The notes under the pieces: generated by a model | What the model was told of the DNA's origin: nothing | The model's database searches: none | The model's input: only the letters and a program-made list of their open reading frames with translations | Shown: piece by piece, positions 1 through 34,134 of the stretch | Layout of the letters: every line of letters begins with the position of its first letter | How positions within the stretch are numbered: position 1 is the first letter of the stretch | Position numbers and translations under genes: made by a program | IMG/VR virus record: IMGVR_UViG_3300043540_000164 | Span: 1 to 34,134 of that record | Length of the DNA: 34,134 nucleotides | Source of the DNA: a virus | Reading direction: 5' to 3' (one strand)

Positions 1-2352
1 TCCCTGGACCTCTACAGCGGTTGAACCTGCATTTGTTATAAATGCGTTATTACTCAGCAGTAGAACATTGAACAGTGTGTCATTTACACATACACTACAA
101 ACCGTCGTATTCATCTGGGAATTTGTCACGCTCAATTGAGCCAGCGTTCCGACTGGGCTAGTAACGGTAGCGATCCCGTGTTGGCACCCCGTAACATTAG
201 AGTTCGCCATTGTAACGCCCTGCACCCAGTCTCCGTAATAGATGCCGTATCCACAGTTGTTAAAGTTAGAATTTACGACATTTATTTGAACAGCATAGGT
301 GCTGCCCGTACCAGAACCATTAACCGATATTCCAATGCCATTCTGGGAGGCTATCCCCTGATACATTAGGTTTATTACAGACACATCTGAAATGCTGTTA
401 TCATACAGACCCACAGCACAGTATGTCGTGTCCGCACCGTAGGCGTCTACTCCTCTAAACGTCAAATTTTCGAATGACGACGCCGCCGCGTAAGCAGAAT
501 TAGGATTCGTAAATGTACCTTGTATCACCAGACAATTCGAAGTCCCGATCTGATCCGTCGTGACGGTCATATTGGCGACGCGCGCGCTCGAAAACTGATT
601 ACTGTAGTTAATAGTAGGTCCGGCAACCGGCCCTTGCATATTTATAACAGCACAGTCGCTTCCATCGCCCACAAATTCGAAATGTTTACCCGCAGGCACC
701 GTCACCGATGGCGCTGCGTTAAGATTGTAGCTGCCACAGGGGACATGAACCACCCCGGACCCTCCGGACGCCGTAAATGCCGCCTGGAAGGCGGTGGCGT
801 TGACGCTGGCGGAGTTACTCGGCGATGCGCCATAGGCCATCACGTCGTATATGGGGACATTAGTTTGAACTCCTGTAGGCCCGGAATACTTCAACCCCGG
901 TCCGTTAGGCACCAGCGAAACGCCGTTAACAGCCCCCGCCCCGTATCCCAGTGCAGTAGAAACTCCAGAACCCAGCCCAGAAACGCCGGTAGTGATTGGT
1001 ACTCCGGTCAACGACGCGCCCGAGCCACTAAACAACGATGCAGTAACTGTGCCGCTTGAGTGTATTGCACCATTTACATCCAACTTCGCAGCAGGAGACG
1101 ATGTTCCCACCCCTACGTTACCACCCACGGCGATGGACATAGACGGCGTGGTGCTTATGCCCCCGTTTTGAACAAAGTTAATCGCCCCGCTACGCGCCCA
1201 CAAATCTACTCCATAGGTTGTGTCCCCCGGAGTAGAATTAGTCTTGCGAGCCATTAAACCCGCTGCTTGCGCCTCGGTAAATCCTGAAGAAGCACTGTTG
1301 CCAGCTAAACTTATGCCGCCGCCTGTACCTACAGCTTCTGGCGTCTCATTACGAAAGGTCGCTGCTGACGTGTCCCAATAAAATGTCGGAGAAGTTGTAT
1401 GGGCATAATCAACGGTCAACAAAGTAAAAGAACTGGGGGATACAGTTCCTATACCCGTAGCGCCGGTTACGTTAAGAGTGCCCAGCGTCCCCACGCTCGT
1501 CAGCGAAGACGCCGTAACTGTGCTGTTAAGCGTGGACCCCGTTAACGATCCCGCTGGGGCGTTGTTAAGAGTGGCCAAGCTGCCAAACGCCACACCATTC
1601 GTTTTGGTGCAAGTAACCGTTAGCGACCCCGCCGACGTAGTGCAATCTCCTCCGATAGCCGGGAACTGCGCCGCCAGCAGCGTTCCACTCGCCATTGTGG
1701 ACAAATTGACGCTCGCCCAGGCGGGGGTGCTACCTCCGGTCAATACCTGCGAGGTCGTGCCGTTACTTAGTCCTGTGACTACCGTACCCGTGGTCGAGTA
1801 ATAAGCCAGGTTGCCCGCCGTTCCGGACGAGACCGTGCCGCCGCCCCCGCCCGTGGTGCAGGACCCGCCCGCGTCCACCACATTGCCGTTACTGTCAGCC
1901 TGTAAGCAGTGCCCCGAAACTAGTGCCCCCGAAACCGTACCAAACTTTGTGGTGTTACCCGACAACGTGCCCTGCGTCAGCGCGCCCGTACCGTTACCCA
2001 GCAACGGCAACCCTGCGGTAAAACTGGTCTTACCTGTCCCCCCTATGGTTACGGGGACCGTGTTGTAGGACAACAAGCCGCCCGCCGCATTGGGCGGGTT
2101 AGCCAACAGAGAGAACACGTTTGTGTTGATAGTGAGCGGCGTGCCGCCCAGGTATAGTCCCGCCACGTTCATGGTGCCCACACCCTGGCACCCACCCGTC
2201 ACGGTCGCCGGTAACAACATACAACCATTGTTATAGGCGATGCCCCCCGCCACAGGAAGGAACGGTGACGGAGTGGGTCCTGGCCCGTCAGCGCGGGCCA
2301 ACGAGACCCCTAGAACGACGAATAGGGCGACTAGTAGCCAGCGACGAATCAT
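1..2352 (-). CDS. Tailspike or tail fibre with signal peptide and pectate-lyase-like fold (partial, 3' end outside window)
   Basis: The reading frame is open for 784 codons from the ATG at 2352 to the window edge, so the C-terminus is missing. Residues 1-21 look like a signal peptide (MIRRW, a hydrophobic core, then SLARA). Residues about 30-440 are low-complexity Gly/Thr/Ser/Asn sequence of the kind seen in phage tail fibres and trailing-repeat adhesins, including a stretch near residues 400-420 (GNVGVGTSSPAAKLDVNG). From about residue 502 the pattern YDVMAYGA, then SVNATAFQAAF, then GGSGVVHVPCGSYNL matches the start of a pectate_lyase_3 right-handed beta-helix, as in phage tailspikes. I infer host-surface glycan binding or cleavage. 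The start overlaps the stop of the head gene (ATGA), so translation is probably coupled. A secretion signal on a virion protein is odd. Confidence 0.85.
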   Translation of the reverse strand, partial: MIRRWLLVALFVVLGVSLARADGPGPTPSPFLPVAGGIAYNNGCMLLPATVTGGCQGVGTMNVAGLYLGGTPLTINTNVFSLLANPPNAAGGLLSYNTVPVTIGGTGKTSFTAGLPLLGNGTGALTQGTLSGNTTKFGTVSGALVSGHCLQADSNGNVVDAGGSCTTGGGGGTVSSGTAGNLAYYSTTGTVVTGLSNGTTSQVLTGGSTPAWASVNLSTMASGTLLAAQFPAIGGDCTTSAGSLTVTCTKTNGVAFGSLATLNNAPAGSLTGSTLNSTVTASSLTSVGTLGTLNVTGATGIGTVSPSSFTLLTVDYAHTTSPTFYWDTSAATFRNETPEAVGTGGGISLAGNSASSGFTEAQAAGLMARKTNSTPGDTTYGVDLWARSGAINFVQNGGISTTPSMSIAVGGNVGVGTSSPAAKLDVNGAIHSSGTVTASLFSGSGASLTGVPITTGVSGLGSGVSTALGYGAGAVNGVSLVPNGPGLKYSGPTGVQTNVPIYDVMAYGASPSNSASVNATAFQAAFTASGGSGVVHVPCGSYNLNAAPSVTVPAGKHFEFVGDGSDCAVINMQGPVAGPTINYSNQFSSARVANMTVTTDQIGTSNCLVIQGTFTNPNSAYAAASSFENLTFRGVDAYGADTTYCAVGLYDNSISDVSVINLMYQGIASQNGIGISVNGSGTGSTYAVQINVVNSNFNNCGYGIYYGDWVQGVTMANSNVTGCQHGIATVTSPVGTLAQLSVTNSQMNTTVCSVCVNDTLFNVLLLSNNAFITNAGSTAVEVQG

Positions 2353-3140
2353 GCGGCCCTCGCAGCGTCTAAGGCGGCCCGACCCTTATCGGTCAGGCAG
2401 TCCGGGGGAAGCTGCCATAAGTTGTACAAGTACACAAACGTGCAACGGCAGAAAGGTTCCTCCGCTGGCTGGGTGATCTCGTCAGACCAGGGGTTATCGC
2501 CCTTGCGCACCAGACCCTGCTTGACGGCCCACGAGTCCCGGATCATGTAAACCTTGCCGTCGCGCGCCTTGTGCTCTTTGCGATAATCGTAATTTTCTTG
2601 CCGCCAACGGCTGTGCCAACGCGCGGCAATCGCGCCGCCGCCCTGAGCTATCGTGGCGTTAATGCTGCTCGCTAGCTTGTGGCCCTGGTCAATCATGACC
2701 CGGCGCTCAGCCCACGGCAGACTGGCGAGCGGCTTACCCAACGTTTCGCGAACCTTCGCCCGCTCAATTTTGACCCTGTCCGTCTCCGGGATGCTAGTCA
2801 TCCAACCAACGAAGCGACGCAACGTCGCGCCCACCATTTCCTCACGGTTCAACTTGATAAGGTTGACACTGGCCGCGATCCGCTTATCCAACAGCGCACG
2901 TAACTCGGGGCTCAACCGTTGCACCGTAAATCGGCTCACGCCGGCCGGGTTCTTAGTGGTGCGCTCGAAAATGCGCTGGAACTGCTCCCGAAGCTTGCGC
3001 GTCAATTCCGCTTCCGGCGTCATGCTCTCCTGCGCCGCCTGCTTGATGCGGCGCATCCACTCACCCACTTGCTCGGAGTCGGCGAATCCGTGCTCCTGGA
3101 AGTAGGCGAAGGCGGCGGTGATGGTCTCCTGGAGGGTCAC
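2349..3140 (-). CDS. Head morphogenesis protein, Mu gpF / SPP1 gp7-like
   Basis: The protein has 263 residues and a GTG start that overlaps the portal stop (GTGA). The N-terminal half is helical and charged. The C-terminal part has the diagnostic pattern of the phage Mu F-like minor head family: HSRWRQENYDYRKEHKARDG, then a D-rich stretch, then EEPFCRCTFVYLYNL with the paired CRC cysteines. Members sit inside the procapsid near the portal and assist assembly or DNA ejection. The position directly after the portal gene in the same transcript is the standard one. The tailspike gene follows immediately. Confidence 0.85.
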   Translation of the reverse strand: MTLQETITAAFAYFQEHGFADSEQVGEWMRRIKQAAQESMTPEAELTRKLREQFQRIFERTTKNPAGVSRFTVQRLSPELRALLDKRIAASVNLIKLNREEMVGATLRRFVGWMTSIPETDRVKIERAKVRETLGKPLASLPWAERRVMIDQGHKLASSINATIAQGGGAIAARWHSRWRQENYDYRKEHKARDGKVYMIRDSWAVKQGLVRKGDNPWSDEITQPAEEPFCRCTFVYLYNLWQLPPDCLTDKGRAALDAARAA

Positions 3141-4708
3141 TTCCGCACCTCCGGATGACGCGCCAGGTAGTCTTCGATCTTCGCTATGCGCTGCTCAGCC
3201 GGGGAACGTGGCGTAGAGCGCCGGAGATACGCTTCGAGCACCGTAGAATCTTTTCGGGCGGCCCCTGGCTGGGCGGCGCTTCCCCCGCCCTCTTCGCCTT
3301 CCGTTGCTTGATCCTGCATCTCTTGCTGCTGCTTAGCCTGCTCCTCAGCGTGGGCCACCAGGGCGTCTATGTCCAAATCCAAGTCGTTGGTGAACAAGTT
3401 GCTGCTGCTGTTCAAATTCGCCTGTAACCACTCCAGCACCTTCCCCATGTTGTCGGGGTCAGCTATCGGCAACAGGGTCTGCGCTACCACCAACTGCGCC
3501 TGCAGCTTGGTCTCCTCCAACTGTACACGCACGCTCTCCGGTTCGCGACGCAAGGTCGGCCAGGTGGCCTCGAACGAGTTCTTCCATCGGTAGAAGCACT
3601 CCTCGTAGTCCTCGCCGATGTCCTTACCATACTTGGCGAGCAGGCTGGCGTGAAACTCACGGTTCCACGCCCTGTGCATCGTCGCGTGGTCGAAGAACCT
3701 GTAAGCGGGCTCCAGCCACACCCGCATTTGGTCCAGGTAGTCCGCCACGTAGTTGGCGTCCTCCGTGCCCTCGCCGAAACCCTCGGCGAACGTCTCTTGC
3801 AGCAGTATCTTGGCGGGCATGTCCGCCGCCGTGGCGATGTTCTCGATGATGTTACGGCGGGCTACGCTGAGTGGTCCCTCCAGGTTTTGCAAGTTCAGAC
3901 TCTCGACCCTCTCGCCCTCGTTGATGCTAATGACGTTGTCGGTCTCCGCCACCTTGAGCATGCGGCGCTTGAATGCTGCCGCCGTGTTCATGATGGCGTC
4001 GATGACGCTGCCCACCATCTTGATGGTTGCGACGATCAACCCGGCCTTGCGCGCCACCATGTCATCGGCGCGCATCGTATTTATGAAGCTCTTCAACGGG
4101 AAAAGCGCCCGCTGATAAACACTGCGGCCCGAGAAGCCGAACGCCGAGCTAGTGTACGCGATGTAAATGGGCTGCTCGTTAAACAACGTCACAGAACGCG
4201 AGCGGTCGTACGGCGTGCCCGCCACGCTGATGCCTACGTGCTTCTGAAACGTGATGCTGTTGGGGTTCTGATCCAACACCAATGAGCCAGCAGTGTTGAG
4301 TGGGTCCAGCACGTTGTAACTGATGTCCGCCCGGCTCAATTCATCCCACTTCACCGGGGTGCGGGGGTCCTTACCTTTCTCCAACAGCGCCACGCTGGCA
4401 TTGCCGTACACACGGGCTAACGTAGCCAGCGCGCGGATGTTCTGGTGACAGCTGTCCCGCTCGTACTGGTCATTGAACGCTTTGACCAAATCGTCCTCGG
4501 GGCCGCCCGGTATCTTGATGACGCGGGGCAGCCTCATCGCCATCTTGATCGGGGTCTCGGCCAGTTTTTGCCCGATAGGATGGTAAAGGAACAGAATTTT
4601 GCAAATCTCGTACGACGGGTCCGCTCCCGGCTCAATTTCATCACACATCAACACCCGCTGTAGCGATGTGCCAATGCTGGAAGACGAAACTGAGAGCGAT
4701 GAGGTCAC
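3137..4708 (-). CDS. Portal protein (DUF1073-like)
   Basis: The protein has 523 residues, a usual length for a portal. Its middle resembles DUF1073 portals: residues about 35-55 carry YHPIGQKLAETPIKMAMRLP, followed by NVLDPLNTAGS, and then AADMPAKILLQETFAEGFG with the downstream YVADYLDQMRVWLEPAYRFF helix. The C-terminus is acidic and Gln/Glu-rich (EEQAKQQQEMQDQATEGEEGG), as expected for a flexible tail. The start is a GTG with a weak Shine-Dalgarno, one base after the preceding gene's stop, which suggests translational coupling. An alternative start is the Met at codon 22. Twelve copies would form the DNA channel at one capsid vertex, with the terminase docking on it. Confidence 0.88.
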   Translation of the reverse strand: MTSSLSVSSSSIGTSLQRVLMCDEIEPGADPSYEICKILFLYHPIGQKLAETPIKMAMRLPRVIKIPGGPEDDLVKAFNDQYERDSCHQNIRALATLARVYGNASVALLEKGKDPRTPVKWDELSRADISYNVLDPLNTAGSLVLDQNPNSITFQKHVGISVAGTPYDRSRSVTLFNEQPIYIAYTSSAFGFSGRSVYQRALFPLKSFINTMRADDMVARKAGLIVATIKMVGSVIDAIMNTAAAFKRRMLKVAETDNVISINEGERVESLNLQNLEGPLSVARRNIIENIATAADMPAKILLQETFAEGFGEGTEDANYVADYLDQMRVWLEPAYRFFDHATMHRAWNREFHASLLAKYGKDIGEDYEECFYRWKNSFEATWPTLRREPESVRVQLEETKLQAQLVVAQTLLPIADPDNMGKVLEWLQANLNSSSNLFTNDLDLDIDALVAHAEEQAKQQQEMQDQATEGEEGGGSAAQPGAARKDSTVLEAYLRRSTPRSPAEQRIAKIEDYLARHPEVRK

Positions 4709-4709
4709 G

Positions 4710-5030
4710 TCAGTTTACCCGTCCCTCGTCCTGCGCCGCGCGGCGGTCCATCTCGGCGCTCAAGTTCTCAATCGTGCGCCCCAGAAGGTCATATAGCCCG
4801 CGCGCTCCCGCTAGGCTAGTCGTGAAGCTGCCGCCGAAGACCGGGGGGCTCGCAGGGTGTAACTGCTCACCAAACGTCACCCGCAGCATGCCCTCGCCGT
4901 TGACGTACACGCTGAACGCCGCCGCGTAAGTGCTGGGCGTCTTGCTGATGTCCGCAACGTGCTGTAGCATCAGCCTCTGCTGCTGGTCTTCTTGCCCCAG
5001 GGGCTCCACTATCGTGTGAACTGCTTCCAT
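4710..5030 (-). CDS. Small protein between terminase and portal, faintly DUF3467-like
   Basis: The ORF can start at a GTG at 5039 or an ATG at 5030. I prefer the ATG because GAGG lies eight bases upstream. The 106 residues include YAAAFSVYVNGEGMLRVTFGE, then a hydrophobic strand, then ARGLYDLLGRTIENL. That order (short strands, FGE, closing helix with a leucine pattern) recalls DUF3467 proteins, which recur next to phage terminase and portal genes, but the match is weak. There is no signal peptide or membrane segment. Function unknown. Confidence 0.65.
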   Translation of the reverse strand: MEAVHTIVEPLGQEDQQQRLMLQHVADISKTPSTYAAAFSVYVNGEGMLRVTFGEQLHPASPPVFGGSFTTSLAGARGLYDLLGRTIENLSAEMDRRAAQDEGRVN

Positions 5031-5112
5031 CCTGCTCACCCTCGCTCACTGAGTTGTGTGCCCTTCTCCAAAAGACGCAGGCACCCTTGTTGCGTTCCCC
5101 AAACTAGAGAGT

Positions 5113-5337
5113 TCACCTAAACCTGCCCGTCAGTCGGTAACGTAGCAGATACGCCAACGCCATGGCCGGGTCCTCGCCATACAATGTAGGCAGCATGCCC
5201 CGCCACTTGCCGAACTCGGGGCTCGCCGACCAACGTATGATCGCAGCCATCGCCGGCAGATCGTCCAGGCTACCCGCCCGGGCATCCTGAACTGCGTTGT
5301 GAAATGCCGACACTATGGTGTGGTCATCAGCGGTCAT
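5113..5337 (-). CDS. Hypothetical protein following terL
   Basis: The 74-residue protein starts at an ATG that shares one base with the terL stop (TGATG), a strong sign of real coupled translation. It is mostly helical with a basic C-terminus (LLRYRLTGRFR). I recognise no domain. The phrase SASPEFGKWRGMLPTLYGEDP suggests a compact soluble protein. About 75 bases separate it from the next gene. Its place between the terminase and portal genes suggests a minor role in packaging or head assembly, which is inference only. Confidence 0.6.
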   Translation of the reverse strand: MTADDHTIVSAFHNAVQDARAGSLDDLPAMAAIIRWSASPEFGKWRGMLPTLYGEDPAMALAYLLRYRLTGRFR

Positions 5338-6641
5338 CAGAAACCCTCCCTGTTGCCCAGGCTCAGTGCTATGGCGTAACAGAACGTGTCCAACAAATCA
5401 TCCTCGTCCATGTCCTTTTCGCCAATGCGGAAGCCTACCACCTGCGTCAATAGGTGGTTGCGCACCACACCCTTGTAGTTTACGGTCTTCTCGAAGGCGT
5501 GCTGACTGATCTTGACATGATCCTGGTGAACGTAGCCGCTCACCGTCAACGCCCGCTCGCTCTTACCCAACGCCGTCAACTTGCTGTCTATCGGCCGGGC
5601 CGGCCAACCATGCCGCACGGCGTGCTGGTTGAGTACCATACCGCTGGCCTTGTCCTCGATCCACGCCCCAGAACTGCCCATACGTGCCCGGCACTCGCCC
5701 GACAACTCCTCCAAACGGCGGAACACTCCGGGCACCCACGACGTGAGCAGCGATCCCTCTACCTGACTCAGGTCCCAGTCCAGTAGTATCAACTTCGGGC
5801 CGCCTATCGGGTGAGCTCTGTACGCTACGTACAATACTGCCGTGCCGTCGTTGGTCTTGCCCGTCTTGGTCGCGCTGTCGATAACTGCGAACACAGTGTC
5901 GCATCCGTCTGGATACGGAACCGGCTGACCCTCGCACAACAACTTCTCCCTAGAGAAGAACGCTACGCCACCCCAGTCTACAAACTCGGCGAGGTATTCC
6001 TGCTGATACACGAGCGGGGGGTAACGGTGTGGTAGGGCAGCCACGGCGCTGGCGTCCAACGTAGGGTTGGCGGCCGTAGGAGCATGAAACTCTTTGTACC
6101 CCAACGTTTTATCTTGGCACACGGTGTAAAAATAATTATCAGGGTCTACACCCTTCGGGGTGCCCGCCAACGTGATCGTTCCGTTACGGTCCAGCAATGT
6201 GGGCATTATAGCCTGCTCTACCGTCTCACGTAAACCCTTCTTGACCAAACCGGCCTCGTCAATTACGGCATGGTCATAAAATCGCGAGCGCCCGGCGTCC
6301 TCGTTGTCCAGGGTCCAAAACTCTACGCAACCCTCGCCCTCTGTTTCAATAAATTTGTCTACGCTACTGGAGCGCACGGTAATAGGACTCAACATCTTGT
6401 GAAGGCGCACATAGGTGGGGCGCATCAACTTGTAGTCGGGTGTAAACCAACCTACGCGCTCGCCTCTCGCCGCGAACCCGCCAAATATAGTTTCTAACAA
6501 CGTGCTCTTACCAAACCTCCGGCCGCAACGCAACACGTTACGCATACACAACTCGGCCTTAATGGCCTCCTGCGCTGCGTGCAACTTGGGTTGCTCTATG
6601 GTGGCGTAGCGTATCACGCGGCTTTTGCCTTCACAACTCAT
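5337..6641 (-). CDS. terL: Terminase large subunit (ATPase and nuclease)
   Basis: The protein packages phage DNA into the prohead using ATP and cuts the concatemer. Counting from the ATG at 6641, the Walker A motif is CGRRFGKST (about residues 39-47) and the Walker B motif is YDHAVIDEAG (about 122-131) with the catalytic Glu. A coupling motif TLAGTPKG follows. The C-terminal RNase H-like nuclease begins at VFAVIDSATKTGKTNDGTA, with later acidic residues in WIEDKASG and DEDDLLDTFCYA. The frame extends to a TTG at 6662, but the ATG is preferred: it follows GGAGG (although very closely) and overlaps the terS stop by 11 bases. The length of 434 is typical. Confidence 0.92.
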   Translation of the reverse strand: MSCEGKSRVIRYATIEQPKLHAAQEAIKAELCMRNVLRCGRRFGKSTLLETIFGGFAARGERVGWFTPDYKLMRPTYVRLHKMLSPITVRSSSVDKFIETEGEGCVEFWTLDNEDAGRSRFYDHAVIDEAGLVKKGLRETVEQAIMPTLLDRNGTITLAGTPKGVDPDNYFYTVCQDKTLGYKEFHAPTAANPTLDASAVAALPHRYPPLVYQQEYLAEFVDWGGVAFFSREKLLCEGQPVPYPDGCDTVFAVIDSATKTGKTNDGTAVLYVAYRAHPIGGPKLILLDWDLSQVEGSLLTSWVPGVFRRLEELSGECRARMGSSGAWIEDKASGMVLNQHAVRHGWPARPIDSKLTALGKSERALTVSGYVHQDHVKISQHAFEKTVNYKGVVRNHLLTQVVGFRIGEKDMDEDDLLDTFCYAIALSLGNREGF

Positions 6642-7233
6642 CCTCCGTCGGCCGGGGGGCAAAGGTCCCCTCGGGCTGCTTGGTGGGGTCTCGCATGTTA
6701 GGCAAACCTGTGCTGTTCTTCAGCTCAATGATCAGCTTGTTCTCGCTGCCGTTCTGCTGGATCTGACCATCGGGCTTGTTGTACGTTTCTGGTCTATGAA
6801 CACGCAACCACTCGCGAGCTGATAACGGGTCTGCGGGAATGTGGTTGACGATGGCTACGCGTTGTACGCCCGAATCCTTGTCGTAGAACAACTTCTCGCC
6901 CGGCTGCTCATACCCCACCGCGCGCTGGAATAGTGCAGCTTCAACCCGCTCGCTGCGTGCGTCTGTGTGGGCGCGCATAGCTGCACTGAACTCGGGGTAT
7001 ATCATGGCCCACAGCCGCAGAGTGTCGGAGCCGATGCCCAACAGACGGCACATCTCAGACTGCGTGTATGCGCTCTGTGCGGCTGCCATAATTCTGTCAG
7101 CATAATCCCTCCGGTACCGGGGGGGTGGCGCATTGGGGGGCAGGAAAGCGCCCGGCTGGGGCTTAACCTGATTACCCGATTTCGCTGCCACGCGCCGTAT
7201 CCCGCTGGTCCCTGTGTGTGACCGGAGCACCAT
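6631..7233 (-). CDS. terS: Terminase small subunit, HTH type
   Basis: The protein recognises the phage packaging site and presents DNA to the large subunit. Residues about 45-75 form a helix-turn-helix (YTQSEMCRLLGIGSDTLRLWA). The central part carries the family signature RVEAALFQRAVGYE, then EKLFYDKDSGVQRV, then PADPLSAREWLRVHRPETYN, which is common in small terminases paired with this kind of large subunit. The ATG at 7233 is chosen over an in-frame TTG at 7257, but neither has a clear Shine-Dalgarno. The C-terminal tail is charged and probably contacts TerL. Confidence 0.85.
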   Translation of the reverse strand: MVLRSHTGTSGIRRVAAKSGNQVKPQPGAFLPPNAPPPRYRRDYADRIMAAAQSAYTQSEMCRLLGIGSDTLRLWAMIYPEFSAAMRAHTDARSERVEAALFQRAVGYEQPGEKLFYDKDSGVQRVAIVNHIPADPLSAREWLRVHRPETYNKPDGQIQQNGSENKLIIELKNSTGLPNMRDPTKQPEGTFAPRPTEDEL

Positions 7234-7331
7234 AGCGCGAAATCCACCGGTGGGCAAGGGGCTTGACGGGGTGCCCTTTCCGCGCGATACTAACCATCGC
7301 TCAGCGCCTCCCAGCTCTAAGCGTGCCCCCT

Positions 7332-7364
7332 GGACCCTCCCTTGCCTCGTGCTGCGGAGGGTCC
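7332..7364. terminator. Possible hairpin terminator
   Basis: GGACCCTCC (7332-7340) pairs perfectly with GGAGGGTCC (7356-7364) across a 15-base loop. On the plus strand it is followed by a short TTTC, so it is only a weak intrinsic terminator. It could equally be a leader hairpin for the terS transcript read from the other strand. Confidence 0.35.
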
Positions 7365-7495
7365 TTTCATGACCGGGGGTTTATGATAGATATCACGGCG
7401 AATTACAACTAGCCGAAAAGTTTTGATAGCCGTTTTCCCCTGGAAACACTAGGGGGAGCGGGAAACCATATTGTGTTATGACATTTTCGTACACA

Positions 7496-7517
7496 CCCGC
7501 CGGCGGGCGCGCCCGCC
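7496..7517. repeat. Two interlocked GC palindromes
   Basis: CCCGCCGGCGGG (7496-7507) and GGCGGGCGCGCCCGCC (7502-7517) are both perfect palindromes that share bases 7502-7507. The flanking sequence is AT-rich on the right. They lie four bases before another perfect inverted repeat. Such a cluster is unusual in a phage this compact. Confidence 0.7.
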
Positions 7518-7520
7518 CGC

Positions 7521-7541
7521 GAGAAGTTATCATAACTTCTC
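7521..7541. promoter_or_regulatory. Perfect 21-bp operator-like palindrome
   Basis: GAGAAGTTAT (7521-7530) and ATAACTTCTC (7532-7541) are exact inverted copies around a single central C. The size and one-base centre are typical of a site bound by a dimeric helix-turn-helix regulator. A related short inverted repeat, TAACT-A-AGTTA (7681-7691), lies just before the ribosome site of the gene at 7712. Confidence 0.5.
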
Positions 7542-7580
7542 ATACGCGCGCTAAACCACTCCCCCCGTTGATGAATCCCC

Positions 7581-7605
7581 CTATCGCTTTCTCGATAGTC
7601 TATCG
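7581..7605. promoter_or_regulatory. Three CTATCG/CGATAG half-sites
   Basis: CTATCG (7581-7586), CGATAG (7593-7598) and CTATCG (7600-7605) form two overlapping inverted pairs; the second pair is a perfect 13-bp palindrome with one central base. Sites like this fit a repressor or initiator that binds upstream of the plus-strand gene at 7712. Confidence 0.45.
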
Positions 7606-7711
7606 GAAATAACACTAGATTTTTACCGCGAAAGCTGCGGATTAAATGCGCCTTACTCCCGCCTTATTCTCCTAAGATTATAACTAAGTTATTAACTTGA
7701 AGGAATAAGCC

Positions 7712-8179
7712 GTGGCAAACCCGTCCCCAGAACTGTTAGACAGGATTTACGAGCTAATGTTACAACACAAATCAGGTCGTACAACTACGAACTGGACAGC
7801 CCATAAATTGTATCAAGAGATAATTAATTACCACTTAAAATCAGTTTTAACAGTTTCGGATCTCGTAGAAAGGTCTACCCAATTTATTAACCTGTATTTG
7901 AATGTTAATCCACCCATTCCTAATCGAAATGTTCTAATTAGTAACGGTGTATGTCACGATACAAATAATGGGTGGGTTGCTTTCAGACTAAAATCTTTAC
8001 AGAAGTGGATTCAAAGCAAAGGAGACAAGGAAATTACTCGTTCAGATATTACTCAAGCTATTTACCGCATAGGAGGTAAACACCATTTTTACAATTTAAA
8101 AGGTCACGGAATCAATGCGTATTGTATTCCTCAAGAATACCTAAGTATCCTAACACCACTCACACACCAAACACAGTAA
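7712..8179 (+). CDS. Stand-alone homologue of the primase C-terminal domain
   Basis: The protein has 155 residues. It starts at a GTG with GAAGGA seven bases upstream. It is strikingly AT-rich compared with its neighbours and lies on the opposite strand. Residues about 90-145 align without gaps to residues about 455-508 of the primase at 27001-28575: FRLKSLQKWIQ against FRLRDLSKFLE, GDKEITR against GDKTTSR, and GGKHHFYNLKGHGIN against GGGDHFFNIKGHGVN. By eye this is about 23 identities in 54. Similarity seems to extend weakly further upstream. No primase catalytic motif is present. I infer a winged-helix-like DNA-binding protein that could compete with the primase or regulate replication from the neighbouring palindromes. 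The 3' end overlaps the convergent nuclease gene by 20 bases. Confidence 0.75.
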   Translation: MANPSPELLDRIYELMLQHKSGRTTTNWTAHKLYQEIINYHLKSVLTVSDLVERSTQFINLYLNVNPPIPNRNVLISNGVCHDTNNGWVAFRLKSLQKWIQSKGDKEITRSDITQAIYRIGGKHHFYNLKGHGINAYCIPQEYLSILTPLTHQTQ

Positions 8180-8594
8180 ACCGAAGTATATCACCCACCT
8201 CTGCCCAACTCCACATTGCCGGCCCTCCGGCCCAACGCCCCAACGGCGCAGCAGCCCGCAGGCCATCATCACTCAGCGCCACAGCGTCCGAGCCCCGGAA
8301 GAGCCAGAGTTCATCGTCACCTTTAGGGGTAATCCGGCGCACAGCGACGAAGGCTCGTCCGCCGAGGCGGCAACGCCGGGTTAGCCAGCTAATTTGTAGG
8401 GGGCGTAGGGTTATGGCCCATGCGGCCGTGCGTTTACACTCAACCCAACCTTGGGCACCTCCGGGCGCGCAGAACTCCGTATCTGGCACCCCAGGGCTGG
8501 TAGTAGGACTCTCCAGGTGCGTCCACATCCAGGCGTGTAAACCTTTTCGCAGCTCAGAGCGCAGGCCAGCGTCGGGGCCTTTATGAACAGTCAT
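8160..8594 (-). CDS. VRR-NUC-like PD-(D/E)XK nuclease
   Basis: The protein has 144 residues. The N-terminal part shows the order expected of a small VRR-NUC / Holliday-junction-resolvase-like nuclease: SELRKGLHAWMW helix, then GVPDTEF (metal-binding Asp), then GWVECKRT (the ExK motif), then a helix with Gln (LRPLQISWLTRR) and a closing strand GGRAFVAVRRI. Such enzymes cut branched DNA or DNA ends during phage replication, repair and packaging. The ATG lies three bases after the stop of the GcrA-like gene. It is the last gene of a long minus-strand series and converges on gene 7712. Confidence 0.7.
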   Translation of the reverse strand: MTVHKGPDAGLRSELRKGLHAWMWTHLESPTTSPGVPDTEFCAPGGAQGWVECKRTAAWAITLRPLQISWLTRRCRLGGRAFVAVRRITPKGDDELWLFRGSDAVALSDDGLRAAAPLGRWAGGPAMWSWAEVGDILRFTVFGV

Positions 8595-8597
8595 TTA

Positions 8598-8801
8598 CTA
8601 TTCTGATTCTCCTGAGCCTCGGCGTCGGCCATCGCTGACCCCGTACAACCTGACCTTCAACCTAAAGGCTTTGCCCAAAACGGCAGAGCGAGATTTTCCG
8701 AGTTCCCGGCCGATCACAGATGCCGAAGCGCCTTCGTCAGCACGGCGAATCAGGTGTTTTACCTCAGCCCTTGTCCACGGGGTATTGTCTGTATAGGTCA
8801 C
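8598..8801 (-). CDS. GcrA-like helix-turn-helix protein
   Basis: The core WTRAEVKHLIRRADEGASAS, then VIGRELGKSRSAVLGKAFRL, is very close to the DNA-binding part of GcrA, the alphaproteobacterial cell-cycle regulator, in which the R/S-A-V-x-G-K motif contacts DNA. Only this domain is present; the sigma70-binding C-terminus is absent. I choose the GTG at 8801: it makes a GTGA overlap with the upstream stop and has GGAG in front, whereas the longer frame would overlap the neighbour by 70 bases. The 67-residue product may bind host or phage promoters. Confidence 0.72.
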   Translation of the reverse strand: MTYTDNTPWTRAEVKHLIRRADEGASASVIGRELGKSRSAVLGKAFRLKVRLYGVSDGRRRGSGESE

Positions 8802-9028
8802 TGTCCCTTCTCCTCCAACATAATCCGCAGCGCTGAAGCCGCTGCCTCCAGTTCTTGTAGCCACCCCCACCCCCGCCTAAGCCAACGTGGGCCGGGGGTC
8901 CTGGCGCGTACTAGGGGAATGCCTCCGGTGGCTTTCGCCCCTTGGACGTGGGTGATGGCCAGACGCGCGGCAGTGTCCGCCTCCGTGCTCCCTACGTGCG
9001 GCGCGGGGCTATAAAATTTTGGGTTCAT
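8798..9028 (-). CDS. Hypothetical protein, 76 residues
   Basis: The ATG at 9028 lies inside the end of the preceding gene (20-base overlap), and the stop overlaps the GTG of the GcrA-like gene. The N-terminal half is Pro/Gly-rich and basic (ARTPGPRWLRRGWGWLQ) and the C-terminus is one amphipathic helix (ELEAAASALRIMLEEKGQ). I recognise no family. The tight overlaps on both sides are the main support that it is translated. Confidence 0.5.
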   Translation of the reverse strand: MNPKFYSPAPHVGSTEADTAARLAITHVQGAKATGGIPLVRARTPGPRWLRRGWGWLQELEAAASALRIMLEEKGQ

Positions 9029-9227
9029 CAGCTAGAACCTGCTTCAGCTTGTTGAGCAGAGTAATGTAGGCTAGTTCGGCATTCGCCTGGGCGACCTTAA
9101 CGTTGGCGAGCGCTTCCCGATGTTCATCGAGACTTGCAGCTGCTCCCCACTGATAGCCGATGGCGAAACCAGCCGTGAGCGTGACGATCCCGAAGGAAAG
9201 CGCCTCGGCGAAGAGTAGGGCTGTCAT
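9009..9227 (-). CDS. Small membrane protein with coiled-coil tail
   Basis: I place the start at the ATG at 9227, which forms an ATGA overlap with the full-length upstream frame; the longer frame adds a very basic, unlikely leader. Of the 72 residues, about 4-28 form one transmembrane segment (LLFAEALSFGIVTLTAGFAI), followed by a helical, heptad-like tail (EHREALANVKVAQANAELAY). This layout resembles small phage inner-membrane proteins such as spanin-like or anchor proteins, but there is no lysis cassette nearby, so the role is unknown. Confidence 0.6.
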   Translation of the reverse strand: MTALLFAEALSFGIVTLTAGFAIGYQWGAAASLDEHREALANVKVAQANAELAYITLLNKLKQVLADEPKIL

Positions 9228-9772
9228 TTCGCGGCTTTCTTCGGCATGTCGGCTTCGATCTCGGCGAGGATGGCGACGGCAACGCGTGCGGCCCATTCTG
9301 GATCAAGTGCCATATCAACGGCATCGGCGTCTCGTATCTGCGAAAGCGCCTTCGTCGCCATCTCCAGCTTCGCCTTGGTGGCGAGAATCTATTCTTCGGC
9401 ACTTTCGGCTGTCGATTGCACAAGGCGTTGTGTGAGAGCAGTTTGCTCTTCGGCTTCCGCCAGCTTCGCCTTGAGCGCGTCGCGTTCGTCAAGGATGGCG
9501 AGAACGTTCTGCGGCTGAGACGCGATGAGATGGTCGGCGTTATCCTCTGATTTGGGGCCGCACCCTGTCGTTGCAGGACACTTACCGCTGGCGTTAAGAA
9601 GGAACAGCACCCCGACGAATGGGTCGGTTTGCTGTATTTGTTCGCGCATTTCGCCTTCTGCGGCTTTGCGGTTCTCGACTTCCTCTCGCCAAAGGGTACA
9701 CTCCCCGGCGCTCGCCTTCTCGGCCGCCTCGCGCATTTCCTTCGCGATCTCATCCACGGTTCGGTTGGTCAT
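9224..9772 (-). pseudogene. Ead/Ea22-like coiled-coil protein interrupted by an in-frame TAG
   Basis: Translation from the ATG at 9772 (GGAGTCC upstream) gives 127 codons, then TAG at 9389-9391. The same frame stays open for 54 more codons to a TGA at 9224 that overlaps the next gene's ATG. Before the stop is LIASQPQNVLAILDERDALK, like the HIAANxPxNxLALLDEL motif of Ea22-type phage proteins, followed by a coiled coil. After the stop comes ILATKAKLEMATKALSQIRD, which continues the coiled coil. The natural gene is therefore 182 residues plus the stop position. The TAG may be a nonsense mutation, a sequencing error or a read-through codon. Other genes here also use TAG as a stop (for example 9009), so the code is not reassigned. 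The 127-residue N-terminal product may still be made. Confidence 0.7.
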
Positions 9773-9800
9773 GGCTTGGACTCCGAAGGTTGAGATAAGG

Positions 9801-10097
9801 TTAGCGCCAGTCGGAAATGTCGAAAGAGACAACGGCTAGGAAACCGGACGCGTCGACGTCGACGCCCTTCGGTGGCGAGTCCACATAGATGCGCGATCCG
9901 AAGCCTTCGCGCACTCGGCGCAATATGGACAGGAACAAATCCGAATTAGCGTAGGGGCCGAACTTTGCATGCGCGCGGAAAGCCGACATGTCGCAATGCT
10001 TCCGCGTCAACGTAGGGACATCGACGGCGCGGCGTTCGTTAGACCCGTCGACGTTCGTAATCGTGTACGGCTTGGCTTTGAAAGTTACGCGGGGCAT
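9801..10097 (-). CDS. Hypothetical protein, 98 residues
   Basis: The ATG at 10097 is preferred, with GGAG seven bases upstream. A second in-frame ATG at 10151, which has an equally good AAGGAG, would add 18 residues, so both forms are possible. The product is a compact beta-rich protein: VTFKAKPYTITNVDG, a helical middle with FGPYANSDLFLSILRRV, then strands ending in FLAVVSFDISDWR. No family is recognised. It lies in a run of short genes (9.0-10.4 kb) whose starts share a GGAGTC(C)AA leader. Confidence 0.6.
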   Translation of the reverse strand: MPRVTFKAKPYTITNVDGSNERRAVDVPTLTRKHCDMSAFRAHAKFGPYANSDLFLSILRRVREGFGSRIYVDSPPKGVDVDASGFLAVVSFDISDWR

Positions 10098-10171
10098 AGT
10101 TGGACTCCAAGTTAGCGGCGCAAGGCTTGCGCGCTTGCGTTCGTCAGTCATGGGTTGACTCCTTTGCCATC

Positions 10172-10438
10172 TCACGCCTCCCCATCAAGAGCGTTCTGCG
10201 AGTCGTCGTCAAATCCATGGTCGCGCTCCCCCGGAAACTCCGGTTTTTCCGGCTCCGGTTCAACCGCAGGCGGTCCGGAGATGTATAGCCGGCCGCGATG
10301 CGCCATCGCGGCCAGGAGCGCGATCTCTGCGGCGTGTGCGCGCTCATTAAACTTATCACGAGCGGCAGCCATCTCACGACCCTGGTCATCCAGGGCCGCC
10401 ATAATTTCGGCCTCGTAGGCCGCGATGAAATCAGTCAT
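10172..10438 (-). CDS. Hypothetical acidic helical protein
   Basis: Two ATGs are possible (10444 and 10438). The second has GGGAGA at normal spacing and is preferred. The 88 residues form a long helix (TDFIAAYEAEIMAALDDQGR) followed by a Pro/Glu-rich acidic tail (PPAVEPEPEKPEFPGERDHG). The upstream 35 bases are AT-rich (TTTAATTATG) and may hold a promoter, since the dCTP deaminase gene ends there. Function unknown. Confidence 0.6.
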   Translation of the reverse strand: MTDFIAAYEAEIMAALDDQGREMAAARDKFNERAHAAEIALLAAMAHRGRLYISGPPAVEPEPEKPEFPGERDHGFDDDSQNALDGEA

Positions 10439-10474
10439 GCTCATTCTCCCATAATTAAACTATCACAACAAACG

Positions 10475-10936
10475 TCACCTGGCCGCTTGCGGCCCGGCGC
10501 TCTGGTACTGGTACTTACCCGTGTATGGGCTGTCAGTAGGCATATCCAGTCTATGCCACACCACCTGGGCTATCGGTGTACCTGCGTACAACCGGACAAG
10601 TCCGGGGGAGTGGTTGGTCAACTCCAGCGTTAGGTAGCCGCTCCACCCTGGCTCTATGACCGTGTTTTGAACGGCCACCCCCCGCCTAGCCCAACTGGAC
10701 TTGTCCTTGACGTAGGCGATGATGTCCGGAGGCATCCGGAAATATTCTTGCGCACTGGCCAGCTGGAAGGAGCCGACCATGTTCGCAGGGTTAAGCACCA
10801 CGTCGGCCGCCAGGGTGATGTCGTAACCCGCCGGCCCCAGGCCCCCCGTGGCCAGGCTTACCGCGTCGGTAAATCGCTCCCTACAGGGGGTGACCAACCC
10901 CGCGTGGCGTATACTTTGGGCGCTTAGTACGGTCAT
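10475..10936 (-). CDS. dcd: dCTP deaminase / dUTPase-family enzyme
   Basis: The 153-residue protein has the fold signature of the trimeric dCTP deaminase/dUTPase family: LGPAGYDITL (36-42), KDKSSWARRGV (78-87, the phosphate-binding SSxAR motif), VIEPGWSGYLTLELTN (93-108, with E105 at the position of the deaminase catalytic Glu) and GTPIAQVVW (119-127). I favour dCTP deaminase because the PGWxGxLxLELxN block is closer to Dcd than to dUTPase motif 3. It would turn dCTP into dUTP, or dUMP if bifunctional, feeding the thymidylate-synthase-family enzyme at 17.3-19.4 kb. Shine-Dalgarno AGGAG lies about 11 bases upstream. Confidence 0.82.
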   Translation of the reverse strand: MTVLSAQSIRHAGLVTPCRERFTDAVSLATGGLGPAGYDITLAADVVLNPANMVGSFQLASAQEYFRMPPDIIAYVKDKSSWARRGVAVQNTVIEPGWSGYLTLELTNHSPGLVRLYAGTPIAQVVWHRLDMPTDSPYTGKYQYQSAGPQAAR

Positions 10937-10966
10937 GTGTAGTGTGCTCCTGTGAATAGTACAATT

Positions 10967-11452
10967 TCAACCCAGCCGAATCTTCCCGGCTTGCTCCCAT
11001 TCCCGCACGTCGCGCCGCCAACCGCCCCGCGCCACATAGCTTCCTACAGTCATACCAACTTTCAGCATGCGAAACCGTTGAAAAGAATCAGTCGTCGGTA
11101 GCTGAACATTCTCGTTCAACCAGATAAAGCGCCGTAGATCGGCACTTGGCACGCGACCTATAATGTCCAGCACGTGGTCTATACCCTCGTGCAGACCCCC
11201 CCGGCGAGGTAGCGCCCGCGCGCCCGGGGGAAGCCGGCGTATGGGGTGGCCCACTAGGGCTTCTGCTCCTGCAAGGGCCTCTGGGGTGTTGGCCCGAAGA
11301 AGGGCCAGCACAAGGTCAGCCTGGTAAAATCCAGCTGCATCTAGTTGTTCGTATAGTGCCCCGGCATACCAGGGCAACCCCAGCTCGCGGGCGGCTGCCC
11401 GCTGAACCGGGATTGGTAGGGCCTGCACGACCCTCCGGTATTTTTCCAACAT
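10967..11452 (-). CDS. Phage protein with C-terminal GMTVGxYVA motif
   Basis: The protein has 161 residues and starts at an ATG preceded by GGGGGG. The first two thirds are helical with Arg/Pro-rich links (HPIRRLPPGARALPRRGG). The last 35 residues, LKVGMTVGSYVARGGWRRDV and then KIRLG, match the end of the neighbouring protein at 11474-12091. This short domain (a GMTVxEY turn, a helix and a final beta strand) recurs at the C-termini of unrelated phage proteins and probably mediates protein contacts. Function unknown. Confidence 0.65.
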   Translation of the reverse strand: MLEKYRRVVQALPIPVQRAAARELGLPWYAGALYEQLDAAGFYQADLVLALLRANTPEALAGAEALVGHPIRRLPPGARALPRRGGLHEGIDHVLDIIGRVPSADLRRFIWLNENVQLPTTDSFQRFRMLKVGMTVGSYVARGGWRRDVREWEQAGKIRLG

Positions 11453-11473
11453 GGTGCGCCCCCCGTATTGGTG

Positions 11474-12091
11474 TTATGTGGGGTCGCCCAGACTGATCAC
11501 ACCCCGCGAGGCATCATAGCGGATGTCGCCGATGGCCAAGGCCTCGTGTTCTTCCCTGGCACCCGTCTTGGTCTTGCGGCCCTCGGCCATGCTGCGCGCC
11601 ACTGCGGCAGCCACGTACTCACCCACCGTCATGCCTTCGCGGTAATCCGCAAACCGCTTGGCGCGGGCCTGGAGCAGCTTCTCCCCCATGTGGATGGTTT
11701 TGAGATGGAAGGTGGGGGCGCGGCCCCTGTGGCCGTGGGTGGGTTCCTTCGGGGCCTTCGGCTCCTTGGCCTTCTTCTCCTTCGGGGCCTTGGCGGCCTT
11801 CAGCGGGGCCTCCGCGTGATTCTCCAACGCGCGCTGACCGGAGGCGAAGGCTACGAGGCTGGAGTGCAGCGCGGCGATACGCTTGGTGGCTGTGTCGCGG
11901 TCTTTGAACTTCTTCACCGGCTGCGTCTTGCGGCCGTTGGTGTCGAAGTGCTTGATGGACGCCGCCACCTTACACATGCGGTTGTATGTTTCCACCAGTT
12001 CCGCGCCGGTCATACCCTCCAGGTTGATCGGTTCCGCCGCGCTGAGGTCGTATGTGTGGTCGCCGAGGTTAAAATTGTAATTGTGGGACAT
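11474..12091 (-). CDS. Conserved phage protein with basic linker and GMTVGxYVA tail
   Basis: I start at the ATG at 12091 with GGTGAG upstream (a second ATG lies nine bases earlier). The N-terminal domain has MTGAELVETYNRM, then VKKFKDRDTATKRI, a small helical module known from other phage proteins. A Lys/Ala/Pro-rich linker (residues about 95-125) follows. The C-terminus contains YREGMTVGEYVA, then DIRYDASRGVISLGD, shared with the next gene. The Lys-rich linker suggests nucleic-acid contact. A leader with hairpins and a mini-ORF precedes the gene. Confidence 0.68.
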   Translation of the reverse strand: MSHNYNFNLGDHTYDLSAAEPINLEGMTGAELVETYNRMCKVAASIKHFDTNGRKTQPVKKFKDRDTATKRIAALHSSLVAFASGQRALENHAEAPLKAAKAPKEKKAKEPKAPKEPTHGHRGRAPTFHLKTIHMGEKLLQARAKRFADYREGMTVGEYVAAAVARSMAEGRKTKTGAREEHEALAIGDIRYDASRGVISLGDPT

Positions 12092-12142
12092 GATGCTCAC
12101 CGTGTAGAGGTTCTAACAGACCGTGACTTCGGGCCTCGTCAG

Positions 12143-12179
12143 CAGGGGCAGTACCCCTGGACCGCGCGCATGGCGCGGT
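12143..12179 (-). promoter_or_regulatory. Tandem leader hairpins
   Basis: Two perfect stems lie 52-90 bases before the gene at 12091: CAGGGG (12143-12148) with CCCCTG (12154-12159), and ACCGCGC (12161-12167) with GCGCGGT (12173-12179). They directly follow a 19-codon mini-ORF. The arrangement of mini-ORF, hairpins and gene resembles an attenuator, though no U-run follows in the minus direction. Confidence 0.4.
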
Positions 12180-12187
12180 TTCGGCCT

Positions 12188-12247
12188 TTAGACAATTAAC
12201 TCTAAGCTGCCCTGTACCGTCTGTCCCTTATGGAACTTCGGGATCAT
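12188..12247 (-). CDS. Possible 19-residue leader peptide
   Basis: An ATG at the exact end of the 157-bp leader repeat, preceded by GGGAGACGAG, opens a frame MIPKFHKGQTVQGSLELIV that ends at TAA. In the second copy of the repeat the same ATG starts the 70-residue gene at 32900. This may therefore be a genuine leader peptide or the stump of a lost gene. Confidence 0.4.
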   Translation of the reverse strand: MIPKFHKGQTVQGSLELIV

Positions 12248-12400
12248 CTCTCGTCTCCCGCTTCACCCGGCCCGTTTGCCGGTAAACCCAACCTAAGCCT
12301 TAGTTGCTCAAAAGCCAAATATGAAATTTAGGTGGTGCGCAACTAATTTTCAGCTACCTGTTACCACGCAGCCATGGCCCCAGAAGAATCCGGGCCTGCC
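12244..12400 (-). repeat. 157-bp leader repeat, copy 1
   Basis: Read on the minus strand this segment matches 32747-32903 on the plus strand with about 13 mismatches and no gaps (about 92% identity by eye). It contains a TAGTTGC/GCAACTA inverted pair (12301-12307, 12339-12345) around CCTAAATTT-ATATTTGG, then a CTAAG-G-CTTAG pair, then a CCGGC/GCCGG hairpin, a GGGAGA ribosome site and an ATG. It begins inside the 3' end of the 48-residue gene at 12354-12500. It behaves like a portable 5' leader. Confidence 0.85.
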
Positions 12401-12500
12401 CTGGATCTTTAGTCAGCCGCCATGCTCTGATGGTGAGCCCCAGGGGCACCCCTGGCAGCGCGCGCCAGAACAGCACGAAGTTGGTCTCTTTGTAACCCAC
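12354..12500 (-). CDS. 48-residue basic microprotein
   Basis: A GTG start has a perfect GGAGG (12508-12512) seven bases upstream and lies 15 bases after the previous stop. The product, MGYKETNFVLFWRALPGVPL then GLTIRAWRLTKDPGQARILL then GPWLRGNR, is basic and Trp/Leu-rich and could associate with membranes. The last 15 codons lie inside the 157-bp repeat. In copy 2 the same frame keeps the C-terminal residues but has a TAG just upstream, so only a remnant survives there. Confidence 0.5.
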   Translation of the reverse strand: MGYKETNFVLFWRALPGVPLGLTIRAWRLTKDPGQARILLGPWLRGNR

Positions 12501-12515
12501 AGTCAACCCTCCTTC

Positions 12516-12794
12516 TTAAAGGCAATAAGCCCAACACGACAGACTACCAAAGTTGTTAAAGTGCTTCTCCGGGGACCACTCCTTTCCGTAAATAGTTTCT
12601 GGTACATCAGGATGATCTCGATACCGACCTACTAACTGATCTCCATCTATTTTTATTAACAACTCCGGGGTTTCCGAGTCGCACGTCAAAAACAAACCTT
12701 CTGGGGTTTCAGTAATCCCGTCCGGGGAACCAGACAGCGGGTCGGCGTCGTCTGTGCCCTCCAGGCACAACTTCTTGAGTTCTTCGTAAGTCAT
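12516..12794 (-). CDS. Hypothetical acidic protein, 92 residues
   Basis: The ATG has AAGG about eight bases upstream. The product starts with a helix (MTYEELKKLCLEG), then an acidic Asp/Gly/Pro segment, then strands (GLFLTCDSETPELLIKIDGD) and ends HFNNFGSLSCWAYCL. The base composition is more AT-rich than its neighbours. A diverged copy of the leader repeat lies directly upstream (12812-12881). No family recognised. Confidence 0.6.
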   Translation of the reverse strand: MTYEELKKLCLEGTDDADPLSGSPDGITETPEGLFLTCDSETPELLIKIDGDQLVGRYRDHPDVPETIYGKEWSPEKHFNNFGSLSCWAYCL

Positions 12795-12811
12795 GATTAA
12801 CCCTTCTTCTT

Positions 12812-12881
12812 GAATCGCCGGCGTGCCCCGCCGGTAAACCCATTAAGCGCTTGTTGCGTTGAAATTGTCCGGCGCGGCAAC
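12812..12881 (-). repeat. Diverged leader repeat, third copy
   Basis: Read on the minus strand, it has GCAAC-AAGCGCTTAATGGGTTTACCGGC followed by a GCCGG hairpin arm, the same order as the 157-bp leader (GCAACTAAGGCTTAGGTTGGGTTTACCGGC). A GTTGC/GCAAC pair (12853-12857, 12877-12881) stands where the longer copies have their stem. It also ends just before a small gene. Confidence 0.55.
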
Positions 12882-12924
12882 GCCGGGAGTTGCTTGGAGC
12901 GGAGGCCGCAGCCCCCGCTCCCCA

Positions 12925-13110
12925 TTATTGTGGGCGACCCGAGTACAATCGGGTCGCTTCCTCGAGGGCTGCGGTCAGCTCCTCGAGTGACAGCCCATGC
13001 TCCGCGCCGATGGCGCGGATCGCATCCCAGTCCGCTAGACCGGGATACGCAGCGGCGATGGCGCTCATGAGAGCGCCGACCGCCGCGTGAAAGGTCTCGG
13101 TATCCACCAC
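12925..13110 (-). CDS. Small acidic helical protein
   Basis: I choose a GTG at 13110 (or the adjacent GTG at 13107), with GGAAAGGGGGTGAT upstream; the longer frame starts with an unlikely basic leader. The 61 residues are almost entirely helical: TFHAAVGALMSAIAAAYPGL, then WDAIRAIGAEHGLSLEEL, then a final helix. A four-helix or DNA-mimic-like acidic protein is possible. Function unknown. Confidence 0.5.
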   Translation of the reverse strand: MVDTETFHAAVGALMSAIAAAYPGLADWDAIRAIGAEHGLSLEELTAALEEATRLYSGRPQ

Positions 13111-13410
13111 ATCACCCCCTTTCCTGCCGGTTTCGCCCTCGCTAAGACCCCTCACCTCCCCCGGCAGAAGGAGGCTAGTCCGGGTGTGGGCGCGACCCAC
13201 TTTGTCGGGCCCCCGCCGGGCCTGCTACGGTAGCGCGCCCTTTCGGGATGTCCTGTGCCGGCGGGCCACGGGACTGCGCCTTTGCACCGCTCGCGCTCTC
13301 ACCACGCGCGAGGTCGGGACTCCGCCAGACCGGCTTACGCTGCGGTGCGACCGCAGGCGGTACGGGGCCTGTTTTCGCGGCCGCCTCAGCGCCGCTCAAT
13401 GGAGTAAACT
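13111..13410. other. GC-rich spacer without a supported gene
   Basis: Frames are open on both strands because the segment is very GC-rich. The minus-strand frame (13175-13471) would give a Pro/Ala/Arg/Gly low-complexity protein without a Shine-Dalgarno, so I do not call it. A strong hairpin, CTGCGGT-GCG-ACCGCAG (13340-13356), is present. A structured leader RNA for the gene at 13110 is possible. Confidence 0.4.
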
Positions 13411-13464
13411 CATTAAACACGGGTTGCGTATAAAAACCAAACCTAAAATTTAGGCGCGCAACCC
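13385..13464 (-). repeat. Diverged leader repeat, fourth copy
   Basis: GGGTTGCG (13421-13428) and CGCAACCC (13457-13464) form a perfect 8-bp inverted pair, nested around the 13-base palindrome CCTAAA-A-TTTAGG (13442-13454). On the minus strand the order TTGCGC, CCTAAATTT, TTTGG, TTTT, CGCAAC, GTTTA, AGTTTAC follows that of the 157-bp leader, although overall identity is low. Confidence 0.5.
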
Positions 13465-13865
13465 ATATCAAATATAATAATTAGGTTTAGTTGGTCATCA
13501 AATGCGACCGCTACCGGGGTAGCTAAGAAGACGAAGTTATACTAACGTAAACTCTGTTGTTTGCTGTGCACTCTATAGTATATAGGTAGAACACCCAGAC
13601 CACTGTGCTGTTATTTTTGGTAACGGACATCCCAAGAACTCCACTTAGGGTGCCTAATAAGGGGGGTGTAAACCGTAAAAACGGTAGGTCAGATGGGAAC
13701 AGGCGTCTTGGCGCGAGTCACGCAGAGCGGAGACCACAATTGGGCGTCCACGCGACCGCCGTTCACCTGCTGGAGTCCATACCCTGCAACCGGCCTGCCA
13801 TCCCCTACCTGCCGATGTTATGTGCGCCACCACCGGCTGGGCTAATTGTAATTACAAACTCAAAC
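13465..13865. other. Intergenic region, no convincing gene
   Basis: No frame with a ribosome site and plausible composition is present. The left part is AT-rich (AATATAATAATTAGG). Short palindromes are CTATA-GTA-TATAG (13573-13585) and ACCGT-AAAA-ACGGT (13672-13685). A plus-strand promoter-like pair (TTGTTT near 13557 and TATATA at 13579) could drive a small RNA towards 13850, but this is speculative. Confidence 0.4.
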
Positions 13866-13994
13866 CTAACTCAGGCCGTCCTCACCATAATCCTGCCTAC
13901 TTCGGTTGTGCAGCAACCAACCCCAAAGAATTACCCCAGTGGATACAAACGCACCGACAACGTAGCCCATTAGGAAGATTACAAAGCCGTGCAT
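13866..13994 (-). CDS. 42-residue single-pass membrane protein
   Basis: The ATG at 13994 lies within the last codons of the DNA polymerase gene and has AAGGAGG at ideal spacing, also inside that gene. The product is MHGFVIFLMGYVVGAFVSTG, then VILWGWLLHNRSRQDYGEDG, then LS. Residues 4-29 form one transmembrane segment, followed by a polar, charged tail. The size suits a small phage membrane protein (a holin-like or membrane-anchoring role), but there is no other lysis gene nearby. Confidence 0.65.
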   Translation of the reverse strand: MHGFVIFLMGYVVGAFVSTGVILWGWLLHNRSRQDYGEDGLS

Positions 13995-16039
13995 TTCCCT
14001 GCCTCCTTCTCCGCCCACGCCTCTGCCCACGTTGCACCGTAGCCCGCCTTCTTATCTTTCGCCGCGCGGCCCCAACTGACCCCATACTCCGCGTCCACCA
14101 ACATGGGTACGTTCAGCTTAACTACGTCCCTCATGATCTGCGCCGCGCGCTGACCGTCGGCCTCGCTTGTCAGGCTGAACCCCAATTCGTCGTGCATTTG
14201 CAAACGAGGCATGATACCCGCCCGCCAGCATTCCCGCATTGCCATCTTAGTCTGCCGCGCCGACGACCCCTGCACCCCCCGGTTAAACGCTTTTCGCACG
14301 TCTGCCCGGCGTAGCACCTTCCCGTACCACGGATGGTCGGCGTCCTGCGTGCGCCGCAGAGCCTCCTCGTAACGGCAAGGCATAACGCTCAGCATGGTGC
14401 GTCCGGCTTGCCGTTTGACCCAAGCGTTTTCCGCCTTGAACTCCCGGTAGCCCGGTTCCCAGTCGTCAAAATGTGCCCGCGCACCATCCACCAACCTTAT
14501 ATAACCCCGCCGGGCCGCCAGCTTTTGGAACTCCTGGTTTGCCCGACCTATGAACGGCATCTCCTGATCATAACGCTCCATAGTGCGGGCTGCCTCGTCC
14601 TCGGTCATTCCCGTCATCTCAGCAAACTTAGCTATTCCTGCCCCGTAAGATTTTGCGAAATTGCAATCCTTAGCTCGCCGCCGGGGTAGGCCTGTCATAT
14701 CCACCACCAGGTTGTGAAAGTCCGTGGCGGGATCGGTCCTGTACCTGTCTGCCGCCTCGCTCGCCTTCTCCAGCTTCAGCAGCTCGGCGAAATGCACCAT
14801 GAAGCGGTATTCCTGCTGACTGTAGTCCAAAGCCCCCCACAGGCACCCTTCGTCGGGGCGGAAGGCTGACCGTACCAGCGGAGCAGTCTCGTCGTCCCGG
14901 CTAGGCATCTGCTGAAGCGGGGGGTCGCTGTAACTGACCCGGTGGCTACGCGTACCCCCGCCCTCAGCACGGAATTGGTTGACCGTAGGGTGTATGCGGC
15001 CCCGGTGGGCGAACCCCAGAATGTACCCCCGAATGAACTTGTTAGCTAGGTCGTCGTACTTGCGCGCGGCGGCCACCCTCCTGGGTAGCCAGTGCTCGTG
15101 ACCCTTCATCCAGTCCCCCTGGAAGCTTCCCAGGCCGTTCTCGTGAGCCTCTGAGGGTGCTGTCCGAGGAAAGACTATGCCGGCCTCGTTAAAGGTGCGC
15201 TCCAGCCGCTGGTTCGAGCGCACGTCGGTCATCGTCCACTGACCCCCCGCCTGCCGGGCTATCTCCGCTAGGGCCTCATCCCGCTTCTGGTCAAACAACG
15301 CCGCCGTTCGTATAGCGTGGTCCACGTCTAGGGCTAACCCGCGCCGCCGCATCTCTACGATCAGAGGTATCAGATCGCACTCCAACTGAAATGCTGAAGT
15401 CATCCCCTGAGCCTCTATCTCTGGCATGAGCGAAGCCAGTAGTTGCCGAGGCCGGCGCGCGTCCTCTTCTGCGTAGGGGGCCACGAACCGGGCCGGCAAA
15501 CGCCACAGGTTGGGCTTGACGTTCTTGCCCGCGTAACCGTAGGCTGCAGCGGCCTCTCTTAACAGGTTCTCGTCTTTCCCCTCTATTCCTCGCCAGCCAC
15601 AGATCGCCTCCATACTGTAGCTGCGCAGGTTCTCGTCCACCATAGCGGCGGCAGCAGCGGAGTCCACACACTGGGCCGGAGGGGCTACTCCAAAGTCGGC
15701 CTGTAGCCATCCGATATCGTAGCTTGCGTTAAAAAATACGAAGCGCGTCTCGGTCTGGCTAAAAAGTTTCTTCAACCAATCTGCCACCTGCTGCTTCGGG
15801 TAACTATCGCTGTCGGGGTGTTGTAGGTTAATGTAGATGGCGTGTTCTCGCCAACTGACGCTGATTCCGGCTACATAACCCAGGCCCGCGTGCCAGCCAG
15901 GGCCTTTTCCGGCCGCCAGGGCGTCGTCTCTCGTTTCTACGTCGATTCCGCACTCACTTTCCGAAGATAAATCGGGCAACTCAGGTTGAATCCAATTGCT
16001 CTCGGGCAAGAAAATAGGTTGTTGGCCCTCAAGATACAT
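13979..16039 (-). CDS. Family A DNA polymerase with 3'-5' exonuclease
   Basis: This is the 686-residue phage replicative polymerase. The exonuclease motifs are DVET (33-36), FFNASYD (102-108) and YAEED (189-193). The polymerase motifs are A, LDYSQQEYR (404-412, metal-binding D405); B, RRRAKDCNFAKSYG (453-466, with K457 and F461 equivalent to E. coli K758 and F762); and C, MHDE (615-618). There is no 5'-3' exonuclease domain. Phe at the 762 position is the Pol I-like state. AAGG stands before the ATG. It lies downstream of nucleotide-metabolism genes and shares the window with an AEP primase and two helicases, giving a nearly complete replisome. Confidence 0.93.
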   Translation of the reverse strand: MYLEGQQPIFLPESNWIQPELPDLSSESECGIDVETRDDALAAGKGPGWHAGLGYVAGISVSWREHAIYINLQHPDSDSYPKQQVADWLKKLFSQTETRFVFFNASYDIGWLQADFGVAPPAQCVDSAAAAAMVDENLRSYSMEAICGWRGIEGKDENLLREAAAAYGYAGKNVKPNLWRLPARFVAPYAEEDARRPRQLLASLMPEIEAQGMTSAFQLECDLIPLIVEMRRRGLALDVDHAIRTAALFDQKRDEALAEIARQAGGQWTMTDVRSNQRLERTFNEAGIVFPRTAPSEAHENGLGSFQGDWMKGHEHWLPRRVAAARKYDDLANKFIRGYILGFAHRGRIHPTVNQFRAEGGGTRSHRVSYSDPPLQQMPSRDDETAPLVRSAFRPDEGCLWGALDYSQQEYRFMVHFAELLKLEKASEAADRYRTDPATDFHNLVVDMTGLPRRRAKDCNFAKSYGAGIAKFAEMTGMTEDEAARTMERYDQEMPFIGRANQEFQKLAARRGYIRLVDGARAHFDDWEPGYREFKAENAWVKRQAGRTMLSVMPCRYEEALRRTQDADHPWYGKVLRRADVRKAFNRGVQGSSARQTKMAMRECWRAGIMPRLQMHDELGFSLTSEADGQRAAQIMRDVVKLNVPMLVDAEYGVSWGRAAKDKKAGYGATWAEAWAEKEAGKCTAL

Positions 16040-16051
16040 GGTCTTACCTTT

Positions 16052-16255
16052 TCAACCTTTCTCCGGTAACGGGTACAATGCTACCAACTCACTAAACTCC
16101 AGATCCTCGTGCTCGGGCTTTATCAGTATGGGCGGGTGGGCCTGTATGTGCTTCTCAAACTCCGTAAGAAACGGGTCCGCCTTGCGTCGGTTGAGCAGCA
16201 GTTGCGGCACCACGTCACCGTGAAAGCCCTTGACCCAGAACACGAAGTTGTACAT
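16052..16255 (-). CDS. Hypothetical protein, 67 residues
   Basis: The ATG shares one base with the previous stop (TAATG), so translation is coupled. The start MYNFVFWVKGFHGD is aromatic and beta-like, and the C-terminus is acidic with EHEDLEFSELVALYPLPEKG. No domain recognised. It sits between a DUF1599-like gene and the polymerase. Confidence 0.55.
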   Translation of the reverse strand: MYNFVFWVKGFHGDVVPQLLLNRRKADPFLTEFEKHIQAHPPILIKPEHEDLEFSELVALYPLPEKG

Positions 16256-16719
16256 TATTCGGGGTCTCCCTCTTCCGAACCGCTCGCGTGATGTCCCCCG
16301 TCCTCAGGGGTTCCGGGCCGCAGTGGCATCTCCACCACACCCCGCGCCAACATCTCGGCCTCCACCAACAACAGATACCGACGCAGATCTCTTACCTCCG
16401 CCAGCACGGTACCGTCCTCACCCCCCGGCCGTGTCGTGATTTGGGCGAAGATGTCCTCCGCCTGGGTCATGCGCAGCAGACGATCCGTCGTGGCTGCGTT
16501 TACGTGCACAGAAGTCGGCCATCCCGGCGGGGGGTCCGGGGGGGTCATCAGGACGATGAGTCGGTCGATCTTGCGCTTTAACATAAACCATGCGCTGCGG
16601 CCGCCGCTTTTTTTCCAACTCCCACCGTAGGTTTTGTCCTTCTCCTTCAAAAAGCGCACGTCCTCCTGAGCCACCGCGTTCATGTGCTGCCAGTAAGCGA
16701 AGTATTTAGGGTCAGACAT
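16255..16719 (-). CDS. DUF1599 (Nmad1)-like phage protein
   Basis: I start at the ATG at 16719, which overlaps the previous stop by eight bases; the longer frame adds a spurious leader. Of the 154 residues, VRFLKEKDKTYGGSWKKSGG and then SAWFMLKRKIDRL resemble the kDYGgSW...RKxDR signature of DUF1599, also called nucleotide modification associated domain 1. A second conserved stretch, GEDGTVLAEVRDLRRYLLLV, follows. The family has an all-alpha MazG-like fold and is reported near phage nucleotide-modification genes. Its placement beside the HD nucleotidase and thymidylate-synthase-family enzyme fits that, but no activity can be read from the sequence. Confidence 0.6.
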   Translation of the reverse strand: MSDPKYFAYWQHMNAVAQEDVRFLKEKDKTYGGSWKKSGGRSAWFMLKRKIDRLIVLMTPPDPPPGWPTSVHVNAATTDRLLRMTQAEDIFAQITTRPGGEDGTVLAEVRDLRRYLLLVEAEMLARGVVEMPLRPGTPEDGGHHASGSEEGDPE

Positions 16720-17317
16720 TATGGTCGGCTCCGTCGTAAACTTCTTGTTCGTAACCCACGCGCCGGCGCATATAATCGTTGGCGCGCGTAACAATGAGGA
16801 GCAAGTCACTGTCCCCGAAACTAGCTTCAACCAACTGTGTGTTTAGCTTCATCACTTGTTCCCAGCAGCGTTGTACGATAGCCGCCGCGTAGCGGTTGCC
16901 CAGGTTACACTCGTGTAAACCGTGTTCCCACATCTCGATCATTTCGCACAGTTTGAACAGGGTTTTCGTCAAACCCCCCGGCCCGAGGATCTCCGGCATG
17001 TCAGCCACGGGTACCATAAACCGCTGCCCCATCTCCAGGCAAGCATGGTCGTCGATAGCGTTGACGGCTGTACGCAAAACCTCGTTACCCGCCTTAACAG
17101 GGTAGGGCAGGTCCCCCGTCACTACCTCGCCGATGTCGTGGAACATAGCATAAACGATCAAGTCCTGCGGGGCCTCGGGCCAAATGGCCAGCAGAATGCG
17201 GATGACCTGCCACGTGTGGCTAGCCACGTCTTGGGGCTTCAGCGTAGGCCACGTATGATACCGCTGGACGAGGCCCGCGCGCCGGGGGTCCAGGGTTTGG
17301 TAGTGAAACTCGCTCAT
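16712..17317 (-). CDS. HD-domain 5'-deoxynucleotidase-like protein (YfbR type)
   Basis: The ATG at 17317 makes an ATGA overlap with the upstream synthase stop and has GGAGG in front. The 201 residues contain the HD metal site: SHTWQ (H34), FHDIGE (H60, D61, E64) and a later Asp. LVQRYHTWPTLKPQDVASHT is the characteristic N-terminal block of YfbR-like dNMP phosphohydrolases. The enzyme would dephosphorylate deoxynucleoside monophosphates. In this setting it could remove dTMP so that a modified pyrimidine enters phage DNA, which is an inference from context. Confidence 0.78.
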   Translation of the reverse strand: MSEFHYQTLDPRRAGLVQRYHTWPTLKPQDVASHTWQVIRILLAIWPEAPQDLIVYAMFHDIGEVVTGDLPYPVKAGNEVLRTAVNAIDDHACLEMGQRFMVPVADMPEILGPGGLTKTLFKLCEMIEMWEHGLHECNLGNRYAAAIVQRCWEQVMKLNTQLVEASFGDSDLLLIVTRANDYMRRRVGYEQEVYDGADHNV

Positions 17318-19419
17318 TTCTTTCTCCTCCTCAACCACTCCTGGCAAGCCAATCGCCAGGGTGTGGACGTTATGGTGCTGGTGGTCAACAGCGCGCCTTC
17401 TAAATCACCCTGTTTGTACTGATGGTGGGCTAGTAGTGCCATCGCAACCGTGCTCAGCAAGAACGTGTTTTTACCTTGGAGTTGAACGCGAGTACCCACG
17501 TGCAACTGGTCCACCCAGTGAACTAAGTGCCTCAAGTCTACGTCAAACGTCGCCGGATTCTCCACCAGGGGGAAACTGGGTAGAGTGTAGCGCGGGTCGC
17601 TGACTACCTCGGCGAGCTGGTTTAGGGCTAGTATCTGCCGGGGGGTGTTGACCTCTTTATGGATTACAAATTCCAAACCCAAAAGCTTAGATTTCAAAGC
17701 CAATTTGTCGAGGTCCTTGATGTACGCGTGGTAGTCGTTGCTAAACTGGGTATAGACTCCGGCCGGATAGCTGCTCATACCAGCGACGTAGGCGTGCAAA
17801 AAGCCAAAGTGCACGGCGTTCGCGCCGTAACAGTTGTGCGCCAGGACCCCGTTGCCAACGAGGGCGGTGTGGTAGTCTTCAACCGTAAAGTCGTAGACGT
17901 CCTCCGGGGGCAACTCTCTTATCTCAACAATCTTGTGATTGGCCCTCATGCGGTTTTCTTGGTTTAGTCGCCTCATAAGTTCTGATTGTCGACGACGCTG
18001 CTCCGGGTCTGACCACCTAGAGGCCCGCCCCCTTCTCGCGGCCTCTCTTTTTTCCTCAGGTGAAACCACCTTAGCAGCTGCTTCTGAAGCCTTTTTTACC
18101 CTAGTTTTTCTTTCTTCGGGGGAAATTCCCTTCCAGTAATTTGTCATGGTTCTTTTGCTATGCTCTGTTTGTTTTTTGGTTAGAATAGCTCTTTCCTCTT
18201 CACACATATTTTTTATTGATACTTTCGCAGCCTTGCTAGCTATAGTCGCTCGGTCTCTCCTCTCCTCTTTACTTAGTGATAACATTCTAGCCCTCGCGTG
18301 TAACGCCATGTGCTCAGCTTGGGTGAGACGAATTAAGTTACTTTCTTTATCGTTGGTTACGTCCTCATCATCGTGATGTACGTGTATACCGTCCGGCTTA
18401 GGTCCCCGCAAAAACTCATCGTATGCTCTGTAAACAAACTGGGTATTATCGAACGAAGTGTTACCCAGTATGTTCTTCTTGATAATGGCTCGCCCTCCTT
18501 TCTGATCCACCCACGGAGCCCATATACGGTCCCCTACCCGCAAATCTCTGACAGGAATCTCAATCATTACTTTTCCAAGAATTGACGTAACACCCCGCCG
18601 GGTTTTCTTTTTGTAAAGTTTGTGGTCCCCAGTGAGTTTTAAAGTGCTTCCATCATCAAATATCAACTCTAATACGGGCTTTACACCCGTCTTCCAAGCA
18701 CGGGTACACCACTTAATGGCCATATCACCAGTTTTAGGGTCAACAGCATAAACAGGGAAACGTTTAAGTCCCAAATTAAAGCGATCCGTAAGACTTCGGA
18801 TAGACAGGTCTCCTTCCGGAGATTTAATTGAAGTATCTCCAGCTAGACACCCCATCAAAATGTCATTCGACCGGCAGCACACGGTCATATCGAGCACGCC
18901 GTTGCGCACCCTGAAATAAACGTGAGTGTTGCAAGGACGATCCCGCCAGTTGCCGCGAAGATCGTCCCAGCCCGTGCTGGACAGATCATCCCAACCCGCA
19001 TCCCACATCTGCAGAACAGCCTGCCGCGTCTCTGGGTCGCGTTTCAACATGTTTATAATCACGGGCAGCTGATCAAATCCCTGGGCATCGCGCCAGCGCG
19101 CGCCGTAGGCACCGTGTATACGTCCGTCCGCCTCCGCAAACCTCTCGCCAAAATTCTTCACGTAATGGTTTAGAAACGCGGCGTCGTCGCGCCCGGCCAA
19201 CATCCAAACCGCCTCGGCGAGATGGAAAAAAGGATTGGCGTCCCGTACTGCGCTATGGAGAACACATTCCCAAGAGTTCTCGTACACCGTGGCCACAGGC
19301 CCCGGCGCGGTCAGCGCCGGCCCGGCGCGTGTGTAGCGCAGCGTGCCCTGGTCGCCCAGGTAGCGCAGCCCTGCGGGTAGGGCCTCGGCCACGTTCCTTA
19401 CCTTAATGACGTGTGTCAT
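17314..19419 (-). CDS. Thymidylate synthase / dUMP hydroxymethylase-family enzyme, intein-containing precursor
   Basis: The precursor has 701 residues. The exteins (1-190 and 530-701) join into a 362-residue enzyme. Family marks are RPCNTHVYFR (nucleophile C163), CCRSNDILMG (181-190) continuing as CYGANAVHFGFL after splicing (nucleotide-binding), and a C-terminal folate and substrate region. The SND-x3-G-x-YGAN-x-VHF form is that of phage thymidylate-synthase homologues, including those proposed to make 5-hydroxymethyl-dUMP, rather than that of cellular ThyA (GLPFNIA). I therefore favour dUMP hydroxymethylase because of the hypermodification operon upstream, but thymidylate synthase cannot be excluded. 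GGAGG lies seven bases before the ATG. Confidence 0.85.
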   Translation of the reverse strand: MTHVIKVRNVAEALPAGLRYLGDQGTLRYTRAGPALTAPGPVATVYENSWECVLHSAVRDANPFFHLAEAVWMLAGRDDAAFLNHYVKNFGERFAEADGRIHGAYGARWRDAQGFDQLPVIINMLKRDPETRQAVLQMWDAGWDDLSSTGWDDLRGNWRDRPCNTHVYFRVRNGVLDMTVCCRSNDILMGCLAGDTSIKSPEGDLSIRSLTDRFNLGLKRFPVYAVDPKTGDMAIKWCTRAWKTGVKPVLELIFDDGSTLKLTGDHKLYKKKTRRGVTSILGKVMIEIPVRDLRVGDRIWAPWVDQKGGRAIIKKNILGNTSFDNTQFVYRAYDEFLRGPKPDGIHVHHDDEDVTNDKESNLIRLTQAEHMALHARARMLSLSKEERRDRATIASKAAKVSIKNMCEEERAILTKKQTEHSKRTMTNYWKGISPEERKTRVKKASEAAAKVVSPEEKREAARRGRASRWSDPEQRRRQSELMRRLNQENRMRANHKIVEIRELPPEDVYDFTVEDYHTALVGNGVLAHNCYGANAVHFGFLHAYVAGMSSYPAGVYTQFSNDYHAYIKDLDKLALKSKLLGLEFVIHKEVNTPRQILALNQLAEVVSDPRYTLPSFPLVENPATFDVDLRHLVHWVDQLHVGTRVQLQGKNTFLLSTVAMALLAHHQYKQGDLEGALLTTSTITSTPWRLACQEWLRRRKK
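17833..18849 (-). mobile_element. Intein with HNH homing endonuclease
   Basis: The 339-residue insertion begins C191 LAGDTSIKSPEGD (block A), has LKLTGDHKLY (block B with T and H), and ends VYDFTVEDYHTALVG and then NGVLAHN before Cys+1 (blocks F and G). All catalytic positions are present (Cys1, block B His, penultimate His, terminal Asn, Cys+1), so splicing is probably intact. The centre holds an HNH motif (HVHHDDEDVTNDKESN then LIRLTQAEHMALH), followed by Lys/Arg-rich repeats of the DNA-binding kind. The DNA is visibly more AT-rich than the exteins, a sign of transfer. It interrupts the enzyme exactly at G/C of the conserved RSND-x3-G-CYGAN motif. Confidence 0.92.
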
Positions 19420-19609
19420 TTATGTACCTCCATCTCCATCGGGTGTTCGGGTGGCTGAGGTCCCACCTGTCCCCGTACCACCACAGCATCGTCTCCCACT
19501 CGTCCGTGCGTCCCCCGCCGTTATCCGCTGAGAATAGCACATAGTACAGACCAGGGGCCGGAGGGTTACGACTGTAGTAACGCGGGCGGGGGGTTTGCGT
19601 TTGTTTCAC
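19403..19609 (-). CDS. Small Trp-rich hypothetical protein
   Basis: The frame has a GTG start without a clear Shine-Dalgarno and overlaps the start of the synthase gene by 17 bases. The 68 residues are rich in aromatic and basic amino acids: LYYVLFSADNGGGRTDEWET, then MLWWYGDRWDLSHPNTRWRW. This looks like a short beta-sheet protein of the kind common in phages (strand, acidic loop, WxGxRW strand). Function unknown. Confidence 0.55.
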   Translation of the reverse strand: MKQTQTPRPRYYSRNPPAPGLYYVLFSADNGGGRTDEWETMLWWYGDRWDLSHPNTRWRWRYINDTRH

Positions 19610-19623
19610 GGAATAAGACCCAG

Positions 19624-20178
19624 CTAAAAGCAGTAGAACAGGTAAGCCTCCCCCCGGTCGAGCATGTGGACATTTAGACCCACTGCGCGGTCAGCCGCCA
19701 CCTTCCGCACGGCGTAGGCGTGCTTGTCGGCCGTGTTCTTCTGGTTAAGTGGTACATCTACCCCCCGGACGGCCCGTCTGTCCTGGACGGCATCCAGGCA
19801 CGTCTGCAGGGGTGTATTCAGGGCCATTACACTGAGCGGGGCGACGCTTCCTAGTTGTACGAACCGCTCAGACTTCCACTGTCCGACGAGACGACCTTCG
19901 AAAACCACGTGATATCCTGACGCCGCGCGCCTAGCCACCCGTTCCTGTATCCAGTCTGCCGCACCCTTCCAGCTAAATTTGTCGCAACCACTACTTGTAG
20001 TTTCATAACTGCCGCCGAAGAAAAGCTTAGTGTTTGCATGTTAATACCAGACGAGCAACGGCTTGTTCTTTTCTGGGTGACCCATGGTGCAAGTAACTCC
20101 AGGCCCCGCCGTAGCCATAAGCCGCCGCACTAGATGCGTCTTTCCCGCTCCGCTCGTTCCGCGAATGTTGATAATCAT
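19624..20178 (-). pseudogene. Second DNA 5-hmdU kinase-like gene, broken by TAA
   Basis: An ATG with AGGAGA upstream starts MIINIRGTSGAGKTHLVRRL, with a perfect P-loop. After 45 codons a TAA (20041-20043) stops it. The same frame continues for another 138 codons: GGSYETTSSGCDKFSWKGAA, then GYHVVFEGRLVGQ, and so on to TAG at 19624. Both halves align with the intact kinase at 22285-22875 (GTNGSGKSTVVRRVM; MGRYGEAATGGCDRISDVKS; GFHVLFEGIRMMN). The whole frame, 184 sense codons, is close to that protein's length (196). It is therefore a paralogue with one nonsense codon. It could be dead, reach full length by read-through, or reflect a sequencing error. A phage-type promoter lies just upstream. 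Confidence 0.82.
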
Positions 20179-20203
20179 TCTCTTCTCCTGTACCACCCTA
20201 CCT

Positions 20204-20231
20204 ATCATACGCCCAAACCAGGGGAAGTATA
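20204..20231 (-). promoter_or_regulatory. Phage-type promoter before kinase paralogue
   Basis: On the minus strand: TATACT (20231-20226), a 16-base spacer with CCCC...GGG, and TATGAT (20209-20204). It shares the ACTTCCCC-N-GGGCG-x-AT-x-ATAGG pattern with the promoters at 23.7 and 30.1-30.4 kb. It overlaps the last codons of the PLP enzyme gene and would start transcripts into the 19.6-16 kb genes. Confidence 0.65.
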
Positions 20232-21128
20232 GGCCCGGTGGGCGTCAATCTTGGGCTCCGCGCCCACCAACCAAACTGCCGTTTTATCATCAGACCACTG
20301 GTCCAGGTAACCGGTCTCTGCCATCCAGTTGAAAATTTTGCCCTCATAAGTTGCGTGTAATTCAATGTTGTCAAACTTATACGGCATGCGGTCTCCGTAA
20401 ATGGCGTAGCCCGAGCGGTGGAGGCTGACGCTATTATCCCAAGCAAACCCCCAGTCGTTCTGAATACCCATGCGACGTAACCGATCCAACACCCAGTAGT
20501 CTTTCTCCGGCCCTATTCCAACAGTAACCAACCTCTTCACGTTCTTCCGCCCGTGCCAGACCAAGCCACAGATGATGCTGGTTAGCGAGTTGCCGCTGCC
20601 GAAGGGCACCACAAGGGTCTCAACTTGCTCCGGTAGATTGATCACCTGGGCCGCCCCTACGGCATGAAACGGCCGCAACTCATTATCGGCTTCTGTGGTT
20701 ATACCATAGGGTACCACGAAGTCCTCTTCGGTCTGCATCTTCTTGAGTGCGGACTGCAGCGCAGGATTATACCCCACCTTGGTTCGCGTGAACGTGGCTC
20801 CCAAAAGCCGGGCGATCTCCGTACTGGGGTGCCGGCTCGGTTCCGCCGCCGTTATGTGGTGACTGGGAAGGCCGTGGATACGGGCGAGGACGGCTGTCAT
20901 ACAGTGCTGGGGGCTTAGGGCACTGGCCGCAGTGAGAACCCGCCGGGCACTTATCCCCCGGTTCTCGAACAACCACCCGAGCTGGCGCAGTTTGCTTCCG
21001 TTCACACCCCCCGGCCCAAGAGGGGCGAACAGGTCTTCCCGCTTCAGCCATAGTCCCCTGTGGTTTTCCCAGGGGGTCAGGCGCTTGGCGGAGGCGCGGA
21101 ACTCGGCCGGGGAGGGGAGGGGAATCAT
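20205..21128 (-). CDS. PLP-dependent fold-type II enzyme (tryptophan synthase beta family)
   Basis: I start at the ATG at 21128, which overlaps the upstream stop (ATGA). Of 307 residues, LWLKREDLFAPLGPGGVNGS then KLRQLGWL contains the PLP-binding Lys in the position used by ACC deaminase / D-cysteine desulfhydrase-like enzymes. VPFGSGNSLTSIICGL is the glycine-rich phosphate-cradle loop. The family does beta- or gamma-eliminations, replacements and related amino-acid chemistry. As the last gene of a hypermodification operon it most likely rearranges or decarboxylates an amino-acid adduct on the thymine methyl group in DNA, as proposed for PLP enzymes of phages M6 and ViI. A catabolic role is less likely here. 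Confidence 0.82.
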   Translation of the reverse strand: MIPLPSPAEFRASAKRLTPWENHRGLWLKREDLFAPLGPGGVNGSKLRQLGWLFENRGISARRVLTAASALSPQHCMTAVLARIHGLPSHHITAAEPSRHPSTEIARLLGATFTRTKVGYNPALQSALKKMQTEEDFVVPYGITTEADNELRPFHAVGAAQVINLPEQVETLVVPFGSGNSLTSIICGLVWHGRKNVKRLVTVGIGPEKDYWVLDRLRRMGIQNDWGFAWDNSVSLHRSGYAIYGDRMPYKFDNIELHATYEGKIFNWMAETGYLDQWSDDKTAVWLVGAEPKIDAHRAYTSPGLGV

Positions 21129-22288
21129 GACCAGCACTCCCTGTCGAACGAATTGTCGAAGCACTCCCAGCGGCGGCTCATCATGATGGGTTTTCCGGTC
21201 TCGCGGAAGTGGTTCTGCTTTCGGGGGGTCAGGCCCGGATCATTCGGATTATCCTCCTGCCGCAAATGAATAGGAAGGCAATCCCTCCGCATCTGCCAAA
21301 ACTGGTTGGTCAACCAACCTTTGCCCCACTTCTCTTCTGCGTATTTGATGCGGTCGTGCATCATATCTGCGTAACAATTAGGGTAACGTCGGTTAGGGCG
21401 AAACCAACTCTTGAAAGTGCAAAAGGCACTCTCTATAGTGTGGTAGTGAACATGGCGGATGTCCACGTCTGGCACGTCCGCCATTCTTTCACGAGCCTCT
21501 ACCAGAAGTTGGGCAGCTTCCAAACTTAGCCACGCCACTTGCTCCGGCGCGTACTTCCCCTCGAACCTTGTACTAGTGTGCCAATCCAGATCATCTCGCC
21601 CCAACACCTTCGCCAACCCGTTGCGGTGGCTCTTGCTACCGTCCATATCGTCAAGGAACAGCGTAGGACACTCAATGTCCACTCCGACCAGACGTAGGTA
21701 CTCAGTGTAGCTGAAGGCACTGAGCCGGCCGAAGGTGAAAAACTTGCTTCTTATCTCTTTCCACAGAAGGTCGAAGGCCTCGGTAGGCCTTCGGCCCTCT
21801 GTAAATTGACGGAAGTACGCACTTTGATCCCCTTCTGTTAGCTTGCGGTAGCATTCTACCGAGCGCACGAAGTCCTTCTTGTGGTAACGGCGGTCGGTAT
21901 CAAAAAGCAACTTAGTATAGTGCTCGTCAAACCAGTCCTTCAGGGCCATACAAGTCAGCCGGCGAAAGTCTGGAAAAGCGCGGTAAATCTGGAAACTGGT
22001 GATGATGTTTTGGGTGTTGCCGTTAATGAACGCCAACCAGAGCATTTGTTCCGCGTCGAGTTTGAACGTCTCCTGCAACCACGGGAAAGCGAAGTAAACG
22101 CAGCCGGGGTGCGTGCGGTGAACTAGGTGGAACTCGTAAAAACGTAGAAATACCTCCCGCCGGTAGCGGGGGTGTCGGAAGTCTTGTCTTGACTCCAGGT
22201 TAGTTACCTCTTGCTCCTGGTGCATTTCGCACCACCGCGCGGCGTCAGGCTGTCCGGGGGAGGTCAGGTAGTTGAGGGGTCCAGTCAT
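21125..22288 (-). CDS. Probable amino acid:DNA transferase-like hypermodification protein
   Basis: The protein has 387 residues, with ATGA overlaps on both sides. It is mainly helical and rich in aromatic and charged residues: RREVFLRFYEFHLVHRTHPG, then MLWLAFINGNTQNIITSF, then SKFFTFGRLSAFSYTEYLR, and a C-terminal TIESAFCTFKSWFRPNRRYP. This pattern recalls the proteins called amino acid:DNA transferases (ADDT), which are linked to 5-hmdU kinases in phages. The activity would replace the phosphate on phospho-hmdU in DNA with an amino acid. The match is from memory and not certain, but the gene neighbourhood (kinase, helical protein, PLP enzyme) supports it strongly. Confidence 0.65.
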   Translation of the reverse strand: MTGPLNYLTSPGQPDAARWCEMHQEQEVTNLESRQDFRHPRYRREVFLRFYEFHLVHRTHPGCVYFAFPWLQETFKLDAEQMLWLAFINGNTQNIITSFQIYRAFPDFRRLTCMALKDWFDEHYTKLLFDTDRRYHKKDFVRSVECYRKLTEGDQSAYFRQFTEGRRPTEAFDLLWKEIRSKFFTFGRLSAFSYTEYLRLVGVDIECPTLFLDDMDGSKSHRNGLAKVLGRDDLDWHTSTRFEGKYAPEQVAWLSLEAAQLLVEARERMADVPDVDIRHVHYHTIESAFCTFKSWFRPNRRYPNCYADMMHDRIKYAEEKWGKGWLTNQFWQMRRDCLPIHLRQEDNPNDPGLTPRKQNHFRETGKPIMMSRRWECFDNSFDRECWS

Positions 22289-22875
22289 TTTGCACCCTTA
22301 AGCAAGTCCACCACCAACCCAGGGGCCTCGTCCCGCGTTGCCCCGTGAACTTTGGCCCCAACCATTCCCAACTTGGTGGCGTAGTTGCGAGCACGGGTTA
22401 TGTTACCCTTTATACCTTTCAACACCACGGGCCTGGGCTCACCCCCGTTGGCTGTCTGGCGCGCCCGGATACCTGCGAGACTCTCCTCCAGCGTAGTGCG
22501 CAACAGAACTATGTGGTAAGGACAACCCGCTTTCACCATCCGCTGGCAGAACTCTACGCCAACGGTATGGTTCATCATCCGTATACCTTCGAACAAAACG
22601 TGGAAGCCTGAAGAGCACCCATCAACAATCACCGGCCGGATGCTCTTGACGTCGCTAATGCGGTCGCACCCTCCGGTCGCGGCCTCGCCATACCGGCCCA
22701 TGACGAGGATGAGCGGGGGTACAGTCTCTTTACCCTCGTCACCTTTGAAGTGGTAAGTGCTACCGTACTCTTTACCTTCCACGATCATTGTGGACAGTTT
22801 CGTCATTTGCTCCATAACCCGACGCACCACTGTGCTTTTGCCACTGCCGTTCGTTCCGCAGATTTGAATGATCAT
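22285..22875 (-). CDS. P-loop kinase, probable DNA 5-hydroxymethyl-dU kinase
   Basis: The 196-residue protein begins MIIQICGTNGSGKSTVVRRV, a Walker A at residues 7-15. Later features are LILVMGRYGEAATGGCD, FHVLFEGIRMMN (probable substrate and Walker B-like region) and LRTTLEESLAGIRARQ (lid-type Arg helix). The VMGRY-x5-GGCD and hVLFEG blocks are those of phage nucleotide kinase-like proteins that phosphorylate 5-hydroxymethyl-dU within DNA. ATGA overlaps couple it to its neighbours. The broken gene at 19624-20178 is its paralogue. A free-nucleotide kinase is the alternative. Confidence 0.78.
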   Translation of the reverse strand: MIIQICGTNGSGKSTVVRRVMEQMTKLSTMIVEGKEYGSTYHFKGDEGKETVPPLILVMGRYGEAATGGCDRISDVKSIRPVIVDGCSSGFHVLFEGIRMMNHTVGVEFCQRMVKAGCPYHIVLLRTTLEESLAGIRARQTANGGEPRPVVLKGIKGNITRARNYATKLGMVGAKVHGATRDEAPGLVVDLLKGAK

Positions 22876-23732
22876 ACCCGGCTCCTCATTAGTTGCTTCG
22901 GCCGCCCCTCGCCGAGGCGTGCACGTTCCATTTTGTCAAATTCACACAAACAGTTCTGAGTGTCTTGCCCACTCACTCCGGGGTAGCCGTAGTCCAACAT
23001 GACCTGGTTGAGCACCCAGCGTAGGCGCTCGTTCTCCTCAATCCACTCATCCAGCTTCCACGGTGACTTGGGCGCGCGCCCCAGTACGCGGTTCAGCCCG
23101 CGCTGGCTACCGGGGCCGGGGGCGGCGAACGTCCACCAGTCGGGGGCACCCAACATCGCACCGCAGAATTTCGCGTCAGCTATAATTTGCGCCGCCATAA
23201 AAGATCCCAGCCCGTAGCACGCGGTCAGCCGGGAGTGCATGTCGGCTAAAGGCTCGTAGGGACGATAGCATAATTGCTGACGCTGGTTCCACAACGGGGT
23301 CAACACATCACGGTCCAGGTAGACCGCCCTAGGTACCCCTGGCATTCCCCCCGACCGAATCATGTATGCTCCGGAATACACGGTACCTCCGTACTCATCC
23401 TTCTGAGCCATCATCACCCCGAGCAAATTTGACAGTCTCCCTGGTACCCAGGGAACCGGGTAGCCCAGGAGCTTTAGGGTGGGCACCCAGTTAACGTGAC
23501 GTGCCACCGCCGCCGCGAACCACGCATCCGGGTCGGCGTGATGAGGGTCAAACCAGTTTTTGCGCAACCACGCGGTAGTTGTATCCAGCTCACGATACAC
23601 GTTGCAGAAACGGTAGGTCTGGAGTATCTTATCCTGCGTCCAAGGCCATGGCTCCCCGGCCGCTCGCCGCAGATAAATGCGGTGGCGCTCTAAGGCGAAG
23701 CTGACGATGCGGTCTGTGCCCTCGGCGGTCAT
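22872..23732 (-). CDS. Helical DNA-hypermodification protein (aGPT-PPlase2 / HMUDK-helical-like)
   Basis: The protein has 286 residues and is the first gene of the operon, with AGGAGG eight bases before the ATG. The motif order ERHRIYLRRAAGEPWPWTQD, then ILQTYRFCNVYRELDTTTAW, then LRKNW is the hallmark of a phage family annotated as putative DNA base hypermodification protein (alpha-glutamyl/putrescinyl thymidine pyrophosphorylase clade 2, or the helical domain of 5-hmdU DNA kinases). A helix-hairpin-helix-like GLGSFMAAQIIAD and an APGPGSQRGL loop follow, as in DNA-glycosylase-related folds. It probably acts on DNA with the kinase encoded next to it. Confidence 0.75.
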   Translation of the reverse strand: MTAEGTDRIVSFALERHRIYLRRAAGEPWPWTQDKILQTYRFCNVYRELDTTTAWLRKNWFDPHHADPDAWFAAAVARHVNWVPTLKLLGYPVPWVPGRLSNLLGVMMAQKDEYGGTVYSGAYMIRSGGMPGVPRAVYLDRDVLTPLWNQRQQLCYRPYEPLADMHSRLTACYGLGSFMAAQIIADAKFCGAMLGAPDWWTFAAPGPGSQRGLNRVLGRAPKSPWKLDEWIEENERLRWVLNQVMLDYGYPGVSGQDTQNCLCEFDKMERARLGEGRPKQLMRSRV

Positions 23733-23755
23733 GGTGATTGCCTCCTGATCACCCT

Positions 23756-23783
23756 ATCATGCGCCCGTTTCCGGGGAAGTAAA
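23756..23783 (-). promoter_or_regulatory. Promoter of the hypermodification operon
   Basis: On the minus strand TTTACT (23783-23778), a 16-base spacer with CCCC...GGG, and CATGAT (23761-23756). It lies between the stop at 23785 and the ATG at 23732. It has the same layout as the promoters at 20.2, 30.15 and 30.36 kb. Confidence 0.7.
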
Positions 23784-23784
23784 G

Positions 23785-24003
23785 CTACCCCTTGGTCTGT
23801 TTGGTCTTCAATATCTGAGCTGCCTCAAACGCGAACTCAGGGTCACACATCAGTATCCGTGCCCACTCGTTAGCAGGAAGATTGGTGTTGATAACTATGG
23901 CCGGCGTAACACCCTCCGCCTTAACCACTATGTGAAGGTTTGCGCAACTATTGCAACGGAAGGCCTGAATAACTGTACCAGGTAGTAAGACGGCAGAGGG
24001 CAT
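23785..24003 (-). CDS. Hypothetical protein with CxxC, 72 residues
   Basis: The ATG at 24003 shares a base with the preceding stop (TGATG). The protein has VIQAFRCNSCANLHIVVKAE with one CxxC pair, then VTPAIVINTNLPANEWARIL, and an amphipathic C-terminal helix. A single CxxC is not enough for a zinc ribbon unless it dimerises. Located at the end of the methyltransferase transcript. Function unknown. Confidence 0.55.
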   Translation of the reverse strand: MPSAVLLPGTVIQAFRCNSCANLHIVVKAEGVTPAIVINTNLPANEWARILMCDPEFAFEAAQILKTKQTKG

Positions 24004-24212
24004 CAGATTAACCCCTTCTCCGTGGCCAGCCGTTCCGACAACGTGACTACCCACAACTGTTTTCCTTTCGGGGCGCGTGTCCCCGCCAACTCTAACTCCA
24101 CCTGACTCTTAGGCAACCACACGCCCTCGCGCTCCTCGTCAACGCTCACAAGAATTGCACCCGTCGTCTCATGAATCAGAAACACCGTGATCTCTATTAG
24201 GTTGCTGCGCAT
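24003..24212 (-). CDS. Hypothetical protein, 69 residues
   Basis: The ATG lies 44 bases inside the end of the methyltransferase gene. The sequence alternates strands and turns: IEITVFLIHETTGAILVSVD, then GVWLPKSQVELE, then KQLWVVTLSERLATEKGL. The phrase WLPKSQVE is common in small phage proteins with a beta-barrel-like fold. No activity can be named. Confidence 0.55.
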   Translation of the reverse strand: MRSNLIEITVFLIHETTGAILVSVDEEREGVWLPKSQVELELAGTRAPKGKQLWVVTLSERLATEKGLI

Positions 24213-24960
24213 TTTGGTTCTCCAAGTATGCAGTTATAAACGCCGCAGCTACTTGCGGGACGATCGCGTTACCGTATCCGCGCAAGCGTTCCACGCGGGA
24301 GGATAACCCATTAACCTTCTCGTGAAGTTCGAAGACACCCTCGCAGCTTTTGCTTCCGAAACCGTCAGGCCAAGACGAATCAACTGTGTCCTCACCTGAT
24401 CCTCTAGGTGATAACACTTTACCAACCAACGAACACCCCCCGCGTCCCCATTTGCCCGGGGTGTTACCCACCCAGTAAGTCCTGTGCCGTCCGTGCGGTG
24501 CCCCGACGCCCGCAGCAGGGAGTACCGCCGCCCCGCAGGCGTAACTGCTTCCTTCCAGGTCAGAGAAAACAAGGTCGAGCCAAGCCCGTCCAGTTGGACC
24601 TTCAACCTGTTCCCCAAACAAGACGTCAGGTCGCCAGTATCTGATGAGCCAGAACCAGTCTGGCCAAAGGTGCCGCTCGTCAGTAAACCCTTTTCTCTTG
24701 CCTGCCGTGCTGAAAGGCTGGCATGGGCAAGAACCCGTCCATACGGGTTTGTCGTCTGGCCATCCGGCGAGTCGAAGGGCGTAGCTACAACCTCCGATTC
24801 CTGCAAAGAAGTGACACTGGGCGTATCCGAGCAAGTCTCGGGGGGACACATCACTGATGCTTCTCTCATCTACGTCTCCTGGGGCTATTAGACCCTCGCT
24901 AATTAAGTTGCGGAGCCACTGGGCTGCGAACGGGTTTATCTCGTTGTAATAAGCAACCAC
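24169..24960 (-). CDS. DNA C5-cytosine methyltransferase
   Basis: The protein has 263 residues and a GTG start with GAGG before it. Motif I is FFAGIGGCSYALRLAGW (51-67); motif IV is TGSCPCQPF with catalytic C80; motif VI reads EQV (117-119) instead of the usual ENV, as in related phage enzymes; motif VIII is GAPHGRHR (153-160); and motif X is RLRGYGNAIVPQVAAAF. The target-recognition region between VIII and X is short (about 60 residues), so the specificity is probably simple or the enzyme is reduced. It would methylate phage DNA to avoid host restriction. Most of its length is overlapped by another reading frame. Confidence 0.88.
   Translation of the reverse strand: MVAYYNEINPFAAQWLRNLISEGLIAPGDVDERSISDVSPRDLLGYAQCHFFAGIGGCSYALRLAGWPDDKPVWTGSCPCQPFSTAGKRKGFTDERHLWPDWFWLIRYWRPDVLFGEQVEGPTGRAWLDLVFSDLEGSSYACGAAVLPAAGVGAPHGRHRTYWVGNTPGKWGRGGCSLVGKVLSPRGSGEDTVDSSWPDGFGSKSCEGVFELHEKVNGLSSRVERLRGYGNAIVPQVAAAFITAYLENQNAQQPNRDHGVSDS
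24249..24869 (-). CDS. Long overlapping ORF nested in the methyltransferase gene
   Basis: A second frame on the same strand is open for 206 codons wholly inside the methyltransferase gene. Its ATG has GGAG six bases upstream. The product is not random-looking: GSTLFSLTWKEAVTPAGRRY, then SLLRASGHRTDGTGLTGWVT, and a C-terminus FTRRLMGYPPAWNACADTVT then RSSRK. I recall proteins of exactly this type (LMGYPxxWDxCAxTxxxSSRK ends) from many phages next to or over C5 methyltransferase genes. It is either a real dual-coded protein or a frame kept open by the conserved methyltransferase sequence. Function unknown. Confidence 0.5.
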   Translation of the reverse strand: MREASVMCPPETCSDTPSVTSLQESEVVATPFDSPDGQTTNPYGRVLAHASLSARQAREKGLLTSGTFGQTGSGSSDTGDLTSCLGNRLKVQLDGLGSTLFSLTWKEAVTPAGRRYSLLRASGHRTDGTGLTGWVTPRANGDAGGVRWLVKCYHLEDQVRTQLIRLGLTVSEAKAARVSSNFTRRLMGYPPAWNACADTVTRSSRK

Positions 24961-24967
24961 TTCGACC

Positions 24968-26473
24968 TCACAAATACGGATACGCCCTATCTGTCAGGCT
25001 ATCTACTATGGTCAGCTTCTGCCTTGCACGCGTTGCTCCAACATAAAACACGCGGGCTTCGCCGTCCTCGTTTCGCTCCATCTCGACGAAGCTGCGGCGG
25101 GCCATTTCTGTCATCAGGATCACCTCGTCTGCCTCCCCGCCCTTGCTGCCGTGGATAGTGCTTAACCTCACCCGGGCCTTGCCCGTCAGCCGCTCGCCCG
25201 CCCGCCGGGCCGCCAGCATGTATGATATCTCGTCCGGGGGAAGACGCGTCAGGGCGTCGTGCCAAATTGCGGTAGTAGTTAAGCCGAACTGATTTATTAA
25301 ATCAGTTAGGCTTAACTTTTCCTCCTCGCACTTCTTCAACTTTGCCTTTGCACCCCGCATCACTCCCTCGCCCGCCGTCATGTAGGAGTAGACCGCATTA
25401 GCGTCGTCAGCCGAAACGGAACCTCCGGACCGCAGCTTCTCCCAAGCCTGTACCGCGCGTAACACGGCCGGGCTCACCGCCGAGCGGCCCCCGAAGTCGT
25501 AAAGCACACCTCTACGCCTCAATTCGGGTTCTACCTGCTCCTGTAACACGTAGTTGTTTCGTGCCAACACCAGAATATCTTCACCGCTGAAATTGCACCC
25601 GCTGATGTCCAACTCACGTCCTACAGAGCCCTCCTCATCACGAGGCTCCCACGCCTTCGGCCTCCGGTGGGCTACCCGCCCTATAACGGCGTTGGCCACC
25701 CCCTGAACGGCGCGGGGCACCCGGTGGCTCCTCCCCAGAACCCTAACGCTACCCTGCATATTGACCAACGTATCCACGTCCGCCCCTGCCCAAACGTACA
25801 GAGCCTGGTCGTCGTCGCCAGCTATCACCACCCGCCGTGCTCCCTGCGCAAGCCGCCAGACCACCCGCCATTGGAGAATTGACAAATCTTGTGATTCGTC
25901 CACCAACAATACGTCCAGCGCCGGGGCGGTGTCCCGGACCAGCATCTCCTGAAGCATGCCCGTATAGTCCAGCAGGCCGTGCGCTGTCTTGTACGCCGCG
26001 TAGCAACGGCTCACGTGGTCCACCGTTCCCCAACTTAGCCTGTCGTCGTCCTCATCATACAACTGGCGTAACGGTACCCCCCGCATGCGTGCTAGGTTCT
26101 CCATAAACAACACACGGTCACCTACCTCGTAACCCGCGAAGGTTCCGTCATCACACCACGTACCTGTTACCCGAACACCCGCGTAATCACTAAAATCTCT
26201 CAAACGGTCGCGCTCCATAACGTCCTCCGGCCGCAACCCTAGCGTTCGGTAAGCTAGTGAGTGCAAAGTTCGGAAATGGGGGAAGTCAGAACGGGGCAGC
26301 TTGAACCGTTCCGCCGCGCGGCTGATCGCAGTCTCAGCCCCGCGCCGGGTGAACGTAACGAAACCAACCCTGTCCGGGGGGGTGCCACTTACCATCTCGT
26401 TGTCCACTATGTCCAACAGGGTCGTAGTCTTACCCGTGCCTGGAGGCCCCAGTATTATCTCAGGCTCCGCCAT
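24968..26473 (-). CDS. UvrD/Rep-like SF1 DNA helicase
   Basis: The 501-residue protein has the SF1A motifs in order: I GPPGTGKTTT (9-18), Ia FVTFTRRGA, II LLVDESQDL, III AGDDDQALYVWAGAD, V STIHGSKGGEADEVIL and VI RVFYVGATRARQKL. It is shorter than UvrD (about 720), with reduced 1B and 2B subdomains. It would unwind DNA in replication or repair and could assist a phage replisome that has no DnaB-type helicase in this window. The start overlaps the winged-helix gene by 14 bases. The methyltransferase gene follows after seven bases. Confidence 0.9.
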   Translation of the reverse strand: MAEPEIILGPPGTGKTTTLLDIVDNEMVSGTPPDRVGFVTFTRRGAETAISRAAERFKLPRSDFPHFRTLHSLAYRTLGLRPEDVMERDRLRDFSDYAGVRVTGTWCDDGTFAGYEVGDRVLFMENLARMRGVPLRQLYDEDDDRLSWGTVDHVSRCYAAYKTAHGLLDYTGMLQEMLVRDTAPALDVLLVDESQDLSILQWRVVWRLAQGARRVVIAGDDDQALYVWAGADVDTLVNMQGSVRVLGRSHRVPRAVQGVANAVIGRVAHRRPKAWEPRDEEGSVGRELDISGCNFSGEDILVLARNNYVLQEQVEPELRRRGVLYDFGGRSAVSPAVLRAVQAWEKLRSGGSVSADDANAVYSYMTAGEGVMRGAKAKLKKCEEEKLSLTDLINQFGLTTTAIWHDALTRLPPDEISYMLAARRAGERLTGKARVRLSTIHGSKGGEADEVILMTEMARRSFVEMERNEDGEARVFYVGATRARQKLTIVDSLTDRAYPYL

Positions 26474-26870
26474 ACGTATTCTCCATTACAGGATCTTCCC
26501 CGGCCATGACGCGCTCGATCTTTTCCTTGTCCTCCGCACTCAAATAGTAACCCCCGCTGTGCCTGTGAATGGTTATACCGTAGGGCTTTAGCCGCTGACG
26601 TATACGGCAGATGTAAGTTACCACCAGGTTTCCTGACTTGGTTGTTTGAGCAAAGGGACTAATCAACTCGGTTAACTCAGTGGCAGCTATTGGCCCGTAC
26701 TTTGTTACCCAAATCAACACTCGGCTTTCTTGTCCAGTTAAACCGTACAACCCCAAACGTTTACGAGCATCCCCGGCTAGCTTACGGTAACGGTTAAGCT
26801 CCTGCTCCAAATCTTCTATCCGGGAACGTAGACTAATTACTTCTTTCTCGTATGCGCTGGGTTCAGTCAC
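26460..26870 (-). CDS. Coiled-coil and winged-helix DNA-binding protein
   Basis: I start at the GTG at 26870 (GTGA overlap with the membrane microprotein, AGGGGA upstream), giving 136 residues. Residues 8-35 are a coiled coil (YEKEVISLRSRIEDLEQELN). The rest is an OmpR-like winged helix: LTGQESRVLIWVTKYGPIAA, then VVTYICRIRQRLKPYGITIH, then HSGGYYLS. The protein probably binds DNA as a dimer through the coil. It may be a transcription regulator or a helicase-loading adaptor, as it is encoded between primase and helicase. Confidence 0.7.
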   Translation of the reverse strand: MTEPSAYEKEVISLRSRIEDLEQELNRYRKLAGDARKRLGLYGLTGQESRVLIWVTKYGPIAATELTELISPFAQTTKSGNLVVTYICRIRQRLKPYGITIHRHSGGYYLSAEDKEKIERVMAGEDPVMENTYGGA

Positions 26871-27004
26871 CACCGTTCCCCTATCGTCAGGAATCGAAAC
26901 AGAAACCACACGCTCCACAGGACGGCCCGTACAACGAACAATCCCAGCATAACGATCATCCAAAATAAGAACAGGAAGAGAAAAAAGGGTAAGAGGAGAA
27001 TCAT
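26867..27004 (-). CDS. 45-residue hydrophobic membrane microprotein
   Basis: The ATG overlaps the primase stop (ATGA) and the stop overlaps the next gene's GTG (GTGA). The product, MILLLPFFLFLFLFWMIVML, then GLFVVRAVLWSVWFLFRFLT, then IGERW, is almost wholly membrane-embedded with a basic C-terminal half, perhaps two short transmembrane helices. Being encoded between primase and helicase, it may tether the replisome to the membrane. A holin-like role is an alternative. Confidence 0.65.
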   Translation of the reverse strand: MILLLPFFLFLFLFWMIVMLGLFVVRAVLWSVWFLFRFLTIGERW

Positions 27005-28575
27005 ACTGGAACTCCTGGTACAGAAGGAGAATCTGACTGCGGCGGCCGACGGAACTGCCGGCTGGGCACCCACCACACGTTGACTCCGTGTCCTTTGATA
27101 TTGAAGAAATGATCACCGCCCCCGAAACGCTTAATCTGCTCGGTCATCTGGCCTCGGCTAGTGGTCTTGTCCCCTTCGCGCTCAAGGAATTTAGACAAAT
27201 CTCTCAAGCGGAAATAATGCCGCCCGGCTTCCTCGTCCTCCCAGGGGCGTCCCCTTAGCAGGTCCTCCCGGCTCGTGCCGCGTTGCCGATTGGTGAGGAA
27301 CTCCTCTAACCTCTCGTGAAATATCCCCTGACGACCTACTTCCTGTGGAGCGGGCACTAGGTGAACATCCCGCATCGCCTCGCTCAATACCGTAAACCAG
27401 TCGCTCTGTTTTATGGCCATGTAACATCTGTTCAACTCTGACATACACTTGGCGTGGAATCGGCGGTAATCCTGTAATTCCTCGGTATTGACCTCCAGCC
27501 GGCTGTCCTCTACGTTGACAAACCATATCGGCGGGTCTGTGTCCAGTTTACTAATACCGGAGATAGCCGGGAATGCTCCCTCATCCCCTACCCCATAACG
27601 CCGCGCGCGGCACACCGCTGCGTTGCAGTGACTCTTCATCGGCTCTGTTTTACACGTGTACAAGTAGTCTTTGCTGCGCAGAGACCTTATTACCGAGGCT
27701 AGGCCCTCGGAGGAACCGGGGGGATCCAGATGGTCCTGGTTGGCCTGCTCTAACAGAGCCTCCCAGTCTGAAGGGTTGGTCTTCTTAAAATATATACCCA
27801 TCATCAACAAAGTGTTGTTCTGGTATCCGGGCTTAATCCCTCCTACTACCAAGTGCTGCAGGCAAGGAGGCCCGTCGGAAAACGCCACCCCCGTACCTGG
27901 GGGGGCTGTTCCGTTGACTGATGGGGCAGGGCGCGAGCGTGCCCGGGCTGCCAGGGCAGAGCGGGGCTGGCGGCGCTCTTCTGCCAGGGCTAAAAACTCC
28001 TGTACGGTCTGCTCCCCCCCGCTCGCCTTAACCCCGACCTGCATCCTAAGCTTGTTATCGTATGTCCCCCCGAAATAGGGCATCACGATCCAGTTGGGTT
28101 TATCCCCCCGGTCAGCTAATATCTCCGTCTGCTTGGGGAACACCTCTGAGTTAGCGTAACCTAACCGGGCCAACACGTCCCGCAAATAGCGTTGAACTTC
28201 TACCGCCGGAGCCGGTTCACTGAGAAACAAGAATAAGTGCACACCCCCGCTCTTGCTGTAACAGGGAACTAGCGGTAACTTGGCCCGTTCTATAGCCTGT
28301 ACTAGCTGTATAATGTCGATTTCGTAATCGTCTACGTCGCCGCTGCCCCACAGGCAAGTGCCGTCTTCTCGTATAGGGGCCACACCCAACGGGCGCTCTC
28401 CACTTAGGTGTTTCTCCCACAACTCAACAGTAGCGGGACCGGGTACCGTGCGTGCGGTCTTCTTGATGTGCCACTTCAGGCTGTCGGGGTCCTGCTGAGG
28501 TTCCCCATGTGTGCCGTGTGCCCCCAAGAAGCCCGCAAACAGGGTTGCCATCCGCTGTGCAACAGTTTTTGACAT
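27001..28575 (-). CDS. Archaeo-eukaryotic-type primase (PrimPol/TOTE-like) with C-terminal winged-helix-like domain
   Basis: The protein has 524 residues. The catalytic core shows GDVDDYEID (D80 and D82 as the DxD metal site), VPCYSKSGGVHLFLFL (105-118, with the sxH nucleotide-binding motif), and further residues near TEILADRGDKPNWIVMPYFG. This matches AEP primases of the type found in TOTE conflict elements and many phages. A zinc-finger-like middle (YTCKTEPMKSHCNAAVC) follows. Residues 453-508 form a terminal domain (FRLRDLSKFLEREGDKTTSR, then FFNIKGHGVNVWWVP) that recurs as the separate gene at 7712-8179. It would make primers for the family A polymerase. Confidence 0.83.
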   Translation of the reverse strand: MSKTVAQRMATLFAGFLGAHGTHGEPQQDPDSLKWHIKKTARTVPGPATVELWEKHLSGERPLGVAPIREDGTCLWGSGDVDDYEIDIIQLVQAIERAKLPLVPCYSKSGGVHLFLFLSEPAPAVEVQRYLRDVLARLGYANSEVFPKQTEILADRGDKPNWIVMPYFGGTYDNKLRMQVGVKASGGEQTVQEFLALAEERRQPRSALAARARSRPAPSVNGTAPPGTGVAFSDGPPCLQHLVVGGIKPGYQNNTLLMMGIYFKKTNPSDWEALLEQANQDHLDPPGSSEGLASVIRSLRSKDYLYTCKTEPMKSHCNAAVCRARRYGVGDEGAFPAISGISKLDTDPPIWFVNVEDSRLEVNTEELQDYRRFHAKCMSELNRCYMAIKQSDWFTVLSEAMRDVHLVPAPQEVGRQGIFHERLEEFLTNRQRGTSREDLLRGRPWEDEEAGRHYFRLRDLSKFLEREGDKTTSRGQMTEQIKRFGGGDHFFNIKGHGVNVWWVPSRQFRRPPQSDSPSVPGVPV

Positions 28576-28643
28576 TCGCCTGCTTCTGATTAAGTTGCCC
28601 CACAGCCCGGGGTCTATGCCCCGGGCGTAAATCAGTCCACAGG

Positions 28644-29489
28644 CTAAATACCTACCTTCTCCGCTTCCGCGTCGCTGGTGCGGGGGGAGCGCTCAGGTTC
28701 CCCCCGGCTGTCCTCCTCCACCGCCTCTGCCACCTTCTCGCCGCTCATAACCGCCTGATAGAGGGCCAGCCCCAGATCGTACTGCTGCGCGCTCTCCACC
28801 CAACCAGCATCCACCGCCTTGATGACGTACCAGCTGTTACCGTCCTTCTCTTTGCGCACCGTGGTGAGCCTGTATTTGCGGGCGAAGCTGTCCAGTGGTT
28901 TGCCGCTCTGATCGCGGAACTGGTTCATCAGTTGCATCCACGTTCGGCTGACCGTGTGACCCGTACTGGAGAACGGAATCACGTAGGCATCTGCCCCCAC
29001 CAAAACGTAATGCTCCCGCGTCTCGACGAGAATGTTGTTGTTCGGCCGCGCCCACACTATTTGCGGCCGCCCTTGATCGTCCAATACCTCCTTCTCAAAA
29101 GCGTCATCAGGACGTTCGTTGTGTCGCCCCTTGAAACCGTCGCCTCGCTTCGGCCCCCACTCCAACCACCCCTTCCAGAAGGCGCAGGGTTGAACCTCAA
29201 TGCCCTCCGTACCGCTGATAATCTTGTCGGTTCCTCGCACCCACAGTTCGCCAGCTTTGGCACCCTTGACATAGGTGTCAGCGCGCTCGTCGGTCTGAGG
29301 ACTACTCTTTTGTAGAACCAGCAACAACGGGACGATATTGTCGTCTCGCGCTGTGCTGACGCCGCGCCCCTCGCTCGCCGCCAGCCGGGCCGCCAGATAG
29401 GCCGGAACTCCCCCGGCCGCTCCCACCACCGCCGGGGGTTGAGCCTTCGGCGCTTCTGCTTCTTTGGTCTTCGTCACTGCTTTTGCCAT
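28644..29489 (-). CDS. Conserved phage replication-module protein
   Basis: The protein has 281 residues. The N-terminus is Ala/Lys/Pro-rich and disordered. The core has DDNIVPLLLVLQKSSPQTDE, then CAFWKGWLEWGPKRGDGFKG, then REHYVLVGADAYVIPFSSTG. Proteins with this pattern are common in phage replication regions, usually annotated as hypothetical and sometimes suspected to bind single-stranded DNA. The C-terminus is acidic and disordered (EAVEEDSRGEPERSPRTSDA), as in SSB-like proteins that recruit partners. The assignment as SSB-like is only a suggestion. GAGG lies about ten bases before the ATG. Confidence 0.62.
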   Translation of the reverse strand: MAKAVTKTKEAEAPKAQPPAVVGAAGGVPAYLAARLAASEGRGVSTARDDNIVPLLLVLQKSSPQTDERADTYVKGAKAGELWVRGTDKIISGTEGIEVQPCAFWKGWLEWGPKRGDGFKGRHNERPDDAFEKEVLDDQGRPQIVWARPNNNILVETREHYVLVGADAYVIPFSSTGHTVSRTWMQLMNQFRDQSGKPLDSFARKYRLTTVRKEKDGNSWYVIKAVDAGWVESAQQYDLGLALYQAVMSGEKVAEAVEEDSRGEPERSPRTSDAEAEKVGI

Positions 29490-29501
29490 TTTATCAGTCC
29501 T

Positions 29502-30116
29502 CTATTTCTTTGCCTTGGTCTTCCAAGCCTTACCACCCACCTTGACCTCCACCTTCTCACCTATGTAGACGCCGAGGAGGTCCTGCGGCACCACGCGGTT
29601 CGCCTCCATCTCCCGCTTCACCATGGCGGTGAGGCTCTGGGGTAGGACCGAAACCTTACTTTCGTACTCAAATTTGTTTTTACTGAGTAACGCCTCCAGC
29701 TTCTTAGCCCGCGCGTTCTCGCCCATGTTAAATTGCAGTTTGATTGCGTGCTTGATCAGGTCGGCGTGACCGTTCTCCTCCAGCCAAACGTAGGCCATCC
29801 CCTCTCGTTCTTTGGGAATGGAAGCGTTGACGATCTGTTTCCGGCTGAACTCGGCCGGGGGGTTGTTGCCATCGGCTTCTAGGCTAAAGGCCGGTATCTT
29901 GGCTTCCAGCATGATGTCCAGCAGGGTCCTGCTCTCGCTAAAGTTGATGGCTGCCACTATCTCCGCCAACCTAGCCTCTAGGTCCTCCTTCTTCATGTAC
30001 AGGTCTCGGAGATGGCTGGCCTCCTTACGAACCTGCTCTAGGGTTATAGGGCTCGTCGGCTCTTCGGCGCGCTGCGACCCGCGCCGAACAAAGTCCGGTA
30101 TGTTATCTGCGGTCAT
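29502..30116 (-). CDS. Conserved phage protein, first gene of replication operon
   Basis: The 204-residue protein has an N-terminal coiled coil (residues about 25-60, LRDLYMKKEDLEARLAEIVA), then ARxKQIVNASIPKE-like sequence (FSRKQIVNASIPKEREGMAY), VWLEENGHADLIKH, and a C-terminus SLTAMVKREMEANRVVPQDL then LGVYIGEKVEVKV. This domain (WLEENGxxDLIK, then TLxAxVKxxxExGxxxPxDLxG) recurs in many tailed phages beside single-strand DNA-binding or primase genes. No enzymatic motif is visible. A phage-type promoter lies 36 bases upstream. Confidence 0.65.
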   Translation of the reverse strand: MTADNIPDFVRRGSQRAEEPTSPITLEQVRKEASHLRDLYMKKEDLEARLAEIVAAINFSESRTLLDIMLEAKIPAFSLEADGNNPPAEFSRKQIVNASIPKEREGMAYVWLEENGHADLIKHAIKLQFNMGENARAKKLEALLSKNKFEYESKVSVLPQSLTAMVKREMEANRVVPQDLLGVYIGEKVEVKVGGKAWKTKAKK

Positions 30117-30151
30117 ATCGGTATGTCCTGCTCCTGTTGTGCCCCAGATTT

Positions 30152-30179
30152 AGTATGCGCCCCATCGGGGGAAAGTAAA
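30152..30179 (-). promoter_or_regulatory. Phage-type promoter, leftward
   Basis: On the minus strand TTTACT (30179-30174), a 16-base spacer with CCCCC-GAT-GGGG, and CATACT (30157-30152). It drives the gene at 30116 and probably the replication series to 23.8 kb. Confidence 0.7.
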
Positions 30180-30354
30180 GCCCATAGGTTATGCGTTTTT
30201 GGGTTGGGAATAAAGGGTTAAAAATGGTTTTCCCAGCGACACTTATCCCGCGCCTATTAGATTATTGCTCCTCGCGGGGCCGCGCGGCCCGCGCTCGGGA
30301 CCGGCGAGCGCGCGTATTAGGCAAAAATCATAAACCGATAGGGTGCGGGTGGGC

Positions 30355-30382
30355 TTTACTTCCCCCCGATGGGGCGCATAAT
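30355..30382 (+). promoter_or_regulatory. Phage-type promoter, rightward
   Basis: TTTACT (30355-30360), a 16-base spacer with CCCCCC-GAT-GGGG, and CATAAT (30377-30382), followed by AGGGG and the AGGAGG of the gene at 30402. The spacer hairpin is shared with the leftward promoter. Confidence 0.75.
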
Positions 30383-30401
30383 AGGGGTTCAGGAGGTTGA
30401 C

Positions 30402-30731
30402 ATGACCGTATACGTTGACGATGTTCGCCACACCTTCGGCCGAACGGTTATGTGTCACATGTGGGCGGATAGTCTCGATGAACTCCTTAACATGGCTGTT
30501 CACCTGAATTTGAACCACAAGTGGTTACAAAAACCCCCGACAGCTTCCTGGGTGCATTTCGATATTAGCCTAGGTCTCAAGGTTAAGGCTATTGCCCAAG
30601 GTGCAGTGTTAACTGACAAGTATGGCCCAGTAGAACATCTGGCCTGTTTAGACATTAGCAGTGGTGATCCCGAGCGTGCGGAACGGGGTAAAAGAAAACT
30701 GGATCAAATTAAAAAGTGTAGGTCTCTGTAA
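30402..30731 (+). CDS. DUF4031 protein
   Basis: I choose the ATG at 30402 with AGGAGG at ideal spacing. The 109-residue protein begins MTVYVDDVRHTFGRTVMCHM then WADSLDELLNMA, followed by NHKWLQKPPTASWVHFDISL, the typical DUF4031 pattern (VYVDDxRxxFGRMxMCHMxAD, then KWFQ, then HYDI). DUF4031 proteins are short, widespread in phages and bacteria, and of unknown activity; conserved Asp, His and Cys residues hint at metal binding. First gene of the rightward unit. Confidence 0.82.
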   Translation: MTVYVDDVRHTFGRTVMCHMWADSLDELLNMAVHLNLNHKWLQKPPTASWVHFDISLGLKVKAIAQGAVLTDKYGPVEHLACLDISSGDPERAERGKRKLDQIKKCRSL

Positions 30732-30762
30732 GACCTAGTGACCTACACACTCAGATGAGGTG

Positions 30763-30768
30763 CATAAT
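30763..30768 (+). promoter_or_regulatory. -10-like CATAATAGGGGG element
   Basis: GATGAGGTGCATAATAGGGGGTTAAGGAGGTTAACATG repeats the -10, leader and ribosome-site arrangement of the gene at 30402 (CATAATAGGGGTTCAGGAGGTTGACATG). The -35 position holds ACCTAC, a poor match, so it is a weak promoter or only a conserved leader. Confidence 0.45.
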
Positions 30769-30788
30769 AGGGGGTTAAGGAGGTTAAC

Positions 30789-30989
30789 ATGAAACGAGAA
30801 CCAGCCAGCAATGAGGTTAAAAACCCGGGTCACTACGACCGCTGGACGTGTCCTGCTTGTTACGAAGACCTTCCGGTGAAAACCCCGGGAACCTACGTCT
30901 GTGCTTCATGCTCGTACACGATTGAGTGCTCGTTAGATAGAGAACCAGTATGCGTGTCCCGTTTGATTTACAAGGACGAAGTCGGTTGA
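30789..30989 (+). CDS. Zinc-ribbon microprotein
   Basis: The ATG has AAGGAGG at ideal spacing. The 66 residues contain RWTCPACYEDLPVKTPGTYV then CASCSYTI, two CxxC knuckles about 16 residues apart, a classic zinc ribbon. A further CSLDREPVCV pair follows. Small zinc ribbons of this type in phages often bind nucleic acid or a polymerase. It is translationally coupled to the SNF2 helicase gene, so a helicase accessory role is plausible. Confidence 0.72.
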   Translation: MKREPASNEVKNPGHYDRWTCPACYEDLPVKTPGTYVCASCSYTIECSLDREPVCVSRLIYKDEVG

Positions 30990-32692
30990 CCAGAGTCATA
31001 CCCCCCGCCTACGCCCACCAACGTGAAGGCTTCCTACGTGCCCTTAGCGGCTGGGCCGGAAACCCTAACGTGTTCGCCCTGCTCATGGACATGGGTACGG
31101 GCAAGAGCCGGGTGGTTACGCGGGTCTGGTGGCGCAGGGTAGCAGATGGCGTGGTGGACGACCTGCTGATCGTCGCCCCGAAGGGTTGCTACATGAACTG
31201 GAGCCGAAAGGACGAGGAGGAACCCGGAGAGTTCGAGAAGTGGTTTACTCCGGAGGAGTACGACCGTCTGTATATACGGTCCTGGGTCAGCGGGGCGGGG
31301 GTGCGGGCTACCAGAGAACTGGAAAAGTTCCTAGTGTACCGGGGGCCTCTGGCCCGTGTTCTTCTGATGAATGTCGAGGCTCTAAGCTCCCCCGGCAAAG
31401 CGCGTGAGTTTTTGATCGCCTACCTAAAAAGCCGGCGGGTCATGTGGGTGGTGGACGAGTCGGCCTGCATAATGCACCACGATAGTGCCCGGACGGCGTT
31501 TATTCACCAGCAACGTACTCTGGCCACCCACCGCATGATTTGCACAGGGTTGATCGGGCCGGAGGAGCCGTTGAACGTGTTCTCTCAGTTCTGGTTCCTG
31601 GACCCCCGCGTGATCGGTCACCGGGACTATTACAGCTTCCGCCGCCACTACGCAATACTTCAGAAAGTGGATTACCGACCCGTAGACCAACGCGAGGCCC
31701 AGGAGAAGCGGCCGAAGTGGGAAGGGGTTTTGTATTATCACCGTCAGAGCGATAAAGCCTGGGCAGTCAGCAAGACGAAGAACGACGAACCAACCTGGTT
31801 GCCAAAACGTTTCTCACAACGCGGCACCCCCCGGCCGGGGGGTTGCTACATGTTTCGGGTCTCCCGTTGGTTGGCGGAGGAAGCAGGGTTGTGCGAGGCG
31901 ACGGGCCGTCAGGGGGTAGAGGTCGTCGTAAGTTACCGTAATGTGGAAGAATTACGTGAGAAGATAGCTCCCGCTAGCTACCGGGTCGAGATGACCAACG
32001 TGATCGACATACCAGAACCTGTGTATATGCCGATACGATGGGTGGAGATGACCCCGGAACAAGAGCGTATGTACAGGGAGATGGGTAAGTACGCCAGCAC
32101 AGTGTTGGAAGATTCTCACATCAGCGTTAACACCAAGTTGGATCAGTTGATTAAGTTGCAAAGTCTTCTGTGTGGTCATGTGACCACTGAGGAGGGTCAG
32201 GTCATAGATGTCCCCTCGCGCCGGGTAGACGCAGTAATGGAGGTATTGCAGGACTATTCAGGGAAGGCTCTGATTTGGGCTCCCTATCCGCGCCTACTGG
32301 GGAAGATAGCGGCGGCGCTGAGAGAAGCTTACGGGGAGGCTAGCGTGTTGGAGTTCTGGGGTGATACCAGTGCGGCAGACCGGGAGGAGAACAAGCGTCG
32401 GATACAGAGGGACGAGAAGGCACGTTGGATGGTGGCCAACCAGGCCGTGGGAGGGGAGGGTAATACGTGGACAGAGGCCCGGTTGAGTGTGTACGCGGCT
32501 AACGGGCCGAAGAACCGGGACCGCCAGCAGAGCGAGCGCCGTAACTGGCGCGCAGGCCAGAAGCAGACCGTCACCTACGTAGACTTGGCCGTGCGGGGCA
32601 CTATAGACGAGAAATGGGTGGCCACGATACGGCGAAAGATGGACTTAGCCGCCGCCCTGACAGGCGACAGCTTTAAGCGATGGTTGGTGTAA
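30986..32692 (+). CDS. SNF2-family DNA translocase/helicase
   Basis: I favour a TTG start at 30986, which makes a TTGA overlap with the zinc-ribbon stop and has AAGGA about ten bases upstream; an ATG at 30950 would add 12 residues and overlap by 40 bases. The 568 residues show PPAYAHQREGF (Q-motif-like), MDMGTGKSR (Walker A), LIVAPKGCYMNW (Ia), VVDESACI (a DESx form of motif II), a C-terminal RecA-like lobe with KALIWAPYPRLLGKIAAALR, and a terminal arginine-rich motif region (QQSERRNWRAGQKQTVTYVD, motif VI-like QxxxRxxRxGQ). Phage SNF2 proteins remodel replication forks or recombination intermediates. Confidence 0.87.
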   Translation: MTRVIPPAYAHQREGFLRALSGWAGNPNVFALLMDMGTGKSRVVTRVWWRRVADGVVDDLLIVAPKGCYMNWSRKDEEEPGEFEKWFTPEEYDRLYIRSWVSGAGVRATRELEKFLVYRGPLARVLLMNVEALSSPGKAREFLIAYLKSRRVMWVVDESACIMHHDSARTAFIHQQRTLATHRMICTGLIGPEEPLNVFSQFWFLDPRVIGHRDYYSFRRHYAILQKVDYRPVDQREAQEKRPKWEGVLYYHRQSDKAWAVSKTKNDEPTWLPKRFSQRGTPRPGGCYMFRVSRWLAEEAGLCEATGRQGVEVVVSYRNVEELREKIAPASYRVEMTNVIDIPEPVYMPIRWVEMTPEQERMYREMGKYASTVLEDSHISVNTKLDQLIKLQSLLCGHVTTEEGQVIDVPSRRVDAVMEVLQDYSGKALIWAPYPRLLGKIAAALREAYGEASVLEFWGDTSAADREENKRRIQRDEKARWMVANQAVGGEGNTWTEARLSVYAANGPKNRDRQQSERRNWRAGQKQTVTYVDLAVRGTIDEKWVATIRRKMDLAAALTGDSFKRWLV

Positions 32693-32702
32693 ATAGGGTA
32701 CT

Positions 32703-32783
32703 ATGGTAACAATATCAACACAAGACATAATGGTCGGAATAGCCGGGGCAGGCCCGGGTGCTTCTGGGGCCGTGGCTGTGTGA
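32703..32783 (+). CDS. Possible 26-residue ORF at the start of repeat copy 2
   Basis: ATG at 32703 with AGGGT upstream encodes MVTISTQDIMVGIAGAGPGA then SGAVAV. The last half lies inside the 157-bp repeat but in a different frame from the 48-residue gene of copy 1. Low coding evidence; it may be a chance frame. Confidence 0.25.
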   Translation: MVTISTQDIMVGIAGAGPGASGAVAV

Positions 32784-32903
32784 TAATAGGTAGCTGAAAA
32801 TTAATTGCGCATCACCTAAATTTCATATTTGGCTTTTGCGCAACTAGGGCTTAGGTTGGGTTTACCGACAAACGGGCCGGATGAAGCGGGAGACGAGAAA
32901 TGA
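32747..32903 (+). repeat. 157-bp leader repeat, copy 2
   Basis: This segment matches the reverse complement of 12244-12400 without gaps at about 92% by eye. TTGCGC (32805-32810) and GCGCAA (32838-32843) form its stem around CCTAAATTTCATATTTGG. The repeat ends exactly at the ATGA of the gene at 32900, giving it its ribosome site (GGGAGACGAG). Its first bases carry a remnant of the 48-residue gene of copy 1. Confidence 0.85.
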
Positions 32904-33112
32904 CCGACACAATCTTAGGTTATACATGGGAAGCTATCCAGCGCGCGCAACGTGGCGGGAAATTGAGCGATCCTGTCCCATTGGCTCCCGCGCCTATCGC
33001 TTGGGACGCCAGCGATGACGATTTGCTTGCCAAGTATCCTACGGCCGCGCAACTGGAAGCGGCCGGTTTTTACGGCGTGGCGGATCGCGCTAAACGCCTC
33101 GGGAAGCTCTGA
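32900..33112 (+). CDS. Small hypothetical protein expressed from repeat leader
   Basis: The 70-residue protein starts at the ATG that closes the 157-bp repeat, with GGGAGA upstream. It begins MTDTILGYTWEAIQRAQRGG, continues with a Pro/Ala-rich link, and ends in two helices (DDDLLAKYPTAAQLEAAGFY, then GVADRAKRLGKL). No family recognised. It is the last plus-strand gene before the structural module. Confidence 0.62.
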   Translation: MTDTILGYTWEAIQRAQRGGKLSDPVPLAPAPIAWDASDDDLLAKYPTAAQLEAAGFYGVADRAKRLGKL

Positions 33113-33135
33113 TCCTTCTCTCAACCCTCGTAGTC

Positions 33136-33161
33136 CGGTGCGGGTAGGCTTTACTTCCCCC
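33136..33161 (+). repeat. Promoter remnant (26-bp repeat of the 30.34-kb promoter)
   Basis: The 26 bases match 30341-30366 except for one position and include the -35 TTTACT and the C-run. The -10 half is replaced by a G-run, so it is a half-promoter or a recombination scar. Between 33113 and 33269 nothing else is recognisable. Confidence 0.6.
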
Positions 33162-33269
33162 CGTAAGCCGGGGGGGTGGGGGTGCACCATCGCTTCGTCC
33201 CGCGCGACATGTCCCACTATCCGGGCGCGAGGCTATACGAGATTCGGAAGACGCACAGATGAAAACCCA

Positions 33270-33584
33270 CTAGAGCCAGTACACCACTGTAAACTTATGC
33301 CCCGACGTTGCCGCGTTGACCATGAGCGGCAGCGTCGAGTTGGCAATGGCCGTGAAACTTTGACCTGGGGACAGCCGCACGGTAGTGTTGTTGCCTACGA
33401 GGGACGGTGTGCCCGCTGGGTTGACGAACAAGTCCTCCGGCAACACGCTGCTGAGAAAACCCTGGTCTGTGGCCAGAGAAGGGTTGGTGATGTACCCCCC
33501 GCTGACGCCGGGGGGTATGGCTATTACAGCTGTGCCTCCCGTCGTCACCTGGTAGCTAATTCCGCCTTGGGGTGTGTAAGACAT
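33270..33584 (-). CDS. Small virion-associated beta-rich protein
   Basis: The 104-residue protein starts at an ATG with GAGG at normal spacing. It is beta-rich: GGTAVIAIPPGVSGGYITNP, then EDLFVNPAGTPSLVGNNTTV, then LSPGQSFTAIANSTLPLMVN and AATSGHKFTVVYW. This form (IPPGxxGGYIxNP, then LxPGQxFxAI, then VNAAxSGHKFTVV) is common among short phage structural proteins encoded next to tail genes. A head decoration or tail-tip role is likely but not provable here. Confidence 0.7.
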   Translation of the reverse strand: MSYTPQGGISYQVTTGGTAVIAIPPGVSGGYITNPSLATDQGFLSSVLPEDLFVNPAGTPSLVGNNTTVRLSPGQSFTAIANSTLPLMVNAATSGHKFTVVYWL

Positions 33585-33596
33585 CGTTAACCTCGA

Positions 33597-34134
33597 TTAG
33601 TACGAGAACCACAAGAAACCGCTAGCGCCAGCGCCACCTGTGGCTGTTCCTCCCCCCGTGGGGTTAGCGCCCCCATTAGCGCCTCCCCCTGGAAACAACC
33701 CGGGCGCGCCGTTAGCTGGGGTAGAACTGGCTAAACCCAATGTGGGGATCCCACCCCCGAAAGGAGCGGCCCCTCCGAAGCCGCACCCGGCCTCAGAACC
33801 CACTGCGAATGAAATGCCGCCGCTTTGACCTGTAAGATTCAGACTGCCCCCGAAACCCGTGCCGCCTGTGCCGGGGATGTTGGTCCCGTTCGGGGAGCCG
33901 CCCGTACCGCCGTGTGCTCCGTAAGAACCGTTGAACGACGTGTCCCCCCCGGTTCCACCTGAGGCGTTACCCACACCACCCGCGCCCCCAGCACCAACTA
34001 TGATCGGAATCACTTGGCCGGGGGTGACAACAATGTTAAGTGTTTTGGAGTAACCACCGCCGCCACCCCCCGAAGAGGAAGTACCCGCCCCAGACGAGCC
34101 ACCCCCGCCTCCGCCACCCCCCCAGCAGTTGAGT
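33597..34134 (-). CDS. Glycine-rich tail protein (partial, 5' end outside window)
   Basis: The frame is open to the right edge, so the N-terminus is missing; the 179 visible codons end at TAG near 33597. The edge reads LNCWGGGGGGGSSGAGTSSS, then YSKTLNIVVTPGQVIPIIVG, then a long Gly-rich domain (GGTGGDTSFNGSYGAHGGTG). The pattern CWG-Gly-run, YxxxxxxVTPGQxxPxxVGAGG, then GGxTSFNG is that of phage glycine-rich tail proteins (receptor-binding or tail-tip, polyglycine-II fold). It ends 13 bases before the next start. Confidence 0.78.
   Translation of the reverse strand, partial: LNCWGGGGGGGGSSGAGTSSSGGGGGGYSKTLNIVVTPGQVIPIIVGAGGAGGVGNASGGTGGDTSFNGSYGAHGGTGGSPNGTNIPGTGGTGFGGSLNLTGQSGGISFAVGSEAGCGFGGAAPFGGGIPTLGLASSTPANGAPGLFPGGGANGGANPTGGGTATGGAGASGFLWFSY

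Follow-up and report, generated by a model that had tools for sequence, protein, structure and literature searches.

The virus sequence analysed here over its full 34,134 bases (the window) carries a 157-nt element in two copies, A1 and A2, each running up to the start codon of a different small gene, together with two shorter and diverged relatives of its core, B and C. We hold with moderate confidence that the four belong to one small family within this genome, whose structured elements act in cis, as leaders or between cistrons.

A repeat ending at two unrelated start codons

Self-BLAST of the window returned A1 and A2 as by far the strongest repeat of the record (E=1.9e-60). In line with the initial annotation, the copies are inverted with respect to each other and align without gaps, with 144/157 positions identical and a longest exact run of 26 nt; 11 of the 13 differences are transitions. 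The inverted arms can be followed for 166 nt (12244-12409 and 32738-32903, 90% identity), the similarity being weaker beyond 157 nt. Both copies terminate in ...GGGAGACGAGARATGA, at a ribosome site and ATGA, and the sequences downstream of the ATG are unrelated, as had also been reported. The nested inverted pairs described previously are likewise present, in the form of a hairpin at 12299-12346 with an inner hairpin. Minimum-energy folds of the whole copies are modestly better than those of shuffled sequences (z of -1.75 and -0.80). The 8% divergence between A1 and A2 rules out an assembly duplicate. A template/variable pair of a diversity-generating retroelement was also rejected: the differences are mostly transitions, occur in both directions and are not adenine-directed, and A1 and A2 precede genes rather than ending one.

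The record encodes terminase, portal, polymerase, helicase, primase, thymidylate synthase and dCTP deaminase genes. Genes run leftward from ~30.1 kb down to 2.3 kb, and a short rightward row extends from 30.4 to 33.1 kb. Leftward of the DNA polymerase gene, the order is B, a small gene (~12925-13107), C, the 92-aa gene, A1, the 19-codon ORF, a hammerhead candidate and a 205/208-aa gene. B is located in the first large spacer leftward of the polymerase gene, and the two spacers that follow it in this leftward row hold C and A1. A2 belongs to the rightward row, where it comes after the helicase gene. In both rows the orientation of the elements is that of transcription, and in A1, A2 and C the end of the core is separated from the start codon by ~30 nt. 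The 70-aa gene behind A2 is probably real, since a relative of its predicted product (52%) is encoded by Achromobacter phage Mano.

Several other features of the window were recorded. Between B and a small membrane-protein-like ORF (~13866-13994), ~400 nt at 13470-13860 (-) are without a leftward ORF and partly AT-rich, a possible control region or origin. At 17314-19419 (-), an intein that contains an HNH nuclease domain splits the thymidylate synthase gene (Pfam Intein_splicing, 4e-12), and a gene at 20205-21164 (-) resembles those of pyridoxal-phosphate enzymes (PALP, 22 bits, below the cut-off). Two genes, one for a helicase and one of PHROG-3271, contain near-perfect palindromes of ~40 nt, at 25277-25317 and 21763-21802.

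Table 1 Positions of the repeat copies, their cores and neighbouring features in the window.
Feature	Position	Strand	Details
Element copy A1	12244..12400	(-)	157 nt; 3′ end is the ATG of the 19-codon ORF
Element copy A2	32747..32903	(+)	157 nt; 3′ end is the ATG of the 70-aa gene
Core of A1	12269..12346	(-)	hairpin P1, then directly hairpin P2
Core of A2	32801..32878	(+)	hairpins P1 and P2 as in A1; one P1 mismatch
B, very likely diverged core copy	13394..13465	(-)	sequence model, structured model, paired stem changes
C, likely diverged partial core copy, leader of 92-aa gene	12825..12884	(-)	BLAST, local alignment; shared GCAAC..GCUUAAUGGGUUUACCGG
19-codon ORF behind A1	12188..12247	(-)	MIPKFHKGQTVQGSLELIV; from sequence
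70-aa gene behind A2	32900..33112	(+)	homologue: hypothetical protein, Achromobacter phage Mano, 52%
92-aa gene behind C	12516..12794	(-)	no Pfam or PHROG match
Candidate type II hammerhead ribozyme	12127..12186	(-)	RF02276; 5′ of 205/208-aa gene; predicted cut between 12160 and 12159
Promoter-like repeat GGCTTTACTTCCCCCCGATGGGGCGCATAATAGGG	30342-30402, 30151-30184, 23741-23785, 33137-33163	(+), (-), (-), (+)	TTTACT-16-CATAAT, inverted repeat in spacer
Second re-used leader	30368-30405 and 30754-30792	(+)	39 nt, 87% identity; -10-like site and ribosome site

Diverged cores and predicted hairpins

The shared core consists of a GUUGC/GCAAC hairpin (P1), followed without a spacer by a second hairpin (P2) with GUUUAC near its tip. 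The predicted P1 stem of A1 pairs UUAGUUGC with GCAACUAA and contains an inner CUAAAU/AUUUGG, while its P2 is predicted as GGCUU-AG-GUUGG-GUUUA-CCGGC-AAAC-GGGCC. The corresponding P1 stems are UUAAUUGC/GCAACUAG in A2, with the one mismatch, and UGGGUUGC/GCAACCCG in B; the inner hairpin, CUAAAU/AUUUGG or similar, is common to A1, A2 and B. In C, P1 is reduced to GUUGC/GCAAC, and this copy folds differently on its own. More generally, single-sequence folds agree only partly with the model of two adjacent stem-loops. Two possible ORFs end shortly before P1: one of 48 aa with a good ribosome site (12354-12500, (-)), the end of which overlaps the first ~47 nt of A1, and one of 26 aa in another frame (32703-32783, (+)), which ends in the 5′ part of A2.

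B and C, two diverged relatives of the ~75-nt core, had been missed by the initial annotation. When the window was searched with a sequence-only model built from A1 and A2, a third place was found at 13405-13467 (-) with E=0.0039, corresponding to B, as well as a weak match at 12828-12860 (-), corresponding to C. With a structured model built from nothing but A1 and A2, the match to B improved to E=8.5e-4 (versus 3.9e-3 with sequence alone); C was not found by this model (E about 8). By BLAST, C matches A2 with E=0.010-0.014, and B matches C at 0.08-0.12. In the masked window, both strands included, C is the best local alignment with a score of 32, compared with a best of 31 and a median of 24 for 60 dinucleotide shuffles, and the score of 28-29 obtained for B is equalled by only the top few of the 60 shuffles. 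A1, B and C lie on the same strand, with B and C within 1.2 kb of A1, and are aligned in register. We conclude that B is very likely a copy of the core and that C, judged by sequence similarity, is likely one. No start codon or ribosome site follows closely behind B.

Comparison of B with the A copies reveals two P1 pairs, U-A to G-C and A-U to G-C, in which both sides have changed and pairing is kept. In a control with the partners slid by +1 column, pairing fell to 44% from 88%, while the double-change counts were similar, so the P1 covariation is suggestive rather than proof. It is thin, comprising four copies and resting on the one diverged copy B; between A1 and A2 alone, compensation is within chance.

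A neighbouring ribozyme candidate, outside searches and described systems

Two bases past the stop codon of the 19-codon ORF begins a match to the type II hammerhead family RF02276 (12127-12186, (-)). It scores 30.7 bits, below the gathering threshold of 37, with E=4e-6 in a single-family search of the record and 0.017 against all of Rfam. The catalytic core letters CUGACGA, CGAAAC and GGUC are present (pattern CUGANGA ... GAAA, A-U closing stem III, H at the cut), and the minimum-energy fold has the expected three-stem form, with stems I and III loop-closed and stem II open. On this modelled fold and family match, it is likely a type II hammerhead ribozyme. Bacteria commonly carry type II hammerheads, and phage intergenic regions are among the places where hammerheads occur (PMC3088659). 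A second hammerhead, as for a circular RNA, was looked for and rejected: the other CTGANGA sites are not in a hammerhead setting by eye, and permissive Rfam searches gave only the one match. It is the sole hammerhead found in the record, and none was found in 18 related records. The candidate lies downstream of A1 on the same presumed transcript but is a separate element, its core being absent from A1, A2, B and C. Self-cleavage would split A1 and the small ORF from the 205/208-aa cistron.

Outside the record, no copy of the element was found in 50,697 phages, in IMG/VR (five patterns) or in the 18 related records (searched as DNA or with models). One pattern searched against GTDB genomes matched only in three Methylomonas species, none of them a true copy; these share one and the same membrane-protein reading frame and were therefore counted as a single chance match in coding DNA. 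The Achromobacter phage Mano locus encoding the 70-aa homologue has no BLAST similarity to the element. No Rfam 15 family matches it at gathering or permissive thresholds, purD and other matches being at chance level, and a tRNA/tmRNA scan found none. The initial annotation had named the lack of further copies in related genomes, together with the lack of a transcript, as what would count against its reading. None was indeed found elsewhere, but the nearest IMG/VR relatives are only ~35-49% identical in helicase or polymerase protein, so their lack of the element says little, and the collections searched contained no relative close enough for covariation. As exact-pattern scans miss diverged forms, near-identical copies are rare, but uniqueness of the fold does not follow. 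Long repeats in the related records are mostly direct, in addition to 26-30-nt inverted pairs ~1.1 kb apart, and are unlike A1/A2. Such inverted pairs, seen in relatives G002, G005 and G007, are perhaps divergent promoters like those of the window at 30.15/30.38 kb.

Among described systems, the nearest analogues are the start-associated repeats (SAS/ESAS) of actinobacteriophages, which remain unexplained in function (PMC3203893, PMC7302621, PMC12699233). SAS is a 13-bp motif of which 11-19 copies are present, accompanied by an imperfect inverted repeat of 17 bp (PMC3203893, PMC7302621). As with SAS/ESAS, the element is repeated within one phage genome directly upstream of the start codons of unrelated small genes (A1, A2 and C; not B), with an inverted repeat, here the P1 stem, upstream of the ribosome site. 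Unlike SAS, it comprises two copies of 157 nt and two diverged cores of 60-75 nt, and its sequence is unrelated: the 13-bp motif of the GGGATAGGAGCCC type has a single match in the window, with 2 mismatches (20957, (-)), and none at the element start codons.

Competing explanations and a proposed role

We favour a family of structured leaders because the repeat ends at the start codon in A1 and A2 while the downstream sequence differs, because the elements follow the direction of transcription in either row, because B and C fill the two spacers upstream of that of A1 on the same strand and in register, because the structured A1 and A2 model improves B, because P1 pairing in B is kept by double-sided changes, and because the phage re-uses another leader (30368-30405, 30754-30792). 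Both copies of this second leader (GCATAATAGGGG...AGGAGGTTRACATG, at 30368 and 30754) end at the ATG of different genes. Counted against the family are the lack of a homologue outside this genome in the collections searched and of an Rfam match, the weak folding z-scores, the absence of a start codon near B, the partial P1 and different fold of C, covariation drawn from one diverged copy, and A1/A2 compensation at chance level. The earlier suggestion of a portable expression leader, perhaps an RNA regulator, is strengthened by the orientation, by the ~30-nt distance to the start in A1, A2 and C, by the diverged cores in two neighbouring spacers and by the compensated stem of B; it is weakened in that no promoter was recognised inside the element and covariation across the four copies is thin.

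The main rival, which we consider unlikely, is control at the level of DNA, whereby the P1 inverted repeat would serve middle or late genes as an operator or as a promoter component, and the leader would travel as promoter plus ribosome site. Because P1, inner repeat included, comes close to self-complementarity, the opposite strand scores as well, the sequence-only A1 and A2 model also matching the opposite strand of this near-palindromic stem. B is preceded by a sigma-70-like site whose end, at 13474, is ~8 nt from P1, and A2 holds TGTGATAAT ~14 nt before P1. Promoter-like repeats are moreover re-used elsewhere in the phage (30342-30402, 30151-30184, 23741-23785, 33137-33163): GGTGCGGGTRGGCTTTACTTCCCCCCG occurs at 30342 and 33137, the latter copy being without the second half, and related forms at 30184 and 23785 (-), with a divergent pair at 30.15/30.38 kb. 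However, a promoter scan found no promoter-like site in A1, A2 or C, A1 is without the ATAAT of A2, and neither the sigma-70-like site nor TGTGATAAT is seen in A1 or C. Furthermore, conservation extends to P2, which as DNA is no palindrome, and the stem letters change while pairing stays.

Passive duplication, by which the repeat would have arisen fairly recently through the copying of a spacer (or recombination between phages) and would serve as an ordinary ribosome site only, appears improbable. It would fit the 8% divergence, mostly transitions, the comparison of A1 with A2, which is without clear conservation of structure, and the absence of copies elsewhere, but a single passive copy does not predict diverged cores in neighbouring spacers or conservation confined to the core.

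Antitermination offers a further precedent. HK022 put acts on the zinc-binding domain of the RNA polymerase beta′ subunit. It is ~70 nt long with two stem-loops, and its two copies are located downstream of PL and PR (PMC9378689). If P1 and P2 form as predicted, the elements would resemble put in the ~70-nt size, in the two adjacent hairpins and in the presence of copies in oppositely directed transcripts (the leftward and rightward rows), and a promoter-like site adjoins B. An RNA of this kind, acting on RNA polymerase from opposite transcripts, nevertheless seems to us decidedly improbable: the elements lie deep in the gene rows, right before start codons, where put follows early promoters, and few terminators are apparent. 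The element model applied to HK022 24000-36000, a 12-kb segment in which the position of put was not independently marked, found no sequence match (best 6.5 bits, E=2.1). Finally, inversion of the 20 kb between A1 and A2, also raised by the initial annotation, is possible given inverted arms of 157 nt at 92% identity, yet most improbable, as the longest exact run is 26 nt, genes from ~2.3 to 30.1 kb all point in the same direction, as expected without inversion, nothing in the gene order points to a past inversion, and B and C would have no part in such an event.

If A1, A2, B and C are indeed structured leaders, the element would act as an RNA, with a functional core of ~75 nt in which the GUUGC/GCAAC stem of P1 closes a large loop adjacent to P2 with GUUUAC at its tip. 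After transcription, P1 and P2 would fold in the spacer, keeping the cistron ahead of it apart from the start site behind it and leaving the purine-rich ribosome site single-stranded beside them. In this manner the hairpins may set the translation and/or the stability of the downstream message. All 157 nt, from the 5′ hairpins through the core to the ribosome site and ATG, would once have been duplicated as a unit to a further start codon, located on the opposite strand, and retained there. A more far-reaching version, which we regard as rather improbable, is a new class of phage RNA leader, a P1-P2 double hairpin that fills successive spacers and partitions the polycistronic transcript together with the hammerhead ribozyme.

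A long, structured start-codon repeat in a phage unrelated to actinobacteriophages, situated beside a candidate self-cleaving ribozyme, would provide a compact place in which to test RNA action. The A1/A2 family would also help to address how control leaders come to be re-used in phages to serve new genes.

Follow-up and report, generated by a model that had tools for sequence, protein, structure and literature searches.

The minus-strand operon at 20205-23732 is a thymidine hypermodification cassette, in which, judged by sequence comparison, the amino acid:DNA transferase (ADDT) and the PLP enzyme stand on the side of phage ViI, and HMUDK_hel, the thymidylate-synthase-family (TS) enzyme and the DNA polymerase are M6-like. 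The minus-strand genes from 23732 to 13979 quite probably form one replication and modification unit, through which a hypermodified base would replace part of the thymidine by ViI-type chemistry. The pathway as such is already known; new here are the mix of two lineages, an intein in the TS gene and a broken second kinase. Thymidine hypermodification shields phage DNA from many restriction enzymes, and the recombination of hypermodification modules has already been stressed in the literature. A locus in which ViI-type amino acid and PLP genes are joined to an M6-type replication region speaks for tailoring steps being exchangeable modules, and it offers a compact gene set open to testing. The sequence examined, referred to as the window, spans an entire IMG/VR record (34,134 bases) that very likely represents part of a genome.

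Layout of the operon and the adjoining nucleotide genes

The genes considered are listed below with their coordinates, strand and main evidence.

22872-23732, minus: HMUDK_hel / aGPT-PPlase1-type protein, 286 aa (PF18723, E 8.2e-39; M6 gp55, 34%, E 2e-47)
22285-22875, minus: K1, intact P-loop kinase, candidate 5-hmdU DNA kinase, 196 aa (AAA_33, E 1.7e-6)
21125-22288, minus: ADDT, amino acid:DNA transferase, 387 aa (PF18724, E 3e-20; phrog_3271, E 4.9e-78)
20205-21128, minus: fold-type II PLP enzyme, ViI type, 307 aa (phrog_3650, E 1.6e-61; ViI PLP enzyme, E 2e-40)
19624-20178, minus: K2, second P-loop kinase, with an in-frame TAA at 20041-20043 (kinase profile, E 1.8e-19)
19403-19609, minus: small ORF between K2 and TS, 68 aa (ORF list; Pfam scan)
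17314-19419, minus: thymidylate synthase/dUMP-hydroxymethylase family gene, about 362 aa without the intein (phrog_5131, E 1.6e-80; M6 TS, 45%)
17833-18849, minus: HNH intein in the TS gene, residues 191-529 (PF14890, E 4.4e-12)
16712-17317, minus: HD-domain YfbR-like 5'-deoxynucleotidase (PF12917, E 1.3e-11)
16255-16719, minus: Pam3_54-like protein (34% to Pam3_54, E 2e-20)
13979-16039, minus: PolA-type DNA polymerase (M6 polymerase, 33%, E 3e-79)
10475-10936, minus: dCTP deaminase (PF22769, E 2.7e-20; phrog_1663, E 5e-46)

An earlier, sequence-only reading of this DNA had described a four-gene operon for thymidine hypermodification. Its four minus-strand ORFs are present in the ORF list of the window at the coordinates given there, and the genes are indeed joined by ATGA overlaps at all three junctions (22872-22875, 22285-22288 and 21125-21128). 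The operon is thus real, and its assignment to thymidine hypermodification is well supported by what the four proteins match in Pfam and PHROG. Because of the overlap at 21125-21128, the PLP gene is taken to start at 21128, and a longer GTG-initiated ORF reaching to 21164 is ruled out. The four coupled genes therefore stand; as a description of the operon, however, the number four is too small, since the packed minus-strand run reaches PolA and a fifth gene, K2, had been overlooked. K2 begins 26 bases past the PLP gene and is preceded by a ribosome-binding site (AGGAG). Downstream of it follow, in order, the 68-aa ORF, the TS-family gene, the HD gene, the Pam3_54-like protein, a small ORF and PolA, which from the 68-aa ORF onwards overlap or are separated by short gaps.

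Two promoters had also been proposed, one at 23756-23783 and a second before the TS gene. A consensus scan of the operon strand within 16000-25000 gave no sigma-70-like site, the first proposal falling below the level of the scan. Neither proposal is supported, and the first is rejected; other promoter types are possible.

Among the downstream genes, the TS-family, HD-type 5'-deoxynucleotidase and dCTP deaminase (near 10.5 kb) assignments of the sequence-only reading are all confirmed by the profile matches listed above. The sequence of the TS-family protein fits a methylase or a hydroxymethylase, and the dCTP deaminase is a possible source of dUMP. Only the DUF1599-like label for 16255-16719 has to be given up, as neither this protein nor its Pam3 homologue Pam3_54, annotated in Pam3 as 'nucleotide modification', has a Pfam match. 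The TS intein comprises 339 residues, scores over the cut-offs of both TIGR01443 and TIGR01445 and is inserted directly before Cys530, between CRSNDILMG and CYGAN of a loop.

Some further observations concern these genes and their surroundings. Kin of the TS intein occur in two IMG/VR contigs, within the ADDT gene of L086 (10754-11707) and within a helicase-like ORF on L002 (2371-3222). The TS-family protein of phage Montesquieu (L138, 2907-4457) is extended at its C-terminus, and the YGDSWRRRG segment of this extension resembles the window protein 16255-16719 (KTYGGSWKKSGG), suggesting that this protein is functionally linked to the TS-family enzyme. Outside the operon, a cytosine DNA methyltransferase gene (24169-24960, minus) is mostly overlapped by a second open frame (24249-24869, minus). 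Both match the same place in the phages NTEC3 (49% and 37%) and SAP012 (53% and 39%), and in NTEC3 the second frame alone is annotated. The two may represent a conserved overprinted gene pair, although the likeness of the second frame could in part be a consequence of that of the first.

Families, predicted folds and relationships of the encoded proteins

A nucleotide search with the operon against cultured phages found no match, nor did phmmer searches of the PDB with the single sequences of the four proteins; profiles were required. With HMMER against Pfam, the two proteins whose family membership the sequence-only reading had regarded as decisive both match hypermodification families far above the cut-offs, HMUDK_hel with 134.1 bits (cut-off 25) and ADDT with 73.4 bits (cut-off 26.2), in agreement with the HMUDK-helical-like and ADDT-like calls made for them. 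For reference, the M6 and ViI counterparts were scanned with the same profile library as the window, and all four families are represented in each phage: HMUDK_hel, the P-loop kinase (HMUDK), ADDT and a PLP protein of the PALP fold.

AlphaFold2 models of HMUDK_hel (pLDDT 94.9) and of the PLP enzyme (pLDDT 93.1) were built on alignments of IMG/VR relatives. Re-alignment of the HMUDK_hel model with VIA ranks the human queuine salvage enzyme first (Z 10.4); PaMx11 gp46 (8z2m, according to its PDB title a 5-PmdU glycinyltransferase) is found at Z 9.8 and several DNA glycosylases at Z 8 to 9.6. Foldseek returned no match with E < 0.001 for this model. Based on the VIA ranking, in which the Z-scores are moderate for a helical protein, HMUDK_hel probably adopts a fold of the helix-hairpin-helix DNA-glycosylase type. 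By that ranking, the predicted fold speaks against HMUDK_hel being itself the kinase domain, a reading that was discarded. The ADDT family profile also matches the glycinyltransferase structure 8z2m (E 6.5e-25), although it includes the M6 ADDT, a nearer kin of gp46. This lends structural support to grouping HMUDK_hel with the amino acid transferase in the DNA-glycosylase fold, which bears on the poorly understood role of HMUDK_hel.

At the sensitivity used, IMG/VR holds at least 411 relatives of HMUDK_hel and at least 157 of ADDT. In the stretch examined, 55 of 80 contigs with HMUDK_hel (L143-L222) harbor no kinase, ADDT, PLP or radical-SAM gene, a count in which the kinase profile could overlook distant kinases, and in those 55 HMUDK_hel often adjoins TS and HD genes. 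HMUDK_hel may have a role independent of a kinase.

K1, called a P-loop DNA kinase-like protein in the sequence-only reading, has an intact Walker A motif (GTNGSGKST) and keeps that assignment. It scores just above the family cut-off of AAA_33 and below that of HMUDK_HMUD1 (PF18748, the 5-hmdU DNA kinase family; 21.7 bits against 27, E 1.6e-4), and it matches the kinases of PaMx11 (29%, E 2e-15) and ViI (E 4e-6). Its phrog_800 label as a small terminase was discarded, as M6 and ViI genes matching the 5-hmdU kinase family bear the same label. K2 starts with MIINIRGTSGAGKTHLVRR, and the same frame resumes beyond the TAA; the kinase profile match listed above is to the portion past the stop. Compared across the stop, K2 resembles the PaMx11 kinase (35%, E 2e-23) more closely than K1 does, and the two kinases of the window share 27% identity. 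On account of the in-frame TAA, K2 is either a pseudogene or reflects a consensus error in the sequence. Tandem kinases are also found in the IMG/VR contigs L002, L062 and L086 and in Montesquieu.

The PLP enzyme matches PALP below the cut-off (E 1.1e-4) and shares 29% identity with ViI Vi01_182 and 31% with the Montesquieu enzyme. Its predicted model is plainly of fold-type II, as the sequence-only reading had stated, with VIA Z-scores of 21.9 to 1j0a, an ACC deaminase homologue, and 21.8 to D-cysteine desulfhydrase, and a Foldseek match at E 4e-10. When the HMM is aligned with ACC deaminase, the predicted Schiff-base residue Lys46 comes to lie in the K-L-R region; it is present in all 46 rows with a letter at that position. 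The motifs SPQ, GS(C/G)NS (GSGNS in the window) and YEGK are kept over 47 sequences, YEGK being nearly invariant.

Maximum-likelihood trees place both tailoring proteins apart from M6. In the ADDT tree, M6, PaMx11 and Pam3 are set apart at 100/100 from the rows including the window and ViI, and in the PLP tree the window and ViI share a clade from which M6 and Pam3 are excluded, also at 100/100. ViI thus appears as the nearest characterised relative of the two proteins, yet a distant one with long branches. The ViI ADDT, whose branch is very long (5.1), is 30% identical to the window protein (E 1e-26), which is 39% identical to the Montesquieu ADDT and nearest in the tree to L002 and L062, in a subclade other than that of ViI. 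The window PLP enzyme also has a long branch (2.05), and its nearest rows are uncharacterised proteins. Scanning IMG/VR with a single protein yielded one locus for ADDT and none for PLP; alignments gave 80 and 54 loci, respectively.

The searches of cultured phages show the same division. By tblastn, the window HMUDK_hel, TS, HD, polymerase, 29502-30116 protein and DEAD helicase match M6, whereas ADDT and PLP match ViI and not M6. Cultured-phage matches of HMUDK_hel are mostly M6-like Pseudomonas and Bordetella phages; those of the window PLP enzyme are mainly phages resembling ViI, besides a few mycobacteriophages and the Glutamicibacter phage Montesquieu. The M6 PLP protein, in turn, matches M6-like phages and a few others, with none of the ViI-like phages among the matches listed. 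For the terminase large subunit, the nearest relative is that of Shewanella phage QDWS (57%), so the virus is mosaic as a whole.

Predicted pathway and alternative products

Gene content, coupling, family membership, the predicted folds of two proteins and the tree placement are observed; the enzymatic steps, the amino acid and the product are inferred from established pathways. By this analogy, the TS-family enzyme would form 5-hydroxymethyl-dUMP, which would be built into DNA, where K1 would phosphorylate 5-hmdU to 5-PmdU; HMUDK_hel, its glycosylase-fold partner, probably directs K1 to flipped-out bases. ADDT would then exchange the phosphate of 5-PmdU for an amino acid, which the PLP enzyme would trim to a primary amine, most likely by decarboxylation. 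ViI reportedly uses serine, and its PLP enzyme is said to be a decarboxylase; with serine, the product in the window would be 5-(2-aminoethoxy)methyl-dU (5-NeOmdU). By relationship, serine and 5-NeOmdU are the likeliest outcome, though for this specific product the chance is about even at best. That the solved ADDT homologue gp46 is a 5-PmdU glycinyltransferase counts for the pathway; K1 scoring below the PF18748 cut-off, the broken state of K2, which is the more PaMx11/M6-like kinase, and the fragmentary contig count against it.

The sequence-only reading had noted the lack of a radical-SAM gene in the window, which is borne out: PF04055 matches M6 (E 1.1e-6) and has no match in the window contig, the complete ViI genome, the complete Vincenzo genome or the L002 contig. 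Although the window contig is a fragment, its cassette was fully covered in this search. From this lack, and from the fold type of the PLP enzyme, it had been concluded that the final base may differ from those described. Neither argument holds: M6 gp52 and ViI Vi01_182 are PALP-fold proteins too, so that a fold-type II enzyme does not distinguish the locus from either phage, and a missing radical SAM is shared with ViI and does not imply an undescribed base. Rather, its absence from both the window and ViI points towards ViI-type chemistry, which together with the placement of ADDT and PLP on the ViI side is the best prediction.

Within the same pathway, the base might still be one not yet described, a reading that is less likely than the ViI product but is the most serious of the alternatives. 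The uncharacterised ADDT subclade would add neither serine nor glycine but some other amino acid, or two kinases would provide a pyrophosphoryl intermediate, before PLP tailoring. The nearest ADDT relatives, L002 and L062, have no PLP gene in the stretch examined, and this, with the long ViI branch, means that the amino acid may not be serine; the low identity to the ViI ADDT and the long PLP branch among uncharacterised rows point the same way. Against this, the core motifs of the PLP enzyme are those of the ViI-type family, and the PLP-containing cassettes characterised to our knowledge use glycine (M6) or serine (ViI). As a separate observation, L002 encodes between its ADDT and kinase genes, at the place expected of a tailoring enzyme, a 251-aa protein (11155-11910) with no Pfam match.

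Two other alternatives are unlikely. The PLP enzyme could act as a deaminase or lyase and leave a product other than a primary amine, given that the solved structures it most resembles, at Z about 22, are those of D-cysteine desulfhydrase and ACC deaminase; its homology to the ViI enzyme, and the aminoethoxy group borne by ViI DNA, speak against such an activity. Equally improbable is a decaying cassette, in which K2 would be the broken 5-hmdU kinase, K1 would serve another role and the DNA would contain only 5-hmdU or canonical thymidine. In favor of such decay are the in-frame TAA of K2 and the fact that this kinase is the one closer to the PaMx11 and M6 kinases, but the K1 gene, lying between HMUDK_hel and ADDT, is intact and coupled to both in translation, and the remaining genes are open with conserved residues retained. 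M6-type chemistry, with attached glycine, radical-SAM rearrangement and decarboxylation to 5-NedU, is very improbable in spite of the M6-like HMUDK_hel, TS, HD and polymerase and the incomplete contig, given the lack of a radical-SAM gene in the contig and the 100/100 exclusion of ADDT and PLP from the M6 clades.

Comparison with known hypermodification loci

M6 DNA contains 5-NedU and ViI DNA 5-NeOmdU (PMC6449724). Salmonella phage ViI (Vi01_061c, 130c, 199 and 182) has the same four families as the window, its ADDT and PLP proteins on the same side of the trees and no radical SAM. Its genes are, however, scattered over a 157-kb genome, whereas those of the window form an operon, set in a replication region that otherwise resembles M6, and the identities are low (ADDT 30%, PLP 29%). 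The cassette of Pseudomonas phage M6 (gp51-gp59) comprises the same families, with homologous HMUDK_hel, TS, HD, polymerase and helicase and with TS-HD before polA, but has its own radical SAM and Nmad5 and another PLP/ADDT clade; the window, unlike M6, has the extra broken kinase and the TS intein. In Pseudomonas phage PaMx11, ADDT, tailoring genes, kinase, HMUDK_hel, TS, HD and Pol lie in one block with a kinase similar to K2, the tailoring genes being annotated as FAD-dependent oxidoreductase and acetyltransferase in place of PLP.

Montesquieu (MONT_38-42 and 51-53) has an ADDT-PLP-kinase-kinase block as well as HMUDK_hel, TS and PolA, as in the window; its kinases belong to the Ploopntkinase3 family, and TS and HMUDK_hel lie away from the block. 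MONT_40 and MONT_41 were reported as auxiliary metabolic genes, an ABC transporter and an ACC deaminase (PMC9331655); in the comparison made here (L138, 7940-11056) they look like a kinase and a PLP enzyme that belong, next to ADDT, to a hypermodification block. Among IMG/VR contigs, L205 and L206 carry kinase, HMUDK_hel, PLP, ADDT, TS and HD genes in one block, like the set of the window, and L008 carries PLP, ADDT, kinase, HMUDK_hel, TS and HD; these differ from the window in gene order and in the single kinase found. The window is therefore one of several loci with this gene set.
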